Below, in pieces: positions 1 through 64,000 of a stretch of 64,000 nucleotides of DNA. Under the pieces are notes generated by a model. That model ran no database searches, had not been told where the DNA came from, and was given only the letters and a program-made list of their open reading frames with translations. The stretch comes from Magnetococcales bacterium (GTDB taxonomy: Bacteria; Pseudomonadota; Magnetococcia; Magnetococcales; Magnetaquicoccaceae): NCBI GenBank assembly GCA_015234115.1, contig JADFWP010000010.1:1-64000 (forward strand), read 5' to 3'. Made by a program: the position numbers and the translations under genes. Positions within the stretch are counted from its first letter, which is position 1. Every line of letters begins with the position of its first letter.

Positions 1-58
1 TTTTTGTTTAAAGTCAAAACCCTGGGGGATGAATCCCCCAGACCCCCTCTTTTTTTTT
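1..58. repeat. Half copy of nested palindromic element (copy a)
   Basis: The window opens inside one arm of the dispersed element seen six more times downstream. It has the AT-rich lead TTTGTTTAAAGTCAAAACCC, then the small hairpin CTGGGGGATGAATCCCCCAG, then a C-rich stretch and a T-run. The other arm, if present, lies before position 1. The hairpin followed by a T-run could terminate transcription. It sits just beyond the stop of the leftward DUF218 gene. Confidence 0.8.
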
Positions 59-131
59 AATAATGGACCATCGATCGATGCCGCATGGGTATCGGACAAC
101 GATCAGACCTCCAGGAATTTGGGGTGGCGGT

Positions 132-950
132 TCAGCGCAGACGATACCAGAGCTGGCCGAGCCATTCATGCAATTCGACCGCCAGCAATGCCAGCGCGTC
201 GGCATTGGGGATCCACGGCCACAGATCGACCGGATCCCAGGAAAAACGCAACGCATGGCGGTTCCGGAACAGGATCGGGGCGGGCGTGACCTGGATGGAT
301 TCTCCGGCGGCCTGCTGAAAGGCGAGCAGGGCGCGGGGCAGATCGCGATTGTGGACCACCAGCAGAATGCGACGGATGTTGGCCTGTTTGAGGAGGGCGG
401 CGCTGTTGGCGGCATTCTCGAAGGTGTTGCGGCTCTCTTCGTCCATCCAGGCCACCGGGACAAAGAACTCCTCTTCCAAGACCCCGCGCATGATGTCCGC
501 TTCGGAACGGGTTTCGCCGTAGGGTCTGCCGCCGGCCACCAGCAGCGGCAGCCCGGTCAGGCGGTAGAGATGGGCGGCATAGCGGATTCGTGTCAGTCCG
601 CCGGGCAGCAGGGTGTCCTGACCGTCGTATTCCGGGGCCTTGGGCGCGCGACCGTAGCCGAAGACCACAATGGCCTGGGCCTGACTCTGGCGCAACCGTT
701 CCGGAGTCAGGACGGTTTCGTCCGTTGGGGGATGGAGGTGATCGGCGAGCAGATTGGCGGTGACCGGCAGCAGGCTCAGCCAGGTGAGCGCGCCCAGGAG
801 CACGAGCGCGCGCCGCACCCGGCCAGAGCGCGTCGCGGGCGGCGCGCTCCGGGGAAAGTGCAGCAGGAGCAGGGTGATGAGGATGCCGGTGACCATGACA
901 CCGGGCGGCAGCAGGAGTTGTTCCAGCAAGCGGGTGAGGATGGGGGTCAT
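132..950 (-). CDS. DUF218-domain (ElyC/YdcF-like) membrane protein
   Basis: 272 residues from the ATG at 950, which overlaps the xerC stop by 4 bp (ATGA), so the two are translationally coupled. The N-terminus has two hydrophobic segments (about residues 12-32 and 45-65), as in ElyC-type proteins. The DUF218 domain follows from about residue 95: AIVVFGYG, then LPGGLTRIRYAAHLYR, LPLLVAGG, and ESRNTFENA near residue 190. ElyC in E. coli affects undecaprenyl-phosphate use and envelope integrity; the exact reaction is unknown. An open frame continues upstream through xerC, but it is only a shadow of that gene. Confidence 0.85.
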   Translation of the reverse strand: MTPILTRLLEQLLLPPGVMVTGILITLLLLHFPRSAPPATRSGRVRRALVLLGALTWLSLLPVTANLLADHLHPPTDETVLTPERLRQSQAQAIVVFGYGRAPKAPEYDGQDTLLPGGLTRIRYAAHLYRLTGLPLLVAGGRPYGETRSEADIMRGVLEEEFFVPVAWMDEESRNTFENAANSAALLKQANIRRILLVVHNRDLPRALLAFQQAAGESIQVTPAPILFRNRHALRFSWDPVDLWPWIPNADALALLAVELHEWLGQLWYRLR

Positions 951-1933
951 GGCTCGGACGGGTGTTGCCGGGCGTGGGGATGGGCCTGATCGTAGATGCG
1001 GCTCAGGGACTGGACATCCAGATGGGCATAGCGCTGGGTGGTGGAGAGCGAGGCGTGGCCCAGCAGTTCCTGGATGGAGCGCAGATCGGCACCGGCTTGC
1101 AACAGATGGGTGGCAAAGGCGTGCCGCAGGGCATGGGGGGTGATTTTTTCCGGCAGGCCGAGCTGGCGTCGCACCCGTTGCAGCAGCCGTTGGATCTGGC
1201 GCGGATTGAGGCGCCGGTCGCCGCTGGTTTCGTTGACGCCGATGAAGAGCGGCGCATCGGGATGGCTGCCGGGGAGCAGGGTGTCGCGGGCCTTGAGGTA
1301 GCGTTGCAGCGCCAGGACCGAGGGACGGGTCAGGGGGGAGATCCGCTCCTTGCCGCCTTTGCCCGAGACCCGCACCTGCTGGTTGTTGAGATCGAGATCC
1401 AGGCGGTTCAGGGCGCACACTTCGCCGACCCGCAAGCCGGAGCCGTAGAGGAGTTCCAGGATGGCGCGATCCCGTGCCTCGGCCCAGGCCGGGAGCTGGC
1501 GGCCATTGGCGCCTTCGAGGTCGAGGGGGGAGTCGAGCAGCCGGGCGGTCTCCTCTTCGGTGGGGGCGCGGGGCAGGCGGATGCCCAGTTTGGGGGTGGC
1601 CACCAGGGCGGCTGGATTGTGGGGCATGACGCCGTTTTGTTCCAGGAAACGGAACCAGGCGCGCACCGAGGCCATGCGTCGTTGCAAGGTAGCCTTGGCT
1701 TTGCCATCCTTGCGTTCGAAGGCCAGAAAGGCGCGCAGATCGGCGGGCCGGATCGTCGGGAGAATGGCTGTGCTCAACGGGGCGCGGGTGTGGTATTGCC
1801 AGAATTCGGCAAAGCGGGCCAGATCGCCCAGATAGGCGGCGGTGGTATGGTCCGAATAGCGTCGTTCCGCGACCAGATGACGCTGGAAAGGAACGAACAG
1901 GGGCGATATCTCGGCGGTCAGGGCGATGGACAT
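947..1933 (-). CDS. xerC: Tyrosine recombinase XerC
   Basis: 328 residues. XerC with XerD resolves chromosome dimers at dif and acts in the cytoplasm at division. The N-terminal SAM-like core-binding domain spans roughly residues 10-100. The catalytic domain shows the Arg in LYGSGLRVGEVCAL, a Lys in SGKGGKER, the HALRHAFATHLLQ box, the His in ELLGHASLSTTQRY and the nucleophilic Tyr of that motif. Length is slightly above the usual 300, and the C-terminus ends soon after the Tyr. Its neighbours are DUF218 (overlapping by 4 bp) and DUF484 about 300 bp upstream on the same strand. DUF484 and xerC are often neighbours in proteobacteria. Confidence 0.95.
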   Translation of the reverse strand: MSIALTAEISPLFVPFQRHLVAERRYSDHTTAAYLGDLARFAEFWQYHTRAPLSTAILPTIRPADLRAFLAFERKDGKAKATLQRRMASVRAWFRFLEQNGVMPHNPAALVATPKLGIRLPRAPTEEETARLLDSPLDLEGANGRQLPAWAEARDRAILELLYGSGLRVGEVCALNRLDLDLNNQQVRVSGKGGKERISPLTRPSVLALQRYLKARDTLLPGSHPDAPLFIGVNETSGDRRLNPRQIQRLLQRVRRQLGLPEKITPHALRHAFATHLLQAGADLRSIQELLGHASLSTTQRYAHLDVQSLSRIYDQAHPHARQHPSEP

Positions 1934-2039
1934 GGATGGTTCCTTGGCAAATCAACGGGATGGACCAGAATGCTTGGGGTCGGTCTCGCAGGGATTGTGC
2001 CAAAGGAACCAGTCAGGTCCATTTGGTAGATTTGGTTGG

Positions 2040-2210
2040 TCTTGAACCGCAACCATTGCGGGATGATGTATTTTTGGCCCAGGCGTCGCCTGCGGCGACC
2101 AGAGGGCGCGCCTGCGGTAAAGCGCGCCAAAGGCCAAAGGCGAAAGTCCCAAGGGCTTCGCCCCTGGACCCCACCATGGGCCCCTGGCCCCTGGACCCCA
2201 TTGACAAACG
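2040..2210. repeat. Intergenic hairpins and short direct repeats between DUF484 and xerC
   Basis: The 297-bp gap between DUF484 and xerC holds no gene. It contains two adjacent hairpins, GTCGCC-TGC-GGCGAC at 2085-2099 and GGCGCGC...GCGCGCC at 2105-2128. After them comes a C-rich stretch in which the word CCCCTGGACCCC recurs at 2161-2200. The composition looks like a dispersed intergenic repeat. It would be transcribed as a spacer if DUF484 and xerC share a message. Confidence 0.55.
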
Positions 2211-2230
2211 CTATCCCGAGATGGGCGCGG

Positions 2231-2962
2231 TCAGGTCGTTCCCTGAAGGCGGGAGAGACACAGCCCGAGAATATCGGCCAGATCGCGCAGCAGATCCGTG
2301 GCATCGCTGGGCAGAAAACGGTTCGGGGTCTCTCCGCCCAGGTTGAACGAGCCGATCAGGCCATTCGGTCCGCTGTCGGGGTGGGCGTAGAGCGGCACCA
2401 GCGCCTCGGAGCGGATGTGCGGCGCGGCGGCGCCGAAGAAAAGCGCCCGGTTGTTCCCCTCCTGTCCGACGCGGATCACCGGATGGGGGGCGTCGCGCAG
2501 GGTTTCGGTCAGTCGTTTGTGGTCAATGGGAAAGAGACGGTCTTCCACCTCCGGATCGGAAGCCACCGAGGCGAACAGGGTCAGCAGCGCCGGATGGCGG
2601 GTGCTCAGGGCGACCGTGGCCCGATGGATGCCGAACAGCCGTTCCGGATCGCGGGTGGCCACCCGCAGCAGTTCCAGCGGATCGGGGGCGGTGACGAGAT
2701 GCACCTCGATCTGATGGAAGGCGGCATGGATCCGTTCGTTGCGACGGACCCGTTCCAGCATGCCATCCAGTTTGGTGGAGAGTTGTTCATTTTTCTGGCG
2801 CAGGGTGTTCAGTTGGCCGGCCTCCAGACTCAGCACCTTGCCCGAGGCGGTGATGGCCGCAGGCAGCAGGTCGGGATTGTGGTCGAAGAACTCGGGATGG
2901 TCCTGAAGCCAGCGTCGGATGAGTTCCGGAGAGAGATCCGCAAGGGTAGGGGAGGCGTTCAT
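2231..2962 (-). CDS. DUF484 family protein (GAF-like)
   Basis: 243 residues. It begins with the typical DUF484 helical segment (ELIRRWLQDHPEFFDHNPDL at about residues 14-33) and a Leu/Arg-rich coiled stretch to about residue 100. A GAF-like half follows, covering RLFPIDHKRL, LFFGAAAPHIRSEALVPLY and IGSFNLGGETPNRFLPSDAT, and it ends in DLADILGLCLSRL. The function is unknown. The gene commonly sits beside xerC, as here. It is divergent from arsR with about 105 bp between the starts. Confidence 0.85.
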   Translation of the reverse strand: MNASPTLADLSPELIRRWLQDHPEFFDHNPDLLPAAITASGKVLSLEAGQLNTLRQKNEQLSTKLDGMLERVRRNERIHAAFHQIEVHLVTAPDPLELLRVATRDPERLFGIHRATVALSTRHPALLTLFASVASDPEVEDRLFPIDHKRLTETLRDAPHPVIRVGQEGNNRALFFGAAAPHIRSEALVPLYAHPDSGPNGLIGSFNLGGETPNRFLPSDATDLLRDLADILGLCLSRLQGTT

Positions 2963-2995
2963 GGTGGGCTGGTCATCCGTGTTCGGCGTTGAATG

Positions 2996-3024
2996 TTGAC
3001 GCGGTGCGAAAAAGATCCTATTTT
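2996..3024 (+). promoter_or_regulatory. Candidate sigma70 promoter for arsR operon
   Basis: TTGACG at 2996-3001 and TATTTT at 3019-3024 are separated by 17 bases, 44 bp before the ArsR start. The AT-rich stretch between the -10 box and the start codon (3025-3067) is where an ArsR-type autorepressor would be expected to bind. I see no long dyad there. Confidence 0.5.
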
Positions 3025-3067
3025 TAGCGAAAACTCATGAACATTGAAAAGGTTTCGTGGGTAAAAA

Positions 3068-3472
3068 ATGTCGGAAGCCGATTTTTTCAGGGAGCGATCA
3101 CGAATCATGGCTGGCGAGATTGATGAAGGCAATATCGAAAAAGTGGCGCGATGCATGAAAGCGCTGGCTCATCCGTTGCGATTGAAGGTGATTGTGGCCT
3201 TGCGGGATCGCGAACTGAGCGTCCAGGAACTGGTGGATGCCGTGGGCACCACCCAGTCCAATGTCTCGCAGCATCTGACCATCATGCGTGACAAAAACAT
3301 CCTCGATTCCCGCCGGGAGGCCAATCAGGTCTTTTACCGGGTGGGTGATTGCAAGGTGTTGGATCTTGTGGCGTTGACGCGCAGCATTTTCTGCGAGGCT
3401 CGTGGCGTGCCGAACGCCGCGCTGCCTCATGGGGGGCTGGCCACCGATTTTGACGATACCGGGGGGGAGTGA
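3068..3472 (+). CDS. ArsR-family winged-helix regulator
   Basis: 134 residues. A helix-turn-helix of the ArsR/SmtB type is clear: MKALAHPLRLKVIVAL, LSVQELVDAV, then the recognition helix TTQSNVSQHLTIMRDKNI and the wing SRREANQVFYRV. Cysteines occur at residue 29, in the GDCKVLDL helix and in SIFCEARG. The classical ELCVCDL metal site is absent (ELSVQEL instead), so As/Zn sensing through that site is unlikely. With a rhodanese 3 bp downstream, a sulfur-species sensor using cysteines is possible, but this is inference. An internal ATG at 3107 would give a 121-residue form. Confidence 0.9.
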   Translation: MSEADFFRERSRIMAGEIDEGNIEKVARCMKALAHPLRLKVIVALRDRELSVQELVDAVGTTQSNVSQHLTIMRDKNILDSRREANQVFYRVGDCKVLDLVALTRSIFCEARGVPNAALPHGGLATDFDDTGGE

Positions 3473-3475
3473 TCC

Positions 3476-3892
3476 ATGGAGTGGTTGCAACAGAACGGGT
3501 TGACCCTGCTTCTGACCCTGTTTGTTCTGGGCATGACGTTGAAGAATCCGATTCTGGCCCGTGTCTATGGGGTCCAGTCGTTGTCGGTGCATCAGTTGGC
3601 CGCTCTGCTCCAGGCCAAACCTTCGCCTTTGTTGATCGATGTGCGCACCCCGATGGAGTTTGCCTCGGGTCACATTCCCGGCGCGCGCAACGAGCCGCTT
3701 TCCAATCTGTCGGAACGGGTCGCGGCGTTGCGTGCGTTGGCCGATCAACGGGATGTGGTGGTGGTCTGCCGCAGCGGCGCCCGTTCTTTGGGGGGGGCTG
3801 TGGTGCTCAAGCGGGGGGGGTGTCCCAAGGTCTTCAATGTGGCGGGCGGCATGTTGCAATGGAGTGCGCAAGGGTTCGGCGCAAACCGTTGA
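3476..3892 (+). CDS. Membrane-anchored rhodanese-like protein
   Basis: 138 residues: an N-terminal transmembrane segment (about residues 9-22, LTLLLTLFVLGMTL), then a single rhodanese domain. DVRTPMEFASGHIPGARN is the substrate-side motif and CRSGARS the active-site loop, with Cys near residue 100. Rhodaneses move sulfane sulfur between carriers. The catalytic Cys is intact, so activity is expected. The domain probably faces the cytoplasm or periplasm depending on anchor topology, which I cannot decide. It is in an operon with arsR upstream, and its stop overlaps the CYTH start (TGATG). Confidence 0.9.
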   Translation: MEWLQQNGLTLLLTLFVLGMTLKNPILARVYGVQSLSVHQLAALLQAKPSPLLIDVRTPMEFASGHIPGARNEPLSNLSERVAALRALADQRDVVVVCRSGARSLGGAVVLKRGGCPKVFNVAGGMLQWSAQGFGANR

Positions 3893-4575
3893 TGGCGGCT
3901 GCTGTTGCGCCGGAGATCGAAGAGGAGATCCGGTTCAGGGTTGTGGACCCTGCCACGCCGGACGCGCTCCTGACCGCACTGAGACCCCTTGCCGCAGGGG
4001 AGGTGCGGGATCGCTCCTATCGGGATCGCTATCTGGATCATCCGGAGTTCCGTCTGCTGCGGCGTCGTCTGGCATTGCGGTTGCGAACCGAGGCCAGCGG
4101 GTCGCGGGTCGAACTCAAGGGGGCCGGAGAGGCGTGCGCGGGGGTATGGCAACGACAGGAGTGGCAACAACCGGCTGAAGCGGCGTGGTCCGGGGCGGTG
4201 GGGGAGTTGGCCGACGGTCCGGTGCGGCGCATCCTGCTGGAATTGTGCTCCAGGGATGCGGTGCTGATGCCGATATCGGTTTGTGAGATCCATCGTCGCG
4301 TCTTGCGGCTGAAGCTGGCGGGCGGGGGGGTGACCGAACTCTTTCTGGATCGGGGGGAGGTGCGGGTCGCCGACCGGCGGGTCGTGATCGACGAAGTGGA
4401 ATTGGAGTGGCGGGCGGGTTGTCGTGCGCAGTGGCGGGTTTGGGCGGGTGAACTGGCCAGCGCGTTCAATCTGGCGCCTGCGGCGCATTCCAAGTTCGCG
4501 CTTGGTCTGTCGTTGTGGAATCGGGCCGATCTGCCTGGAATGGTTGATCTTGCTGGAGAACGGGATCAAGGGTGA
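3892..4575 (+). CDS. CYTH-domain protein (triphosphate tunnel metalloenzyme family)
   Basis: 227 residues from the ATG at 3892, sharing bases with the rhodanese stop. The CYTH signature EIEEEIRFRV (the ExExK-type strand) is at residues 8-17. RDRYLDHPEFRLLRRRLALR, a basic strand VCEIHRRVLRLKL, and the acidic strand pair ELFLDRGEVRV and VIDEVELEWRAG follow. These alternating basic and acidic strands line the triphosphate tunnel. Likely activities are inorganic triphosphatase or a related phosphotransfer. It is shorter than ygiF proteins because no CHAD domain follows. Confidence 0.8.
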   Translation: MAAAVAPEIEEEIRFRVVDPATPDALLTALRPLAAGEVRDRSYRDRYLDHPEFRLLRRRLALRLRTEASGSRVELKGAGEACAGVWQRQEWQQPAEAAWSGAVGELADGPVRRILLELCSRDAVLMPISVCEIHRRVLRLKLAGGGVTELFLDRGEVRVADRRVVIDEVELEWRAGCRAQWRVWAGELASAFNLAPAAHSKFALGLSLWNRADLPGMVDLAGERDQG

Positions 4576-4635
4576 CGAATCGGTCATGGCGAATTCGTGT
4601 CTCTCGACATTTTCTTGCACTCAGGAGTGGTCAGC

Positions 4636-6018
4636 GTGCGTTACGTGAGTACCCGGGGCGGCGTCTCCCCGATATCCTTTTCCAAAGCCGTGATGATGGG
4701 CCTGGCCGAAGATGGCGGATTGCTGCTGCCGGAGCGCATCCCCACGGTGACCGATGAACAGTTGCGGGCCTGGTCGCAGTTGTCGTTCCAGGATCTGGCC
4801 GTGGCCGTGATGACCCCGTTCCTGACTCCGGGCGAAGCCGTGACCGCGCAACTGCCCGAACTGGTGCGCCGGGCCTTCGCCACCTTCACCCATCCGGAGA
4901 TCACGCCGGTCATTCGCGCCGGCAATCATTGGATTCTGGAACTTTTCCACGGTCCCACCCTGGCCTTCAAGGATGTGGCGCTGCAATTTCTCGGCAACCT
5001 CTTCGAGGCCCTGCTCGCCGAGGAGAAGGGACGGCTCAACATTCTGGGGGCCACCTCGGGAGATACCGGTTCGGCAGCCATCCACGGCGTGCGCGGACGG
5101 GCGGGAATCGAAATTTTCATTCTCCATCCCCATGGCCGGGTTTCGCCGATCCAGGAACGGCAGATGACCTCGGTGCTCGATGCCAATGTCCACAACATCG
5201 CCATCCGTGGCTCGTTCGACGATGGCCAGAGAATCGTCAAGGAGTTGTTCAACGATCTGCCTTTCAAACAGCATTATCGACTCGGCGCAGTCAATTCCAT
5301 CAACTGGGCGCGCATTTTGGCCCAGATTGTGTATTTTTACTACGCCTGGGGCCGGGTGACCGGTGGCGATCCGGGGAAACGGGTGGTCTTTTCGGTGCCG
5401 ACCGGCAATTTTGGCGATATTTTTGCCGGTTACATGGCGCTGCGCATGGGCCTGCCGGTGGAGCGGCTGGTGCTGGCCACCAATCGCAACGATATCCTGG
5501 TGCGCTTCATGGAGAGCGGAGAATACCGCATCGGCGCGGCTCAACCGACCATCAGCCCCTCGATGGATATCCAGATTTCATCCAACTTCGAGCGCTATCT
5601 TTATTATTTGCTCGATGAGGATCCCGAGGCGGTGCAAGGCGCGATGAAGCGTCTGGATGCGGAACGGTTTTTTGCCGTATCCGCGTCGCAACGGCAGGCA
5701 GCCGGGGAAATTTTTGCCGCCCGGCGGGTGGAGGAGGAGGAGACCCTCCAGCGCATCCGGCTCTCCTGGGAACAGGACCGGGTGCTGGTGGATCCTCATA
5801 CCGCCGTGGGACTGGAGGCGGCACAACCGTTTCCGGGGGCCATCTCCCTGGCCACGGCCCATGCGGCCAAATTCGGCGATGCCGTGCAACGGGCGGTGGG
5901 TTTCCCTCCGGAAATGCCGCCTGCCCTGGCTGGAATGATGGAGCGCCCGTCGCGCTGTCACGTCCTCGACCCGGACCCGCACCTGGTGCGTGCCCTGATG
6001 CGCGAGGTGCTGGACTGA
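4636..6018 (+). CDS. thrC: Threonine synthase
   Basis: 460 residues from the GTG at 4636, preceded by AGGAG at 4623. An in-frame ATG at 4597 lacks a ribosome site and would add 13 non-conserved residues. Converts O-phosphohomoserine to threonine with PLP. The PLP lysine is in HGPTLAFKDVALQF (about K112), and the phosphate-binding ATSGDTGSAA and SVPTGNFGD loops are intact. MRYVSTRG and LPERIP at the N-terminus match the long (E. coli/yeast-like) class. No hom or thrB is adjacent, so the gene stands alone here. Confidence 0.97.
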   Translation: MRYVSTRGGVSPISFSKAVMMGLAEDGGLLLPERIPTVTDEQLRAWSQLSFQDLAVAVMTPFLTPGEAVTAQLPELVRRAFATFTHPEITPVIRAGNHWILELFHGPTLAFKDVALQFLGNLFEALLAEEKGRLNILGATSGDTGSAAIHGVRGRAGIEIFILHPHGRVSPIQERQMTSVLDANVHNIAIRGSFDDGQRIVKELFNDLPFKQHYRLGAVNSINWARILAQIVYFYYAWGRVTGGDPGKRVVFSVPTGNFGDIFAGYMALRMGLPVERLVLATNRNDILVRFMESGEYRIGAAQPTISPSMDIQISSNFERYLYYLLDEDPEAVQGAMKRLDAERFFAVSASQRQAAGEIFAARRVEEEETLQRIRLSWEQDRVLVDPHTAVGLEAAQPFPGAISLATAHAAKFGDAVQRAVGFPPEMPPALAGMMERPSRCHVLDPDPHLVRALMREVLD

Positions 6019-6055
6019 AGCGATCGATCTTGCGCTGGTTCCAAATCATGTCGGT

Positions 6056-6868
6056 ATGGATGGTGAAACAATGCACAACGACACAGAGGATCCCCGGACA
6101 ACCCGATCGCGCGTGTCAATCCGGGAACGTGGCCTGGGGTGGACCACCCTGCTGATCACCTGGCTCGCCGCATGCGGGCTGTCGCAACCGGCCTGGGCGG
6201 ATATCTACACCTTCACCGATTCCAGCGGCGTCATCCACTTGACGGATCGTCCGATGGGACCGCAATACCGTCTGCTGATCTCCTCGCCCAAAGAGACGTC
6301 CGAGACCAAAAAAAACCGGAACGCCGCAGCCAAAAATCGTCCCAAATCTTCCCGAACCGGCAACGATGCTGCCTCCGCCTCCCGTGAGATCCGCTACGAT
6401 GGCCGCAACGGCACGCCCGGTGTGGTCACCCTGGGCGGCAACACCTTTCCCCAATACCTGACCGCCTCGCCGGATCGCTCCATGGCCGAAACCATTCAGG
6501 ACGCCTCCATGCGCTATCAGATCCACAGCGCCTTGATCAAGGCCGTGATCAAAACCGAATCGGATTTCAATCCGCTGGCCGTCTCTCCCAAAGGGGCGGT
6601 GGGATTGATGCAGCTCATGCCCGGCACGGCCCAGGATCTGGGCGTGGTGGATCGCACCGATCCCGTGGCCAACATCCATGGCGGGGTGCGCTATCTGCGG
6701 GAGCTGCTCGGACAGTTCAACAACAATCTGATTCTCTCTCTGGCGGCCTACAACGCCGGACCGGGGGCGGTCAAGAAACATGGCAATACGGTGCCACCCT
6801 ACGAGGAAACCCAGCAATATGTGGCCAAGGTACTTCACTTCTATCGGGCCTATCTCGGGGCCATGTAA
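6056..6868 (+). CDS. Lytic transglycosylase (SLT domain) with DUF4124-like N-terminus
   Basis: 270 residues. A signal peptide (about residues 20-48, ending QPAWA) targets it to the periplasm. A DUF4124-like strand pair follows (IYTFTDSSGVIHLTDRP), then a basic low-complexity linker. The SLT/lysozyme-like fold starts near residue 150: IKAVIKTESDFNPLAVS carries the catalytic Glu, followed by GAVGLMQLMPGTAQDLGV and LAAYNAGPGAVKKHG. It cleaves peptidoglycan between MurNAc and GlcNAc. An alternative start is the ATG at 6071. It heads a run of three secreted-protein genes. Confidence 0.9.
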   Translation: MDGETMHNDTEDPRTTRSRVSIRERGLGWTTLLITWLAACGLSQPAWADIYTFTDSSGVIHLTDRPMGPQYRLLISSPKETSETKKNRNAAAKNRPKSSRTGNDAASASREIRYDGRNGTPGVVTLGGNTFPQYLTASPDRSMAETIQDASMRYQIHSALIKAVIKTESDFNPLAVSPKGAVGLMQLMPGTAQDLGVVDRTDPVANIHGGVRYLRELLGQFNNNLILSLAAYNAGPGAVKKHGNTVPPYEETQQYVAKVLHFYRAYLGAM

Positions 6869-6899
6869 CGCGGTGGGACTCTTTTTGCGGGATGCGGTC

Positions 6900-7988
6900 A
6901 TGAAGCGGATTGTCTGCGGTTGTTTGGGGATGATGTGGATCGGACTGGCAGCTCTCTCCGTTCCGGCGCAGGCCGAAGAGGCCCGTTTCCTGGATGATTT
7001 CAACCGCGCCGAGATCGGCAAGGAGTGGAACGTCACCCCCAATCACAACGATTGCCCGCCGCCCAAAACCGGCAGGAAACCTCCGCGCAGCCCGGAGGCC
7101 CCGTCAGCGGACAACAAAACGGCGCCCTACGACGACATCTCCCGCGAGATCGACAAGAAATCCGGCAAAAAAGGGAGCGCGAAGAGTGCTCCGGAGGCGA
7201 AAAAAGTCCCGGATGAGCCGTTCCAGGGGGTCACGGCCCGGATCCGCGACGGCATGCTCTATTTCCAGTACGCGGAAAACCAGGATGCCCAAATGGTGCA
7301 GCGGGAGTTTCCGGGGCTGGTGACGCGACTCTCCTATGAATTCACTCCGCTTTATGCCATGGGTGGCCTGGATGATCGCGCCTGGATCGGGGTGCGGATC
7401 TTCTATCTGGATGCCACGGAGATGATCCTGGGCGAAATCCGCCATTTCTTTTACCAGTCCGACTTTCCGGAGCGGGAAAACAGCGCCACCGTCCATGCCA
7501 TCGTGCAAAAGGGCAGCTTCGATGGCACGGTCCGGCAGGCGGATATCGATCTGCAACGGATTCTCGAACAGCGTCTGCGGGGCGTGGACCGGAAACGGAT
7601 CGCCAAGACCCGCATCTCCTTCGAGGCCGCGACCGGGATCTGCTCCTCCTCGGTGGAGGCCAATGTGGACAACGTGGCCGTCACCCAGGCCGAAGGCGCG
7701 CAACCGATCCGCGTCAACCGCGAAATGCTGCTGGAGATCGCCGAATTGGGGAGCGAGCGCTACTCCCGGGAGCGGCAGGGTTTTCCGGGCAACTGGAAAA
7801 ATGCCATCTTCGACAAGTTCGGTCGTGCCATCATCCAGACGTGGCTGAATGAACTGCCGGGTGAGGTGCGCAACGATCCTGTGCGTTTGACCGACCATCT
7901 GGCGCAGCGCTATGGACTCACCGGACGGGATGCCTGGTGGATCGGTCACACGGTCACCTTGTTGTTGCAAGCCATGCAGGGGGGGTAA
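6900..7988 (+). CDS. Secreted protein of unknown function, concanavalin-like strand at N-terminus
   Basis: 362 residues with a signal peptide (cleavage near VPAQAEE, residues 20-26). The first mature motif, FLDDFNRAEIGKEWNV, resembles the opening of LamG/DUF1080-type jelly-roll domains. A Lys/Pro-rich insertion follows (residues about 50-105), then a beta-rich stretch (VTARIRDGMLYFQYAE, LSYEFTPLYAM). The last 110 residues look helical (REMLLEIAELGSERYSRERQ). No catalytic motif is recognisable. It starts 31 bp after the transglycosylase stop, and the retropepsin gene follows 4 bp later, so the three are probably co-transcribed. Confidence 0.7.
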   Translation: MKRIVCGCLGMMWIGLAALSVPAQAEEARFLDDFNRAEIGKEWNVTPNHNDCPPPKTGRKPPRSPEAPSADNKTAPYDDISREIDKKSGKKGSAKSAPEAKKVPDEPFQGVTARIRDGMLYFQYAENQDAQMVQREFPGLVTRLSYEFTPLYAMGGLDDRAWIGVRIFYLDATEMILGEIRHFFYQSDFPERENSATVHAIVQKGSFDGTVRQADIDLQRILEQRLRGVDRKRIAKTRISFEAATGICSSSVEANVDNVAVTQAEGAQPIRVNREMLLEIAELGSERYSRERQGFPGNWKNAIFDKFGRAIIQTWLNELPGEVRNDPVRLTDHLAQRYGLTGRDAWWIGHTVTLLLQAMQGG

Positions 7989-7992
7989 AGCC

Positions 7993-9114
7993 ATGCGCTG
8001 GAGATTCATCGCTCCTGTGGTGGTGCTGAATATCCTGCCGTGCTGGGTGCAGGCCGAAGTTTTGCAGTGTTCCGACGGCAAGGGGGATGCCACCATTTTC
8101 CGCAAGGGGGAGTGTCAAACCCTGGAGGATCCCACGGTTCCGTCAGGGGCGCCCTCCTCTTCCCCGGCTTCAGCTGCCGCCGGTACGGGCAAGCGTGTCA
8201 AGGGCGGGGATCTGCCGGATGTGGAGGCGTTGAAAAAAGAGTTCGAGGATGTCAAAAGAAAATTGCTGGATATCCGGGATGTGGGACGCCACGAAATCAA
8301 TCCGGTCAAGAAGGAAGAAGAGTTGCGTCTCACCTCGCCCGGTCCCTGGATGGTGAGCGAAACCCTGGTGCCTGCGGCAGGTGAGGAGGTGCGCGGTTTC
8401 GAGAAAAGCGCGCTGATCAACGGCCATCGCTACCGTCTGGGGGAACGGGTGGATGGGGGCGTGATCAAGGAGATTGCCCGTGATCGGGTGGTGATGCTCC
8501 ATGACAACAAGGAGACGGTGGTTCCCTTCAACAAGATCACGCATCCCACCCTGTACGGTCGGGTGGGCACGGTGCCGTTGACCCGTCATGCCAACGGGAT
8601 GTACACCCTCAAGGTACGCATCAACAACAACCAGGAGATCGAAGCCATGCTGGATACCGGGGCAACGGCGTTGGCCCTGCCCGAGGATGTGGTGACCTGG
8701 TTGCTGCGCAGCGGCACCTTGAAGAAAAGCGATCTGCTGGGTGGGGTCAAGGCGATCACGGCGGATGGCAGCGTGATCGATTCCGATGCCGTGCAGATCG
8801 CTTCTTTGCGGGTGGGAGATATGGAGATCAAGGATGTCCGAGGACTGGTGATCCCGGCATCCGGCAACAAGGGCAAGAGCGACTCCGGCGACAAGAAGAA
8901 ACAAAACGATTCGGAAAAAGAGCGCGAAAAAGGCGACAAGAAGAACAAAGACGATGACCAGAATGATGGGAAAGAGGCGTCATCGGAGAAAAAACCGGAC
9001 AGAAAATGGATCGACAAGATCGTCGTGCAGCCATTGTTTGGCATCAACGAACTGAAACGTCTGGGCAAATGGCGGATTGACCATTTCAACGATCAACTCA
9101 TCGTCGAACAATAA
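7993..9114 (+). CDS. Secreted retropepsin-like aspartic protease with charged insertion
   Basis: 373 residues with a signal peptide (to about LPCWVQA). The C-terminal half is a TIGR02281-type clan AA domain: VPLTRHANGMYTLKVRIN, then the catalytic MLDTGATALALPEDV near residue 221, ITADGSVIDSDAVQIASLRV, and the closing GINELKRLGKWRIDHF. Between the two last blocks lies a run of about 55 mostly Lys/Asp/Glu/Ser residues that interrupts the fold. Single-domain retropepsins act as dimers in the periplasm or membrane; the substrate is unknown. The gene is convergent with the O-ligase, with only 11 bp between the stops. Confidence 0.8.
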   Translation: MRWRFIAPVVVLNILPCWVQAEVLQCSDGKGDATIFRKGECQTLEDPTVPSGAPSSSPASAAAGTGKRVKGGDLPDVEALKKEFEDVKRKLLDIRDVGRHEINPVKKEEELRLTSPGPWMVSETLVPAAGEEVRGFEKSALINGHRYRLGERVDGGVIKEIARDRVVMLHDNKETVVPFNKITHPTLYGRVGTVPLTRHANGMYTLKVRINNNQEIEAMLDTGATALALPEDVVTWLLRSGTLKKSDLLGGVKAITADGSVIDSDAVQIASLRVGDMEIKDVRGLVIPASGNKGKSDSGDKKKQNDSEKEREKGDKKNKDDDQNDGKEASSEKKPDRKWIDKIVVQPLFGINELKRLGKWRIDHFNDQLIVEQ

Positions 9115-9125
9115 TCCATCCTCTC

Positions 9126-10583
9126 CTATCCGATGTGCGCCAGACGGGGTTTGCGCGGCCAGACGTTCTGTTGTTCTTGACGGATTGCTGGCTCTCTTTG
9201 TCGCAGATGGTTTTCCGTGTAGGTCTTCAGAATGACAATCAGCGCGATTATGTGATAGGGCAGGTCAAACGTGGACATGCCCAGAAAAAGTCCCGCCGTG
9301 TAATACGCGAACAGGCTCAATTGCAGCATGGTGCCCAGATCGCGCACCCAGAGCAGTTCCGGATTGCGCCGTGCCATCCTCACCACCTGACGCGCGGTGA
9401 GAATGGCCGAGATATGCAAGGTCAGCCAGATCAAGAGACCGATATAGCCTTGTTCGGCAAGAACCTCAAAGAAAATACTGTGCGGGGCGCGCCTCATGAC
9501 TCCTGGTAAATATCTGTCATAGACTGATTGGTCGAAAGTTCTGAATCCTCCACCCAGAAGGGGGCGGTCGTTGGCGACCCGGATGCAGAATTTCCAGGCC
9601 TCCAATCGTCCTGCCATGGATTTGTCCTGCGAGACATCATTGTCGGATTGCAGCAGAAGATCCAGAATCGAGGTGTTTGTGGATTGCGTGACGATCATCT
9701 TCTGGATTGTCTGTGCGGATTCTGGCGGTAGGTTATAGTCTGTATAATTGGTTTTGATATGCTCAATGGCGGAGATGCCGGATCTGACCATATTATCCAT
9801 TCGTTTGTGCCAGTGCGCGGGCAGGAATTGATAGATGATCGGTCCGATGATCAATAAGACAATCAAGATTTTGAGTCGCTGCCGCGCATGGAGCAGAAAG
9901 AACAGAATCAGCACCCCCAGACCGACCAATCCGCCACGCGAATAGGTGGCCAGAATCGAGAGGAGGCACAGCAGGATGGTGCCAAACAGGGCGAGGCGCA
10001 TCATCCGGCTTTTTGTTTGTAATTGCAGAAAATAGACTAACGGAACAATCATCAGCAAGGACAGGGCAAAAGAATTATTATCTTCGATGAAAGATTGCGG
10101 CGGTCCCATCACCCGGTAGTTGCCGCCGGAGCGCAGGGCGAAAATGCCCCCCTTGATGGCATAAAAGCCGATGGACCCGGCAATGATCATGGTGATCGCA
10201 GTAATTTGTCGGCGTGTTTTTACAATGATCAATGTCGAAAAAATCATGATCTGAATTTTTGAAAATTTATCGAATTGCACCCATGCCGGATCGCTCTGGA
10301 AGGCGTTGATTGTGGTGAGGACGGTCCAGCAGGTGAAAAGAAAATTCAACTTGACGGTATTGGTCCAGGGAATGTCGAACTTGAATTTTTTGGTGATCAG
10401 GATGCCGATGATGGTGATGGCTGCCACGATAAAATTGAATCTGAAATTATATGCGAAGCCCCAGGTCAAACGGTGAGGACTCATATAGCTGATCCACGCC
10501 CACAGGATCAATCCGATCAGTGGTCGGAACAGCGCCAGGGGGAGCAAAGCAAAGACAAAAACGATCAGGACGATATCTCTCAT
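9126..10583 (-). CDS. Probable O-glycosylation ligase, exosortase A-type
   Basis: 485 residues with about 11-12 hydrophobic helices spread over the length. Its features match the O-antigen-ligase/polymerase fold family linked to exosortase A (TIGR03097 type): ALFRPLIGLILWAWISYMSP at the N-terminus, a periplasmic RMDNMVRSG segment, a long loop around residue 320 and GGGFRTFDQ (Wzy_C-like). It would transfer a lipid-linked glycan or polymerise repeat units in the inner membrane. The following glycosyltransferase overlaps it by 4 bp. Base composition is lower in GC than the neighbours, which may point to transfer. No exosortase or PEP-CTERM protein is in this window. Confidence 0.75.
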   Translation of the reverse strand: MRDIVLIVFVFALLPLALFRPLIGLILWAWISYMSPHRLTWGFAYNFRFNFIVAAITIIGILITKKFKFDIPWTNTVKLNFLFTCWTVLTTINAFQSDPAWVQFDKFSKIQIMIFSTLIIVKTRRQITAITMIIAGSIGFYAIKGGIFALRSGGNYRVMGPPQSFIEDNNSFALSLLMIVPLVYFLQLQTKSRMMRLALFGTILLCLLSILATYSRGGLVGLGVLILFFLLHARQRLKILIVLLIIGPIIYQFLPAHWHKRMDNMVRSGISAIEHIKTNYTDYNLPPESAQTIQKMIVTQSTNTSILDLLLQSDNDVSQDKSMAGRLEAWKFCIRVANDRPLLGGGFRTFDQSVYDRYLPGVMRRAPHSIFFEVLAEQGYIGLLIWLTLHISAILTARQVVRMARRNPELLWVRDLGTMLQLSLFAYYTAGLFLGMSTFDLPYHIIALIVILKTYTENHLRQREPAIRQEQQNVWPRKPRLAHIG

Positions 10584-11836
10584 GGCAGCCGTTCCGCAGG
10601 AGAGAGTGGCTGAGCGGCGGGAGCGGTCGGGAGCGGGCCGGCGGGAGAGAGCGTCTCATACACGCCCCGATAGCGTTGCGCACAGGCGCTCCAGGTGCGC
10701 TCCTGACCCACGAAACGGGTGGCGTGCTGGATCACTTTTTCCCAGGAGTTGCGATCGGCCAGCAGCGAGATTACGGCCTGGGTCAGGGCTGAGGCGTCAC
10801 CGGCTGGGAAAAGGAATCCGGTCTGGCCATGGGTGATCAACTCTTTGTGACCCTCCACGTCCGAGGCGAGCACCAGGCGTTGCGCGGCCATGGCTTCCAG
10901 GGGTTTCAAGGGAGTGACCAGATGGGTCAGGCGCATGGGCAGGCGGGGAAAGATCAGCACGTCGATCAGGGCATAGTAACCGGGGATGGCTTCCGGGGGC
11001 AGGCGGCCCGTGAAGTGTACGCAGGATTCCAGGCCGAGTGCTGTGGTCATCTGGCGCAGACGCGCCTCTTCCGGGCCGCCGCCGACCAGCAGCAGCAGGA
11101 TGTCGGGACGATGCATCCGGATTGCGGGCATGGCTTCCAGCAGCAGGGCCAATCCTTCGTAGGCATAAAAAGAACCGATGTAGCCGATGATTTCGCGTTG
11201 TGCGACCTGAATTCCTGGCAGGGTTGGCATCGTGCCATCGTGGGAGGAAAAGCGTTCGATTTCCACGGCATTTGGAATGGCGGTGATTTTTTTCGGATCA
11301 ATGCCGCGTGCGGTCACCTCCCGGCGCAGCCCTTCGCAGATGACCGTGACGGCCTGGGCATGACGCATGACATAGGTTTCCATGGCTCTGGTCAGGCGAT
11401 AGCGGAAGCCGTGTGCGCGTGCCGTGCCGTGGCTGGCTGCGGCATCTTCCCAGAAGGCGCGGATTTCGTAAACGACCGGGATGTGCAGTTTTCGTCCCAC
11501 ATGCAGGGCCGCCAGGCCGTTCAGGACCGGAGAGTGGGCATGCAGCAGGTCCGGTCGCCAGGAGCGGGCCAGTTCCAGCAGGCGACGTTGCAGGGCGGCG
11601 ATCACCGCCAGTTGTTTCAGGACCGGAACCTGGGTCAGCACGGAGTTCGTGCGGGGGGTGCGATGAAACAGCAGGCCCTCGGCCTCTTCTTCAGGCAGGG
11701 TGGCCGGATGTTTGGGGCCGGTCAGTTGTGCGGTTTCCCAGCCCATGGCGCGTTGCTGGCGCAGAATGGCCAGGGTGCGGGAGACATAACCGCTTTGCAG
11801 TGGGGCGGAATGGTCGAGGATGTGCAGAATACGCAT
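10580..11836 (-). CDS. GT4-family glycosyltransferase, exosortase-A associated
   Basis: 418 residues. A GT-B fold with an N-terminal Rossmann half (MRILHILDHSAPLQSGYVSR, LLHAHSPVLNGLAAL) and a C-terminal glycosyl-transf_1 domain (IGYIGSFYAYEGLALLLEAM, LLLVGGGPEEARLR, LVTPLKPLEAMAAQRLVLAS). The opening and the context resemble the exosortase A-associated Daro_2409-type glycosyltransferase. The acceptor is unknown. It is translated together with the O-ligase (ATGA overlap at 10580-10583). Its start is 140 bp from the divergently placed palindromic element. Confidence 0.85.
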   Translation of the reverse strand: MRILHILDHSAPLQSGYVSRTLAILRQQRAMGWETAQLTGPKHPATLPEEEAEGLLFHRTPRTNSVLTQVPVLKQLAVIAALQRRLLELARSWRPDLLHAHSPVLNGLAALHVGRKLHIPVVYEIRAFWEDAAASHGTARAHGFRYRLTRAMETYVMRHAQAVTVICEGLRREVTARGIDPKKITAIPNAVEIERFSSHDGTMPTLPGIQVAQREIIGYIGSFYAYEGLALLLEAMPAIRMHRPDILLLLVGGGPEEARLRQMTTALGLESCVHFTGRLPPEAIPGYYALIDVLIFPRLPMRLTHLVTPLKPLEAMAAQRLVLASDVEGHKELITHGQTGFLFPAGDASALTQAVISLLADRNSWEKVIQHATRFVGQERTWSACAQRYRGVYETLSPAGPLPTAPAAQPLSPAERLP

Positions 11837-11975
11837 ATTTCATACCCATGCCAGGAGCGACATTTGAGAGGACTTTGACCGCGACCATGTCGAGTTCATG
11901 ATAAGTCAAGCAGGCGCTTATGGCAACCTTGCATGGATTCTTTGGTCAACGGATGAACCGTTCATGGTGTGATTA

Positions 11976-12108
11976 TTGAAAGAAAAGAGGGGGTCTGGGG
12001 GATTCATTCCCCAGGGTTTTGATTTTAAAATAAAAACATTTTAAAAATTCTTTGTTTAAAGTCAAAACCCTGGGGGATGAATCCCCCAGGCCCCCTCTTT
12101 GTTTTCAA
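11976..12108. repeat. Nested palindromic element, full copy (copy b)
   Basis: Two long inverted arms of about 55 bp surround an AT-rich centre (TTTTAAAATAAAAACATTTT). Each arm carries its own small hairpin, CTGGGGGATTCATTCCCCAG on the left and CTGGGGGATGAATCCCCCAG on the right. The ends are TTGAAAGAAAA and GTTTTCAA. This copy lies between divergent genes, so it is not only a terminator here. Confidence 0.85.
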
Positions 12109-12216
12109 AAGTTGCTCTCTTGCACCGGGTGCGCGCTCTGGCAGTTCACGACCGCACAAAGTTCATTGCATCGATCCGGGCAATGGGGTTAACTGAATGG
12201 CCTCTGGAGAACCAGG

Positions 12217-12240
12217 AGACCCTGACGCGGCGGGTCTCTG
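12217..12240 (+). other. Hairpin in fkbH leader
   Basis: Inverted repeat GAGACCC...GGGTCTC 47 bp before the chosen fkbH start. No T-run follows. It could be a leader structure or chance; a reading frame runs through it if the earlier start at 12197 were used. Confidence 0.25.
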
Positions 12241-12286
12241 GCGCAAGAGAAAAAGGTCGGCAGGCAATCCTTTTGGGGAAAGTCAC

Positions 12287-14083
12287 ATGCTTCAGGAAAT
12301 TCTCGCGGAACTGGATGCGGATCGCTCCATCAATGCCTACCAGCGGGCTGCCAATCGGCTCAAGGATGTCACGGGTGCGTTGCGGGCGGTAAAAATACAA
12401 TATTTATCATCATTTGTTTTGCAGCCCTATCTGCCGTCGCTGATCACCGAGGCGGCGCGTCAGGGGTTGAATGCCCAATGTCACATCGGCCCCCTGAATA
12501 CCCTGATTCAGGAATTGATCCACCCGGCCAGCGAGACCGTGACCGGGGGCTACGACGTGGTGTTCCTGATGAGCCGTTTGCAGGATGCCGCACCCGGTCT
12601 GGCGCTCCATTTTCTGACGTTGACGCCGGAAGCGGTGGAAGAGCAGATACAAAATCTGGTGGCGGAGTGGGTGCAGGCGCTGCAACAGTTCCGTGCGCGC
12701 TGCGGCAGTGTGGTGATTGTCCACTCTTTCGCCCAGCCTTGCTATCCATTGCTGGGGATTCTGGAGGGGATGAATCCGGACTCCCAGACGGTGGCCATTC
12801 AGCGTCTCAACGCGCTGCTCGCCCAGGGAATCCGTACCATTCCGGATGTTTATCTGCTGGATTTTGATCGGGTCTGTGCCCAGGTCGGTCATGCCAACTG
12901 CCGGGACGACAAATTCTGGTATCTGGCCAGGGCGCCGCTTTCACCGGTGTTGATGCCGGAACTGGCCCGCACCCAGGCGACCTTCCTGAATGTGCTTCAT
13001 GGCACGGTGCGCAAATGTCTGGTGCTGGATCTGGACAATACCTTGTGGGGCGGCGTCATCGGCGAGGAGGGTATGGCGGGCATTGCCATCGGCCACTCGG
13101 GGCAGGGATTGGTGTTCCGGGAGTTTCAGGAGACCATTCTGGAATTTTTCCATCGGGGCGTGCTGTTGGCCATTGCCAGCAAGAACAATGCGGCAGATGC
13201 CCTGGCCGTGTTGCGCGACCATCCGGATATGCTGTTGCGGGAGCACCATTTTGCCGCCATGCGCATCCATTGGCAACCCAAACCCGAGAGCGTGGTTGCC
13301 ATCGCCCGGGAACTCAACATCGGTCTGGATGCCTTGGTCTTTCTGGATGATTCTCCCCAGGAGCGCGCCTTGATGCGTGCGGCCCGGCCCGAGGTGCTGA
13401 CCCCGGAACTGCCTGCCGATCCCATGGGTTATGCCAACCTGCTCAGACAGTTGGGGGTGTTCGACAAACTCACCCTGACCCGTGAGGATCGCCAGAGAGG
13501 CGCCATGTATCAGCAGCAGGCGCAACGCGCCAGACTGCGTTCCGAAGCAACTTCCATGACCGATTTTTATCGCGGTCTGGCCATGCGGGCCACGGTCGAA
13601 CCGGTCGATACCCTGTCATTCCCCCGCGCTCTGGATCTGGTGCACAAGACCAACCAGTTCAATCTGACCACGCGGCGCCATGATGAACAGACCCTGCGCG
13701 CCTTTCTGGAGGATGACCGCTGTGGATTTTTCGTCTTGCGGGTGATGGACAAATTTGGCGATAATGGTCTGGTCGGAGTCGCCATCCTGCGGATTCTGGA
13801 GCATCACGCCGAATTGGATTCCTTTTTGTTGAGCTGCCGGGTGATCGGTCGAACGGTGGAAACGGCCTTTTTGTCGCATCTGCTGGCGTGGGTGGGCACA
13901 CGAGGAGTCACACGCCTGCTGGCCGATTACATCCCAACCCCGAAAAATCAACCGGTCGCCCAATTTCTGCCCGACCATGGTTTCACCCGGTTGACCGACA
14001 CTCCGGAAGGGAGTCGCTGGTCATTGGATTTGGCTCAGGCAGGTGTGACCTGGCCCGACTACATCGCACGAGGATCTTCATGA
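12287..14083 (+). CDS. FkbH-like HAD phosphatase/acyl-ACP loading enzyme
   Basis: 598 residues. The N-terminal 240 residues resemble the FkbH SGNH-like part (VVIVHSFAQPCYPLLGILEG). The HAD core is clear at about residue 243: KCLVLDLDNTLWGGVIGEEG carries the catalytic DxD (D-L-D). IASKNNAADALAVL and LNIGLDALVFLDDSPQER complete the fold. The C-terminal 150 residues form a GNAT-like part (LVHKTNQFNLTTRR, LDSFLLSCRVIGRTVE). FkbH enzymes of antibiotic pathways dephosphorylate 1,3-bisphosphoglycerate and load a glyceryl unit on an acyl carrier protein. The next gene is exactly such a carrier and overlaps it by 4 bp. The start at 12287 is chosen over 12197 because the extra 30 residues look non-coding. 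Confidence 0.85.
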   Translation: MLQEILAELDADRSINAYQRAANRLKDVTGALRAVKIQYLSSFVLQPYLPSLITEAARQGLNAQCHIGPLNTLIQELIHPASETVTGGYDVVFLMSRLQDAAPGLALHFLTLTPEAVEEQIQNLVAEWVQALQQFRARCGSVVIVHSFAQPCYPLLGILEGMNPDSQTVAIQRLNALLAQGIRTIPDVYLLDFDRVCAQVGHANCRDDKFWYLARAPLSPVLMPELARTQATFLNVLHGTVRKCLVLDLDNTLWGGVIGEEGMAGIAIGHSGQGLVFREFQETILEFFHRGVLLAIASKNNAADALAVLRDHPDMLLREHHFAAMRIHWQPKPESVVAIARELNIGLDALVFLDDSPQERALMRAARPEVLTPELPADPMGYANLLRQLGVFDKLTLTREDRQRGAMYQQQAQRARLRSEATSMTDFYRGLAMRATVEPVDTLSFPRALDLVHKTNQFNLTTRRHDEQTLRAFLEDDRCGFFVLRVMDKFGDNGLVGVAILRILEHHAELDSFLLSCRVIGRTVETAFLSHLLAWVGTRGVTRLLADYIPTPKNQPVAQFLPDHGFTRLTDTPEGSRWSLDLAQAGVTWPDYIARGSS

Positions 14084-14331
14084 ATCATTTTGCGCACGAT
14101 GGACGCCTGTTTCAGGTGATTGCGGGTGTGTTGGGTCAAACCGTGGAACAGGTCGCCCGGTTGGACGCCAGCCAGGCGGACACGAGCGAACAGAGTTGGG
14201 ATTCCTTGCAACACATCAACATCATTCTTGGGGTCGAGGCCGAATTCGGCATTCGTTTTTCACTCCTGGAAGCGGTCGATCTCAAGACAATTCCCCTGAT
14301 CCGCGCCAAACTGGCCACCCTGCTTCACTGA
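14080..14331 (+). CDS. Acyl carrier protein
   Basis: 83 residues. WDSLQHINIILGVEAEFGIR holds the DSL motif whose Ser carries 4'-phosphopantetheine, followed by the usual helix III region (SLLEAVDLKTIPLIRAKL). It overlaps fkbH by ATGA and precedes the SGNH-like gene by 10 bp. It is therefore a dedicated carrier, not the fatty-acid AcpP (there is no fab gene nearby). Expected cargo is the unit loaded by FkbH. Confidence 0.88.
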   Translation: MNHFAHDGRLFQVIAGVLGQTVEQVARLDASQADTSEQSWDSLQHINIILGVEAEFGIRFSLLEAVDLKTIPLIRAKLATLLH

Positions 14332-14341
14332 ATTCAGCCGC

Positions 14342-15472
14342 ATGACCTCTCGAACGCACACCGGACCCGTGGGAATGGACAGGAATCAAGCGCCGAAGCC
14401 GGGCCATGTGTTCGGTTCGCGTCTGGCGCTGATCGTGATTGCCCTGCTGATCTTCGTGCCGCCCGCCTTGATCCGGGAGCGCGCGGTCACTTCCCGGTTT
14501 GACGACACCCATCTCAAGCAGATTATCGAGTTGCAACCCGATCATGTCCTGATCGGCACCTCCCCGCTGTTGTCGCGCATGGATCCGGAGCAGTGGAGTC
14601 GGCTGCGTGTCGGAGAGAAGATTTATATTCTTGGTGAGCTGGGCAGCATGAGTTCTTTGTGGTATTTATGGTTCAAGAACAGTCTGATCGCTTCCCAGAT
14701 CAAACCTAAAACGGTTTTTTTCTTTTTCCGCGATACCGAGTTGACCAATCCGGAAGATGAGACGAATTCGTTGACCAACAAGGCCAAAATCGCCAGCCAC
14801 CGGTTGCCGGATGATCACCGGTTTGATGTTATCGTCAACGCCAACAAAAGCATGGTGGACCGGTTGCGCAATGGCTTGTTCGATCTGTACCCGATTCAGG
14901 AGAACTGGAGAAAGCAGGGGATCTGGCTGTTGGGCAGCGCGGGCTTTTTTTTCAGCGAACCGCGCTATCGGGCGTTTTTGTGGAAACGCCTGGTGCATCC
15001 GGAACAGATCACCCCGGCCGAAAGTTTCTCCTTTTTCCGGGAGCGGTTCACCTTTCAGGAACGCATGACTGCGGAGTTGTTCCATCCAGGCAACCAGCGG
15101 GTTTCCAGAAAACGTCTTGATCCGGAAGACCAACTTTTTTCGGTCCGTTATCTTTTCGATGACCGGCTGCCCCGTTCGTTTCTGCCGGAAATGATCCGTC
15201 TGGGAAAGGCGGCCTCCTTGAAGATGTTTTTCATCCATATGGAACACAGGCCAGCGGAGGATGGTCGCCCTGTGGCCTATCATAAATGGCTGGCAGGTTA
15301 CATGGATAAATTGAAGAATTATTTGCAGCAGGAAGGGGTCGGTTTTTATGACTTCAACAACGATCCAGCCATGAGATCAGACATGTATCTGGATGGTGGA
15401 CATGTCAAGCCGGAATACAAGGCGTTCTATACGGAACACTTTATCCAGAAACTTGCGGAGTATTTGCCGTGA
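14342..15472 (+). CDS. Membrane-anchored SGNH-like protein (DltD/AlgJ-like role)
   Basis: 376 residues. One N-terminal transmembrane helix (about residues 28-45, LALIVIALLIFVPPALI) leaves the rest extracytoplasmic. Block I of the SGNH fold looks like HVLIGTSPLLSRMDPEQW (Ser near residue 73). Near the C-terminus MYLDGGHVKPEYKAFYTEHF carries the Asp-x-x-His pair. This architecture matches extracytoplasmic partners of MBOAT acyltransferases such as DltD, AlgJ and AlgX. It overlaps the MBOAT gene by GTGA. I do not recognise a named family, so the role is inferred from motifs and neighbours. ATG 14375 is an alternative start. Confidence 0.65.
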   Translation: MTSRTHTGPVGMDRNQAPKPGHVFGSRLALIVIALLIFVPPALIRERAVTSRFDDTHLKQIIELQPDHVLIGTSPLLSRMDPEQWSRLRVGEKIYILGELGSMSSLWYLWFKNSLIASQIKPKTVFFFFRDTELTNPEDETNSLTNKAKIASHRLPDDHRFDVIVNANKSMVDRLRNGLFDLYPIQENWRKQGIWLLGSAGFFFSEPRYRAFLWKRLVHPEQITPAESFSFFRERFTFQERMTAELFHPGNQRVSRKRLDPEDQLFSVRYLFDDRLPRSFLPEMIRLGKAASLKMFFIHMEHRPAEDGRPVAYHKWLAGYMDKLKNYLQQEGVGFYDFNNDPAMRSDMYLDGGHVKPEYKAFYTEHFIQKLAEYLP

Positions 15473-16887
15473 TTTTCCACAGTCTGGATTTCTTGATTTT
15501 TTTCGTGCTGGTGCTGACAGTCTACTGGAGGTTGGAGCGCAAGTGGCAGAATTATTTTCTGTTGCTGGTCAGCTATTTTTTTTATGGATATGTTCATTTC
15601 TGGTTTCTGTATCTGATCTTTGCCTCGACACTGGTCGATTATTTCTGCGGTTTGGCCATCGCCCGCTTTCCCGAGAAGAAAAAATACGTCCTCTGGTTGA
15701 GCATTTCGGTCAATCTGACCTTTCTTGGGTTTTTCAAGTATTTCGGTTTCTTCGTCGATAACGTGGCCGCACTGCTGGTGCTGTTGGGGCTGCCGAGTTT
15801 CACCAATCATTTGGATATTTTCCTGCCTGTCGGGATTTCGTTCTATACCTTCCAGTCGATGAGTTATATTATCGATGTTTATGCCGGACGGCTCAAGGCC
15901 AGAGAGAATTTTTTCGATTTTGCCTTGTTCGTGGTCTTTTTTCCGCAACTGGTGGCCGGTCCCATCGAGCGGGCGGTTCATCTGTTGCCACAGGTCGAAA
16001 AGGAACGCACCCTCACCTGGCCGGAAGCCCGCGAGGCTCTGTTTCTGCTGGTTTGGGGATTCTTCAAGAAACTGGTCATTGCCGACAATGTGGCCTTCAT
16101 TGTCAACAAATTGTTCATTCTGGAGCATACCACCTTTTACCTGGCATGGGTCGGGGTGTTTGCCTTTGGTGTGCAGGTCTATGCCGATTTTTCCGCGTAT
16201 ACCGATATTGCCAGAGGTTCGGCGCGCATGCTTGGTTTCACGCTTTCCCAGAACTTCAACCACCCCTTCATCTCGGCCTCGCCGGCTGAATACTGGAAAC
16301 GGTGGCACATTTCTCTGTCATCCTACATTCAGGACTATATTTTTCTGCCCCTTTTTTTCTCGTTGCGCGCGCGCGGAACCCGCTACAGCATTGTCGTCAG
16401 TCTGCTGATCACCTTTTTCCTGGTTGGATTGTGGCATGGAGCCAACTGGAATTTCATTATTTTTGGTCTGTATCATGGCCTGCTGGTGATTCTGTATGGC
16501 TGGTGCAAGAACATCACCCCGATCGGCATTCGGGAGAATCGCTGGCTGAAACCGTTTCAGATCCTGTTGATGTTCGTGCTGGCCCATATCGGCTTCATGT
16601 TGTTCAGGGAGACGGAGCTTTCTTACATTCTGCGTCTGTTGTCGCTGTCCCCCTTCGCGGCCACAACCGAGTTGCAACAGCAATCCGCATGGTTTCTGTT
16701 CGGGCAGGCGGCGTTCCTCTCTTTGCCCTTGTGGATTCACACTTTTTACGATCATGTTCAGGAACGTCTTTTCGTCCGGGATTCCGGAGTGCGCATCGTC
16801 TTGCACACCCTGGTTTCCCTGTCGCTTTTTCTGGCCATTCTCGCATTGCGTGGCGACTCCACGGAGTTCATCTATTTTCAGTTCTGA
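15469..16887 (+). CDS. MBOAT-family membrane O-acyltransferase (AlgI/DltB-like)
   Basis: 472 residues with about 11 transmembrane helices. Family hallmarks are FFKYFGFFVDN, LPVGISFYTFQSMSYIIDVY, FFPQLVAGPIERA, NHPF...SPAEYWKRWHISLS and the catalytic His in LVGLWHGANWNFIIFG (about residue 325). AlgI acetylates alginate and DltB D-alanylates teichoic acid. Here the upstream carrier protein and FkbH suggest the donor is a carrier-bound hydroxyacyl unit. The start is GTG at 15469, overlapping the previous stop. It is convergent with the sulfatase-fold gene (14 bp between stops). Confidence 0.92.
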   Translation: MIFHSLDFLIFFVLVLTVYWRLERKWQNYFLLLVSYFFYGYVHFWFLYLIFASTLVDYFCGLAIARFPEKKKYVLWLSISVNLTFLGFFKYFGFFVDNVAALLVLLGLPSFTNHLDIFLPVGISFYTFQSMSYIIDVYAGRLKARENFFDFALFVVFFPQLVAGPIERAVHLLPQVEKERTLTWPEAREALFLLVWGFFKKLVIADNVAFIVNKLFILEHTTFYLAWVGVFAFGVQVYADFSAYTDIARGSARMLGFTLSQNFNHPFISASPAEYWKRWHISLSSYIQDYIFLPLFFSLRARGTRYSIVVSLLITFFLVGLWHGANWNFIIFGLYHGLLVILYGWCKNITPIGIRENRWLKPFQILLMFVLAHIGFMLFRETELSYILRLLSLSPFAATTELQQQSAWFLFGQAAFLSLPLWIHTFYDHVQERLFVRDSGVRIVLHTLVSLSLFLAILALRGDSTEFIYFQF

Positions 16888-16901
16888 ACCGCACGCGGGG
16901 A

Positions 16902-18905
16902 TCACGGATGTCCGGTCACCTGTTGCATGAAGCGGTTTTCCATCTGATAGATGTTGCGCAGCAGTTCCAGTGCCTGGGCATCGCTCCAGCCCTCTTTCAG
17001 GTAAAGACGGTCATCGGGGATCGTCATCACGGGAGAGGTGGTGCAGAGTTCATTGAAGTATTCGCATGAGACAAAGGTCTGACCCGTGTGGAATCCATCC
17101 ACGCCGATGTAGTCCCTGCCAAAGAAAAACAGGGTGCGATCATTGAGCTTTGGATCCCACAGCAGACTGCCGTGGGTCTGTGCGGGTTGGGCGGACAAAC
17201 CCAGCAGGTGTTGCAATGATGGTCCGATGTCGATATGCGAGGTCGGCTGGGTCAGTTCGATGCGTTGCGTGAAAGTTTGCGGCGCGAAGATCATCAGCGG
17301 GACATGGAAGGTATAATCATCGATCCGTCCGGTCTTCAGGGCCGGGTCTTCGGTGGTCAGGCGGATGCCATGATCGGCGGTCACCACCACAATGGTCTGT
17401 TCCAGTCTGCCGGTATTGGCCAGTTCGTCGATCCATTCGTTCAGCCAGGAGAGTTGCAGGGTGGCGAGGTCGCGGCCTCGTTCACAGATCGGTTGGTTGG
17501 GTGGTCGGACCTCCTTCCAGGGGCCGTGGCCGAGTTGCGGCATGAAGGCATGCACGAACCGTTGTCCTTGCTGCTGCGCAAGACGGGTATCCCGTTGCAA
17601 GGTCTGCCATGCGGCCAGATCACGCGTGACCTGGGTATGGAGACGTTGCCGGGCCGATTCGTCGGAGGTCATGGCATTCAGGGAGCGTTCCAATTGGGTC
17701 GTCACCTGCGGATCGTTCAGGGTTTCCGGATGTTCGGAGGCAAAATACTGCGGATCCGCACCGAATGCCTGAAACATGTCGAAATCGTTTTCAAACCCCT
17801 CCCGGCTTGGTTTGTACAGAGCAAAACGGTAACCGGCCTGCTTGAGCGGATGCACCCAGCCTACCGGGCTGGCCTGTCGGGTCTGTTGCAACAGGGTTTT
17901 GCGGCCATTGGGATAGAGCGAGCCGAAGATGGAAAACATGGCCGCACTGGTATAAGGATAGGTCGTGTAATGGCGCGTTCCGAAGAGGGATCGTTTGGCA
18001 AGTCGGCGTAATGCCGGGAAATCTTGAATGTTTTGCGCCAGTTCCACGCAGCGTTCCGGACCGGTTTCCAGGATGAACAGCAGGATATCGCTGTTTTTTT
18101 CGGTGCCGAACCAGGCAGACTGGTCGTTGAATCCAGGGGCATGGGTCAGATTGCGATAGGTTTGATCCAGGCGGGATGGATCCAGGTGGCGATAAGTCCC
18201 TGCGGAGAGGTCCGAGGTGATCAAAGCGCGGATCATGTTTTCGGGAATGCTGCGGTATTGGGCGCGCAACGGAAACGAGAAACGGTAGCCCGCGACGATC
18301 AGCACCAGATAGGTTGCGATGATCACCAGCCAAACCCACCAGAGGCGTCGATACCAGAGGATTTGCAGTGGTGCGGCGCGACGGGTGAACCAGACGAGCA
18401 GTCCGCCCGTGGCCAGGATGGTTCCGATCAGAATGCCAAGCTTTTGCAGACTGCCCGGACTGACATACTGTGGAATGAATTCGGGATTCTGGATGCCCCA
18501 GGTCATGGCTTCCCATAACAGATCGAAGCTCAGGAATTTGCGGGCATTGCCCAGGCTGATCAGACCGACGTAATACCAGGCGATCAAAAGGATCCCGGTG
18601 ATCAGCAGGATGCGGATGCGTTTTGCCTCGCTTCGGAGCCACATCAGGCCGAACAGCATCAACAGTGGCAGCAGCACGCCACCGATCAGCAGGTCTTCAC
18701 GATAGAGAGAGAGTCGTTCCAATTCTGTGAAGAGATGGTCTTGTTCCAGTGCCAGGAAGCGGGTCAGCACGCAATAGCCGTTGACCGTGCCCAGCCAGAG
18801 CGATTTGATGAAGATCGGAAACAGGCCCAACAGGCTCACAAGCAGGCTGCCACCGACAGCGCTGCCATGTCGCAACAACCAGGAGTGCGATGGGATCGGT
18901 TTCAT
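16902..18905 (-). CDS. LtaS-like sulfatase-fold membrane enzyme
   Basis: 667 residues. The first about 230 contain five or six hydrophobic helices. The extracytoplasmic alkaline-phosphatase-like domain follows: SDILLFILETGPERC (metal Glu), YTTYPYTSAAMFSIFGSLYP (likely Thr nucleophile), HAFMPQLGHGPW, and VVVTADHGIRLT (Asp/His metal ligands), then FHVPLMIFAP. This pattern is that of lipoteichoic acid synthase and phosphoethanolamine transferases, not formylglycine sulfatases, since there is no CxPxR. It probably adds a phospho-alcohol group to a surface glycan or lipid. The ATG at 18905 is chosen; the longer frame starts inside palindromic copy c. Confidence 0.8.
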   Translation of the reverse strand: MKPIPSHSWLLRHGSAVGGSLLVSLLGLFPIFIKSLWLGTVNGYCVLTRFLALEQDHLFTELERLSLYREDLLIGGVLLPLLMLFGLMWLRSEAKRIRILLITGILLIAWYYVGLISLGNARKFLSFDLLWEAMTWGIQNPEFIPQYVSPGSLQKLGILIGTILATGGLLVWFTRRAAPLQILWYRRLWWVWLVIIATYLVLIVAGYRFSFPLRAQYRSIPENMIRALITSDLSAGTYRHLDPSRLDQTYRNLTHAPGFNDQSAWFGTEKNSDILLFILETGPERCVELAQNIQDFPALRRLAKRSLFGTRHYTTYPYTSAAMFSIFGSLYPNGRKTLLQQTRQASPVGWVHPLKQAGYRFALYKPSREGFENDFDMFQAFGADPQYFASEHPETLNDPQVTTQLERSLNAMTSDESARQRLHTQVTRDLAAWQTLQRDTRLAQQQGQRFVHAFMPQLGHGPWKEVRPPNQPICERGRDLATLQLSWLNEWIDELANTGRLEQTIVVVTADHGIRLTTEDPALKTGRIDDYTFHVPLMIFAPQTFTQRIELTQPTSHIDIGPSLQHLLGLSAQPAQTHGSLLWDPKLNDRTLFFFGRDYIGVDGFHTGQTFVSCEYFNELCTTSPVMTIPDDRLYLKEGWSDAQALELLRNIYQMENRFMQQVTGHP

Positions 18906-18970
18906 GACCGTGGGGTTCCTTTGATTGCTGGAGGATCCTGTCGGTTGGCGGGATCGATGGGCACCATTAT

Positions 18971-19100
18971 GGAAAGAAAAGAGAGGGTCTGGGAGATTCA
19001 TCTCCCAGGGTTTTGACTTTAAAAACAAAACATAATTAGAATTTTTTGTTTAAAGTCAAAACCCTGGGGGAAGAATCCCCCAGACCCTCTCTTTCTTTTC
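18971..19100. repeat. Nested palindromic element, full copy (copy c)
   Basis: Arms GGAAAGAAAAGAGAGGGTCT and its complement at the right end, each with an inner hairpin (CTGGGAGATTCATCTCCCAG on the left and CTGGGGGAAGAATCCCCCAG on the right). Both left-hairpin strands changed together (GGGAGA/TCTCCC), a compensatory change that keeps the pairing. It separates the hlyD stop from the sulfatase-fold start. Confidence 0.85.
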
Positions 19101-19123
19101 AAAAGTGTGCATCGCAAAACAGG

Positions 19124-20545
19124 CTACCGTTCCTTCAAACTCTCGTCTGCCATGCTGGTCAGGGTGTAGATGAAATACTCGATCAGTTTGCGCGAACCGA
19201 CTTTGATGTTGGCGGCCAGGGTCATGCCGCGCAGCAGGCGGGCGCCTTCGGGGAGGTGGTCCAGCTTGGTCTTGGTCAGCTTGACCCGGCCAATGTGAAA
19301 TGCACCTGCCCCGTTGCGGGCGTCGCCGCTTTGGAACGACTCCTGACTGACAAACTGCAACTCCCCTTCCAGAATGCCATGCCGTTGATAGGGAAAGGCA
19401 TTGATCTTCAATACCACCCGGTCGCCGCGCCGCACATAGCCCACATCGCCTGAATCGAGCATGATCTCCGCGATCAGCACCGCATCCCCTGGCACGATGG
19501 AAATCAACAGCTCCGCCGGACTCAACACCGAACCCTCGGCCCGTTTCGCCACCTCCAGCACCATCCCGTCCACCGGCGAGGTCATGGTCTCCATGTCGCT
19601 CAACCGTTTGGCCTTGTTCAACATTTCGTTCAACTTGGCCAACTCGTTCCGGGTGCTGATCAACTGATCCATCAGCGTGCGGGTCCATTGGTCCATGAAA
19701 GCCTGGCGTTCGGCCTTTTTCGCGTCCAGATTGTGTTGCAGTTCCAGCAGGCGGTTCCCGGCCTCCTGATAGGTCTGCTCGGTGCGTACCCGGTTGGCCT
19801 TCGAGTCCTGATAATGCAGTTGACTGCCTGTGCCGCTCTTTTGCAGCGTATCACGCATCCCCTCGACCTCTTTCGAGATTTTCAGCAATGTGGCCAGCGA
19901 GGCGCGGTCATCCTCCGTGGCGCGCAGACTCGCCCGGATCCTTTGCATCTCCTCGTCGAACATCTTCAGGCGCGACTGGTATTCGGCCTGGCGTCGTTGC
20001 AGCAGGGTCCATTGCAGTTGTTCATCGACATTCGGATTGGCCCCGATCTCGAACGGCGTGTTGTGGATTTCGTGTTCCAGTCGTTGTCCTTGCACCTGCA
20101 ACGCTTGTTGCTGCCCCTGCAACGAAACCAGATCCGCCTGCGAAAAGGTGGCGTCGAAGGTGGCCAGCACCTGGCCCTTGCGCACCGTGTCTCCCGCCTT
20201 CACCTTCAATTCCCGCAGAATCGCCCGGTCCATGGGTTGGATCTGCAAAGGTGGATTCTCGGTGGTCAGGCGACCGCCGGCGGTCACGATCATATCCACT
20301 TCCAGCACCGACGCGATGATGCCCAGCGTCGCCACCAGTCCGATCACCAGGTAAAACACCGACATCAGCAAAAAAGACGGGTTTTCCACGATGATCACAT
20401 CGATGCCGACCTGGAACGGGATGGCATCCGGCACCACGCGTTCGTAGTATCGGTTCCACACGCGCGCCCACATCCGGCGCCACGCCCCGATCAGGCGTTT
20501 GAACAGGCCGGGCGTTGGGGGGTGTTCGGTTGCATTGTCCTTCAT
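19124..20545 (-). CDS. HlyD-family type I secretion membrane-fusion protein
   Basis: 473 residues. One transmembrane helix at about residues 55-80 (FLLMSVFYLVIGLVATLGII). A split biotinyl-lipoyl domain follows (IQPMDRAILRELKVKAGDTV, VLATFDAT), then a long alpha-helical hairpin (about residues 135-340) and a beta-barrel (SPVDGMVLEVAKRAEGSVLS, GDRVVLKINAFPYQRHG). It ends with a short helix at the C-terminus. It links the ABC transporter to an outer-membrane TolC-like channel, which is not in this window. The ATG at 20545 is chosen since the longer frame comes from repeat d. The ABC partner is directly upstream. Confidence 0.92.
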   Translation of the reverse strand: MKDNATEHPPTPGLFKRLIGAWRRMWARVWNRYYERVVPDAIPFQVGIDVIIVENPSFLLMSVFYLVIGLVATLGIIASVLEVDMIVTAGGRLTTENPPLQIQPMDRAILRELKVKAGDTVRKGQVLATFDATFSQADLVSLQGQQQALQVQGQRLEHEIHNTPFEIGANPNVDEQLQWTLLQRRQAEYQSRLKMFDEEMQRIRASLRATEDDRASLATLLKISKEVEGMRDTLQKSGTGSQLHYQDSKANRVRTEQTYQEAGNRLLELQHNLDAKKAERQAFMDQWTRTLMDQLISTRNELAKLNEMLNKAKRLSDMETMTSPVDGMVLEVAKRAEGSVLSPAELLISIVPGDAVLIAEIMLDSGDVGYVRRGDRVVLKINAFPYQRHGILEGELQFVSQESFQSGDARNGAGAFHIGRVKLTKTKLDHLPEGARLLRGMTLAANIKVGSRKLIEYFIYTLTSMADESLKER

Positions 20546-20589
20546 GGGAGTCCTTGCCAAATTAAACCGCGTCCATTTCGAGCTGCAAA

Positions 20590-20810
20590 CCATTGAAAAA
20601 AAAAGAAGGGGTCTGGGGGATTCTTCCCCCAGGGTTTTGACTTTGACGTTGACTTTAAACAAAAAATTTTTAGAATGTTTTGCTTTGCAAAATTAAAACA
20701 TTTTAAAATTTTTTTGTTTAAAGTCAAAATATTTTAAAAATTTTTTGTTTAAAGTCAAAACCAAAACCCTGGGGGATGAATCCCCCAGGCCCCCTCTTTT
20801 TTTTCAATGG
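20590..20810. repeat. Nested palindromic element with expanded centre (copy d)
   Basis: The outer ends CCATTGAAAA and TTTTCAATGG are perfect inverses. Arms carry CTGGGGGATTCTTCCCCCAG and CTGGGGGATGAATCCCCCAG. The AT-rich centre is enlarged to about 220 bp total by partial duplications of the TTTTTGTTTAAAGTCAAAA word (20710-20762). It lies between the ABC transporter stop and the hlyD start, so it may uncouple the two genes or act as an attenuator. Confidence 0.85.
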
Positions 20811-20866
20811 TTTGCCCTGAATCGTCAACCGCATGCAAAATCAATACCGTTGACCGACCTCATGCG

Positions 20867-23029
20867 TCAGACCACTTCGTGTTGGGAAAAATTGGTCTGC
20901 TGATCCCACAAATGACGGTAAATCTCACACCGCTCCAACAACTCGGCATGCGGCGCGAAATCCACTACCTCGCCTTTGTCAAGCACCAGAATCGCATCCG
21001 TGCCCACCAGCGAAGAGAGCCGGTGCGATACGATGATCATGGTCCGACCCTTGGAAATCGTGTTCAAACTCTGCCGGATGATCGCCTCGCTCTCCGGATC
21101 CAGGGCGCTGGTCGCTTCGTCGAAAATCAATAAACGCGGACTCAACAACAACGCACGGGCAATCGCGATCCGCTGACGTTGACCCCCCGAAAAGTTCGAA
21201 GCGTTTTCCTCCACCCAGGTCTCGTAAGAGTGCGGCAGACGATCGATGAATTCATCGGCCCCGGCCATGCGGGCCGCGTCGATCACCTCCAACAACGTCG
21301 CCTCCGGACGACCGGCGGCAATGTTCTCGCGGATCGTCCCCCGGAACAGAATGTTGTCCTGCAACACCACCCCGATGCTGCGCCGCAAATGAGGCAGATC
21401 GAAATGACGAATGTCATGACCATTCAAGTGGATCAAACCCTCCTGGGCCGTGTGGATCCCCTGAATCAAACGGGTCACGGTGGTCTTGCCCGAACCGGAA
21501 CGACCCACCACCCCGATCATCTGACCCTCTTCCACCCGGAACGTGACCTGCTTGAGCGCCGGCAAGGTCGAACGCTCATAACGGAAGGTCACATTGTTGA
21601 ACTCCATCGACCCGGTGATCGGCATGCGAATGCCCCGCTGATTCGGATCCCGTTCCGGCGGATGGTTCATCACTTCACCCAGCATGCGCACCGCCAATGC
21701 GGTCTGCTGGTATTCGTTGATCAAACCCACGATCTGCACCAGCGGACCCGAAACCCGACCCGACAGCATGTTGAACGCCACCAGCGAACCGATGCTCATC
21801 GAATTGTTGAACACCTCGATCGCACCCACGCCGATGATGGCGATCTGCATGCCGGCCTGCAACGTGGTGGTCAGCACCGAGGCCTTGATCCCGAATCCCC
21901 CCACCCGCGCCCGGTTCAGAATCGAAACCGCCACCTTGCGATCCCAGGCCGCCATGCGCAACGGTTCCAGCGCCATCGATTTCACCGCCCGCATGCCGTG
22001 GATCGTCTCCACCAGATCGGTCTGCCGCATCCCTTCGGCATTGTAGAGACCCTCCAGATATTTCCGGAAGGTCGGCAGCATCACCGCGATCACAATGGCG
22101 ATCGCCAGCGTGAATGCCAGCACCACCACCGTCAGCAATCCGCTGTACATGGTCAGTCCCACCAGATAGATCGGCAGGATCGCGGCATCCAGCAACGTGT
22201 GAAACAACGAACCGGTCAGAAAATTGCGCACCACCTCGGTCTGTTGCATGTGGCGAATCAAAATGCCGGTGGTGTGACTCTCGAAAAACGGCATCGGCAG
22301 ATGCAATAAATGATGAAACGAACGCGACAGCAGTTTCGCATCGATCTTGTTGGTCGCCACCAGCATCATGTATTGACGAACATACTGAAACAGTCCGTCA
22401 AATACCACCACCATGGCCAGAATCAACATCAATGTGATCAACGACTGATAGCTCTGATGCGGCACCACACGGTCGATCATGATGTTGAAACACATCGGCA
22501 TCGCCAGACCGAGCAGACTTGACAGAATCGCCGCGATCGCCACATTGCGCAACAGTTTGCGCTGGGCGAAAATCTCCGGCATGAACCAGTTCAAACCAAA
22601 AGGACGACGCTCGAAGGTGAATTCATGCTCGCGCTTGCACAGAACCAGATTGCCGCTCCAGTCCGCCTCGAACGCCTGACGGCTCAACAGCCGGGGACCG
22701 GTCTGCTCGTAACGGGGATCGAGCACCGTGGCGCTCGCCTCGCCATCGCTGGCCAGCGTCACCCGACTCACCAGCAGCCAATGACCGCCCCGCGTCTCGG
22801 CCATCACCGGATAGGCGCCTCCCAATCCCGCCAGATCCTTCCATTTGCGCCGGGTCAGCAACGCCCCTTTCAGACCGGTCTCCTGCATCAGCCGCAACAT
22901 CGAGCCCACGATGTCCGCCTCTCTGGCTCCGAGCAACTGCTCCGGGGTGACATCCACCCCATGATGCCGGCAGATCAAAAACAAACAACGCAATGCGGAT
23001 AAAAACGGGGACATCGCTGAATCGGTCAA
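20867..23029 (-). CDS. Type I secretion ABC transporter with inactive C39-like domain
   Basis: 720 residues. Residues 1-130 form a C39 peptidase-like domain in which the catalytic Cys position is Ser (FLSALRC), while HWLLVSRV and VLDPRYEQTG remain. It is therefore a substrate-binding CLD, not a protease, as in HlyB. Six transmembrane helices (about 155-430) and an ATPase follow: GRSGSGKTT (Walker A), NFSGGQRQRIAIARAL (signature), LLIFDEATSALD (Walker B) and IVSHRLSSL (H-loop). CLD transporters export RTX-type proteins with C-terminal signals. A second start is ATG 23014. Divergent from the giant GT41 gene by 166 bp. Confidence 0.93.
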   Translation of the reverse strand: MTDSAMSPFLSALRCLFLICRHHGVDVTPEQLLGAREADIVGSMLRLMQETGLKGALLTRRKWKDLAGLGGAYPVMAETRGGHWLLVSRVTLASDGEASATVLDPRYEQTGPRLLSRQAFEADWSGNLVLCKREHEFTFERRPFGLNWFMPEIFAQRKLLRNVAIAAILSSLLGLAMPMCFNIMIDRVVPHQSYQSLITLMLILAMVVVFDGLFQYVRQYMMLVATNKIDAKLLSRSFHHLLHLPMPFFESHTTGILIRHMQQTEVVRNFLTGSLFHTLLDAAILPIYLVGLTMYSGLLTVVVLAFTLAIAIVIAVMLPTFRKYLEGLYNAEGMRQTDLVETIHGMRAVKSMALEPLRMAAWDRKVAVSILNRARVGGFGIKASVLTTTLQAGMQIAIIGVGAIEVFNNSMSIGSLVAFNMLSGRVSGPLVQIVGLINEYQQTALAVRMLGEVMNHPPERDPNQRGIRMPITGSMEFNNVTFRYERSTLPALKQVTFRVEEGQMIGVVGRSGSGKTTVTRLIQGIHTAQEGLIHLNGHDIRHFDLPHLRRSIGVVLQDNILFRGTIRENIAAGRPEATLLEVIDAARMAGADEFIDRLPHSYETWVEENASNFSGGQRQRIAIARALLLSPRLLIFDEATSALDPESEAIIRQSLNTISKGRTMIIVSHRLSSLVGTDAILVLDKGEVVDFAPHAELLERCEIYRHLWDQQTNFSQHEVV

Positions 23030-23195
23030 AGGTGATTTTCAGGGGCGTGCAACCGCTCCCCCCTCCAAAAAAAGGACGTGTACCCACAAAACGAATTCCC
23101 ACCAGAAAGACAATCTGGTAGCATGAACGGTTACGATCAAGATCAAGGTGCGATCAATACCCGCTTCCCAGCCTCTCCTCCCAAAGGTTACGGTC

Positions 23196-26100
23196 ATGAA
23201 ATCAGGAAAGTCAAGAAACCGGATCCCGGCCGCTGCGCCATCTTCTTTGACCGGCCAGGTTCAACAGGCCCTGGAACACCATCAGGCCGGACGCCTGCCA
23301 GAGGCCGAAGCGATCTACCGGCAGGTGCTCGCCCAACAGCCCCGCCATCAGGATGCTCTGAACCTCCTGGGTTTTCTGCTCCACCAGCGCGGCGCACGCG
23401 CCGAAGCGATCGAATACATCCAAAAAGCCATCGAGGTCGATCCGAAACAGGCCCTGTTTCACAACAACCTCGGCATCGTGCTCCAGAACGACGGCCAGCA
23501 CGACGCGGCCATCGCCGCCTACAAAAAGGCTTTGAAAATCGATCCCCGATTCCATGCCGCCCTCAGCAACCTCGGCACCCTGTATCAGGCCCAGGGCCGG
23601 ATCGACGAGGCCATCGATTATCAGAAACGAGCTTTGGAGCAGTTTCCCGAGGCGTTCGAGGCCCATGCCAGCCTGGGCAACGTCTACGGCGAACAGCGCC
23701 GCTTCGCCGAGGCCATCGCCTGCTACGAACAAGCCATCGCGATCAAACCCGATTACGTCAACGCCATGCACAACCTAGCCTATGTCCTCCAGCAGCAGGA
23801 ACGACACCAGGAGGCGATCCCCTGGCTGCTCAAGGCCAAGGAACTGCGCCCGGACTATCTCGACGCCTACAACTGCCTGGGCAATGTCTATCAGGATCTG
23901 GGCCGCTGGCACGAGGCCGTGGAGTGCTACCAGCAGGCCCTGGCCATCGATCCGAATTATCATGTGGCACTTTGCAACCTGGGCAACGTGATGTGCGATC
24001 AGGGACGCTTCGAAGAGTCCATCGCCTGGCACCAGAAGGCCCTGGCCATCAAGCCCGATCTCCATCAATCCTACACCCACATGGGCAATGCCCTGCAAAT
24101 CCAGAACCATATCCAGGAATCCATCGCCTGCTACAAAAAAGCCCTGGAGATTCAACCCGGTGATCCCACGGCTCTGGAAAATCTCGGTGTGGCCTACAAT
24201 GCGGTGAGCGATCTGGCCGGCGCCATCGACTGCAACCGTCAACTTCTCGTCCACAAGGGCGATGATCCCAATCTGCTCGCCACGCTGCTCAACCTGTTGA
24301 AACAGACCTGCGACTGGCAGGAGTGCCCGGCACTCTTCGAGCGCATCATGTCGCTGTTCCACGCGGGCAAAAGACTGGTCAACCCCTTTGTCTTCCTGAC
24401 CCTGGCGACCACCCCGGAAGAACAGAAAATCTGCGCCCTGGAATACATGACGCGCCGCTATCCGGCCCGCCGCAACCTGGCCGCCCAGCCCACCCACGAT
24501 CCCCATCCGGCCCGGATCCGCATCGGGTATCTTTCGTGCGATTTTCTCAACCATGCCACCGCGATCCTGATGGCGGAAATGGTCAAGCTCCACAACCGCG
24601 ACCGCTTCGAGATCATCCTTTATTCTTATGGCTACGACGATGGCCGTGAGATGCGGCAACGGCTGATCGAAGCCAGCGACCGCTTCGTCGATCTGCGCCC
24701 CCTCGATCACGAAAGCGCGGCCCGCCGGATCCATGCAGATGGCGTGCACATTCTGGTGGAACTCAAAGGCTTCACCAACGGCGCCCGCCTGGAGATCGCC
24801 AATCAGCGGCCCGCGCCCCTCCAGGTGAACTGGCTCGGCTACCCCGGCACCATGGGCGGCGACCATATCGACTACGTGATCGCCGATCCGTTCATCATTC
24901 CCCATGGCCAGGAACACCATTACAGCGAAAAAGTGGTGCGCATGCCCCACTGCTACCAGCCCAACGACCGGCTGCGCGCCCTGCCGGAGGCCGGCGCCTC
25001 CCGCGCCGCATACGGCCTGCCGGAACAGGGGCTGATCTTTTCGAGCTTCAACCAGACCTACAAGATCACCCCGGAGATCTTCGGCGCCTGGATGGAAATC
25101 CTGCGCCAGACCCCGGGCAGCATCCTCTGGCTGCTCGAATCCAACGACCTGGTGGCCGCCAATCTGCGCCGCGAGGCGAGCGCACACGGCATCGATCCGG
25201 CCCGTCTGATCTTCGCGCCGAAACTGGCGGTCGCCGAACATCTCGCCCGTTATCATCTGGTGGATCTGGTGCTCGACACCTATCCGGTCACCTCGCATAC
25301 CACCGCCAGCGACGCCCTCTGGATCGGCTGCCCGCTGGTGACCATTGCCGGGGATACCTTCGTGTCGCGGGTGGCCGGCAGTCTGCTCCACACCCTGGAC
25401 TCCCCGGAACTGGTCACCGACTCCCTGGAGGCCTATACCGCCCGCGCCCTGGAACTGGCCCATGACCCGGCCCGCCTCCAGACGATCCGCACCCGGCTGC
25501 AAACCAATCGCGCCACGACTCCTCTCTTCGATACCCCGCGCTTCACCCGCGACCTGGAGGCGTGCTACGAAGCGATCTGGCAACGCCACGAGGCCGGACT
25601 GGCCCCGGACCATATCGACATTCCCCCCTCTTTCGCCACTCCGGAGCCTCTCATGTCGCAACCCCAATCCCAACCCCGACCCGTCGCCGCCCAACCGACC
25701 ACTCCCGCCGCGCCCGCCACTCCTGCCGCTCCCGCCACTCCTGCCGTTCCCGCCGTGGCCGGCCTGAGCGTGACTCCCATCGCGCTGGTCGTTCCTGCGT
25801 CCGTTGCGCCGGAGCCGGTCACCCTCTCCATCTGCATCACCACCGAAACCGGACGGGAAGCGCTCGCCAACACCCTGGAACAACTCCGGGAATGGATCGC
25901 CGCAGAGACCCGCGCCATCGAAATCGTGATCGTCGAGCTGCCCACCGATCCGCAACCGGGTCCGCTCCCGGACGAATGGCGGACGACCTTCCCCGCGTTG
26001 CGTCAGGTGATCCTGCCGTTGCCGCTGAGTGGTCCGGCCCTGGTCCAGGCCGCGCTGCGTCAGGGGCGCGGCACCTTTGTGGTGCATCAATCCTGTGGCG

Positions 26101-27041
26101 ATCTGCTGATCCCGGACGCGCTGCGCGCCGAACTCGCCTTTCTGGAACAGCATCCGGAAATCGCGGTCTCGCATGCGCCGTGGCATCTCTGGAACAGCGT
26201 TACCAATGCCGGCATGGGACTCTATTACACCCTGCCGGAGGCCGCCACCTTTGAGCGCGCCCAAGGTCCGGCCCTGTTCAATTTCGTGCTTCAGAACCGG
26301 ATTTTCCCCGAGGTGGCGATCTGGCGCACTGCCACGCTGGCCAAGGTCTCCTTTGTCCTGCCGGCCACCGCCACCGCGTTCGTCACCCTGTTCCGCACCC
26401 TGCCGCATGGAGCGGTACGGTTTCAGCCGCAACCGTTCCTGGTCGCTCTGTTCCGGGAGGGCAACCCGCTCGACACCCTCGACGCCTGCCGCGCCGGCCT
26501 GGAGATCGCTGCCGGTCTGGCCATGGCCTCGGTCGGCATGAGCGATTTCGATCCCGGCAACCGGGAGGTGGTGCTGGATCAGATCAATGATTTTCTGGTA
26601 CAAAGGCTGTGGTTTGCCGCCACTCTGGCCCAGGCGCGCCAGGACCATCTCACCGCGCTCTCCTGCCTGAAACGGGCGCTGCTCTGGAGCCGGGAACCCG
26701 AAACCCGCCAACGGATCCTGGAACTGGAACCCATCGTTGCCACCAATGCCGCCTATCAGGCGTTGCTGGAACGGTTCATGACCCAACCCGGCGCCCTGCG
26801 GCTGGTCTGTTGCGATTTGACCAATCCCGAGGTGATCCTGGCCAGCCTGCGTCAGATCGCCCCGAACCTGCCGGTCGAAATCCGCGATCTCTCCACCGCC
26901 CAGAGCGCCCCGGATCGCGCCACCTGTCTCTACCTCACCGAATCCGAACCCACTCGTCAGTTCCTGCTCAACAGCGGACTGCTTCCAGGACAGGTGGTCG
27001 GCACCACCGACCTGCTCGCCATGTTCCGGATTGCGGGGTAA
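23196..27041 (+). CDS. Giant TPR-GT41-GT2 fusion glycosyltransferase
   Basis: 1281 residues. Residues about 20-370 hold nine to ten TPRs of 34 residues (AEAIEYIQKAIEVDPKQALF type). The GT41 (OGT/SPINDLY) domain spans about 430-805: IRIGYLSCDFLNHATAILM (base His), NWLGYPGTMGGDHIDYVIAD, FNQTYKITPEIFGAWMEIL (Lys) and SHTTASDALWIGCPLV. A Pro/Ala linker (about 815-860) leads to a GT2-like region: LSICITTETGREALANTLEQ, GRGTFVVHQSCGDLLIP and LAFLEQHPEIAVS. The last 170 residues are unassigned. GT41 enzymes glycosylate Ser/Thr (or Asn) of proteins in the cytoplasm. Placement opposite the exporter suggests modification of its cargo. Start 23196 has AAAGG upstream; GTG 23148 is less likely. Confidence 0.88.
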   Translation: MKSGKSRNRIPAAAPSSLTGQVQQALEHHQAGRLPEAEAIYRQVLAQQPRHQDALNLLGFLLHQRGARAEAIEYIQKAIEVDPKQALFHNNLGIVLQNDGQHDAAIAAYKKALKIDPRFHAALSNLGTLYQAQGRIDEAIDYQKRALEQFPEAFEAHASLGNVYGEQRRFAEAIACYEQAIAIKPDYVNAMHNLAYVLQQQERHQEAIPWLLKAKELRPDYLDAYNCLGNVYQDLGRWHEAVECYQQALAIDPNYHVALCNLGNVMCDQGRFEESIAWHQKALAIKPDLHQSYTHMGNALQIQNHIQESIACYKKALEIQPGDPTALENLGVAYNAVSDLAGAIDCNRQLLVHKGDDPNLLATLLNLLKQTCDWQECPALFERIMSLFHAGKRLVNPFVFLTLATTPEEQKICALEYMTRRYPARRNLAAQPTHDPHPARIRIGYLSCDFLNHATAILMAEMVKLHNRDRFEIILYSYGYDDGREMRQRLIEASDRFVDLRPLDHESAARRIHADGVHILVELKGFTNGARLEIANQRPAPLQVNWLGYPGTMGGDHIDYVIADPFIIPHGQEHHYSEKVVRMPHCYQPNDRLRALPEAGASRAAYGLPEQGLIFSSFNQTYKITPEIFGAWMEILRQTPGSILWLLESNDLVAANLRREASAHGIDPARLIFAPKLAVAEHLARYHLVDLVLDTYPVTSHTTASDALWIGCPLVTIAGDTFVSRVAGSLLHTLDSPELVTDSLEAYTARALELAHDPARLQTIRTRLQTNRATTPLFDTPRFTRDLEACYEAIWQRHEAGLAPDHIDIPPSFATPEPLMSQPQSQPRPVAAQPTTPAAPATPAAPATPAVPAVAGLSVTPIALVVPASVAPEPVTLSICITTETGREALANTLEQLREWIAAETRAIEIVIVELPTDPQPGPLPDEWRTTFPALRQVILPLPLSGPALVQAALRQGRGTFVVHQSCGDLLIPDALRAELAFLEQHPEIAVSHAPWHLWNSVTNAGMGLYYTLPEAATFERAQGPALFNFVLQNRIFPEVAIWRTATLAKVSFVLPATATAFVTLFRTLPHGAVRFQPQPFLVALFREGNPLDTLDACRAGLEIAAGLAMASVGMSDFDPGNREVVLDQINDFLVQRLWFAATLAQARQDHLTALSCLKRALLWSREPETRQRILELEPIVATNAAYQALLERFMTQPGALRLVCCDLTNPEVILASLRQIAPNLPVEIRDLSTAQSAPDRATCLYLTESEPTRQFLLNSGLLPGQVVGTTDLLAMFRIAG

Positions 27042-27062
27042 GGGCAACTCTTTACCAGAGGC

Positions 27063-27208
27063 ACACTTTTGAAAAAAAAGAGGGGGTCCGGGGGATTCGT
27101 CCCCCAGGGGTTTGATTTTAAACAGAAACTTTTCTAAAGATTTTTTGTTTAAAGTCAAAACCCTGGGGGAGGAATCCCCCAGACCCCTTCTTTATTTTTA
27201 AAAGTGTC
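27063..27208. repeat. Nested palindromic element, full copy (copy e)
   Basis: ACACTTTTGAAAA at the left end pairs with TTTTTAAAAGTGT at the right end. Inner hairpins are CCGGGGGATTCGTCCCCCAG and CTGGGGGAGGAATCCCCCAG. It lies 22 bp after the stop of the giant glycosyltransferase and could be its terminator. A following 157-bp stretch to the methyltransferase start shows no gene. Confidence 0.85.
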
Positions 27209-27365
27209 ACCATGACCGCTTCGTGCCACACCGCTCCCAACCCGGTTGCGGTTTGAGCAAAAAATGCTGTCTCCCCCTCTTGCGAACTTCCAGAACGGGC
27301 ATTACTTGGTATTGCGAACCAAGTCTCTTCCTTTCATTGCACTTCCTGATGCGAGGATCGAACCC

Positions 27366-28055
27366 ATGCCAAATCAACTGGATATCGCCTTACAAAACAT
27401 CGGACCGGTTGTACCGCCCGTCTTCGGATTGCACTGCGGATGTGGTGGAAACTGGAGACATAACTGGCTGAATACAGACTTGGAAACTCATATTGGAAAC
27501 AATGGTGTCCAGACAGAACCTGGCATGATCTTTTCGCCTGTCGGTTATCAACGCAATGAGTTCTACTTTCTGCAACATAATGCCCTGACCCCCTTCCCTC
27601 TGCCAGACAATTGCTTTAATAATTGCTACAGTGAACACTTCATCGAACATCTGAACCGCGTACAAGGATTAATATTCCTGAAAGAAATGCATCGACTGCT
27701 GCGTCCCAACGGAGTGCTGCGCATCAGCACCCCGGATCTGATCCAACACGCAGAAGTGCTCCTGCAACCGGACCGACCGGAATTTGCCCATAATGTCGCC
27801 TTTCTCAACGGACGCGTACCGGAGATGTTTACCCGCAACCGGGCATTCATGTTCAACCAGCTTTTCTATTTCTGGGGCCACCAGTGGATCTATGACTTCG
27901 AGGATCTTGCCCTGCTGATCGAACAGGCCGGCTTCCCTGCATCCTCGATTCAACGGTGCGCATACCGGCAAGGAAAAATCGCGGATCTGGAAAATCTCGA
28001 TCAGGAAGAACGTCAAACGCTCAATCTCTACGTCGAAGCCGTCAAGGCCCCCTGA
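27366..28055 (+). CDS. SAM-dependent methyltransferase-like protein
   Basis: 229 residues. The core is of the Methyltransf_11 type: LHCGCGGNWRHNWLNTDLE (degenerate motif I), LTPFPLPDNCFNNCYSEHFI, then the typical EMHRLLRPNGVLRISTPDL and a C-terminal LIEQAGFPASSIQ. It most likely methylates a sugar or a lipid-linked glycan, as do relatives in surface-polysaccharide loci. The ATG at 27366 is chosen; GTG/ATG options upstream add 40 residues with a poor profile. GC is lower than in the preceding gene. The next 980 bp hold only remnants. Confidence 0.75.
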   Translation: MPNQLDIALQNIGPVVPPVFGLHCGCGGNWRHNWLNTDLETHIGNNGVQTEPGMIFSPVGYQRNEFYFLQHNALTPFPLPDNCFNNCYSEHFIEHLNRVQGLIFLKEMHRLLRPNGVLRISTPDLIQHAEVLLQPDRPEFAHNVAFLNGRVPEMFTRNRAFMFNQLFYFWGHQWIYDFEDLALLIEQAGFPASSIQRCAYRQGKIADLENLDQEERQTLNLYVEAVKAP

Positions 28056-28105
28056 CCTCACGATCCGGTGTCCAGGCTTGCGCCATTCCATCCGGACGCA
28101 CCAAC

Positions 28106-28162
28106 CCGGACTTTCTTCTTGTTTTTGACGTACAGTATTGATATTGATCATATAATGATCAA
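28106..28162. repeat. Half copy of the 41-bp-arm palindrome
   Basis: CGGACTTTCTTCTTGTTTTT followed by GTACAGTATTGATATTGATC and ATATAATGATCAA closely matches the left arm plus loop of the perfect palindrome at 29758-29850. It diverges after ATGATCAA. With that palindrome it brackets the RTX remnant and the acetyltransferase gene. Confidence 0.6.
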
Positions 28163-28189
28163 ATCTCACTGCATACGACTGACTATGAG

Positions 28190-28600
28190 TCAAGGAGTGA
28201 CTGCGAGCAGGCGGAATACTTCCTCCTGGAATGCTGCGATTCGGGAGAACCTGTGGAACGGGACGTTGGCGGCGGCCTCCCATTGGGCACGCACGGTATT
28301 GCGGGTCAGGGTTGCCGCCGCTTCCGGAGAGGGTATCGTTGCCCGAGGTGCCGGTGAGCGTCTGATTGGCCGGTTCGAGCGCGATGGCCGTTTGGGTGAC
28401 GGCAGCGGCTTCCGTGTCGTCCAAGGTGAGGGTGCGGGTCTGATACCCCCGACTGGAAATCTCCAGGGTTTCATGGTGACGCCTGCCAACCCGATCAGAT
28501 CCATGCTGCTGTAGACCATCCCCTGGAGAATGCCCGGCAGTTCGTTGATCAGATTGAGGTACGGTTGAAACGCCAAGGGGTGGAATTTGCAAGTTGTCTA
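28190..28600 (-). pseudogene. Remnant of an RTX-like secreted protein
   Basis: Read leftwards, protein-like sequence switches frame twice. First comes PYLNLINELPGILQGMVYSS and MDLIGLAGVTMK, then (shifted) LEISSRGYQTRTLTLDD and ALEPANQTLTGTSGNDTLSGSGG. The last is an RTX-type GGxGxDxL-like nonapeptide. Finally (shifted again) RAQWEAAANVPFHRFSRIAA leads to a stop at 28190. No frame is open throughout, so this is a decayed fragment. Such repeats are typical of type I secretion cargo, which fits the HlyD/ABC genes 5-8 kb away. The rest of 28056-29041 shows no gene. Confidence 0.5.
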
Positions 28601-29041
28601 ACCAGAAAGTCGGCACAGATCGGAGGGGTAGCGCTCTGGCGAGAAATGTGATCCAATCGAACAGGGCACAGGGGATGGGGCTGCATCCTTTGCTGTCCAT
28701 GGCGGCACTCCTGGAATCAGTGGAATCCTGTTTCCAGAGTACCGCCCCCGGAAACCAAATACTCGATGATTGCAATGCAGATATAGCAGCACGTCCCATT
28801 AACGCGCATAAATACTTACAATCAATATTAAAACTCTGAAGTATGGCACGGTTTGGCTTGAACAGGAATAATCAGTTTTCTGAATATCAACACGCCCCAA
28901 GGATGCAGTTGATCAGCCTCTGGCTTAGGTCGAACTCTATCCGTAACATTGCGGTAGAGGGAGGGCGGGGTTGGCAGGCTGTGGACGGGATCGAACGGCG
29001 GTGCCCATGCATTCTTTAACTTAGAGCGTTGGAGAAAATCA

Positions 29042-29626
29042 ATGACGAACAATATTGCACTAACTGGCATGATCGGGAACAGCCAAATCTCTGTGGGGCG
29101 TTTTACCTACGGATTCGAAAATCTTGCAGTGCTGCAATGGGGAGAAGGAGCTTCGTTAACCATTGGATCGTTCTGTTCCTTGGCCGCCAACATCACCATC
29201 TATCTGGGAGGCAATCACCGGACCGACTGGATCACCACCTATCCATTTGGCCATATCTTCATCAATGAGCTTGGCGGAACCGATATCAAGGGACATCCGA
29301 CCACCAAGGGGGATGTTATGATCGGTAATGATGTGTGGATTGGTTCTGGTGTCACCATCATGTCTGGGGTGAAGATTGGCAACGGTGCGGTGCTGGCGAC
29401 CAGTTCGACGGTAGTGAAGGATGTCATGCCATATGAAATCGTCGGCGGCAACCCTGCCAGATCACTGAAAAAACGGTTTGTTGAAGACATTATCAATCTG
29501 CTGATGCAACTGCGATGGTGGGAGTTACCGCTGCCACATATTATCGAGATTCAGCGGACGCTATGCGCCCCGCCCACGCGCGAAGTGCTGGTGGAACTGC
29601 TCGCAAAGTACCGGCCACCCGGATGA
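29042..29626 (+). CDS. CatB-related O-acetyltransferase (hexapeptide repeat)
   Basis: 194 residues with a GGAG ribosome site 7 bp before the ATG. A left-handed beta-helix of hexapeptide repeats (MIGNDVWIGSGVTIMSGVKIGNGAVLATSSTV region, residues 97-130) is preceded by the CatB-family insertion with the catalytic His (GGNHRTDWITTYPF, about residue 60). The tail reads VGGNPARSLKKRF. It transfers acetyl from acetyl-CoA to a hydroxyl, probably of a surface sugar. It is an isolated gene between remnants, which suggests it arrived by transfer. Confidence 0.88.
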   Translation: MTNNIALTGMIGNSQISVGRFTYGFENLAVLQWGEGASLTIGSFCSLAANITIYLGGNHRTDWITTYPFGHIFINELGGTDIKGHPTTKGDVMIGNDVWIGSGVTIMSGVKIGNGAVLATSSTVVKDVMPYEIVGGNPARSLKKRFVEDIINLLMQLRWWELPLPHIIEIQRTLCAPPTREVLVELLAKYRPPG

Positions 29627-29757
29627 GCCTCCCATCCGGTAGTCTAGAGTCCAACCGCATTAATTAACAACAGTTTCTCTGCTCTGCGATCCCTTCACTG
29701 CGCGTTTACGCCACACGAAGGGTTTTGTTGTCGGGCTATATGGCTATATGCACCAAT

Positions 29758-29850
29758 CCAGACTTTCTTTTTGTTTTGAAGTACCGTATTGACATTGACC
29801 ATATAATGATCAATGTCAATACGGTACTTCAAAACAAAAAGAAAGTCTGG
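29758..29850. repeat. Perfect 41-bp inverted repeat with 11-base loop
   Basis: Left arm 29758-29798 (starting CCAGACTTTCTTTTTGTTTT) and right arm 29810-29850 are exact reverse complements. The loop is CCATATAATGA. It lies between the convergent acetyltransferase and rfbC genes. The lack of mismatches points to recent origin or selection. A half copy is at 28106-28162. The surrounding gap 29627-29927 has no gene. Confidence 0.9.
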
Positions 29851-29927
29851 GTTCAACAGCAGCCGAAATATCCCCGAATGCCTTGCAGGCCAATAGCAAG
29901 GTCTCCTCCAGGCAGCCAACAAGGGTG

Positions 29928-30479
29928 TCAGGGGTAGAGTTCTGCGACATGGAAGGGCAGACCAGCCGCATCCTTGCCGGAAAGAATCGGTGTTTGGGCC
30001 TGGGGCCAGTCGATTTGCAGTTCCGGATCGTTCCATAAGATAATGCGTTCGTGTTTAGGATACCAGTAATCGGTGGTCTTGTAGAGAATGTCTGCCGTCG
30101 GGCTGACCACGACAAAACCGTGGGCAAATCCGGGCGGAATCCAGAGTTGACGCTGTTCTTCGGCATTCAGGCTGGTTCCGATCCAACGGCCACAGAGGGG
30201 GGAACTGCGTCGCAAATCGACGGCCACATCGAAAATTTCTCCAGACAGCACGCGAATCAACTTGCCTTGGGGATGCTGAATTTGATAATGCAGCCCGCGC
30301 AGAACGCCACAGGTGGAACGGCTTTGATTGTCCTGAACAAAGGATAGATCCTGCCCGACAGCCTGGATGAATTGTTGCTGATTGAAACTTTCAAAGAAGA
30401 AGCCACGGGAATCATGATAGATTTTTGGTTCCAGGATCAGGACTTCGGGCAGTTCAGTGGGTGTGACACGCATGGACAT
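29928..30479 (-). CDS. rfbC: dTDP-4-dehydrorhamnose 3,5-epimerase
   Basis: 183 residues, the usual family length. Cupin fold with DSRGFFFESFNQQQF, VQDNQSRSTCGVLRGLHYQ (catalytic His), GEIFDVAVDLR (Asp) and WIPPGFAHGFVV. It converts dTDP-4-keto-6-deoxyglucose to dTDP-4-keto-rhamnose. Last gene of the rfbB-D-A-C run on the minus strand, 3 bp after the rfbA stop. Confidence 0.97.
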   Translation of the reverse strand: MSMRVTPTELPEVLILEPKIYHDSRGFFFESFNQQQFIQAVGQDLSFVQDNQSRSTCGVLRGLHYQIQHPQGKLIRVLSGEIFDVAVDLRRSSPLCGRWIGTSLNAEEQRQLWIPPGFAHGFVVVSPTADILYKTTDYWYPKHERIILWNDPELQIDWPQAQTPILSGKDAAGLPFHVAELYP

Positions 30480-30482
30480 GGT

Positions 30483-31385
30483 TCACCGGTTTCCGCGCAG
30501 CAGAGAGAGAAGATAAGCGCCGTAATCGTTTTTGAGCTGTTCGCCACGATGACGGACCTGATCGGCATCGATCCATTTTTGTGCCAATGCGATCTCTTCC
30601 AGACAGGCCACCATCAGCCCTTGTCGTTTCTGGATGGTTGCAATAAAGCTTGAAGCATCAAGAAGACTGTCATGGGTGCCGGTATCCAGCCAGGCATGAC
30701 CTCGGCGCAGGATCTCGACATGCAGACGTCCCTGTTCCAGATAGAGCCGGTTCAGATCGGTGATTTCCAGTTCGCCGCGCGGGGATGGGGAGAGAGTCGC
30801 AGCCAAGTCACACACCCGCTCATCATAGAAATAAAGTCCTGTGACAGCGTAATCGCTTTTAGGATTTTTAGGCTTCTCCTCGATATGAACGACCTTTTGG
30901 TTCTGATCGAAGCTGACCACACCGTAGCGGCTGGGGTCATGGACCCGGTAGGCAAAAATGGTGGCCCCTTGCGTATTGGCATCGGCAGAACGACACAATT
31001 GAATCAGATTGTGACCGTAAAACAGATTGTCTCCCAGAATCAGCACGCTGGGATGATGATCAAGGAATGGGCGTCCGATCAGAAAGGCTTGAGCCAGTCC
31101 ATCCGGAGAGGGTTGCACCGCATAGTGCAGGCGAATGCCCCATTGACTGCCATCTTCCAGGAGTTCACGGAATCGGGGGGTATCCTGGGGGGTGGAGATG
31201 AGCAAAATATCACGAATCCCTGCCAGCATCAGGGTGCTGAGCGGGTAATAGATCATCGGTTTGTCATAAATCGGCAACAGTTGTTTGGAAACGGTCTGCG
31301 TCACCGGATAGAGACGGGTTCCGGATCCGCCAGCCAGAATGATTCCCCGACGTGAAAGAGAGGGAGAAGAGGGGGGGTGAGTCAT
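30483..31385 (-). CDS. rfbA: Glucose-1-phosphate thymidylyltransferase
   Basis: 300 residues from the ATG at 31385. [20 protein letters not shown] holds the nucleotide loop and [20 protein letters not shown] the substrate pocket. [10 protein letters not shown] and [14 protein letters not shown] complete the family. Makes dTDP-glucose from glucose-1-phosphate and dTTP. It overlaps rfbD by 4 bp. The longer frame reaching back to 31883 is a shadow of rfbD. Confidence 0.97.
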
Positions 31386-32317
31386 GGTCTCGGCGTCCGT
31401 GGAGTTGGAGGCAGCAGTTCGTGGAGCAGATGATCGACACCTTCTTGCCATGGTGGCAGAGTCAAAGAGAAGGTGCGGCGTATTTTTTCGGTATTCAGGA
31501 GCGAATTGGCGGGGCGGCGCGCAGGCAAAGGATAGTCGGAGGTGGGAATCGGCTGGATGGCTTCTGCATGCAGTTTGAGGGCGATCCCCTGCTGTTCGGC
31601 GTATCGGACGATCCGGCATGCATAGGCGTGCCAAGTGGTCTCTCCGGTGGGCGTCAGATGATAGATGCCCCAGCGCGGATCCTCTGTGTGGGCGCCATGC
31701 ATCTGGCGGATGAGTTCCAGCGTGATGGTTGCGAGCAGGCTGGTTGTGGTCGGAACCCCGCGCTGATCTGCCACCACGCGCAATGAATCCCGTTCTTGCG
31801 CCAGACGGAGGATCGTTTTTAAAAAGTTGTTTCCATGGGTGCCAGTCACCCAACTGGTGCGCAAGATCAGATGGCGTTGACACGCACGCAGAATGGCCTG
31901 TTCTCCGGCCCGTTTGCTGCTGCCGTAGACGGAGAGGGGATAGGGTGGATCCTCTTCGCGGTAGGGCGTGGGTTGATGACCATCAAACAGATAATCCGTG
32001 GAGTAGTGAATCAGCGTGGCGCCGACACGCTCGGCAGCCGCAGCCAGCAGGCCTGGTGCGACCGCATTGACGGCATAGGCTTGTTCCGGTTCGCTTTCGG
32101 CTCGATCCACGGCAGTATAGGCTGCCGCATTGAGAATCAGGCGCGGTTGGTGTCTGGCGACGATGGCGTGCAACGGTTCAGGTTGCGTCAGATCAAGTTC
32201 TTGTCGGCGCAATACCAAAAGATGTGGTGTTCCTGCTGCGACGAGACGAGCATGGAGTTCATGGCCAAGCTGACCATTGACGCCCAGCAGCAGGATGGGA
32301 GCAGTTTCACGGGCCAT
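31382..32317 (-). CDS. rfbD: dTDP-4-dehydrorhamnose reductase
   Basis: 311 residues from the ATG at 32317, which overlaps the rfbB end by 11 bp. [18 protein letters not shown] is the NAD(P)H-binding loop, STDYLFDG and [15 protein letters not shown] give the YxxxK pair, and [17 protein letters not shown] the substrate loop. Last step of dTDP-L-rhamnose synthesis. An ATG at 32347 would add ten residues within rfbB. Confidence 0.95.
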
Positions 32318-33386
32318 AATGCTGTTTGATCCACTCACGATAGGCACCGCTGGTGATGTGACTTACCCATTCTTGATGTTGCAGATACCAAGCCAGGGTT
32401 TTTCTCAGGCCGGAGTCGAAATTTTCCAGGGGGTGCCAGTCAAGTTCGCGTTGGATTTTGCGCGTATCCATGGCATAGCGGCGATCATGACCAGGACGAT
32501 CGGCCACGAAGGTGATCTGTTCCCGGTAGGAGCCGCCGGTTTTGCGGGGGTGCAGGGTATCGAGCAGGTCGCAGAGGGTATGCACGACGGTCAGGTTGGG
32601 CAGTTCGTGGGCGCCGCCGATGTGATAGCTCTCGCCAGGGCGACCTGCTTTCAGCACTTTGGCAATGGCGCGACAGTGATCGGTCACGAACAGCCAGTCG
32701 CGAATCTGTTGTCCATCGCCGTAGATGGGTAGTGGTTTTCCGGCCAGGGCGTTATGGATCAGCAGAGGGATCAGTTTTTCCGGGAATTGATAGGGTCCGT
32801 AATTGTTGCTGCAATTGGTGATGAGTGTGGGCAATCCATAGGTATGGTGCCAGGCGCGCACCAAGTGATCGGAGGCGGATTTGCTGGCAGAATAGGGATT
32901 GTTGGGTGCATAAGGGGTGGTTTCGGAAAAGGGGGGATCGCTGGGCGACAGGCTGCCGTAGACCTCATCGGTGGAGACGTGCAGAAATCGGAAATGCGGT
33001 CTGGAGGGGTGGTCCGGACCGGGAACTGTTTCCGGCAAGCCGTTCCAGTAGGCACGCACCGCTTCGAGCAGTTGGAAAGTGCCTGTGACATTGGTTTGGA
33101 TGAAATCGGCAGCTCCGGCAATGGAGCGATCCACATGGGACTCGGCAGCAAAGTGCAGAACCGCGCGGGGGGTATGGTGATTCAGCAGGTGCTGGATCAG
33201 GGCGCGGTCGTTGATATCCCCTTGCACAAAATGGTAGCGGGGATGGTGCCGCCATTCACTCAAGTTTTCAAGATTGCCGGCATAGGTCAGTTTGTCCAGA
33301 ATCAGCAACGGTTCGGTCGATTCGTTCATCCAGAGATGGACGAAATTGCTACCGATGAAGCCTGCACCTCCGGTGATGAAGATCAT
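32307..33386 (-). CDS. rfbB: dTDP-glucose 4,6-dehydratase
   Basis: 359 residues. [20 protein letters not shown] is the Rossmann loop, [13 protein letters not shown] the conserved region, [11 protein letters not shown] the acidic catalytic pair and [14 protein letters not shown] the YxxxK. First committed step of dTDP-rhamnose synthesis. It is followed by rfbD, rfbA and rfbC. A 108-bp gap separates it from the upstream glycosyltransferase-methyltransferase gene. Confidence 0.97.
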
Positions 33387-33494
33387 GGTCTGCGATCCTT
33401 AGGTAAAGCGGGCGATACCGTATCCTGGTGCTTTGTGCCTTGCGCGGCCATCAGGAGTCCATGGCTGTCTTGCCATCAAACACCCTCTGCCGTG

Positions 33495-35027
33495 TTACCG
33501 TGGCGGACGAAACATGGCCAGGGATTGCTGATCTGCTGGAGTGAGGGGAATTTTCTCCAGGATGACATCCATGGCATCGATGGCGCGAGGCGTGCGGGTG
33601 ATCAACTCGACACTTTCGCCGCGTTGTTGCATCTCCTGGCCGAGCGGACTTAAAGTGTAGTTGAGTTGACGCAAAACGAATCGAGTTTCTGTCCATCCGA
33701 GATACCAGAACCAATCGGTATAGTAAAGCCAACTTCGCTCATTGAAGGCGCGGATATGGGTTGGATCCTGCCATGCGCCGAAGGAGAGATCATAGGGCAC
33801 GACGATATGCAGAGTTCCACCAATGCGCAGCAGATTGCGGCAACTGGTCATGGCTGTGGTCAAATTTCTCAGGTGTTCGAAGACATCGAAGGCAATAATG
33901 TGATCGAACGTGTTGGTATGCAACTGCACGGGACCAAAGCGTCGGGTTTGGTACGGAAGGGCATTGGGAAGCGGCAACGGGTCATTGAGATCGGCCAGAA
34001 TATCGGGTTGCCAACCGTCATGCACATCCAGATTCACGCAATCTTCGCGAAAATTTTTTCCACTGCCGATATTGAGCATGCGTGGCAGAGGAGAAAAACT
34101 GGCGTTGGGCGTGATCATGGGAGCGTCTCCGGACAGGGATGTCTGCGATGTTTCTGGTGGTCGGGGTTCTGGAAGGGGTGTGGGCGGTTCGGGTTGCAGT
34201 GCGCAGCGGAGGATGTCGGTTTCGAGGCGTTGTGAAAAGAGGCGAAATCCTTCCTGCGCCAAGGCTTCGCGGCGCGTGTTGTCCTGGAGCAGTTCGACAC
34301 AGGCCTCCACCAGTTGATCATAGGGAACGGCGATCAATCCGGCGTGGAGATCGGCGTCGATTTGGGTTTGTTCCGCTTTTTCCGTCACAACGGCCTTGCG
34401 GTTGGAAAGAAGATAGGAAATGCGTGCAATTTCAAATATTTTTGCATCGTAAAAGTGGATATTGATAATGATTTTGGCGCGTGCAATGACCTCATCCCGT
34501 TCCTGGCCATAGGTTCCGAACAGCGTTTTGACGACCAACCCTCTTTGTGCCAGTTGCAGCAGAATCTGTTGGCGTCTGGGGTTGATGCTGCCATAAAAAA
34601 GGATATCGATTGTTTCGGGATGCTTGGGAATGCGGGTCAGTTCTGGAACATAACCAATCGGAACGTGGCGACTTTTTTTTATGATTCTGGCTTGTTGCAG
34701 TTGTTCCAGGTTGCGCGCATCGTAATCCCAGACCTCGCAACGGCTCATCAGTTCGGGCAGCACGCCGTTGATCCAGGAGGAGTCCCACTGCTCCAGGTTG
34801 TAGAGGATGGTATCTGCCGGGACGCGGTTGATCCATTCACGGGGCAGCAGATTGCCGCCGATCAGGATGTTGCGGGCAGTGGGATCAAAATGATTGAGGA
34901 CGATTCTGGAGGGATACCCCAAATGCAGCAGGCCAAAATGGACCGTTTCGGCCACTTCTCTCAAGGCTTCGGCATGCGCATAGCCTTCGGGTGAAATGAT
35001 CACGACCTGAAAGGGTTTGTGGTTCAT
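33495..35027 (-). CDS. CgeB-like glycosyltransferase fused to a methyltransferase
   Basis: 510 residues. Residues 1-290 resemble CgeB/DUF3880-type GT-B proteins (IDILFYGSINPRRQQILLQL, KIIINIHFYDAKIFEIARIS, RISYLLSNRKAVVTE). A Pro-rich linker (about 292-315) joins a C-terminal SAM methyltransferase: MLNIGSGKNFREDCVNLDVH (motif I), FDHIIAFDVFEHLRNL and LLRIGGTLHIVVPYD. A single protein could transfer a sugar and methylate it, or cap a glycan chain. It leads the rhamnose genes on the same strand. Confidence 0.8.
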   Translation of the reverse strand: MNHKPFQVVIISPEGYAHAEALREVAETVHFGLLHLGYPSRIVLNHFDPTARNILIGGNLLPREWINRVPADTILYNLEQWDSSWINGVLPELMSRCEVWDYDARNLEQLQQARIIKKSRHVPIGYVPELTRIPKHPETIDILFYGSINPRRQQILLQLAQRGLVVKTLFGTYGQERDEVIARAKIIINIHFYDAKIFEIARISYLLSNRKAVVTEKAEQTQIDADLHAGLIAVPYDQLVEACVELLQDNTRREALAQEGFRLFSQRLETDILRCALQPEPPTPLPEPRPPETSQTSLSGDAPMITPNASFSPLPRMLNIGSGKNFREDCVNLDVHDGWQPDILADLNDPLPLPNALPYQTRRFGPVQLHTNTFDHIIAFDVFEHLRNLTTAMTSCRNLLRIGGTLHIVVPYDLSFGAWQDPTHIRAFNERSWLYYTDWFWYLGWTETRFVLRQLNYTLSPLGQEMQQRGESVELITRTPRAIDAMDVILEKIPLTPADQQSLAMFRPPR

Positions 35028-35337
35028 CGTCGCTTAGGGGATGCGGGTTGAGAGCGTTTGCCGTACTGGCAAACCGTTGAAATTTCTCGGATAAATCTCC
35101 ATACCGGGAAGATGCCTGTCGATACTTTGCCTGCGATTTGAATCTTTGTCAAGTCAGCGATTGACAGGACTTTCCCCAAAATTCAGGCGGACTTTGAGCA
35201 ACCCTTGATGTGGCATAGAAATTTGACGTTCAGAAAGTTTGGACGAGGTGTCACTTATTTCAATCCGGTTTCTGTCCTTGATTTGGGGGCCACCTCAGTC
35301 TCATTTTCATTGACACCTTCCGCTCCCGACCCGAACC
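35028..35337. other. Gene-free gap between GT41 cluster and glycosyltransferase-methyltransferase
   Basis: 310 bp, lower in GC than both sides. No open frame with a plausible protein and no strong hairpin plus T-run. It lies after the stop of the third GT41 gene and before the start of the glycosyltransferase-methyltransferase gene, both leftward. A promoter for the latter should lie here on the minus strand; I see no convincing box pair. Confidence 0.5.
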
Positions 35338-37743
35338 TCAAAAAACCCGGAAACGATGGATCCGTTCCGCCGCAGTCGGGCGCTGCCAGGTGACGCTCGT
35401 GAGCAGCCCGGTCAAAAAGTCGATGCATGCCTGCAATTCGATCCGCAACGGCTCGGCAAGCGTGCCGACTTGCCGACACCACGCCTGATAACCGCGCTCC
35501 TCCTCGGCTGCGCTGTCAAACAACACCCCACCCGCCCACAACCCCACGGAGACCCAGGGATGCTGCGTGCCCCCATTGGCCAAGACCATGGAGACGATGA
35601 AGGCGGATTGCACCCGCCCCTCTCCCAGCAGCACCGGCAAGGCCGCAATCCGTTCGGCAATCGGATGATCCCCCCCGCTGGCATTTTCGATCACCCCGGA
35701 CAGATCCTGCGCATCATCGTGCCGCACGATCTTTTCCAGAAAACCCTCGCGCACCATGGCCGCCAACCGGGCGCGGGTCTCCGGACGCCACAACCGGGCA
35801 TCCGGTCCCAGATAACACAGCCGATCCAGCGCAGCCAGACGCTCCTCGTAAACCTGGAACAGCGCAGCGCGATTGCCACGCCATCCCCCGGCCAACGGGT
35901 CGAGCGCAATGCCGATCTCCTGGTAACGTTCCAGGTTGGTCAGATCCGGACGGGGCACCCGATCCGCCAGAAAATCCTGCTGCATCTCCCGGTACAAGGC
36001 TTCCAGCCGACGCGCCAGATTGGTCATGTCAAACAGCACGCAGCGGTCGTGTGCGGCATGGAGACGGGCACGCACCTCCCGCAGCCGTTCCGGCTGATTT
36101 CCAAGCTGCACGGCACGCTCCACATACTCCTCCGGCGTGGCGCACACCAGATCCGGCAATCCCGCCGCGCTCACCAGGCTGCCGCATACCCGCGACGGAA
36201 AGGAGAGTCCGGCCAGGGTCAGAATCGGCACTCCCATCCACAAGGCATCCGAAGCCGTCGTATGCGCACCATAAGGAAAACAGTCCAGCACCAGATCCAC
36301 CAGCGGATAACGCGCCAGATGATTCGCATTGACCAAAGGCGGCGCAAACAACAACCGCTCCGGATCCACCCCGTATCCGGTCGCCAATTCGCGCAAACGA
36401 TCCCGTGCCGCATCGTTTTCGTGCATCAACCACATCACGCTGTCCGGCACCTGTTGCAAAATCTGGCACCACAATCCCCAGGTCAAAGCGGTGATCTTGC
36501 GTACCGCGTTGAAGCAACAAAACACCACCTTGTTCTCCGGCAACCCCGCCTCGCTGCGCGTGGGCCGATGCTCCGAAACCTGCCGCCGCGAATCGTTGGC
36601 CTGATAGCAGGGCAGCCGCACCACCCGCTCCGAATAAAACATCTCATGCTCGGGCGGAATCACGAATGGATCGGCGATGATGTAATGATGATACGGCGAT
36701 CCCATGCTCCCCGGATAACCGAGCCAGTTGACGACCACCGGGGCCGGACGCATCGACAGCATCTTGAGACGCGCACCAAAGGTATAGCCGTTCAGATCCA
36801 CCAGAATTTCGATCCGATCCGCCATGATCTGCCGGGCGGCCTCCTCGTCGGACAGACCATGCAACACCCGCCAGCGGGGTGCTGCGGCCCGGATGCGCCG
36901 ATGAATCGGATCGTTCTCCTCGCTGGTCTCTCCAGTATAATAATAATAAAGCTCGACCTGTTCCGGATCGTGACGCTCGAACAGCTCCACCATCAAAAAG
37001 CCCATGGCGTGCATGCGCAGATCCGAAGAGAGATAGCCCACCCTGGGACGCACTCCGGCTGTGGCGCGCAACGCGGCGTGGGCGTCGAGATAATGGTGCG
37101 ACGCATGGGCCGTGGCGGTCTTGTTGTACATGTAGGCGTTGGCCAACTGCCAAAGCGGATCATCGCTGTAGGCCGCCAGCGAAATCGGCGCGAAACCGGT
37201 CAGCAGATGCTCCCGGCTGCACCGCACGAAAGGCTCGATGACCGGCCACTTGCATTGATTCTGCCGTGAGGTGATCCAATACTCCATCACCTCGTGCTGG
37301 AACGGATCCAGTTCCAAAGCCTGACGCAACGCCGACTCCTGTTCGTCCAGACTCGACACCCGTCCGATCTGCTTCAAGGCGGAATTCCGGTAGCTCACGC
37401 TGTCGGCAGTGATCCCGGAGAGGCGCTCCACCATCTGCCGCCAACAGTTTGCAGCCGCCTCGGGCGAAACCAGCCGCTCCAGCACATTGCCCAGATTGAT
37501 GTAGCTCGGATAAAAATCGGGATTGCGCTGGATTGCCGCGAGATAGGCATCCCGCGCCCCCTCCAGATCACCCAGTGCCACCAGGGAAACCCCGAGATTG
37601 TACTGGATCATGTATAAAACAGGATGGTCGCCATTCCCGGCGATCCAATCCAGATACAGGGCTTTCATGCCCGACCCGTCTCCGGCCCGGAGCAATCCAT
37701 CCGCCATCGAAACCAAGGTTTGAATGTCCCACTCTTGCGCCAT
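35338..37743 (-). CDS. TPR-GT41 glycosyltransferase, paralogue 1
   Basis: 801 residues. About three to four TPR-like repeats occupy residues 1-110 (YNLGVSLVALGDLEGARDAY). The GT41 domain runs about 220-600: RVGYLSSDLRMHAMGFLMVE (base His), NWLGYPGSMGSPYHHYIIAD, CCFNAVRKITALTWGLW (Lys), and PYGAHTTASDALWMGVPILT. The last 170 residues are shared only by the three paralogues here. Soluble cytoplasmic protein O-glycosyltransferase is the likely role. It is the most diverged of the three and last in the operon, 70 bp after paralogue 2. Confidence 0.88.
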   Translation of the reverse strand: MAQEWDIQTLVSMADGLLRAGDGSGMKALYLDWIAGNGDHPVLYMIQYNLGVSLVALGDLEGARDAYLAAIQRNPDFYPSYINLGNVLERLVSPEAAANCWRQMVERLSGITADSVSYRNSALKQIGRVSSLDEQESALRQALELDPFQHEVMEYWITSRQNQCKWPVIEPFVRCSREHLLTGFAPISLAAYSDDPLWQLANAYMYNKTATAHASHHYLDAHAALRATAGVRPRVGYLSSDLRMHAMGFLMVELFERHDPEQVELYYYYTGETSEENDPIHRRIRAAAPRWRVLHGLSDEEAARQIMADRIEILVDLNGYTFGARLKMLSMRPAPVVVNWLGYPGSMGSPYHHYIIADPFVIPPEHEMFYSERVVRLPCYQANDSRRQVSEHRPTRSEAGLPENKVVFCCFNAVRKITALTWGLWCQILQQVPDSVMWLMHENDAARDRLRELATGYGVDPERLLFAPPLVNANHLARYPLVDLVLDCFPYGAHTTASDALWMGVPILTLAGLSFPSRVCGSLVSAAGLPDLVCATPEEYVERAVQLGNQPERLREVRARLHAAHDRCVLFDMTNLARRLEALYREMQQDFLADRVPRPDLTNLERYQEIGIALDPLAGGWRGNRAALFQVYEERLAALDRLCYLGPDARLWRPETRARLAAMVREGFLEKIVRHDDAQDLSGVIENASGGDHPIAERIAALPVLLGEGRVQSAFIVSMVLANGGTQHPWVSVGLWAGGVLFDSAAEEERGYQAWCRQVGTLAEPLRIELQACIDFLTGLLTSVTWQRPTAAERIHRFRVF

Positions 37744-37813
37744 GATCGCCTCCCTTGCTCCCGGTCACGCCCCATCCTCCGACATGTGATGTCACTGGGT
37801 CAAAAGCGCCGCA

Positions 37814-40249
37814 TCAACCCCGAATCGTTTCAAACAGTTGCAGCAGTTGCGCCACGCGCCACGGATCGGCATTGCGGACCCCCTCACCGCGCAAAAAGTC
37901 CATGGCCGGAACCAGAACGCGCGACACCACGCCGCTCTGCTGCTCCGCAGGCAGCGCGGCCAACAGCGCCAGCAGATTCTGCCGCCCCCGACTCTCTTCC
38001 GAGGGATTGTGGAACAGCACCCCCCCCAGACACAGCGCCACCGAGAGCACCGGATGGGTATACCCCTGATTGGCCAGCATCATGGCCACAATGAAGGCAG
38101 CGCGCATCCGCCCCTGGGCGATCCCCTCGGCCATGGCGAGCAGTTGTTCGTTGGGATCGTGTCCCGGACGACCAACAAAGGCGATCAGGCCATCCAGGTC
38201 ATCGGCGGCATCGTATTCCAGCAACAGTTCCAGGAAAGGACGGGCACGCATGGCATAACGCTCCCGCGCCGCCTGCGACCACAACCGGTGGTCCTCGGGC
38301 AGCAACGCCAACCGGTCACGCGCGATCAACTTTTCCATATAGGCGGCAGTCAGCCGTTCCACGGTGCCAAACCAAACCCCATCCGTATCCAGTTCGATGG
38401 CGATCTGTTGATAAACCTCCAGGTTGGTCAGATCCGGACGAGGCACCCGGTCCTGATGAAAATCGGCGCGCATCTGAAAATAGAGTTCCTCCAGCCGCGC
38501 GACCAGCAGCGGAGTGTCGAACAGCACACAGTGATCCCGGCCTGCGATCAGCCGTTCCCGATAGGATGCAAGCAGGGCGTGGTCGCTCCCCAACGCCACG
38601 GCGCGCGCCACGAACTCCTCCGGGGTGGCGCAGACCAACTCCCCGATGCCCGCCGACCGGACCAGACTGGCGCAGACCCGCGCCGGAAACGACAAGCCGG
38701 CCATGGTCAGGATCGGCACCCCCATCCACAAGGCATCCGAGGCGGTGGTGTGCGCTCCGTAAGGGGTGGAGTCGAGCATCAGATCGACCAGGGGATAGCG
38801 GGCCATGTGTTCGTGGTTGGGTTTGCGCTCGGCGAAAATCAGCCGCTCCGGGGCGATGCCCCGCTGCGCGGCCATGGCCATCAGACGCTCCCTGGCCACC
38901 TCGCCTTCACGCAGCAGCCACAGCACGCTCGCAGGCACCCGCTCCAGCACCTGCATCCAAAGTTCCCAGGTCAGCGGGCTGATCTTTTTGGAGCTGTTGA
39001 AACAGCCGTAGACCATCACCCCTGCGGGCAGACCAACCTCATCCCGTCTGGGACGACGGGGATCCACCAGCCGTTTGCGATCATTCGGCTGATAGCAGGG
39101 CAGACGCATCACCCGCTCCGAGTAGCAGAACTCCAACGCTTCGGGCACGAGAAAATCATCGGCGATCAGGTAGTTGTGATACGGACTCCCCATGGTGCCG
39201 GGATAGCCCAGCCAGTTGACGATCACCGGCGCCGGACGCATGGCCAGCATTTTGGTGCGGGCGCTGTGGGTATAGCCGTTGACATCCACCAGGATTTCGA
39301 TGCGATCCGCGACGATCCGCTCCGCCAGTTCGACATCCCCCAGGGTATGGGCATCGCACCAGTGTTCCACCGCGCCCTGGATGCGTCTTTTGAGGGCATC
39401 CTCCAGTTGCGGACCCACGGCATACACAAAGATCTCCACCTTGTTGCGATCGTGCAATTCAAAGATTTCGGCCATCAGATAGCCGATGGCGTGAATGCGC
39501 AGATCCGAGGAGAGATAACCGATCCGTGGACGCAGCGGCGGATCGCGCCGCAAGGCCGGATGGGCATCCTGGTAGACCGGTTGCGGCTGTCCGATTTCGG
39601 AGCGGTGATAATAGGCGGCATTGGCCAATTGCCACATCGGATCGTCGGTGAAGACCCCAAGGGACAACGGGGCAAACCCCTTTTTCAAATGGGTCGCGTC
39701 GCAATGGGCAAAAGGAACGATCACCGGCCATTTGCACATCCCCTGCCGGGAGCCGATCCAATGGACGATCGCTTCGTTCTGATACGGTTGCAGCTCCAGA
39801 CTCCGCTGCAAGGCCTGTTCCACCTCCTCCTGGGAGCCGACCCGGGCGATCTGTTTCAAGGCCGAGGCGCAAAAACCGACATTCTCGCCGGTCACGGTCG
39901 GCAACCGGTCCACCAGCCGCTGCCAGCACGCAATCGCCTCGGCAGGCAACCCAAGCTGCTCCAGCGTCACCCCCAGATTGATATACGGCGGATAGAAATC
40001 GGGCTGCAAACCGATGACCGTCTCGAAAACGGTTCTGGCATTCGCCAGATCCCGGGCATCAAGCAGCACCACCCCCAGATTGAAATAAAGGCAATGGGTC
40101 AGCGGATCCTGATCATGGGTCGCCAGCCAATCGCGATACGCTGCGATGGCCAGATCACTCCGACCCGAACGCTGACAATTCTCCGCATAGGTGATCAGCT
40201 CAACAGGACTGGACACGCCCTGATGGGTCGGCTCGATCAGATCATTCAT
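37814..40249 (-). CDS. TPR-GT41 glycosyltransferase, paralogue 2
   Basis: 811 residues from the ATG at 40249 (GGAG 7 bp upstream). The layout is as in paralogue 1: TPR-like N-terminus, RIGYLSSDLRIHAIGYLMAE with the base His, NWLGYPGTMGSPYHNYLIAD, GCFNSSKKISPLTWELWMQV with the Lys, and PYGAHTTASDALWMGVPILT. A shared C-terminal domain holds ALCLGGVLFHNPSEESRG. DNA at 39150-39460 is almost identical to that of paralogue 3, though the rest is diverged, suggesting gene conversion. The longer frame to 40327 overlaps paralogue 3 and is not used. Confidence 0.88.
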   Translation of the reverse strand: MNDLIEPTHQGVSSPVELITYAENCQRSGRSDLAIAAYRDWLATHDQDPLTHCLYFNLGVVLLDARDLANARTVFETVIGLQPDFYPPYINLGVTLEQLGLPAEAIACWQRLVDRLPTVTGENVGFCASALKQIARVGSQEEVEQALQRSLELQPYQNEAIVHWIGSRQGMCKWPVIVPFAHCDATHLKKGFAPLSLGVFTDDPMWQLANAAYYHRSEIGQPQPVYQDAHPALRRDPPLRPRIGYLSSDLRIHAIGYLMAEIFELHDRNKVEIFVYAVGPQLEDALKRRIQGAVEHWCDAHTLGDVELAERIVADRIEILVDVNGYTHSARTKMLAMRPAPVIVNWLGYPGTMGSPYHNYLIADDFLVPEALEFCYSERVMRLPCYQPNDRKRLVDPRRPRRDEVGLPAGVMVYGCFNSSKKISPLTWELWMQVLERVPASVLWLLREGEVARERLMAMAAQRGIAPERLIFAERKPNHEHMARYPLVDLMLDSTPYGAHTTASDALWMGVPILTMAGLSFPARVCASLVRSAGIGELVCATPEEFVARAVALGSDHALLASYRERLIAGRDHCVLFDTPLLVARLEELYFQMRADFHQDRVPRPDLTNLEVYQQIAIELDTDGVWFGTVERLTAAYMEKLIARDRLALLPEDHRLWSQAARERYAMRARPFLELLLEYDAADDLDGLIAFVGRPGHDPNEQLLAMAEGIAQGRMRAAFIVAMMLANQGYTHPVLSVALCLGGVLFHNPSEESRGRQNLLALLAALPAEQQSGVVSRVLVPAMDFLRGEGVRNADPWRVAQLLQLFETIRG

Positions 40250-40275
40250 CGGTGCACTCCCTGCCCTTGCAATCG

Positions 40276-42690
40276 TCATGCGGCCTTTTGGGCCATCAAC
40301 AGTTCCAACACCCGTGCCACCCGCCATGGATCGGTCTTCCGGACCCCCTCGCCACGCAAGAACGCAATGGCCGGATCAACCACGGCACGCACGAATTCAG
40401 CACGCATTTCCGCAGGCAGAGCCGCCAGTTGCGCGGCCAGAGGCTGTACGCCACGCTCCTCCTCGGCAGGATTGCGAAACATCACCCCTCCCAGACACAG
40501 CGCCACCGAAATCGCCGGATGCGCGTGCCCCATATTGGCCAGCATCATGGCCACCACAAAAGCGGGCCGGATCCGGCTCTGGGCGATCCCCTGGGAGACG
40601 GCGACGATCTGTTCGTTCACGTCGCGTCCCGAACGACCGGCATAGGCGATCAGCCCCTCCAGATCATCGGCGGCATCGAGTTCCAGCAGTTGTTCCAGCA
40701 AAGGACGGGAACGCAAAGCATGGCGCTCCCGCGCTGCGCGCGACCACAAGCGATTGTCCTCGGTCAGCAGCATCAACCGGTCACGCGCGATCAATTTTTC
40801 CATATAGGCCGCAGTCAGCCGTTCCACCGAGCCGAACCAGACCCCATCGGTATCCAGTTCGATGGCAATCTCCTGATACAGTTCCAGGTTGGTCAGATCC
40901 GGACGGGGCACCCGATCCTGATGGAAATCGGCGCGCATCTGGAAATAGAGCTCCTCCAGCCGCGCGACCAGCAACGGGGTATCGAACAACACACAACGAT
41001 CCCGACCCGTGCGCAGCCGTTCCCGGAAGGATTCGAGCAGCGGCCGGTTGGTGCCCAACGCCACGGCGCGCGCCACGAACTCATCCGGGGTGGCACAGAT
41101 CAGCTCTCCGATTCCGGCAGCCCGGACCAGACTGGCGCAGACCCGCGACGGAAACGACAAACCGGCCATGGTCAGGATCGGCACCCCCATCCACAAGGCA
41201 TCCGAAGCGGTGGTGTGCGCTCCGTAGGGGGTGGAGTCGAGCATCAGATCGACCAGGGGATAGCGGGCCATGTGTTCGTGGTTGAGTTTGCGCTCGGCGA
41301 AAATCAGCCGCTCCGGGGCAATGCCCCGCTGCGCAGCGGTGGCCATCAGGCGATCTCTGGCCTCTGCGCTTTCATGCAGCAGCCACAGCACGCTCGCGGG
41401 CACCTGCTCCAGCACCCGCATCCACAACTCGAAGGTGAAGGGAGTGATCTTCTTGGCCCCGTTGAAACAGCCATAGACCATCACCCCCTGGGGAAGACCG
41501 GCCTCATCCCGTCCGGGACGGTGGATCTCCACCAGCCGTTTGCGATCGTTCGGCTGATAGCAGGGCAGACGCATCACCCGTTCCGTGTAACAGAACTCCA
41601 ACTCCTCGGGCACGATGAAATCATCGGCGATCAGATAGTTGTGATACGGACTCCCCATGGTGCCGGGATAGCCCAGCCAGTTGACGATCACCGGCGCCGG
41701 GCGCATGGCCAGCATTTTGGTGCGGGCGCTGTGGGTATAGCCGTTGACATCCACCAGGATTTCGATGCGATCCGCGACGATCCGCTCCGCCAGTTCGACA
41801 TCCCCCAGGGTATGGGCATCGCACCAGTGTTCCACCGCGCCCTGGATGCGTCGTTTGAGGGGATCATCCAGTTGCGGACCCACGGCATACACAAAGATCT
41901 CCACCTTGTTGCGATCGTGCAACTCAAAGATCTCGGCCATCAGATAGCCGATGGCGTGAATACGCAGATCCGACGAAAGATAACCGATCCGTGGACGCAG
42001 CGGCGGATCGCGCCGCAACGCCGCATGGGAATCCGGACTGAGCGGTTGCGGCAGACCGACTTCGGAGCGGTGATACCGGGCGGCATTGGCCATCTGCCAG
42101 ACCGGATCGTCGGTGAAGACCCCCAGGGACAACGGCGCGAAACCCTGTTTGAGATGGGTGACATCGCAACTCCCGAAAGGAACGATCACCGGCCAGACGC
42201 ACTGTGTCTGACGACTGTTGATCCAGTGTTCCAGCACCTCGCGCTGTCTGGGAAAGATCTCCAGGCTTTGGCGCAGGGCCTCTTCGGATTCGGCCAATCC
42301 GCTCACGCGGGCGATCTGTTTGAGTGCGGAGGCCTTGAAACCGACATTCTCCCCCGTGACCATGGGCAGACGGTCCACGAGGGCATGCCAGCAGGCAGCG
42401 GCATCGCTGCTGCTGCCGAGCCGCTCCATGGCGTTGCCGAGATTGATGTAGGCGGGATAGAAATCGGGTTGCAGGCGGATCCCCTCCTCGAAGGCCTGAC
42501 GGGCGCCAGCCGGGTCGTTGGCGTTGAGCAACACCACCCCCAGATTGTAAAGCGCAAAATGACATTGCGGATCCCCGGCATGACTGGCCAGCCAGGCCCG
42601 GTACAGGGCAACGGCCTGATCGGTCTGCCCCGACTGATTCAACAATTCGGCCTGACCGAACAGATCAATCAAACCCATTTCCTGGAACAT
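40276..42690 (-). CDS. TPR-GT41 glycosyltransferase, paralogue 3
   Basis: 804 residues from the ATG at 42690 with AGGAGAGG just upstream. An ATG at 42714 also has a good GGAGGAG site, but alignment of MFQEMGLIDLF with MAQEWDIQTLV of paralogue 1 favours 42690. Key motifs are RIGYLSSDLRIHAIGYLMAE, CFNGAKKITPFTFELWMRVL and GAHTTASDALWMGVPILTMA. It is first in the three-gene operon; paralogue 2 begins 26 bp after its stop. Differences cluster in the TPR part and the last 200 residues, where acceptor choice may lie. Confidence 0.88.
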   Translation of the reverse strand: MFQEMGLIDLFGQAELLNQSGQTDQAVALYRAWLASHAGDPQCHFALYNLGVVLLNANDPAGARQAFEEGIRLQPDFYPAYINLGNAMERLGSSSDAAACWHALVDRLPMVTGENVGFKASALKQIARVSGLAESEEALRQSLEIFPRQREVLEHWINSRQTQCVWPVIVPFGSCDVTHLKQGFAPLSLGVFTDDPVWQMANAARYHRSEVGLPQPLSPDSHAALRRDPPLRPRIGYLSSDLRIHAIGYLMAEIFELHDRNKVEIFVYAVGPQLDDPLKRRIQGAVEHWCDAHTLGDVELAERIVADRIEILVDVNGYTHSARTKMLAMRPAPVIVNWLGYPGTMGSPYHNYLIADDFIVPEELEFCYTERVMRLPCYQPNDRKRLVEIHRPGRDEAGLPQGVMVYGCFNGAKKITPFTFELWMRVLEQVPASVLWLLHESAEARDRLMATAAQRGIAPERLIFAERKLNHEHMARYPLVDLMLDSTPYGAHTTASDALWMGVPILTMAGLSFPSRVCASLVRAAGIGELICATPDEFVARAVALGTNRPLLESFRERLRTGRDRCVLFDTPLLVARLEELYFQMRADFHQDRVPRPDLTNLELYQEIAIELDTDGVWFGSVERLTAAYMEKLIARDRLMLLTEDNRLWSRAARERHALRSRPLLEQLLELDAADDLEGLIAYAGRSGRDVNEQIVAVSQGIAQSRIRPAFVVAMMLANMGHAHPAISVALCLGGVMFRNPAEEERGVQPLAAQLAALPAEMRAEFVRAVVDPAIAFLRGEGVRKTDPWRVARVLELLMAQKAA

Positions 42691-42870
42691 GCCGACCTCT
42701 CCTCTGGATGCCATTTTCGCCATCTCCTCCCGACCACCACAGCCTGTGGAACATGAAACCGATGCCACGAAAAGTCAAGAGAATTTGCTCATCGCGGTCT
42801 GGTTCGGCAAGGGGTTGGCAAAAAAAAAATCCGCTTCAGTTTGAATTCATCTTTCTCCGCTATCATGCTC

Positions 42871-42906
42871 CCGTGCCACCAGAAAAACCGGGACGGTTTG
42901 GCACGG
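42871..42906 (+). other. Hairpin upstream of the TerC gene
   Basis: CCGTGCCA at 42871-42878 and TGGCACGG at 42899-42906 are perfect inverses. Inside, AAACC and GGTTT can pair around GGGAC. It lies about 100 bp before the TerC start in a 319-bp gap without genes. No T-run follows, so it is a leader structure or operator candidate, not a terminator. It does not match the manganese yybP-ykoY riboswitch found before some terC genes. Confidence 0.45.
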
Positions 42907-43009
42907 AACAAAAATTGCATCTGATCGTGAGCTAAGTCTGGACGCGATGAATTCTCACAGGTTAAGATGAACCATCCTTCACCCAATCCATAAGGAAAGA
43001 AAACACGTC

Positions 43010-44026
43010 ATGGAAGTTCCCGCCATTGGTTTCCCTGTAGCCATTCAACTGATCCTGGCCGGGGCGATTCTCTTTTACATGGTCACCGACATCCACGCCC
43101 ACCATCAGAATCGGGTGATGAGCCTCAAAGAGGCGGGTTTCTGGTTCGTCTTCTGGATCGTGGCCGCCCTGTGTTTCGCGGCCTATCTGTGGGTGGCCTA
43201 CGACCCGGCCGATGCCAAACTCTTTCTGGTGGGTTTTGTGCTGGAAGAATCCCTCTCCTTCGACAACGTTATGGTCTTCATGGTGATCTTCGGATCATTC
43301 AACATCCGCGAGCAACTGCTGCGGCGCGTGCTGTTCTATGGCATTCTGGGCGCGTTGTTTTTCCGCCTGATCTTCGCTGCGGTCGGCACCGCGCTTTTTG
43401 CCGCCTCCCCCTGGGTGGGCATGGCCTTTGCCGCCGTGGTCGGCTGGACCGCCTGGAAAATGATCACCGCCGGAGACGCGGACGAATCCCTGCACGACTA
43501 CTCCCAGCACTGGGCCGTGCGCCTGACCGAACGGTTCCTGCCGGTCTTTCCCCGGCTCCACAACCAGGATCTGTTCCTCACCGGCCCCGAGGCGCAGGCC
43601 TTGTGCCAACAGGATCCCTCCATCCGGGGCGTGCCTGCCAACGCCCGTCTGTTGGCCACCCCGGCCTTTTTGTGCGTGCTGGTGATCCTGTTCACCGACG
43701 TGCTCTTTGCCTTTGATTCGGTGCCGGCGGTGATCGCCGTGACCAAAGAACCGATTCTGGTCTGGAGCGCGATGATCTTCGGGGTGATGGGCTTGCGGGC
43801 CATGTTCTTCATCCTCTCCGGACTCATGAAATATCTGGTCCATCTCGACAAGGCGATCATCGCCCTGTTGTTCTACATCGCGGCCAAGCTGGCCATCGAG
43901 GCGGGCAACACCCTGTTCCACTGGCCCAACCTGCACATCTCGCCCGGTCAGAGCATGGCCGTGGTCTTTTCGATCCTGGGTCTGGGGGTGTTGGGTTCCT
44001 GGATCTTCCCGAAAAAAGAAGAATAA
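43010..44026 (+). CDS. TerC/Alx-family integral membrane protein
   Basis: 338 residues with about nine transmembrane helices and AGGAA upstream of the start. Signature motifs are FVLEESLSFDNVMVFMVIFG and LVILFTDVLFAFDSVPAVIA, each with membrane-embedded acidic residues, and YLVHLDKAIIALLFYI. Family members export Mn2+ (Alx, MntX-type) or supply metal to secreted proteins. The gene name terC refers to tellurite loci, but no ter genes are present. It may be co-transcribed with the carbonic-anhydrase-like gene 51 bp downstream. Confidence 0.92.
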   Translation: MEVPAIGFPVAIQLILAGAILFYMVTDIHAHHQNRVMSLKEAGFWFVFWIVAALCFAAYLWVAYDPADAKLFLVGFVLEESLSFDNVMVFMVIFGSFNIREQLLRRVLFYGILGALFFRLIFAAVGTALFAASPWVGMAFAAVVGWTAWKMITAGDADESLHDYSQHWAVRLTERFLPVFPRLHNQDLFLTGPEAQALCQQDPSIRGVPANARLLATPAFLCVLVILFTDVLFAFDSVPAVIAVTKEPILVWSAMIFGVMGLRAMFFILSGLMKYLVHLDKAIIALLFYIAAKLAIEAGNTLFHWPNLHISPGQSMAVVFSILGLGVLGSWIFPKKEE

Positions 44027-44077
44027 CCTGCATGGTGGGGGGAGTTTCTCCCCTCACCCCAACCCTGGAGTCCGGCC

Positions 44078-44611
44078 ATGCCCATCCATCCCTTTGAAGG
44101 CATCGTTCCGATCATCGATCCCACGGCCTTTGTGCATCCCGATGCCGTGGTGATCGGGGATGTGCAGATCGGTCCGGAAAGTTCGGTCTGGCCCGGCGCG
44201 GTAATCCGTGGAGATGTCAACCCGATTCGCATCGGCGCGCGCAGCAACATCCAGGACGGATCGATCCTGCATGTCAGCCGCGCCACACCCCAGCGGCCCA
44301 ACGGCATTCCGCTGTTGATCGGCGATGATGTCATCGTAGGTCATCATGTCAATCTCCACGCCTGCACCTTGCAGGATCACAGCATGATCGGCATCGGCGC
44401 CATCGTGCTCGATGGCGCGGTGGTGGAGCATTCCGCCATGGTGGGGGCCGGTTCCCTGGTGGCTCCGGGCAAACGGGTGACCGCCGGAGAACTCTGGATC
44501 GGCTCTCCGGCCAAGTCTCTGCGTCCGCTGAGTCCGGAAGAGCTGGAGGGAATCCGCGCCACGGTGGAAAGTTACCGTCAACTGGCCAAAAGGTATGCAC
44601 AGGGCAGGTGA
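44078..44611 (+). CDS. Gamma-carbonic anhydrase-like protein
   Basis: 177 residues. Left-handed beta-helix (VVIGDVQIGPESSVWPGAVI) with the three metal-ligand histidines in DGSILHVS and VGHHVNLHACTLQD. It ends in ELWIGSPAKSLRPLSPEE and a C-terminal helix. YrdA/CaiE-type relatives bind zinc or iron, but true carbonic anhydrase activity varies. The stop overlaps the kinase start (GTGA at 44608-44611). Confidence 0.9.
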   Translation: MPIHPFEGIVPIIDPTAFVHPDAVVIGDVQIGPESSVWPGAVIRGDVNPIRIGARSNIQDGSILHVSRATPQRPNGIPLLIGDDVIVGHHVNLHACTLQDHSMIGIGAIVLDGAVVEHSAMVGAGSLVAPGKRVTAGELWIGSPAKSLRPLSPEELEGIRATVESYRQLAKRYAQGR

Positions 44612-45423
44612 CCGCAGCCACCATGGACCGTTGGCAACTGCGCGCACCCGCAGGAAACAAACCGGGGTTGTTCCAGGGGATCGATCCCCAGACCGGTCGG
44701 TTGGTGGCGATCAAGACCCTGCCCGACGGTCTGCACGGCATGGAGCGGCAGGCGGCCATCCTCCGGTTGCGGCGTGAAGCCGTCATTGCGGGTCAATTCG
44801 CCCACCCGAACATTCTGCCGTTGCTCGACCATGGTGAATCCGACGGCATCCCTTATCTGGTCTTTGACTGGCACGCGGGGGAGACGGTGCGGGAGTTGTT
44901 GCGTCGGGCAGCCCCGCTCGCGACAGCGGTGACGATCACCATGATGGGGCACCTGCTGGCGGGTATCCGGCAGATCCATGCCAAAGGATACATTCATGGG
45001 GATCTCAAACCGGCCAACCTGTTGGTCACGACCGGGAACGGGATTCTGATCACCGATTTCGGGGCAGCCCGTCCGGCGGGTCTCCACTCCCCGGTGCCGG
45101 GGCGGGTGAATGGCACCCATGGTTACATGCCTCCGGAGCAGATCATGGGGCAGGTTTTGGATCCACGGGCCGATCTGTTTGCCATCGGCGTGATTTGCCA
45201 CGAGTTGCTGACCGGGGACAAACCGTTTCGCGCAGCGGATGCCGAGGGGATGACCGAAGCGATTCTGACCCAGGAACCGGAATTCGGCGTGGCATTGCTG
45301 CCCGAGGTGGTGACGATCTTGAAAAAAGCGCTCGCCAGGCGTCCCCGCGACCGTTACGCCAGTGCCGAGGCCTTCTGGAACGCGCTGGACACGCTCCGAT
45401 CCTTTGCATCCGGAAACCTTTGA
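44608..45423 (+). CDS. Serine/threonine protein kinase (single domain)
   Basis: 271 residues from the overlapping GTG (an ATG at 44623 is an alternative). The glycine loop is degenerate (RAPAGNKPGLFQGIDPQ). VAIKTLP carries the ATP Lys, and GYIHGDLKPANLLV is the catalytic loop with Asp. ITDFGAARPAG is the metal-binding DFG, and HGYMPPEQIMG replaces APE. There is no transmembrane segment or sensor domain, so it is cytosolic. The loop is HGD, not HRD, so activation-loop phosphorylation may not be required. Targets are unknown. Confidence 0.88.
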   Translation: MTAATMDRWQLRAPAGNKPGLFQGIDPQTGRLVAIKTLPDGLHGMERQAAILRLRREAVIAGQFAHPNILPLLDHGESDGIPYLVFDWHAGETVRELLRRAAPLATAVTITMMGHLLAGIRQIHAKGYIHGDLKPANLLVTTGNGILITDFGAARPAGLHSPVPGRVNGTHGYMPPEQIMGQVLDPRADLFAIGVICHELLTGDKPFRAADAEGMTEAILTQEPEFGVALLPEVVTILKKALARRPRDRYASAEAFWNALDTLRSFASGNL

Positions 45424-45445
45424 AGGCAGCCCCCAGACATCCTCT

Positions 45446-46063
45446 TCACCAGATCCTGGGCGCAAAATCCAACCCATTGGCGATCCTGACGCTCTCCCCG
45501 GACTGGACAATCACAAACAATCCCTGGTTCATGGCAAACCGATCCACCTCGCTGTCAATCAGAATCCCCGCCACGGCGCCCATCACACGGGCATACCGCC
45601 CTTCCGCGTAATGTTCCCGGAACGCCTCGATTCGATGCAGATGATTCCGGACATCCTCCAGGGTCAAACGACTTTTGACCTCCACCAACAACACGGCATC
45701 GGTGTTGTCCACCTGCAGATCGATCTCCATGCGGTGGCTGCCATCGCGATTTTTCAATTTGACCCGCTGCGACACCCGATGCACCGGAATCCCACGTTCG
45801 GCAAACAGGGTCTCACAAGCCGGAGCCACGATCCCCTCGACAAATTCCCCCCACCGGCTGCCCAGATTGCCCACTTGCAGGCTGACTTCCTTGATCTTTC
45901 TATCGGTCGCTGCGCTCGACTCCCGCATCTGACGCGCCGTCTCCGCAAACAACTCCCTCAACTCGTGATCCGTTTCCCGCATCTTGCGGTCGGTCTCCTG
46001 CATCTTGCGGTCGGTCTCCAGGAATGCCTTCCAAACATCCTCCAGTGTCGCCTGCTCAGACAT
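45446..46063 (-). CDS. Coiled-coil protein with PD-(D/E)XK-like domain (DUF3782-like)
   Basis: 205 residues. The first about 70 form a coiled coil with heptads rich in TDRKM and TD repeats (MQETDRKMRETDHELREL). From about residue 85 a restriction-endonuclease-like fold follows: GEFVEGIVAPACETLFAERG, then MEIDLQVDNTDAVLLVEVKS with the D...ExK core. Relatives are widespread in cyanobacteria and magnetotactic bacteria. The DNA target is unknown, and no methyltransferase partner is next to it. It follows the unknown 679-residue gene by 26 bp. Confidence 0.7.
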   Translation of the reverse strand: MSEQATLEDVWKAFLETDRKMQETDRKMRETDHELRELFAETARQMRESSAATDRKIKEVSLQVGNLGSRWGEFVEGIVAPACETLFAERGIPVHRVSQRVKLKNRDGSHRMEIDLQVDNTDAVLLVEVKSRLTLEDVRNHLHRIEAFREHYAEGRYARVMGAVAGILIDSEVDRFAMNQGLFVIVQSGESVRIANGLDFAPRIW

Positions 46064-46089
46064 GCTCTCTCCTCCTGTCGATCATTTAT

Positions 46090-48129
46090 TCACTGCCCCA
46101 TGGTCCGCTCGGCAATGCCACGCATCAACGGCAACTCGTGCAAGGGACGCCCGCGATAAAGTTCACGAGCCAACACGGCGAAATGAAACACCAAACCCTC
46201 CAACGGACGACTCCCGCCACGCTGCTCGTGCAACCAAAAGGCGGTCCAGCCACACCGCTCGGCCCAAATCTCCCGGTTCGGTTCGCAAAACAACTCCAAA
46301 ATCCGCCGCACCAGCCGCTCCCGCCCCCGCATACGGGTGTTGGCCATGAAATCCACCACCTCCTGACTCTCCTCGAACCAGGAATCGGTGATCCGGTCCA
46401 TCTCCGGCCAGGAATCGCTGGTCTGCACGATGCGCTCGATCAATGCATCATCCGCCGCCAACTCCGCCTGCCCGGCGATCAACCGCTCCACCAACGCCCG
46501 ACCATCCAACCGCTCCGGCACCCAGTCCGTGGCCACCATGGACTCGGCCAATTGCAACAACCCCACCGCCGGAGGATGACCCGCCTCCAACCCCACGGCC
46601 AGATGATGACGAATGGCGGCATGCAGAAAATCCAACGAAACATCGAGAAAAAACTCCTGCCGCGCCACCTGACGCAAGGTCGCCGCCGCTTCGCTCCGGG
46701 GAATCACCGGCGTCAGCCAGGCATCGGCAATGCCCACACCCTGTTTCAGCAACAATCCGCCAATGCGCGCCTGCCCCGGCTTGACCCCCATGGAAAGCAA
46801 CAACGACAATGCCCCCACCCCGTCCAGACGGGAAGAACGCACCCCCTTGACCGACAACCCCTCTCCCCAGCGGGCACACTCCACCCCCTTGATCCGGGCG
46901 GCCTTGATCAACGAATCCAATATCTTGCGCTCGGCCTCGGGCAGCCAGTTGCGCATCACGATCAGACGACGCAACGCCGTCGGACTGAGCTGACGGGCAT
47001 TCCTGAGCAACCACTGCAACGCCTCGTGCCGCACCCCGGCCTCGCCATGCAACGACAGAATCACCACCGCATCCCGCATGCCCGGCAACGTGGAACAGGC
47101 AAACTCCCCGATCAAGGCCGATTGCGCCTCGGACGGCAAGGCGCGGATCATCTGGGACAAGGTTTCGCCAATGGCAAACGGATCCCCCCCATGCTCATCC
47201 ACCAGATTCTCGAACATGGCATCGATCTGACCACGGGTCGGCAACTCACCGTTCGGCGCATGCTGCATGATCTGCTGCTCGTAAATCTCCAGCAACTCCG
47301 GCGTCGGCTCCATGCCGGCCTCGGACAAGGATTCGACGATCCCGGCCAGAAACTGCGGAGACCACTCCTCTTCGGTGGCCTGCCTGACCACCATGATCTG
47401 AAACTCCCGCGCCAACTCCAACGCCCACTCGAAACGCCGCTCCATGCCGAAACGAATGGTGCGCAAGGCATGGGACAACAACATGAAACAGGCCGCGATC
47501 CGGTAATCGTCCCCTCTCTCCGGCAAGGCGAACTCCCCGGCCAGCAACTGCAACAGATCAAACACCAGAATCGGCTGCCGCTCGAAACTCTCCATGGCCT
47601 CGCGCGAAATCAACGCCGGACGCTGTTTGGCAATCTCCCGGGCGATGTGATCGGCGAAACGACGCAACTCCTCCTGGATGTCCCCATCGACCGCAGGAGA
47701 AAAAGGCACTGCGGCAGAACGGTCCGCCGCCCGCCGCCCGCCGCGCCCCTGACGCAAAAACCGCTCCTGGGCGCGGTTGACCGCCCGGATCAATACCGCG
47801 CCATTGCCAAGCTGTCCCGACTCTTGCAAAAACTCGAAAAAAGTCATCAGAATCGGCGGCATGGACAACAGACCGCTTTCGCTCAACGTTCCGCCGGCAG
47901 GCAAGGTCTCCAGACAACAGGTCTCCACCGCCCCTGCGGTCCATTTTTCCGGCATCCGCCCGTGATGATGATACATCGCGGCCACAAACTGCTCGATGAT
48001 GCGTGCGCATCCCCGCTTCTGCGTGACGGTCAACACCTCATGACGACCGCTGTCCACAAACGCCCGGATCCAGGTCTCGGTTCGTTGCCGCAAAGCCTCC
48101 CAATTCTGGTCCGCGTGCTTTTCCGCCAT
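46090..48129 (-). CDS. Unknown large helical protein, 679 residues
   Basis: I do not recognise this protein. It has no signal peptide or clear membrane helix. It is rich in Leu, Arg, Ala and Glu and is predicted mostly helical. Stretches such as ALRTIRFGMERRFEWALELA and MRDAVVILSLHGEAGVRHEA look like HEAT-type helical repeats. There is a His run YHHHGRMPEK near residue 55. No nucleotide-binding or catalytic motif is evident. Neighbour: the PD-(D/E)XK gene 26 bp downstream. Divergent from yggS by 198 bp with no strong promoter that I can see. Confidence 0.75.
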   Translation of the reverse strand: MAEKHADQNWEALRQRTETWIRAFVDSGRHEVLTVTQKRGCARIIEQFVAAMYHHHGRMPEKWTAGAVETCCLETLPAGGTLSESGLLSMPPILMTFFEFLQESGQLGNGAVLIRAVNRAQERFLRQGRGGRRAADRSAAVPFSPAVDGDIQEELRRFADHIAREIAKQRPALISREAMESFERQPILVFDLLQLLAGEFALPERGDDYRIAACFMLLSHALRTIRFGMERRFEWALELAREFQIMVVRQATEEEWSPQFLAGIVESLSEAGMEPTPELLEIYEQQIMQHAPNGELPTRGQIDAMFENLVDEHGGDPFAIGETLSQMIRALPSEAQSALIGEFACSTLPGMRDAVVILSLHGEAGVRHEALQWLLRNARQLSPTALRRLIVMRNWLPEAERKILDSLIKAARIKGVECARWGEGLSVKGVRSSRLDGVGALSLLLSMGVKPGQARIGGLLLKQGVGIADAWLTPVIPRSEAAATLRQVARQEFFLDVSLDFLHAAIRHHLAVGLEAGHPPAVGLLQLAESMVATDWVPERLDGRALVERLIAGQAELAADDALIERIVQTSDSWPEMDRITDSWFEESQEVVDFMANTRMRGRERLVRRILELFCEPNREIWAERCGWTAFWLHEQRGGSRPLEGLVFHFAVLARELYRGRPLHELPLMRGIAERTMGQ

Positions 48130-48327
48130 GTCGGGGATTCATCCTTACAGAAGTCATACCTGATGCGCATCGATCCGAACGTCCGGCCACATGATCGGGA
48201 AAGAACGGACAGGGACGCGAAAATTGCTTGCTTATCACCGTTGAGCCAGACAAAATATTGACATTTTCTTGAGCGATCCGTCAATCCACTCTGCTACCAA
48301 CCGGGACGATCCACCCAAAAACCGCCC

Positions 48328-49014
48328 ATGAGCCATCCTGCCACCAACCTGCATATGATCCAGAGCCGCATCGCCGCCGCCTGCGCGCGCGCAGGCCGCG
48401 ATCCGTCGCAAGTCCGCCTGGTGGTGGTCTCCAAGACCCGCACCCCCGAGGAAATCACTGCGGTCGCAAGCGGTGGCCAAACGCTCTTCGCCGAAAACCG
48501 CGTCCAGGAGGCGCGGGACAAAATCCCGCAATTGCGCGCGCCAGGACTCGAATGGCATCTGATCGGCCCCCTGCAACGCAACAAGGTCAAAGCCGCACTG
48601 GAAATTTTCGACCGGATCCACAGCGTGGACTCTCTGGAGTTGGCCGAGGAGATCTCGAAACGGGCCGAACGCATCCGCCCGTTCCCGGTATTGATGCAAA
48701 TCAACGTAGGCCGGGAACCCCAGAAATCCGGCGTCCTCCCGGAACAGGCCCTGCCCCTGGCCCAGGCCATGGCCACCCTGCCCGGCATCGTCTTGCAGGG
48801 GGTGATGACCATCCCCCCCCAAAGCCTGGATCCCGAAGCGGCCCGCCCCTGGTTCCAGGCTCTGGCCCGACTGCGCGCCACCATCGCCGCTGCCGCGATC
48901 CCCGGCGTGCAGATGCGGGAACTCTCCATGGGCATGAGTCACGACTACGAAATCGCCGTGGAAGAGGGCGCCACCCTGGTGCGCATCGGCAGTGCCGTGT
49001 TCGAACGCTCATGA
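48328..49014 (+). CDS. yggS: YggS-family PLP-binding protein
   Basis: 228 residues. Alanine racemase-like TIM barrel with the PLP lysine in LVVVSKTRTPEEI (about residue 36), GGQTLFAENRVQEARDK, WHLIGPLQRNKVK, LMQINVGREPQKSGV and MRELSMGMSHDYEIAVEEGA. PLP homeostasis protein (PLPBP), not an amino acid racemase. First gene of an operon in which every join to the TPR-SPOR and proC genes is a 4-bp overlap. Confidence 0.95.
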   Translation: MSHPATNLHMIQSRIAAACARAGRDPSQVRLVVVSKTRTPEEITAVASGGQTLFAENRVQEARDKIPQLRAPGLEWHLIGPLQRNKVKAALEIFDRIHSVDSLELAEEISKRAERIRPFPVLMQINVGREPQKSGVLPEQALPLAQAMATLPGIVLQGVMTIPPQSLDPEAARPWFQALARLRATIAAAAIPGVQMRELSMGMSHDYEIAVEEGATLVRIGSAVFERS

Positions 49015-51161
49015 AACCCTATCCCCTTGCGGATCCTTTGCCGATGTCCGATGCCAACCTCCGCCCCGCGCGCTCCGCCTTCCGGATCCTCCGTCTGATC
49101 GCCGGCCTCTGGCTGCTGTGGCTTCCGGCACCCCTCCCGGCAGCGGAAACCAACCTCGAAGAGACCCTGAAATCGGCCACCGAAGCCCTGGCCCGCGATG
49201 CCCTGGAAGAGTCCGAACGACTCCATGGCCAGGTGATCAACGCCTCGGAAGCGACCCGGCTGCAACGGGCTGCCGCCTTCGGAGGCCGCTGCGCCAGCCG
49301 CTACAAACAGGCCCTGAGCCGCAACAATCCGGCCCTGATCCCCCAGGCCATCGACGATTGCGACCGGGCGCTGGAATTGAAATCCGATCTGCAACAAGCC
49401 TATCGCATCCGGGGCGTGGCCCTGTTGAGCGCCGGACATCCCGACCGGGCGAGCGAGGATCTCAGCGTGGCCGTGGCCCTGAATCCGGAAGATCACCTGG
49501 CCTACCAGAACCGCGCCCTGGCCCTGGCCAAACTGGGCCGCAGCCGCGAAGCCATGACCGAACTCGATGTGGCCATCCGTCTCAAACCCGACAACCCCTG
49601 GAGCTACTACAACCGGGGACGGCTGCGCATGGCCCAGGGAGAGTACGAAAACGCCATCGACGACTTCATCGCCTTTGTCCGCTTCAAACGCGACCACGAA
49701 GAGGTCTATCGCCTGCGGGGACAAAGCCGGTTGTGGATCGGACAACTGCAAGCGGCACTCGGGGATTTCCACGAAGCGTTGCGGCTGCGCCCGACTCCAA
49801 ACCCGGAAGCCCTGCAAGGACGCGGCACCGCCTATTTCCTGCTGGGACGACTCAATGAAGCCGAACAGGATCTCTCCCAGGCGGTCCAGCAGCAACCCGC
49901 CCAGGTGGAGAGCCGTCTGTGGCTTTTCCTGACCCGCCAACGCCTCGGCAAGCCCGGCCAGGAACTGTTGACCGATCCCGCCCTCAAGAAAGATCCCGGT
50001 CACTGGCCAGGGGCACTGGTGGCCATGATGCGCGGCGAAATTCCGGCAGAAAAAGGACTGGAGGTGGCCCGCGCAAGCGAAGATCCAGCCGAACGACGCC
50101 TGCGGGAAAACCTGACCCTGCTGCTGCTGGCCCATCAGGCGCGCAACGCCGGCCAGAAAGAGGAATCCACCCGCTGGCTGGAAACGATCCAGGCCGGTCA
50201 GGAGCGCGAAGCCCCCTTCCACCGCATTGCCCGCCAGACCTTGCAACGCGCCCCGCTGGCCATGACCGAAGAGTCCCTGCCGACACCCGCTGCGGCAGCA
50301 GCACCCGCGACGGCACCCGCTCCGACGGCGACACCCGCTCCCGCGATCGCATCCGCTCCGACGGCAGCACCCGCTCACGCGACGGCATCCGCTCCGGTCG
50401 TGACCCGCTCCTCCGACACGCTGCCGACACCGCTGCGTGCCGCCCCCTCCTCGCCCCGCCTGGAGACCAGGGAGCTACAAACACCCCGTGTCCTCACGCC
50501 AGCCGAACTGGAGGCCATCCTCCACCCCACACCCGCCGCACCCCGTGGGGACGAGGCAGGCGCACCTGCCGCCACGAAATCGCTCCGCGAACCGCGCGCC
50601 AAACCACGCTCCGAACCTGCCAAGGATAAAGAGAACGATCAGACGGCTGTGACCCGTTCCGCAGAAGAAGAGGCACCCGTGTCGGCCAAGAGCAAACCCG
50701 CGCCACGTCCAACCAAAACCGCCGCCACGCCCACTCCGGCAGCCCAGGCCGCACCCACGACGCCCGCACCGGCAGCCACGGCTCCGGCAACGCCCACTCC
50801 GGCAGCCCAGGCCGCGCCCACGACGCCCGCACCGGCAGCCACGGCTCCGGCAACGGCGTCTGCCGGCAAGCCGGGCACCACGGCAGCGACGCCCGCCGTC
50901 AAACCCGCCGCCGCATCTGCCGGCAAGGGAGGCTATTTCTTCAAGGCAGGCTCCTACGCCAACACCGGCTATGCCAACGCCGCCCTGACCGACTACCTCA
51001 AGCTGGGTCTGCCCGCCTACCTGGAACAGGGCAAGGTTCAGGATAAAACCGTCTACCGCGTGCTGATCGGTCCCTTCGACGACCCGGCCCACGCCGAAGA
51101 GGCCAGAACGCAAATCCGCACTCTGCCCAACCAGAATCCCGGAGAGATCACCAAACGATGA
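49011..51161 (+). CDS. TPR protein with Ala/Pro-rich linker and SPOR domain
   Basis: 716 residues; the start at 49011 overlaps the yggS stop (ATGA), though ATG 49044 is possible. Signal/anchor at about residues 25-43 (LIAGLWLLWLPAPLPAAE). Six or so TPRs follow (AYRIRGVALLSAGHPDRASE). Residues about 420-630 are low complexity, rich in Ala, Pro and Thr, with a tandem repeat. The C-terminal SPOR domain (GGYFFKAGSYANTGYANAAL, VYRVLIGPFDDPAHAEE) binds denuded septal peptidoglycan. It probably works at the division site or periplasmic peptidoglycan. It interrupts the common yggS-proC pairing. Confidence 0.82.
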   Translation: MKPYPLADPLPMSDANLRPARSAFRILRLIAGLWLLWLPAPLPAAETNLEETLKSATEALARDALEESERLHGQVINASEATRLQRAAAFGGRCASRYKQALSRNNPALIPQAIDDCDRALELKSDLQQAYRIRGVALLSAGHPDRASEDLSVAVALNPEDHLAYQNRALALAKLGRSREAMTELDVAIRLKPDNPWSYYNRGRLRMAQGEYENAIDDFIAFVRFKRDHEEVYRLRGQSRLWIGQLQAALGDFHEALRLRPTPNPEALQGRGTAYFLLGRLNEAEQDLSQAVQQQPAQVESRLWLFLTRQRLGKPGQELLTDPALKKDPGHWPGALVAMMRGEIPAEKGLEVARASEDPAERRLRENLTLLLLAHQARNAGQKEESTRWLETIQAGQEREAPFHRIARQTLQRAPLAMTEESLPTPAAAAAPATAPAPTATPAPAIASAPTAAPAHATASAPVVTRSSDTLPTPLRAAPSSPRLETRELQTPRVLTPAELEAILHPTPAAPRGDEAGAPAATKSLREPRAKPRSEPAKDKENDQTAVTRSAEEEAPVSAKSKPAPRPTKTAATPTPAAQAAPTTPAPAATAPATPTPAAQAAPTTPAPAATAPATASAGKPGTTAATPAVKPAAASAGKGGYFFKAGSYANTGYANAALTDYLKLGLPAYLEQGKVQDKTVYRVLIGPFDDPAHAEEARTQIRTLPNQNPGEITKR
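50727..50852 (+). repeat. 63-bp tandem repeat, two copies, in the TPR-SPOR gene
   Basis: The unit beginning ACGCCCACTCCGGCAGCCCA occurs at 50727 and again at 50790, differing by about one base. It encodes 21 residues of the Ala/Pro/Thr linker, so copy-number change would keep the frame. A second Ala/Pro/Thr tract lies at about 50280-50400 with ACCCGCTCCGACGGC-type words. Confidence 0.85.
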
Positions 51162-52003
51162 ACGAGCACCCCCTGCCAACCCTGCATGCCTGCGCCATCA
51201 CCTTTCTTGGGGGCGGCGCCATGGCCTCGGCCCTGATCCATGGTCTGACCCGCGCCGGAGTCGCGCCGGATCGCCTGTGCGCGGCGGATCCTTCCGAATC
51301 CCAACGCCGTCAACTCACCGAACGCTACGCCATCCGGGTCTCGGCCTCGAACATCGAGGCGGTTCAGGGCGCGGACGTGGTGGTGGTGGCGGTCAAGCCC
51401 GGCGTGGTCGCCACGGTACTCGACGAAATTTCTCCCGCGCTCAAACCCGGTGCGCTGATCCTCTCGATCGCTGCCGGCATCACTCTGGCCACTCTGGCGG
51501 CCCGACTGCCCGGCGGACAACCCCTGGTGCGGGTGATGCCCAATACCCCGGCTCTGGTCGGCGCCGGCATTTCGGCGATTCTTCCCTCTCCCACCACCCC
51601 GCCCGGACAACGCCTGCTGGCCCGCCAGATCATGGAAGCGGTCGGCCTGGTGGAGGGAATCGATCAGGAGGCGTTGATGGATGGCGTGACCGCCCTTTCC
51701 GGCTCCGGTCCGGCCTATGTCTATCTGATCGCCGAGGCGCTCTCGGATGGCGGCGTGGCCAGTGGTCTGCCCCGCGCCCTGGCCGATCGTCTGGCGATCC
51801 GCACCCTGCTGGGCGCGGCCAAACTGCTGGAAGAGACCGGTCTGCATCCGGGCGTGTTGAAAAATCAGGTCACCTCACCCGGAGGCACCACCATCGCCGG
51901 TCTGGAGGCCCTGGAAAAAGGTGGCGTGCGCGCCGCGATGATGGCAGCGGTCCAGGCCGCCTGTCACCGCTCCAGAGAACTGGGCGCTCCAAAGAAGTCT
52001 TGA
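51158..52003 (+). CDS. proC: Pyrroline-5-carboxylate reductase
   Basis: 281 residues. ITFLGGGAMASALIHGL is the NADPH-binding loop, VVVAVKPGVV the Rossmann strand, VMPNTPALVGAGIS and ALSGSGPAYVYLIAEAL the substrate-binding blocks, and TSPGGTTIAGLEALE the C-terminal signature. Last step of proline synthesis. It overlaps the TPR-SPOR stop by 4 bp and is 37 bp before the yggT-like gene. Confidence 0.96.
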   Translation: MNEHPLPTLHACAITFLGGGAMASALIHGLTRAGVAPDRLCAADPSESQRRQLTERYAIRVSASNIEAVQGADVVVVAVKPGVVATVLDEISPALKPGALILSIAAGITLATLAARLPGGQPLVRVMPNTPALVGAGISAILPSPTTPPGQRLLARQIMEAVGLVEGIDQEALMDGVTALSGSGPAYVYLIAEALSDGGVASGLPRALADRLAIRTLLGAAKLLEETGLHPGVLKNQVTSPGGTTIAGLEALEKGGVRAAMMAAVQAACHRSRELGAPKKS

Positions 52004-52040
52004 TCCGCACCTTGACCTTGCCAAAGGAGATTGAACGATC

Positions 52041-52655
52041 ATGGGCATCACGGGTTCCATCGGCACCCTGTTGAATCTGTTTCTGGAGATCTACTCCTGG
52101 ATGATCCTGGCGCGCCTGCTGCTTTCCTGGATCAATCCCGACCCGTTTCATCCGATTGTCCAATTCCTGGTCCAGACCACGAATCCGGTGCTGGAACCGT
52201 TCCGACGCCTGATCCCGCCGCTGGGAGGCATGGACTTCTCGCCGATCTTCGCGCTCATGGCGGTCCATTTTGTCCAACGGCTGCTGGTGACGCTGCTGGT
52301 CGGAGGCATGGGAGGAGGCGCCATCACCGGATTGCTGGCCGAACTGCTGGGACTGGTCCATCTGCTGTTGACCCTGTACCTGCTGTTGCTGCTGGCGAGA
52401 GGGGGCTATCACGTCTACTCCTGGCACACCTTCCGCCAGGGCAAACCACCCGCCATCGACCTGCGCAAGCCATTGGTCCGTTTCATTTTCCAGGCCACGG
52501 AACCAGTGATCCGGCCATTCCGCTACCGGGTGCCCACCTTTTCCGGACTCGACATCACCCCGCTGGTGGCTGCGGTGATCTTGCTGTTCGGACTCTTTCT
52601 GCTACAGGAAGGGATGGCAGGGATGGCCGGAGGCCACATGCTGCTGCCGCACTGA
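52041..52655 (+). CDS. yggT: YggT-family membrane protein
   Basis: 204 residues with two YGGT repeats, each with a pair of transmembrane helices: SWMILARLLLSWINPDPFHP then NPVLEPFRRLIPPLGGMDFS, and later FQATEPVIRPFRYRVPTFSG and LDITPLVAAVILLFGLFLLQ. Function is little known (osmotic or division roles are suggested). Standard neighbour of proC and yggU. Confidence 0.9.
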   Translation: MGITGSIGTLLNLFLEIYSWMILARLLLSWINPDPFHPIVQFLVQTTNPVLEPFRRLIPPLGGMDFSPIFALMAVHFVQRLLVTLLVGGMGGGAITGLLAELLGLVHLLLTLYLLLLLARGGYHVYSWHTFRQGKPPAIDLRKPLVRFIFQATEPVIRPFRYRVPTFSGLDITPLVAAVILLFGLFLLQEGMAGMAGGHMLLPH

Positions 52656-52669
52656 CCGGATAACCGCTC

Positions 52670-52978
52670 ATGGAACATCCGGCGTGGCTGCGTTGGGACG
52701 GAACCGACCTGATTCTCACCGTGCGGGTGCAACCCCGCGCCTCCCGGGAACGGGTGCTGGGCGTGCAGGAAGACGCCTTGCGGATCGCCCTGACCGCTCC
52801 CCCGGTGGAAGGCGCCGCCAATGAGGCCTTGTCACGGCTGCTGGCCAAAGAGTTGGAGGTGGCGACCGGTCGGGTACGGATCGTTCAGGGAGAACAGGCG
52901 CGCAACAAGGTGGTGCGGATTGCGGGAGCGGATCAGGCCAAGGTGACGGCATGGAGGCAACGGGTGGGTGAGCGGTGA
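52670..52978 (+). CDS. yggU: DUF167 (YggU) family protein
   Basis: 102 residues. DUF167 motif LTVRVQPRASRERVLGVQED, then LRIALTAPPVEGAANEAL and the KVVRIAGAD-type closing strand. Small protein of unknown role. Last gene of the yggS-proC-yggT-yggU run; convergent with trxA, 46 bp apart. Confidence 0.92.
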   Translation: MEHPAWLRWDGTDLILTVRVQPRASRERVLGVQEDALRIALTAPPVEGAANEALSRLLAKELEVATGRVRIVQGEQARNKVVRIAGADQAKVTAWRQRVGER

Positions 52979-53024
52979 TTTACCGACCATCAACCGACCC
53001 ACCCGCTGGACAGGAAAGATGAAA

Positions 53025-53351
53025 TTACAGCGACTCTTCGACCCAGGAGAAGAGTTTGGATTTGGGCATGGCGCCGATCTTGGTGGCATGGATCTGACCA
53101 TCCTTGAAGATCATCAGGGTGGGGATGCCACGCACGCCATAGCGGCCAGGGGTGTTGGGATTGTGATCGATGTTGAGTTTGGCAACGGTCATGCGGCCTT
53201 TGTACTCGGTGGCCAGTTCATCCAGGAAGGGGGCGATCTGTTTGCACGGCCCGCACCAGTCTGCCCAGAAATCCACCAGAATGGGCATATTGGCTTGCAA
53301 GACGTCGCGATCGAAAGCGGCGTCGGAAGTTTGCAGAATATTCTCGCTCAT
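53025..53351 (-). CDS. trxA: Thioredoxin
   Basis: 108 residues from the ATG at 53351. The active site WCGPC is in ILVDFWADWCGPCKQIAPF (residues 24-42), and the cis-proline is in VRGIPTLMIFKDGQ. Cytoplasmic disulfide reductant for ribonucleotide reductase and others. The longer frame to 53423 has no support. Confidence 0.97.
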   Translation of the reverse strand: MSENILQTSDAAFDRDVLQANMPILVDFWADWCGPCKQIAPFLDELATEYKGRMTVAKLNIDHNPNTPGRYGVRGIPTLMIFKDGQIHATKIGAMPKSKLFSWVEESL

Positions 53352-53526
53352 GCGCGGATGGCTCCTCAAGATCGTTGTCAGGATAAAAAAATTCCGGGGC
53401 GCACCAGGGGATTCCCCTCCCACGCGATGCGCTTGCCGGAAGACGCGCTATAGCCTAAAACCCAACCGTCCAAAAGTCAACCACCTCTGACCGATCTGCA
53501 AGATGATGCCCCCCTTGCGATCCCCT

Positions 53527-53555
53527 TTGACAAAACGTCCGAATCGCCGTATGCT
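53527..53555 (+). promoter_or_regulatory. Promoter of tRNA-Arg
   Basis: TTGACA at 53527-53532 and TATGCT at 53550-53555 are separated by 17 bases, 29 bp before the tRNA. It is a near-consensus sigma70 promoter. Confidence 0.75.
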
Positions 53556-53584
53556 TGCTTTTCTTCGTCAGACTCTCCCCCCAT

Positions 53585-53661
53585 GCGCGGTTAGCTCAGC
53601 TGGATAGAGCGTTGGCCTCCGAAGCCAAAGGTCGTTGGTTCGAATCCAATACCGCGTACCA
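53585..53661 (+). tRNA. tRNA-Arg (anticodon CCG)
   Basis: 77 bases with encoded CCA. Acceptor stem GCGCGGT/ACCGCGT with a G-U closing pair. The anticodon stem TTGGC/GCCAA encloses CTCCGAA, giving CCG, which reads CGG. The T-arm is GTTGGTTCGAATCCAAT. No intron or disruption is seen. Confidence 0.97.
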
Positions 53662-54266
53662 TAAAATCAAGCTGTTAAAAATCGTCTTGAGCGGGTTGGT
53701 TTTGTTCCAGCAAGCAGCCAGTAAATCAGTTGAAAAAAACAGCCTCAATGGCCAATTCCCTGACATGGCGGGCAATTGAGCCAAAGGCGGGTTGCGCGAT
53801 CCGTTCTCAACCAAGCTAGAACACCGCCCCCCCCATTCATCCTGATGCCATGGCCTGTTGAGCTTGTCCCACGGCATGACTGGTGACGGTCATATGAAGA
53901 ACGCCTTTCCCTTGTCCCTATGCGCGACTGTGACGCACCGGAAACGATCCTCGCTATTCCCCCCTTTCAGAATCGCTTCAATGCGCTCATAGAGCGTTGT
54001 GCGAGCAAAGGAACGGTTTTTCTGTGTAAAGGTTTGGTATTTCACTATTCGAGATTATAGTAATTAGTTTTTTGATATTGAATTGAACTTCGATTCTTTT
54101 AATAATAAAAATCAAACACCTGGGCATCTTCTGGAAAGTACCGGGTATTCTCGAATGGGGATGCAAAGGGGCATCGCATCGATTCCGGTGGATTTCCTTG
54201 GACGATCCCGGACCAGATAGGATAAGATAGGCAAACGTCACACTCTGCGAACAAAGAGAGGCCACA
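53662..54266. other. Gene-poor 600-bp stretch after tRNA-Arg
   Basis: No convincing gene. A 51-residue leftward frame at 53890-54045 (GTG start; KYQTFTQKNRSFARTTLYER then IEAILKGGNSEDRFRCVTVA) reads like protein and may be the tail of a lost gene. AT content rises at 54040-54110. Integration beside the tRNA followed by decay would explain the stretch, but no 3'-tRNA duplicate is visible. Confidence 0.35.
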
Positions 54267-54719
54267 GTGAGTACCGCTGCTGTCCTGATTGACACCCAGG
54301 CCTTTGTAAAGGAACTGGAATCGGTTGGAATTCCTCCTGCCCATGCCGAGGCTCAGGTCAAGGTTCTGGCCACGGCCATGAAACAGATCGATGCCCGCGT
54401 GGACGATCTCGCAGCCAAACACGACAAGCAGACCGAAGCAAAATTCGACACCCTGGCAGACCGCAATGATCAGCAGGTAAAAGGCCGTTTGGATGGATTG
54501 GCGACAAAACAGGAATTGGCCATGGTGGAAGCCAACCTGAAACGCGACATCAAGGAACTGGAACTCCGCATGACGATCAAGATGGGTGGCATGATCCTCG
54601 GGGGAATCGGCCTCCTCTTCGGTCTCATGCGAGCTTGGCCGCTCCCGGTTCAGTATGTCCCGCCAGCCGGACAGGAGATGCGTCAGCCTGCTGCCCCTCC
54701 ACCGACTCCGGCCCATTGA
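54267..54719 (+). CDS. DUF1640-like coiled-coil membrane protein, copy 1
   Basis: 150 residues from GTG 54267 with GAGAGG upstream. Conserved N-terminal segment AFVKELESVGIPPAHAEAQ, a coiled coil (about residues 35-105), one transmembrane helix (about 110-128, MGGMILGGIGLLFGLMRA) and a Pro-rich tail ending PTPAH. It resembles the CCDC90/DUF1640 family, whose eukaryotic members regulate mitochondrial transporters; the bacterial role is unknown. Three paralogues lie within 8.5 kb. Confidence 0.75.
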   Translation: MSTAAVLIDTQAFVKELESVGIPPAHAEAQVKVLATAMKQIDARVDDLAAKHDKQTEAKFDTLADRNDQQVKGRLDGLATKQELAMVEANLKRDIKELELRMTIKMGGMILGGIGLLFGLMRAWPLPVQYVPPAGQEMRQPAAPPPTPAH

Positions 54720-54930
54720 CCCACTCCCCCCCCAAAAAACACCATCACAAATGCCCATGCCGCTTGATGCGTGGTCGCTGATCCGGCCCGAGGAGAATGC
54801 CCGACAGACGCCTCTGGCGCGGTTTTGCTGAAGGCGCGTTTTGGCAACCTGCCAAGCCTTGTGCTACCGCGTTGGATGGCTTGGGCGGCACAAGGGGGAC
54901 AGGGATGGAGAGAACTTTAGATCAGTCCGT

Positions 54931-56862
54931 TCATGGCACCTTTACGAGGCGGGCACCCACGCCGGTGTCGTGAATGTCGGGCGTGCTGCCGCCGAAGCGA
55001 TTAGCGCAACGAGAATGCCCGGCGACGTTGGCCCATGAACCGCCGCGAAACACGCCGCGGGGGCCGCTGTAGACGTGAGGATCTGTCACCGCCGAGGAGG
55101 TGTAAGATTCGTACCTGTCCGAAATCCACTCCCAAACGTTTCCATGCATATCATACAGGCCCCAGAGGTTCGGTAATTTCTGAGCCACGGGATGGGTTTT
55201 ACATTCTGAGTTTCCACCATTATTGCATCCCCACCATGCATAATCGCTTAGATTGCTCGAACTATTTCCAAACGAATAAGCCGTCGTCGTCCCGGACCGC
55301 GCCGCATACTCCCATTCTGCTTCAGTCGGCAACCGATACCTCCCTTCGCCACGAGAATTCAATTGGGAGATGAAATCCTGAAGATCATTCCAAGAAACCT
55401 GCTCAACCGGACAGGTGTCTCCGCAACTCGAAAAATAAGACGGATTACTCCCCATCACCGCCCGCCACTGTCCCTGCGTGATCTCCGTAGTCTGCATATA
55501 GAAAGCGCGACTGATCGTTACTTGATGTTGCACTTCATCTGACTCATGATTCGTTTCACCCGACGGACTCCCCATCGTAAACGTCCCAGACGGAATACGC
55601 TTGAAGGTCATCCCCAACGAATTCGTCACCTCCGACGCCAGAGCATTGATCATCACCGTAATCGTCGCCGCCGTCGAATCCACCGTCCCGTCATTCGCCT
55701 TGAACGTGAATGTGTCACTACCCGTGGCTCCAGAATTCGGCGTATAGCGATATTCTCCCGTCGAGGCGTTGGTGATTGTCGCCGTGCCCTTGGTGCCGTT
55801 GCTGACAATTCGATAAATCAATGCATCCCCGGCATCCGCATCCGTGGCCTGCAATGTTCCGGTGCCCGCAATTCCCTGACTGACGGTCAACGTCCCCGCC
55901 GATGCCACCGGTCTGGCATTTGTCACCGCCACCAGCGTCACCGTAATCGTCGCCAGATTGGAGTCCGTTTTTCCGTCGTTGGCCTTGAAGGTAAAGGAAT
56001 CCGAACCCGTGGCTCCGCTGTTCGGCGTATAGGTGAATGCACCAGTCGAGGCGTTGGTCAGAGTCACACGGCCTTTGGTGCCGTTGGTGATGATGCGATA
56101 GGTGAGCGCATCACCATCCGCATCGGTTGCGGTCAGGGTGTCCGAAACCGCCTGGGTGCCGGTGACTGTCAGAGTGTCCCGCGCCGCCACCGGCGCATGG
56201 TTGCTCGGGAACGAAAGCGTGAAGGTATCCGATACCGTCCCGCCATTGCTGTCACTCGCCGTCACACGGATATTCACACTGGAAGCATTGGCCGGTGGCG
56301 TGCCCGTGAAACGACGGGTGCTGGAAGAAAAGCGCAACCAGCCTGGCAAGGATGATCCATCTGCCAATTTGGCCGTATAGCGCAAGCTGTCCCCGTCTCG
56401 GTCACGAAACGCGGTCGAGGAGAACTGAAACGACTGGCTGACGCCACGCGTCCATGCCTGGTTCGGAATTTCGTTGCGCACGGTAGGCGTATCGTTGGCA
56501 TTGACGAGATTCAGGGAGAAGGCACAAACTGCTGTCCCGTTGTGACCATCGTTGGCTGTGACCTTCAGTTGATATTTGGCAGTACCAGCCGGAGGGTTCC
56601 CAGAAAAAATTCTTGTGGCAGGATCGAACTGAAGCCAGGAAGGTAGCGCCAAACCATCCAATTGTTTGGCTGAATAGGTTAAATCATCAAAATCAGAATC
56701 TCTGAACGTCATGGTCGGTACGGTAAAGCTCTTGCTTCCTGTCCCACTCCACGTCACATCAGGAATCGGGTTCGCGCATGTCGGTGCCGCTGCCTGGGCA
56801 TCCAGCGCAGCGATTGCGAGCAGGGATAAAAAAAATGTCTTCGTAATGGTTTTTCTGGACAT
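54931..56862 (-). CDS. Secreted Ig-like/VCBS protein with FGE-sulfatase C-type-lectin domain
   Basis: 643 residues from ATG 56862, with a signal peptide (to about DAQAAA). Two He_PIG-type Ig domains (about 30-220; PSWLQFDPATRIFSGNPPAG, PGWLRFSSSTRRFTGTPPAN) and two VCBS/cadherin-like repeats (about 225-410; TGAFTYTPNSGATGSDSFTF and TGEYRYTPNSGATGSDTFTF) precede an FGE-sulfatase domain (about 415-643). That domain shows MVFRRIP-like GMTFKRIPSGTFTMGSPSGE, YRLPTEAEWEYAARSG, YDMHGNVWEWISDR and FRGGSWANVAGHSR. The catalytic Cys pair of true FGE is not evident, so ligand binding is more likely than enzyme activity. The last 35 residues fit a retroelement-diversified region (see findings). Confidence 0.85.
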   Translation of the reverse strand: MSRKTITKTFFLSLLAIAALDAQAAAPTCANPIPDVTWSGTGSKSFTVPTMTFRDSDFDDLTYSAKQLDGLALPSWLQFDPATRIFSGNPPAGTAKYQLKVTANDGHNGTAVCAFSLNLVNANDTPTVRNEIPNQAWTRGVSQSFQFSSTAFRDRDGDSLRYTAKLADGSSLPGWLRFSSSTRRFTGTPPANASSVNIRVTASDSNGGTVSDTFTLSFPSNHAPVAARDTLTVTGTQAVSDTLTATDADGDALTYRIITNGTKGRVTLTNASTGAFTYTPNSGATGSDSFTFKANDGKTDSNLATITVTLVAVTNARPVASAGTLTVSQGIAGTGTLQATDADAGDALIYRIVSNGTKGTATITNASTGEYRYTPNSGATGSDTFTFKANDGTVDSTAATITVMINALASEVTNSLGMTFKRIPSGTFTMGSPSGETNHESDEVQHQVTISRAFYMQTTEITQGQWRAVMGSNPSYFSSCGDTCPVEQVSWNDLQDFISQLNSRGEGRYRLPTEAEWEYAARSGTTTAYSFGNSSSNLSDYAWWGCNNGGNSECKTHPVAQKLPNLWGLYDMHGNVWEWISDRYESYTSSAVTDPHVYSGPRGVFRGGSWANVAGHSRCANRFGGSTPDIHDTGVGARLVKVP

Positions 56863-57069
56863 GGCGGACTGCTCCACGAAAGAAATCGACAACGGAGCGC
56901 TCAGGATAGCCGATTCAACATGCAAGATAAAGATTCAAAAGCTTGCAGCACCCGCCATTTTCAACCGTCTGCGCAAGATCCCCGCCCGGCCAGGAATATC
57001 AAAGTTGATTTCCCCGGAGCAGATCGGATAGAGTATGCGGAAGCCACCGCCAGTCCAGAAGAGGAAGCC

Positions 57070-57567
57070 ATGAGCATCGCCACCGTTGTTCCGTTTGACA
57101 CACTGGCCTTTGTGAAGGAGCTGGAAACTGCCGGCATCCTTCCCGCGCATGCCGAAGCCCAGGCCAAGGCATTGGCCACGGTCGTCAGGCAGATCGATGC
57201 CCGTGTGGACGAACTCGCGGCCAAACGCGAAAAGCAGACCGAAGATAAATTCGATACCTTGGCAGACCGCCATGATCAGCAGGTGAAGGGTCGCCTGGAC
57301 GGGTTGGCCACCAGACAGGAATTGGCCATGGTCGAAGCCAATCTGAAACGGGACATCAAGGAGTTGGAAACCAAAATGGAGACCCGGCTCAAGGAACTGG
57401 AACTCCGCATGGTGATCAAGATGGGAGCCATGATCCTCGGGGGAATCGGCCTGCTTTTCGGACTCATGAGGGCCTGGCCGCTCCCGGTGCAATACGTTCC
57501 CCCCGTTCCCACGGCCCAGGAACTGCGCCTGCCGCAGCCACCACCGCCACCAGCCCCGGCGCATTGA
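57070..57567 (+). CDS. DUF1640-like coiled-coil membrane protein, copy 2
   Basis: 165 residues from ATG 57070 (GAGGAAG upstream). Nearly the same as copy 1: PFDTLAFVKELETAGILPAH, a coiled coil with an 11-residue insertion (ETKMETRLKEL), the transmembrane helix AMILGGIGLLFGLMRAWPLP and a Pro-rich tail. Palindromic copy f lies 36 bp after the stop. Confidence 0.75.
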   Translation: MSIATVVPFDTLAFVKELETAGILPAHAEAQAKALATVVRQIDARVDELAAKREKQTEDKFDTLADRHDQQVKGRLDGLATRQELAMVEANLKRDIKELETKMETRLKELELRMVIKMGAMILGGIGLLFGLMRAWPLPVQYVPPVPTAQELRLPQPPPPPAPAH

Positions 57568-57602
57568 TTCATCCATACTCCAGGCATTCGATCACAAAAA
57601 AA

Positions 57603-57736
57603 CCATTGAAAGAAAAGAAGGGGTCTGGGGGATTCCTCCCCCAGGGTTTTGACTTTAAACAAAAAAATTTAAAATATTTTATTTTTAAAGTCAAAACCCT
57701 GGGGGAGGAATCCCCCAGACCCTCTCTTTTTTTCAT
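57603..57736. repeat. Nested palindromic element, full copy (copy f)
   Basis: CCATTGAAAGAAAAGAAGGG at the left, matching arms at the right ending in a T-run and TTCAT. Inner hairpins CTGGGGGATTCCTCCCCCAG and CTGGGGGAGGAATCCCCCAG are equal in stem. The AT-rich centre is TTTAAACAAAAAAATTTAAA. It separates DUF1640-like copies 2 and 3. Confidence 0.85.
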
Positions 57737-57849
57737 AACGTGCGCCCATCGTTGGCGCATTGCCAGTGGCAAATGGATTTTCTTGGACGTTTTTGGACGG
57801 AATCGGTTAAACTGTTCAAAAATTCTCTTTCCATTCAGGAGATGAAGCG

Positions 57850-58218
57850 ATGACCACCATTGCCATCCCATTTGATACGCTGGCCTTTGTGAGAAAGTTG
57901 GAAAACGCTGGCGTGCCCTCTCCTCAGGCGGAAGCCCAGGCAGAAGCATTATCCGATGCCTTTCAGAAGGTGGAAGAGTCCCGGTTCAGGGGGGAGTTGG
58001 CGACAAAGGGGGATGTTGAACTGGCAAAGGCGGAGTTGCGCAGAGATATTGAAGCCGCCAAAGTGGAAACCATCAAATGGCTGACCGCCACCGGCATGAT
58101 CATCCTGGGTGGCGTTGCCACGCTGAACCGTTTTTTTCCGCCGACGGCCCCAATCGTTTATCCCTCAGCCGTTCAGGAACTGCGTTTGCCATCTCCCCCA
58201 CCGACTCCAGTCCATTGA
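57850..58218 (+). CDS. DUF1640-like coiled-coil membrane protein, copy 3 (short)
   Basis: 122 residues, with CAGGAGATGAAGCG just before the ATG. IPFDTLAFVRKLENAGVPSP matches the family start. The coiled coil is shortened (about residues 40-75), with KGDVELAKAELRRDIEAAKV. A transmembrane helix (GMIILGGVATLNRF) and a Pro-rich tail ending PPTPVH follow. It is about 45 residues shorter than copy 2, the loss being in the coiled coil. Confidence 0.75.
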   Translation: MTTIAIPFDTLAFVRKLENAGVPSPQAEAQAEALSDAFQKVEESRFRGELATKGDVELAKAELRRDIEAAKVETIKWLTATGMIILGGVATLNRFFPPTAPIVYPSAVQELRLPSPPPTPVH

Positions 58219-58332
58219 ACCGAACTTCTGGCCTTCAGCCAAAGGAAAGCGATTACTAAAGAGTCGAACATGATCCCTGGCAATCCTTTTGGAAAGTGCA
58301 TTTTCTGGGTATGAGCAGGCCATCGTGACATT

Positions 58333-58467
58333 ATTGAAAAAAAGAAGGGGTCTGGGGGATTCCTCCCCCAGGGTTTTGACTTTAAACAAAAAATTTTTAA
58401 AATATTTTGCCCTTAAAGTCAAAACCCTGGGGGAGGAATCCCCCAGGCCCTCTCTTTTTTTTCAATG
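58333..58467. repeat. Nested palindromic element, full copy (copy g)
   Basis: ATTGAAAAAAAGAAGGGGTC at the left and its near complement ending TTTTTTTTCAAT at the right. Inner hairpins CTGGGGGATTCCTCCCCCAG and CTGGGGGAGGAATCCCCCAG. It lies between DUF1640-like copy 3 and the histidine kinase and fills most of that 281-bp gap. Confidence 0.85.
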
Positions 58468-58499
58468 GCGTGATTTATAGCGGGCGTGGTGCAATCGGG

Positions 58500-60899
58500 A
58501 TGAGCAGAACTCCGGCAACCTTCAGAAGCGCGCAATATTGGGTGCTGTCGTGCCTGCTGGCCGTGGGCTATCTGGTTGCCCGTAATAGCACCTGGATCAG
58601 TTCTGCCCATCTGCACACCATTCTGGAATCCCTGGCCACCAGTCTTGCTCTGCTGGTCGGCATTCTGGCCCTGATGCGCTATTTCACCGAACGGGAAGAT
58701 CTCTATCTGCTGATCGGGGCCGGGTTTCTGGGCACTGCTCTGCTGGATCTCTACCACACCCTCGTCACCTCGGAATTCTATATCAATCGCATGCCCTCGG
58801 GCTATACGGCCCTGATCCCCTGGAGTTGGATCGCCTCGCGGATTTTTTTGTCCGTGCTGTTATGGTTGAGTTGGTATTTCAGCCAGGCGGATCACTCGGC
58901 CGTTGTGCATAAAAAGCTTTCGCCGCACTGGGTTTTTCTGGGCAGCAGCCTGTTTACGCTGTTTACACTATTATTTTTCACTTTGATTCCACTGCCTCCT
59001 TTTTATGTGGCGGGCTTTATGGTGCCCCGACCCCAGGAATGGATTCCGGCTTTTTTCTTTCTGCTGGCGTTGAACGGTTTTTTGCGCAAGGGTCGCTGGC
59101 GTCATGATCCCTTTGAACATTGGCTGGTGTTGGCCCTGATCGTGTCGTTCATGGGCGAGGCGTTTTTCATGGCCACCTCCGAGCAGTTGTTCGATGGCAT
59201 GTTCACCCTGTCCCATCTGCTGAAAAAGGCTAGTTATGTCTGCGTGCTGATTGGTCTGTTGATCAGCATCATGATCGTCTCGCTGGAGCTGAAACGGGCC
59301 AGGGCGCAGGCGGAAGGCGCCAATCGGGCCAAAAGCGCCTTTCTGGCCAACATGAGCCACGAAATCCGCACGCCGATGAACGGCATGATGGGGATGATCG
59401 ATCTGGCTCTGGGCACCGAACCCTCCCGGCTTACCCGTGATTATCTGGTCAAGGCCCAGAACGCCTCCCGCTCCCTGCTGCAATTGATCAACGATATCCT
59501 GGATCTTTCCAAGATCGAACAGGGGGCGATGAGCCTGGAACGGGTTGCTTTTCATCTCCAGGATCTGCTGGATCCGGTGGTGGATCTCTTTCTGCCCAGC
59601 GCATTGGACAAGAAAATCACCCTGCAAGTGGTGATGCCGTCTGATCCGGGGCCATTGATCGGTGATCCGCTGCGGTTGCAGCAGGTGCTGTACAATCTGG
59701 TCGGCAATGCCCTGAAATTCACCCGGCATGGGTCGATCACGGTCAGCGCCCGCCTGCTCGATCTGGGGGAGAACGCGGCCCGGATCCAATTCGAGGTGCA
59801 AGATGACGGGATCGGCATTCCGTTGGAGAAGCAGGCGGAACTGTTTCGTCCTTTCACCCAGGCCGATGCCGGCATCAGCCGGAAATACGGCGGGACCGGG
59901 TTGGGTTTGGCGATCTGCAAGCGGCTGGTGGAGATGATGGGCGGGGTGATCGGTCTGACGAGCGCGCCGGGCGAGGGGAGCACCTTTTATTTTACCGTGT
60001 TGCTGGAGCGCAGTCCGGTTGCGGCAACGGAGCAGCCACTCGCGCGTCCGGCAGGGGTTTTGGATCGTGCGCAACTCACCCGTCGTCTGGCCGGGGCCAG
60101 GGTGCTGCTCGCCGAGGACAATGCCATCAACCGGCTGGTGGCCGAAGAGCTGCTCAAGGGGGTCGGAATCGTGGTGGAGAGTGCCGAAAATGGCCACGAG
60201 GTGATGCGCAAGCTGGAGAAAGCCTCTTACGACCTGGTGTTGATGGACATCCAGATGCCGGAGATGGATGGTTATGCGGCCACCCGTCTCTTGCGGGCCG
60301 ATGCCCGTTTCCGGGAGTTGCCCATTCTGGCCATGAGCGCCCATGCCTTGCAGGAGGATCGCGCCCAGAGTCTGGCCCTTGGCATGAACGATCATCTGAC
60401 CAAACCGATCGACAAGCAACGGCTGTTCGCGGCGTTGGTCCAGTGGATTCCCTGCCGTGATCGTTCCGGGACGACAGGCGGGGCGGTATGTGTCGCATCG
60501 GGTCAGGAGCCGGCTGGCGCGCTGGCCAGGTTGATCGATTTTCCCGAGTTGCTGGATCGGGTCAATCACAAGACGAGCCTGATGCAGACGATTTTGAGCG
60601 AATTTGTCCGCTCCCAGGCGGGGGCGGCGGAAAAGATCCGTGCGGATCTGGAGCGTGGCGGGGTGGAGGGGCGTCAATCGGCGCTGCAACGGATCCATTC
60701 GATCAAAGGGATGGCCGGGAATCTGTCGGCCCGGCAGATGTTCGAGGCAGCCCGCGCCCTGGAGTTGGCACTGCGTGATCCCGCCGTGATCGATTGGAGC
60801 GCGCTGCTGAACCGGTTTTGCGGCGCCCTGGACGAACTGGTCGCCGCCATTCGGGACCGGGAACGGAATACGGACGAAAACGACCGCAAACACCATTGA
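58500..60899 (+). CDS. Hybrid sensor histidine kinase with receiver and HPt domains
   Basis: 799 residues from ATG 58500; the longer frame starts in palindromic copy g. Residues 1-265 form seven or eight membrane helices of a MASE-like sensor. The HisKA H-box [19 protein letters not shown] is at about 285-303. HATPase_c motifs are [24 protein letters not shown] and [17 protein letters not shown]. The receiver (about 535-655) holds [10 protein letters not shown], the phospho-Asp in [16 protein letters not shown] and the Lys in LTKPIDK. The HPt at the C-terminus shows [17 protein letters not shown] complete phosphorelay in one protein; its output regulator is not nearby. Membrane embedded, so signals from the membrane or electron transport are possible. 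Confidence 0.93.
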
Positions 60900-60925
60900 C
60901 ACATCATGCCGACATCGTGTATGGT
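60896..60925 (+). promoter_or_regulatory. Promoter of tRNA-Phe overlapping the kinase stop codon
   Basis: TTGACA at 60896-60901 (its TGA is the kinase stop codon) and TATGGT at 60920-60925, spacing 18, 38 bp before the tRNA. The spacing and match suggest a good sigma70 promoter. Confidence 0.65.
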
Positions 60926-60962
60926 GTGTGCTGTTTGGTCACACCCCGCAACACCCCCCTTC

Positions 60963-61038
<76 letters not shown>

Positions 61039-61321
61039 ATCATTTCAAACACTTACGATGCATTTGTAACAACTGGCCCAGAGGCTTTCAGATCGCCGCA
61101 AGTTGACGATCTCCAGGGGATCCGTTGCTCCCGGAGATCAAAACAGGTGGATCTCTTCTCCCAGGATTGGGAGGGTGGGATGAATGCCCATGGCTTGCTT
61201 CAATCTGGTCTCACTCGCCATTGACATGATTTTCACCACCCGATAACCTCATCTGCAACGGGGTCAGAATTCGCTGATATCTCTTATAATTTAAAATAAA
61301 TCACAGGGTCAATGACACGGC

Positions 61322-61651
61322 ATGACCATCACCGATGCCAATCTGGCTGCCATGAGCGCTCGGATCATTGAAGCCGTCCAACCGGAGTCGATCATCCTGT
61401 TCGGCTCATTGGCTCGTGGAGATGCCACGGAAGAGTCGGACCTTGACCTTTTGATCGTGGAGCAAGAGGATTTTACAAGACGGAGCCGTTGGCGTGAGTT
61501 GCAAACCATTCGCAAATCGATCTCTGATTTCCGTATTGCAAAAGATATCCTGCTGTACAGCCAGAATGAGATAGAGCAGTGGCGAGGTTCATTGAACCAT
61601 GTGATCGGCCATGCCCTGAGAGAGGGGAAATGGCTCTATGCAAGATCTTGA
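61322..61651 (+). CDS. MNT-type nucleotidyltransferase (antitoxin)
   Basis: 109 residues. The polymerase beta-like motif ILFGSLARGDATEESDLDLL gives GSxxRGDxxxxSDLDL with the catalytic aspartates intact. In MNT-HEPN systems this protein AMPylates a Tyr of the HEPN toxin and so neutralises it. The following HEPN gene overlaps it by 14 bp. No Shine-Dalgarno is clear. It lies 283 bp from tRNA-Phe. Confidence 0.9.
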   Translation: MTITDANLAAMSARIIEAVQPESIILFGSLARGDATEESDLDLLIVEQEDFTRRSRWRELQTIRKSISDFRIAKDILLYSQNEIEQWRGSLNHVIGHALREGKWLYARS

Positions 61652-62033
61652 TCAGGCCAAGCTGTTGTTGCATATGGCCGACAAGGATTATCGCGCCTTG
61701 CTGGTGATGCAGGATCCGGAAGCGGTTGATACGGAAATTTTTGGGTTGCATGTTCAACAGGCGGTCGAAAAAGGGATCAAGGCGTGGTTGTGTCTGCTGG
61801 GTCTCCCTTATCCCAGGAAACATGACCTGGATGAACTGGCCATCCTGTTGGAAAAGTCTGGTGAATCCATGCCTGACCCATTTGCTTCGCTGCTGACGTA
61901 TACCGATTTTGCGGTCTCCTTTCGGTACGAGGCTTTTGCCGATTTCGATGACGATATTGACCGCAAGGCCACGACTGCCCTGGAGGCCATGTTTCTTGAT
62001 CATGTGAACCGTCTGACGAAATCCGTAAACTGA
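61638..62033 (+). CDS. HEPN-domain protein (toxin)
   Basis: 131 residues, all-helical HEPN fold. EIFGLHVQQAVEKGIKAWLC is the typical second helix, and PYPRKHDLDELAILLE is the conserved R-x-H region of the RX4-6H ribonuclease-like site. RYEAFADFDDDIDRKATTAL follows. The start overlaps the MNT gene by 14 bp, as usual for these modules. It likely cleaves RNA or tRNA when free. Its downstream boundary is the integrase remnant. Confidence 0.88.
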   Translation: MQDLDQAKLLLHMADKDYRALLVMQDPEAVDTEIFGLHVQQAVEKGIKAWLCLLGLPYPRKHDLDELAILLEKSGESMPDPFASLLTYTDFAVSFRYEAFADFDDDIDRKATTALEAMFLDHVNRLTKSVN

Positions 62034-62094
62034 CGGGTTCTCTGTGTCGTTTTTGTGTTGTGTGAGTGAAACAGGGTTTCCTGAATGTGTCATT

Positions 62095-62342
62095 CCGTGT
62101 AATTTTGCCAGAAGAACTCCCTTCCTCTGCCCGCCGGTAGCGCTCTTCCAGACGATTCATCGCCGCCTTGATGGGCTCCCATTCTGATGACTGTACCGCT
62201 CCACCATGGCCAGGGTCTTGTGACCGGAGATGCGTTTGACGGTCGGAAGATCGATTCCGGCCTGCGCCAGATGCGTGATGGCCGTATGCGCCGCAACGTA
62301 AGCGGAATAAGCATTCGTGCGGTGTTGGGGGGGGGTGGTCAA
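62095..62342 (-). pseudogene. Broken C-terminal end of a phage-type tyrosine integrase
   Basis: Leftward reading gives AAHTAITHLAQAGIDLPTVK and RISGHKTLAMVERYSHQN, which carry the His box and nucleophilic Tyr of tyrosine recombinases. A shift to another frame then gives EPIKAAMNRLEERYRRAEEG. The preceding HxLR box and all upstream domains are missing. The break is at the 3' end of DUF1640-like copy 4. It is therefore a remnant of an integrative element, close to tRNA-Phe and the toxin-antitoxin genes. Confidence 0.75.
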
Positions 62343-62842
62343 TGGGCCGGAGCCGGTGGAGGGGCAGGCTGGCGCATCTCCTGGGCGGCTGGCGGGACAT
62401 ATTGCACCGGGATGGGCCAGAGACGCAGCAAGCCGAATGCGGCAAGAAACATGGCACCCAGCTTGATCACCATGCGGAGTTCCAGTTCCTTGAGGTCGCG
62501 TTTGAGATTGACTTCCAGTTCCTTGATGTCGCGTTTCAGTTCGGCTTTGTTGCTTTCGATGTCCCGTTTGAGATTGGCTTCCACGACGGCCAATTCTTGT
62601 CTGGTCGCCAAACCATCCAGGCGGTCTTTCACCTGCTGATCATTGCGGTCTGACAGGGTGTCGAATTTTTCTTCGGTCTGCTTTTCGCGTCTGGCAGCAA
62701 GTTCGTCCACACGGGTATCGATTTGTCGTGCAACCGTGGTCAACACTCTGATCTGGGCTTCGGCATGGGCTGGAAGGATGCCGGCGGTTTCCAGTTCCTT
62801 CACAAAGGCCAGTGTGTCAAACGGAACGGTGGTTGCGCTCAT
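62339..62842 (-). CDS. DUF1640-like coiled-coil membrane protein, copy 4
   Basis: 167 residues from ATG 62842, with CAGGAGATGAAGCC upstream, the same leader as copy 3. VPFDTLAFVKELETAGILPA, coiled coil to about residue 125 with a repeated LKRDI heptad block (about residues 88-117), a transmembrane helix (VIKLGAMFLAAFGLLRLWPI) and a Pro-rich tail ending PAPAH. Opposite strand from the other copies. The region 62843-63066 beyond its start holds no gene. Confidence 0.75.
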   Translation of the reverse strand: MSATTVPFDTLAFVKELETAGILPAHAEAQIRVLTTVARQIDTRVDELAARREKQTEEKFDTLSDRNDQQVKDRLDGLATRQELAVVEANLKRDIESNKAELKRDIKELEVNLKRDLKELELRMVIKLGAMFLAAFGLLRLWPIPVQYVPPAAQEMRQPAPPPAPAH

Positions 62843-63066
62843 GGCTTCATCTCCTGGCTGCGGTGGCTTGTGCATACTCTATCCGATCTGATCCAAGAAG
62901 GTCCAATGAAATCCATTTGACATTACTGGCCGGAAAACCAGACCATGTGGACACGGGACCGCAAACCCCCTTCAATCAGCGGCCCCCCCGCCCGCACCAT
63001 CACCAGCCCGTTGACATGAGAATCATCCATCAGGTGCTGTTTTTTCCATGGTTGGATCCGGGCAGG

Positions 63067-63966
63067 TCACCATTCGGCAGCATTGGCGAAGCGGGTGACC
63101 AGAAAATCGATGAAGCGTCTGACCTTGGCCGCCAGATGGCGATTGGACGGGCATACCGCATGAATGCCCAGGGTCGGCAACAGGGTGTAATCGTTCAATA
63201 CCGGTTTGAGTCGTCCCGAGCGCAGATCTTCGGCCACCAGAAAGCTCGGCAACATGACCAAACCCAACCCGGCACGCGCCGCCGTGCGCAGCGCCTCTCC
63301 GTTGTTGGCCCGCAGCACGCCGGTGACCCGCACACTCTGCTCTTCTCCGTCCCGGCGAAACCGCCACACGCCGGGAGAAGCGGTGTAGCTGTACAACAGA
63401 CAGGTGTGATTGTTCAAATCCTCCGGGGTCATCGGTTCTCCCCGCTGGTCAAGATAGGCCGGAGCCGCGCACAATAGCAGTCGCGCAGCCGCCAGACGAC
63501 GGGCCACCAGCGTCGAATCCCCCAAGGTGCCGATGCGCACCGCCACATCGAACCCCTCTTCCACCAGATCCACAAACCGGTCGTTGAGCACCAGATCCAC
63601 CTCCACCGCCGGATGGGCCAGCAGGAATTCCGCCACCAGCGGCGCCAGATGAAGCGAGCCAAACGACATTGGCGCGCTCACCCGCAACAAGCCGCGCGGT
63701 TCGCTGTGCAGATGGGTGATGGTCTGTTCGGCTTCGAGAATTTCGTCCAGGATGCGGCTACAGCGTTGATAATACACCTCTCCTTCGACCGTCAGATGCA
63801 GACGGCGGGTGGTGCGATTGATCAGGCGCGCCCCGAGATGTTCTTCCAGCGCCTCGATGTATTTGCTGACCGCCGCACGCGACAATCCACCTTTGCGGGC
63901 GGCTTCGGCAAAGCTGCCGGACTCCACCACCCGTACAAAGGTTTCCATGAAGGCCAGACGATCCAT
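63067..63966 (-). CDS. LysR-family transcriptional regulator
   Basis: 299 residues, usual length. The N-terminal helix-turn-helix is FAEAARKGGLSRAAVSKYIE and EEHLGARLINRTTRRLHLTV. The effector domain starts at about residue 90 (GLLRVSAPMSFGSLHLAPLV, VDLVEEGFDVAVRIG, LGLVMLPSFLVAEDLRSGRL). CrgA/AaeR-like subgroup. The gene it controls, usually divergent, would lie beyond the window's right edge (start codon at 63966). Confidence 0.93.
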   Translation of the reverse strand: MDRLAFMETFVRVVESGSFAEAARKGGLSRAAVSKYIEALEEHLGARLINRTTRRLHLTVEGEVYYQRCSRILDEILEAEQTITHLHSEPRGLLRVSAPMSFGSLHLAPLVAEFLLAHPAVEVDLVLNDRFVDLVEEGFDVAVRIGTLGDSTLVARRLAAARLLLCAAPAYLDQRGEPMTPEDLNNHTCLLYSYTASPGVWRFRRDGEEQSVRVTGVLRANNGEALRTAARAGLGLVMLPSFLVAEDLRSGRLKPVLNDYTLLPTLGIHAVCPSNRHLAAKVRRFIDFLVTRFANAAEW

Positions 63967-64000
63967 GGGGCTGCTCCTGGTTGATTGTCAACAAGACGTG

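Follow-up and report, generated by a model that had tools for sequence, protein, structure and literature searches.

In the window, the whole stretch of 64,000 nucleotides of Magnetococcales DNA that was analyzed, four tightly coupled genes lie on the forward strand at positions 12287-16887 (Table 1). The FkbH and acyl carrier protein (ACP) genes overlap by 4 bp (ATGA), the gene for the SGNH protein begins 10 bp past the end of the ACP gene, and the SGNH and MBOAT genes again overlap by 4 bp (GTGA). The initial annotation, made from the sequence alone, had described the same four genes and joins, and all the open reading frames are indeed present. For the FkbH gene, the earliest possible start is at 12197; the start at 12287 yields a protein of 598 aa, the same length as in the relative L031. 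Directly upstream, and divergently oriented, are two exosortase A-associated exopolysaccharide genes, encoding a TIGR04063 glycosyltransferase and a TIGR03097 ligase. The host of the cassette is a magnetotactic bacterium.

Table 1. Positions of the cassette genes, the shuttle motif and the two divergent upstream neighbors within the window.
Feature	Position	Strand	Basis
FkbH-type loader, 598 aa	12287..14083	+	TIGR01686, PDB match 3slr, motif alignment
Stand-alone ACP, 83 aa, phosphopantetheine site in SWDSLQHINII	14080..14331	+	Sequence; PF00550 E 0.009; homologous ACP at other FkbH loci
Membrane-anchored SGNH-fold transferase (DltD-like), 376 aa	14342..15472	+	Motifs, AF2, Foldseek
MBOAT acyltransferase, DltB-like core plus two extra C-terminal helices, 472 aa, His323 in GLWHGA	15469..16887	+	PF03062, PDB profile, AF2/Foldseek
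FIYFQF plus stop: FXYXXF acyl-shuttle hexapeptide, Tyr469, MBOAT C-terminus	16867..16887	+	Conserved in 36 MBOATs; PMC12148441
PEP-CTERM/XrtA-system glycosyltransferase TIGR04063, divergent neighbor	10580..11836	-	562 bits, cutoff 442
Putative exosortase A-associated O-glycosylation ligase/polymerase TIGR03097	9126..10583	-	445 bits, cutoff 188

An FkbH-type loader with its own carrier protein

The first gene had been read as an FkbH-like loading enzyme, and the profile and motif searches agree with that reading. The protein scores 297 bits against TIGR01686 (cutoff 146.65), placing it in the family, and its nearest solved relative in a PDB search is BF1531 (3slr, E 5e-42). It consists of an N-terminal FkbH_N region, a HAD-IIIC domain with the motifs DLDNTLWGG, IASKN and LDDSPQER, and a GNAT-like C-terminal part with NQFNLTT and SCRVIGR. 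When aligned, it keeps the complete motif set (DxDxT, SKN, DDSP, NQFNLTT, SCRV) that is common to the other FkbH proteins we collected. A single-protein FkbH scan of the genome's contigs returned no match. The genome has a second FkbH-ACP pair, which follows the gene for an AAC(3)-like N-acyltransferase.

The second gene product is weakly matched by general ACP models (PF00550, E=0.009), yet its W-DSL site is present, in line with the dedicated ACP proposed initially. A homologous ACP adjoins FkbH in the cassette and in most other FkbH loci.

A membrane-anchored protein with an SGNH fold

The third protein gave no confident match to a sequence family (DUF1574, E=0.01), and sequence searches of the PDB found nothing useful, including no sequence-level match to DltD. 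Because these searches were uninformative, its identity was decided by fold comparison alone; a structure prediction set against DltD had been named beforehand as the test for this protein. The AF2 model, built from an alignment of 32 homologues (pLDDT 85, pTM 0.75), has an N-terminal membrane helix at residues 23-47 and folds as SGNH. The sequences used for structure prediction came from the window and its related loci. Its Foldseek matches in the PDB were SGNH hydrolases together with the DltD entries 6pfx, 6o93, 7dxm and 3bma; the DltD proteins matched include those of Enterococcus faecium, E. faecalis and S. pneumoniae. The DltD matches had probabilities of 0.96-1.00 with a global TM of only 0.3-0.4, and generic SGNH hydrolases matched as well; given this modest TM, we assign the protein an SGNH fold with a DltD-like architecture, not DltD orthology.

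The motifs proposed at the outset for a membrane-anchored SGNH-like protein also stood up: Gly72-x-Ser74 (GTS) and Asp351-x-x-His354 (DGGH) are invariant in all eight cassette homologues. The protein thus combines the serine, the Asp-x-x-His, the fold and the N-terminal membrane helix of an extracytoplasmic SGNH partner.

A DltB-like acyltransferase with a fused shuttle motif

The fourth protein is, as first annotated, an MBOAT acyltransferase (PF03062, 63 bits, cutoff 27), nearest to DltB by both profile and fold. It is related to the DltB equivalog TIGR04091 without being an equivalog (156 bits, cutoff 375), its profile found only DltB in the PDB (E 5e-36), and DltB was the best Foldseek PDB match (TM 0.65-0.74) of its AF2 model (pLDDT 91). 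In this model, a DltB-like core is followed by two more helices and then by a tail, and the protein terminates in FIYFQF, an instance of the FXYXXF acyl-shuttle motif that was absent from the initial annotation. His323, F467, Y469 and F472 are invariant in all 36 aligned MBOAT homologues, so the protein has both the catalytic His and the C-terminal FXYXXF that mark MBOATs of MBOAT-SGNH envelope acyltransferases.

The Dlt system has the Tyr of FXYXXF in a separate microprotein, DltX, where it picks up D-alanine from DltB and delivers it to DltD; PatA and similar MBOATs instead carry the motif in the same chain, fused through two additional helices, and the Tyr of the PatA motif becomes acylated (PMC12148441). 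The motif is missing from the short MBOATs of three sampled loci (L056, L058 and L049); no separate DltX-like peptide was found beside them, and these loci were not counted as full cassettes.

Conservation and exchange of the loader

In a sample of 61 genomes, the cassette occurs in the same gene order in 5 of the 11 genomes of the genus (the window, L030, L031, L032 and L033, the last truncated where its contig stops). In a second Magnetococcales family, four of five sampled genomes carry it in the order SGNH-MBOAT-ACP-FkbH (L034, L036, L037, and L035 with L057, the last two from one genome), and L049 is a looser version. The MBOAT of L179, from another family of the phylum, lies beside FkbH and ACP. 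A looser analogue was found among more distant, plasmid-borne MBOATs in three Alphaproteobacteria, where they are also coupled to FkbH and ACP: Sinorhizobium meliloti pSymB (VOC, MBOAT ending FLYQGF, SGNH-like, ACP, FkbH), Rhodobacteraceae SC52 (ACP, FkbH, MBOAT ending FIYFNF, SGNH-like, VOC) and Tistrella mobilis (SGNH-like and MBOAT ending FIYAGF, facing ACP and FkbH). The partners in these three appear SGNH-like by motif and position, with GxS and DxxH at the right places and a weak profile similarity to the window family (E 2e-4 to 0.15). The gene set is kept in part of the genus and recurs elsewhere in other gene orders; the initial annotation had named a lack of conservation beyond this genome as a refuting result, and this did not occur. 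A chance neighborhood was rejected because the synteny recurs.

Among the best 80 of the nearest MBOATs from 85,000 species, an SGNH partner is common, and FkbH with ACP occurs in only six loci, all of them in Magnetococcales. The nearest MBOAT-SGNH pairs outside this order, in Acidobacteriota and Verrucomicrobiota, have neither FkbH nor ACP; presumably they use acyl-CoA, and the window pair could do the same. The cassette might accordingly consist of two independent modules, an MBOAT-SGNH pair that acts like AlgI-AlgJ or PatA-PatB in using acetyl-CoA to O-acetylate a polysaccharide, and an FkbH-ACP pair that provides glyceryl to a cytoplasmic glycan or amino-sugar N-acyltransferase. The FkbH-less pairs fit such a division, as does the second FkbH-ACP pair of the genome behind its N-acyltransferase. 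We nevertheless think it quite unlikely, since the genes overlap, the association recurs across classes and with two or more gene orders, and no further acyltransferase was recognized next to the window cassette.

The gene trees also speak against two modules. MBOATs from both Magnetococcales families group in a single clade (SH-aLRT 100), and so do their SGNH proteins (SH-aLRT 99), whereas the cassette FkbH proteins fall into two lineages across these families, one grouping with a non-MBOAT FkbH of the order and the other with the alphaproteobacterial cassettes. A single FkbH clade was rejected with a delta lnL of 250 and an AU p of 2.8e-5, where the likelihood gap is large and the p-value is only a guide, as the constrained group was named before the AU test but after the free tree had been seen. 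Two FkbH lineages on one MBOAT-SGNH clade imply that this acyl relay gained an FkbH-ACP supply on at least two occasions. This mismatch between the gene trees is the strongest argument for a functional link: it is expected if FkbH and ACP supply the donor of the relay, and would not be expected of chance neighbors.

Proposed mechanism and cargo

We propose that the four genes encode a Dlt-type envelope acylation machine in which FkbH loads glyceryl and the target is a surface glycan, most likely the adjoining exosortase A-associated exopolysaccharide, and we put the probability of this reading at roughly 0.6. FkbH would take the acyl group of D-1,3-bisphosphoglycerate, strip the phosphates and charge the phosphopantetheine arm of the dedicated ACP with glyceryl. 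On the cytoplasmic side the MBOAT would accept glyceryl-ACP, and its funnel would move the glyceryl to the periplasmic side, onto Tyr469 in the FIYFQF tail of the same protein. From this tail the group would pass on to Ser74 in the membrane-anchored SGNH protein, and that enzyme would esterify the glycan. We infer the loading, the relay steps and the identity of glyceryl from the chemistry of the families. On paper, judging from sequences and models, the machine appears complete, with a loader, a carrier, a membrane pump, a fused shuttle and an outer transferase. The initial annotation had suggested a Dlt-like logic with FkbH as the loader, and the FkbH motifs, the SGNH/DltD-like fold, the DltB-like MBOAT with FXYXXF, the recurrent synteny and the exchanged FkbH lineages all support it.

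Regarding the cargo, profile searches of the neighborhood found no dehydrogenase, methyltransferase, ketosynthase or FkbG/FkbI/FkbK-like gene beside the window cassette. Since no glyceryl-modifying enzyme adjoins it, unmodified glyceryl would be the simplest and likeliest cargo. FkbH identity is not proof of glyceryl: in bryostatin biosynthesis, one FkbH domain probably loads lactate. The same relay might therefore place another group on the surface glycan, either a small hydroxyacyl such as D-lactyl loaded by FkbH or a glyceryl altered by an enzyme encoded elsewhere. This is conceivable but unlikely: the substrate choice of FkbH is not readable from sequence, and two alphaproteobacterial cassettes include a VOC/glyoxalase-fold gene and one has a methyltransferase nearby, but neither kind of gene lies beside the window cassette, and the activity described for FkbH in the literature consulted is the formation of glyceryl from 1,3-bisphosphoglycerate (PMC3679948).

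Comparison with known acylation systems

By every sequence feature tested, the cassette belongs to the MBOAT-SGNH envelope acyltransferases. It shares with Dlt a loader, a dedicated carrier, an MBOAT, a membrane-anchored SGNH protein and an FXYXXF shuttle, and in the structural models DltB and DltD appear as its closest solved envelope-acylation relatives. It differs in that its loader is FkbH, from another superfamily than the adenylation enzyme DltA, in that its shuttle peptide, borne by two additional helices, is part of the MBOAT instead of forming a separate DltX, and in its Gram-negative host and probable glyceryl cargo. No DltA is encoded in the cassette, and a TIGR01734 search over the 77% complete genome gave sub-cutoff matches only (best 252 of 560 bits), most of them in one NRPS-like frame. 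True membership in Dlt was rejected, as DltA was not found, the loader differs and the fused tail replaces DltX.

An MBOAT with a C-terminal FXYXXF and a separate SGNH protein in a Gram-negative host recalls PatA-PatB and AlgI-AlgJ, but these, like the other MBOAT-SGNH systems apart from Dlt, reportedly have no carrier protein and take acyl-CoA as the donor (PMC12148441), whereas the cassette encodes both an ACP and a loader. By uniting these two with a fused-shuttle MBOAT, it falls outside either of the classes described. With the formation of glyceryl-ACP by FkbH/OzmB (in FK520, tetronate and methoxymalonyl-ACP pathways), the cassette has in common FkbH, a stand-alone ACP and all family motifs; in place of adjacent oxidation and methylation genes or a ketosynthase, its partners are membrane acyltransferases. 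Searches of a mostly open-access literature on FkbH with MBOAT, O-antigen or polysaccharide, and on HAD-IIIC with polysaccharide, turned up no account of a cassette of this kind. The FkbH and MBOAT reported together in PMC13122637 belong to an NRPS cluster with a sugar-acylating MBOAT. The FkbH-loaded MBOAT-SGNH combination thus seems undescribed.

The donor of the MBOAT-SGNH systems known so far is acyl-CoA or, in the sole case of Dlt, a carrier loaded by adenylation. On balance, we lean toward a third donor class, in which a glycolytic acyl phosphate (1,3-bisphosphoglycerate) would give carrier-bound glyceryl that is exported by MBOAT and SGNH proteins to form glyceryl esters on surface glycans, with FkbH of different lineages recruited on more than one occasion, both among Magnetococcales and among Alphaproteobacteria, S. 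meliloti included. If so, no ATP would be spent at loading, the relay would be modular at its donor end, and FkbH would gain a role outside natural-product synthesis. Native gellan carries glyceryl, and the relay would offer one possible origin for such substituents on the polysaccharides of bacteria. With its own copy, S. meliloti provides a tractable organism in which the proposal can be tested directly.

Candidate acceptor and genomic neighborhood

The neighborhood points to the exosortase A-associated polysaccharide as the acceptor: its genes stay near the cassette in the genus, but, as a point against this reading, none of the window neighbors was found adjoining the second-family cassettes. 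The TPR proteins further downstream in the window, weakly similar to N-glucosyltransferase, and rmlA/rmlB, together with the genes at 16902-23029 for a large sulfatase/YejM-like membrane protein, HlyD and a peptidase-C39 ABC transporter, could instead suggest that the target is LPS, peptidoglycan or a glycoprotein exported by these type I secretion genes. We regard such an acceptor as improbable: the downstream genes gave no conserved match, whereas the neighbor conserved in L030 and L032 is the exosortase-type glycosyltransferase. The TIGR04063 glycosyltransferase stays beside the cassette in both L030/L075 and L032/L076, and in the latter the TIGR03097 ligase does so as well.

Other contexts of the FkbH–ACP genes

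The Magnetococcales genome encodes a second FkbH–ACP pair. This pair is preceded by an aminoglycoside 3-N-acetyltransferase-like gene (PF02522), an arrangement which suggests that glyceryl-ACP has a further use and may serve to N-acylate an amino sugar. At locus L046, the FkbH–ACP genes are followed by a MaoC/SDR fusion gene, a possible route to modified acyl cargo, and then by an SGNH gene. A VOC/glyoxalase-fold gene repeatedly adjoins FkbH–ACP genes, in three Alphaproteobacteria.

DltB-sized short MBOATs without the C-terminal FXYXXF motif occur at or near FkbH–ACP genes at three loci, and a search near them for a DltX-like peptide found none. At three further loci (L047, L048, L053), an ACP lies near an MBOAT–SGNH pair, with FkbH absent from the fetched stretch. 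The cassette FkbH gene is broken across two reading frames in S. meliloti 1021 pSymB and unbroken in strain ml46. The SGNH-like gene adjoining it in S. meliloti is annotated as a “TonB-dependent receptor”, a label that is probably wrong.

Surroundings of the cassette

Three MITE-like palindromic elements lie near the cassette; elements 1 and 2 are each ~140 bp long, with 66-nt arms and a core of CTGGGGGATTCATCCCCCAG type. The region downstream encodes several large TPR proteins weakly similar to an N-glucosyltransferase, together with rmlA and rmlB, a content that suggests a protein glycosylation region.

Coordinates of features at the cassette and related loci
Feature	Position	Remark
MITE-like element 1	window 11972-12112	intergenic
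MITE-like element 2	window 18966-19106	intergenic
MITE-like element 3	window 20594-20812	intergenic
TPR/rmlA/rmlB region	window 23148-42768	
Very long NRPS-like reading frame	G000:C74 10117-22377	4770 aa; several adenylation-domain matches; window's Magnetococcales genome
Second FkbH–ACP pair with preceding PF02522 gene	L004 8519-11499 (G000:C77)	
Broken FkbH gene	L062 5359-7421	S. meliloti 1021 pSymB
Unbroken FkbH gene	L074 8842-10728	S. meliloti ml46
FkbH–ACP, MaoC/SDR, SGNH	L046 65-5105	
VOC/glyoxalase-fold gene	L063 10356-10784; L074 4849-5316; L066 8433-8900	
Loci with short MBOATs	L056 6519-12317; L058 1848-5206; L049 5193-6380
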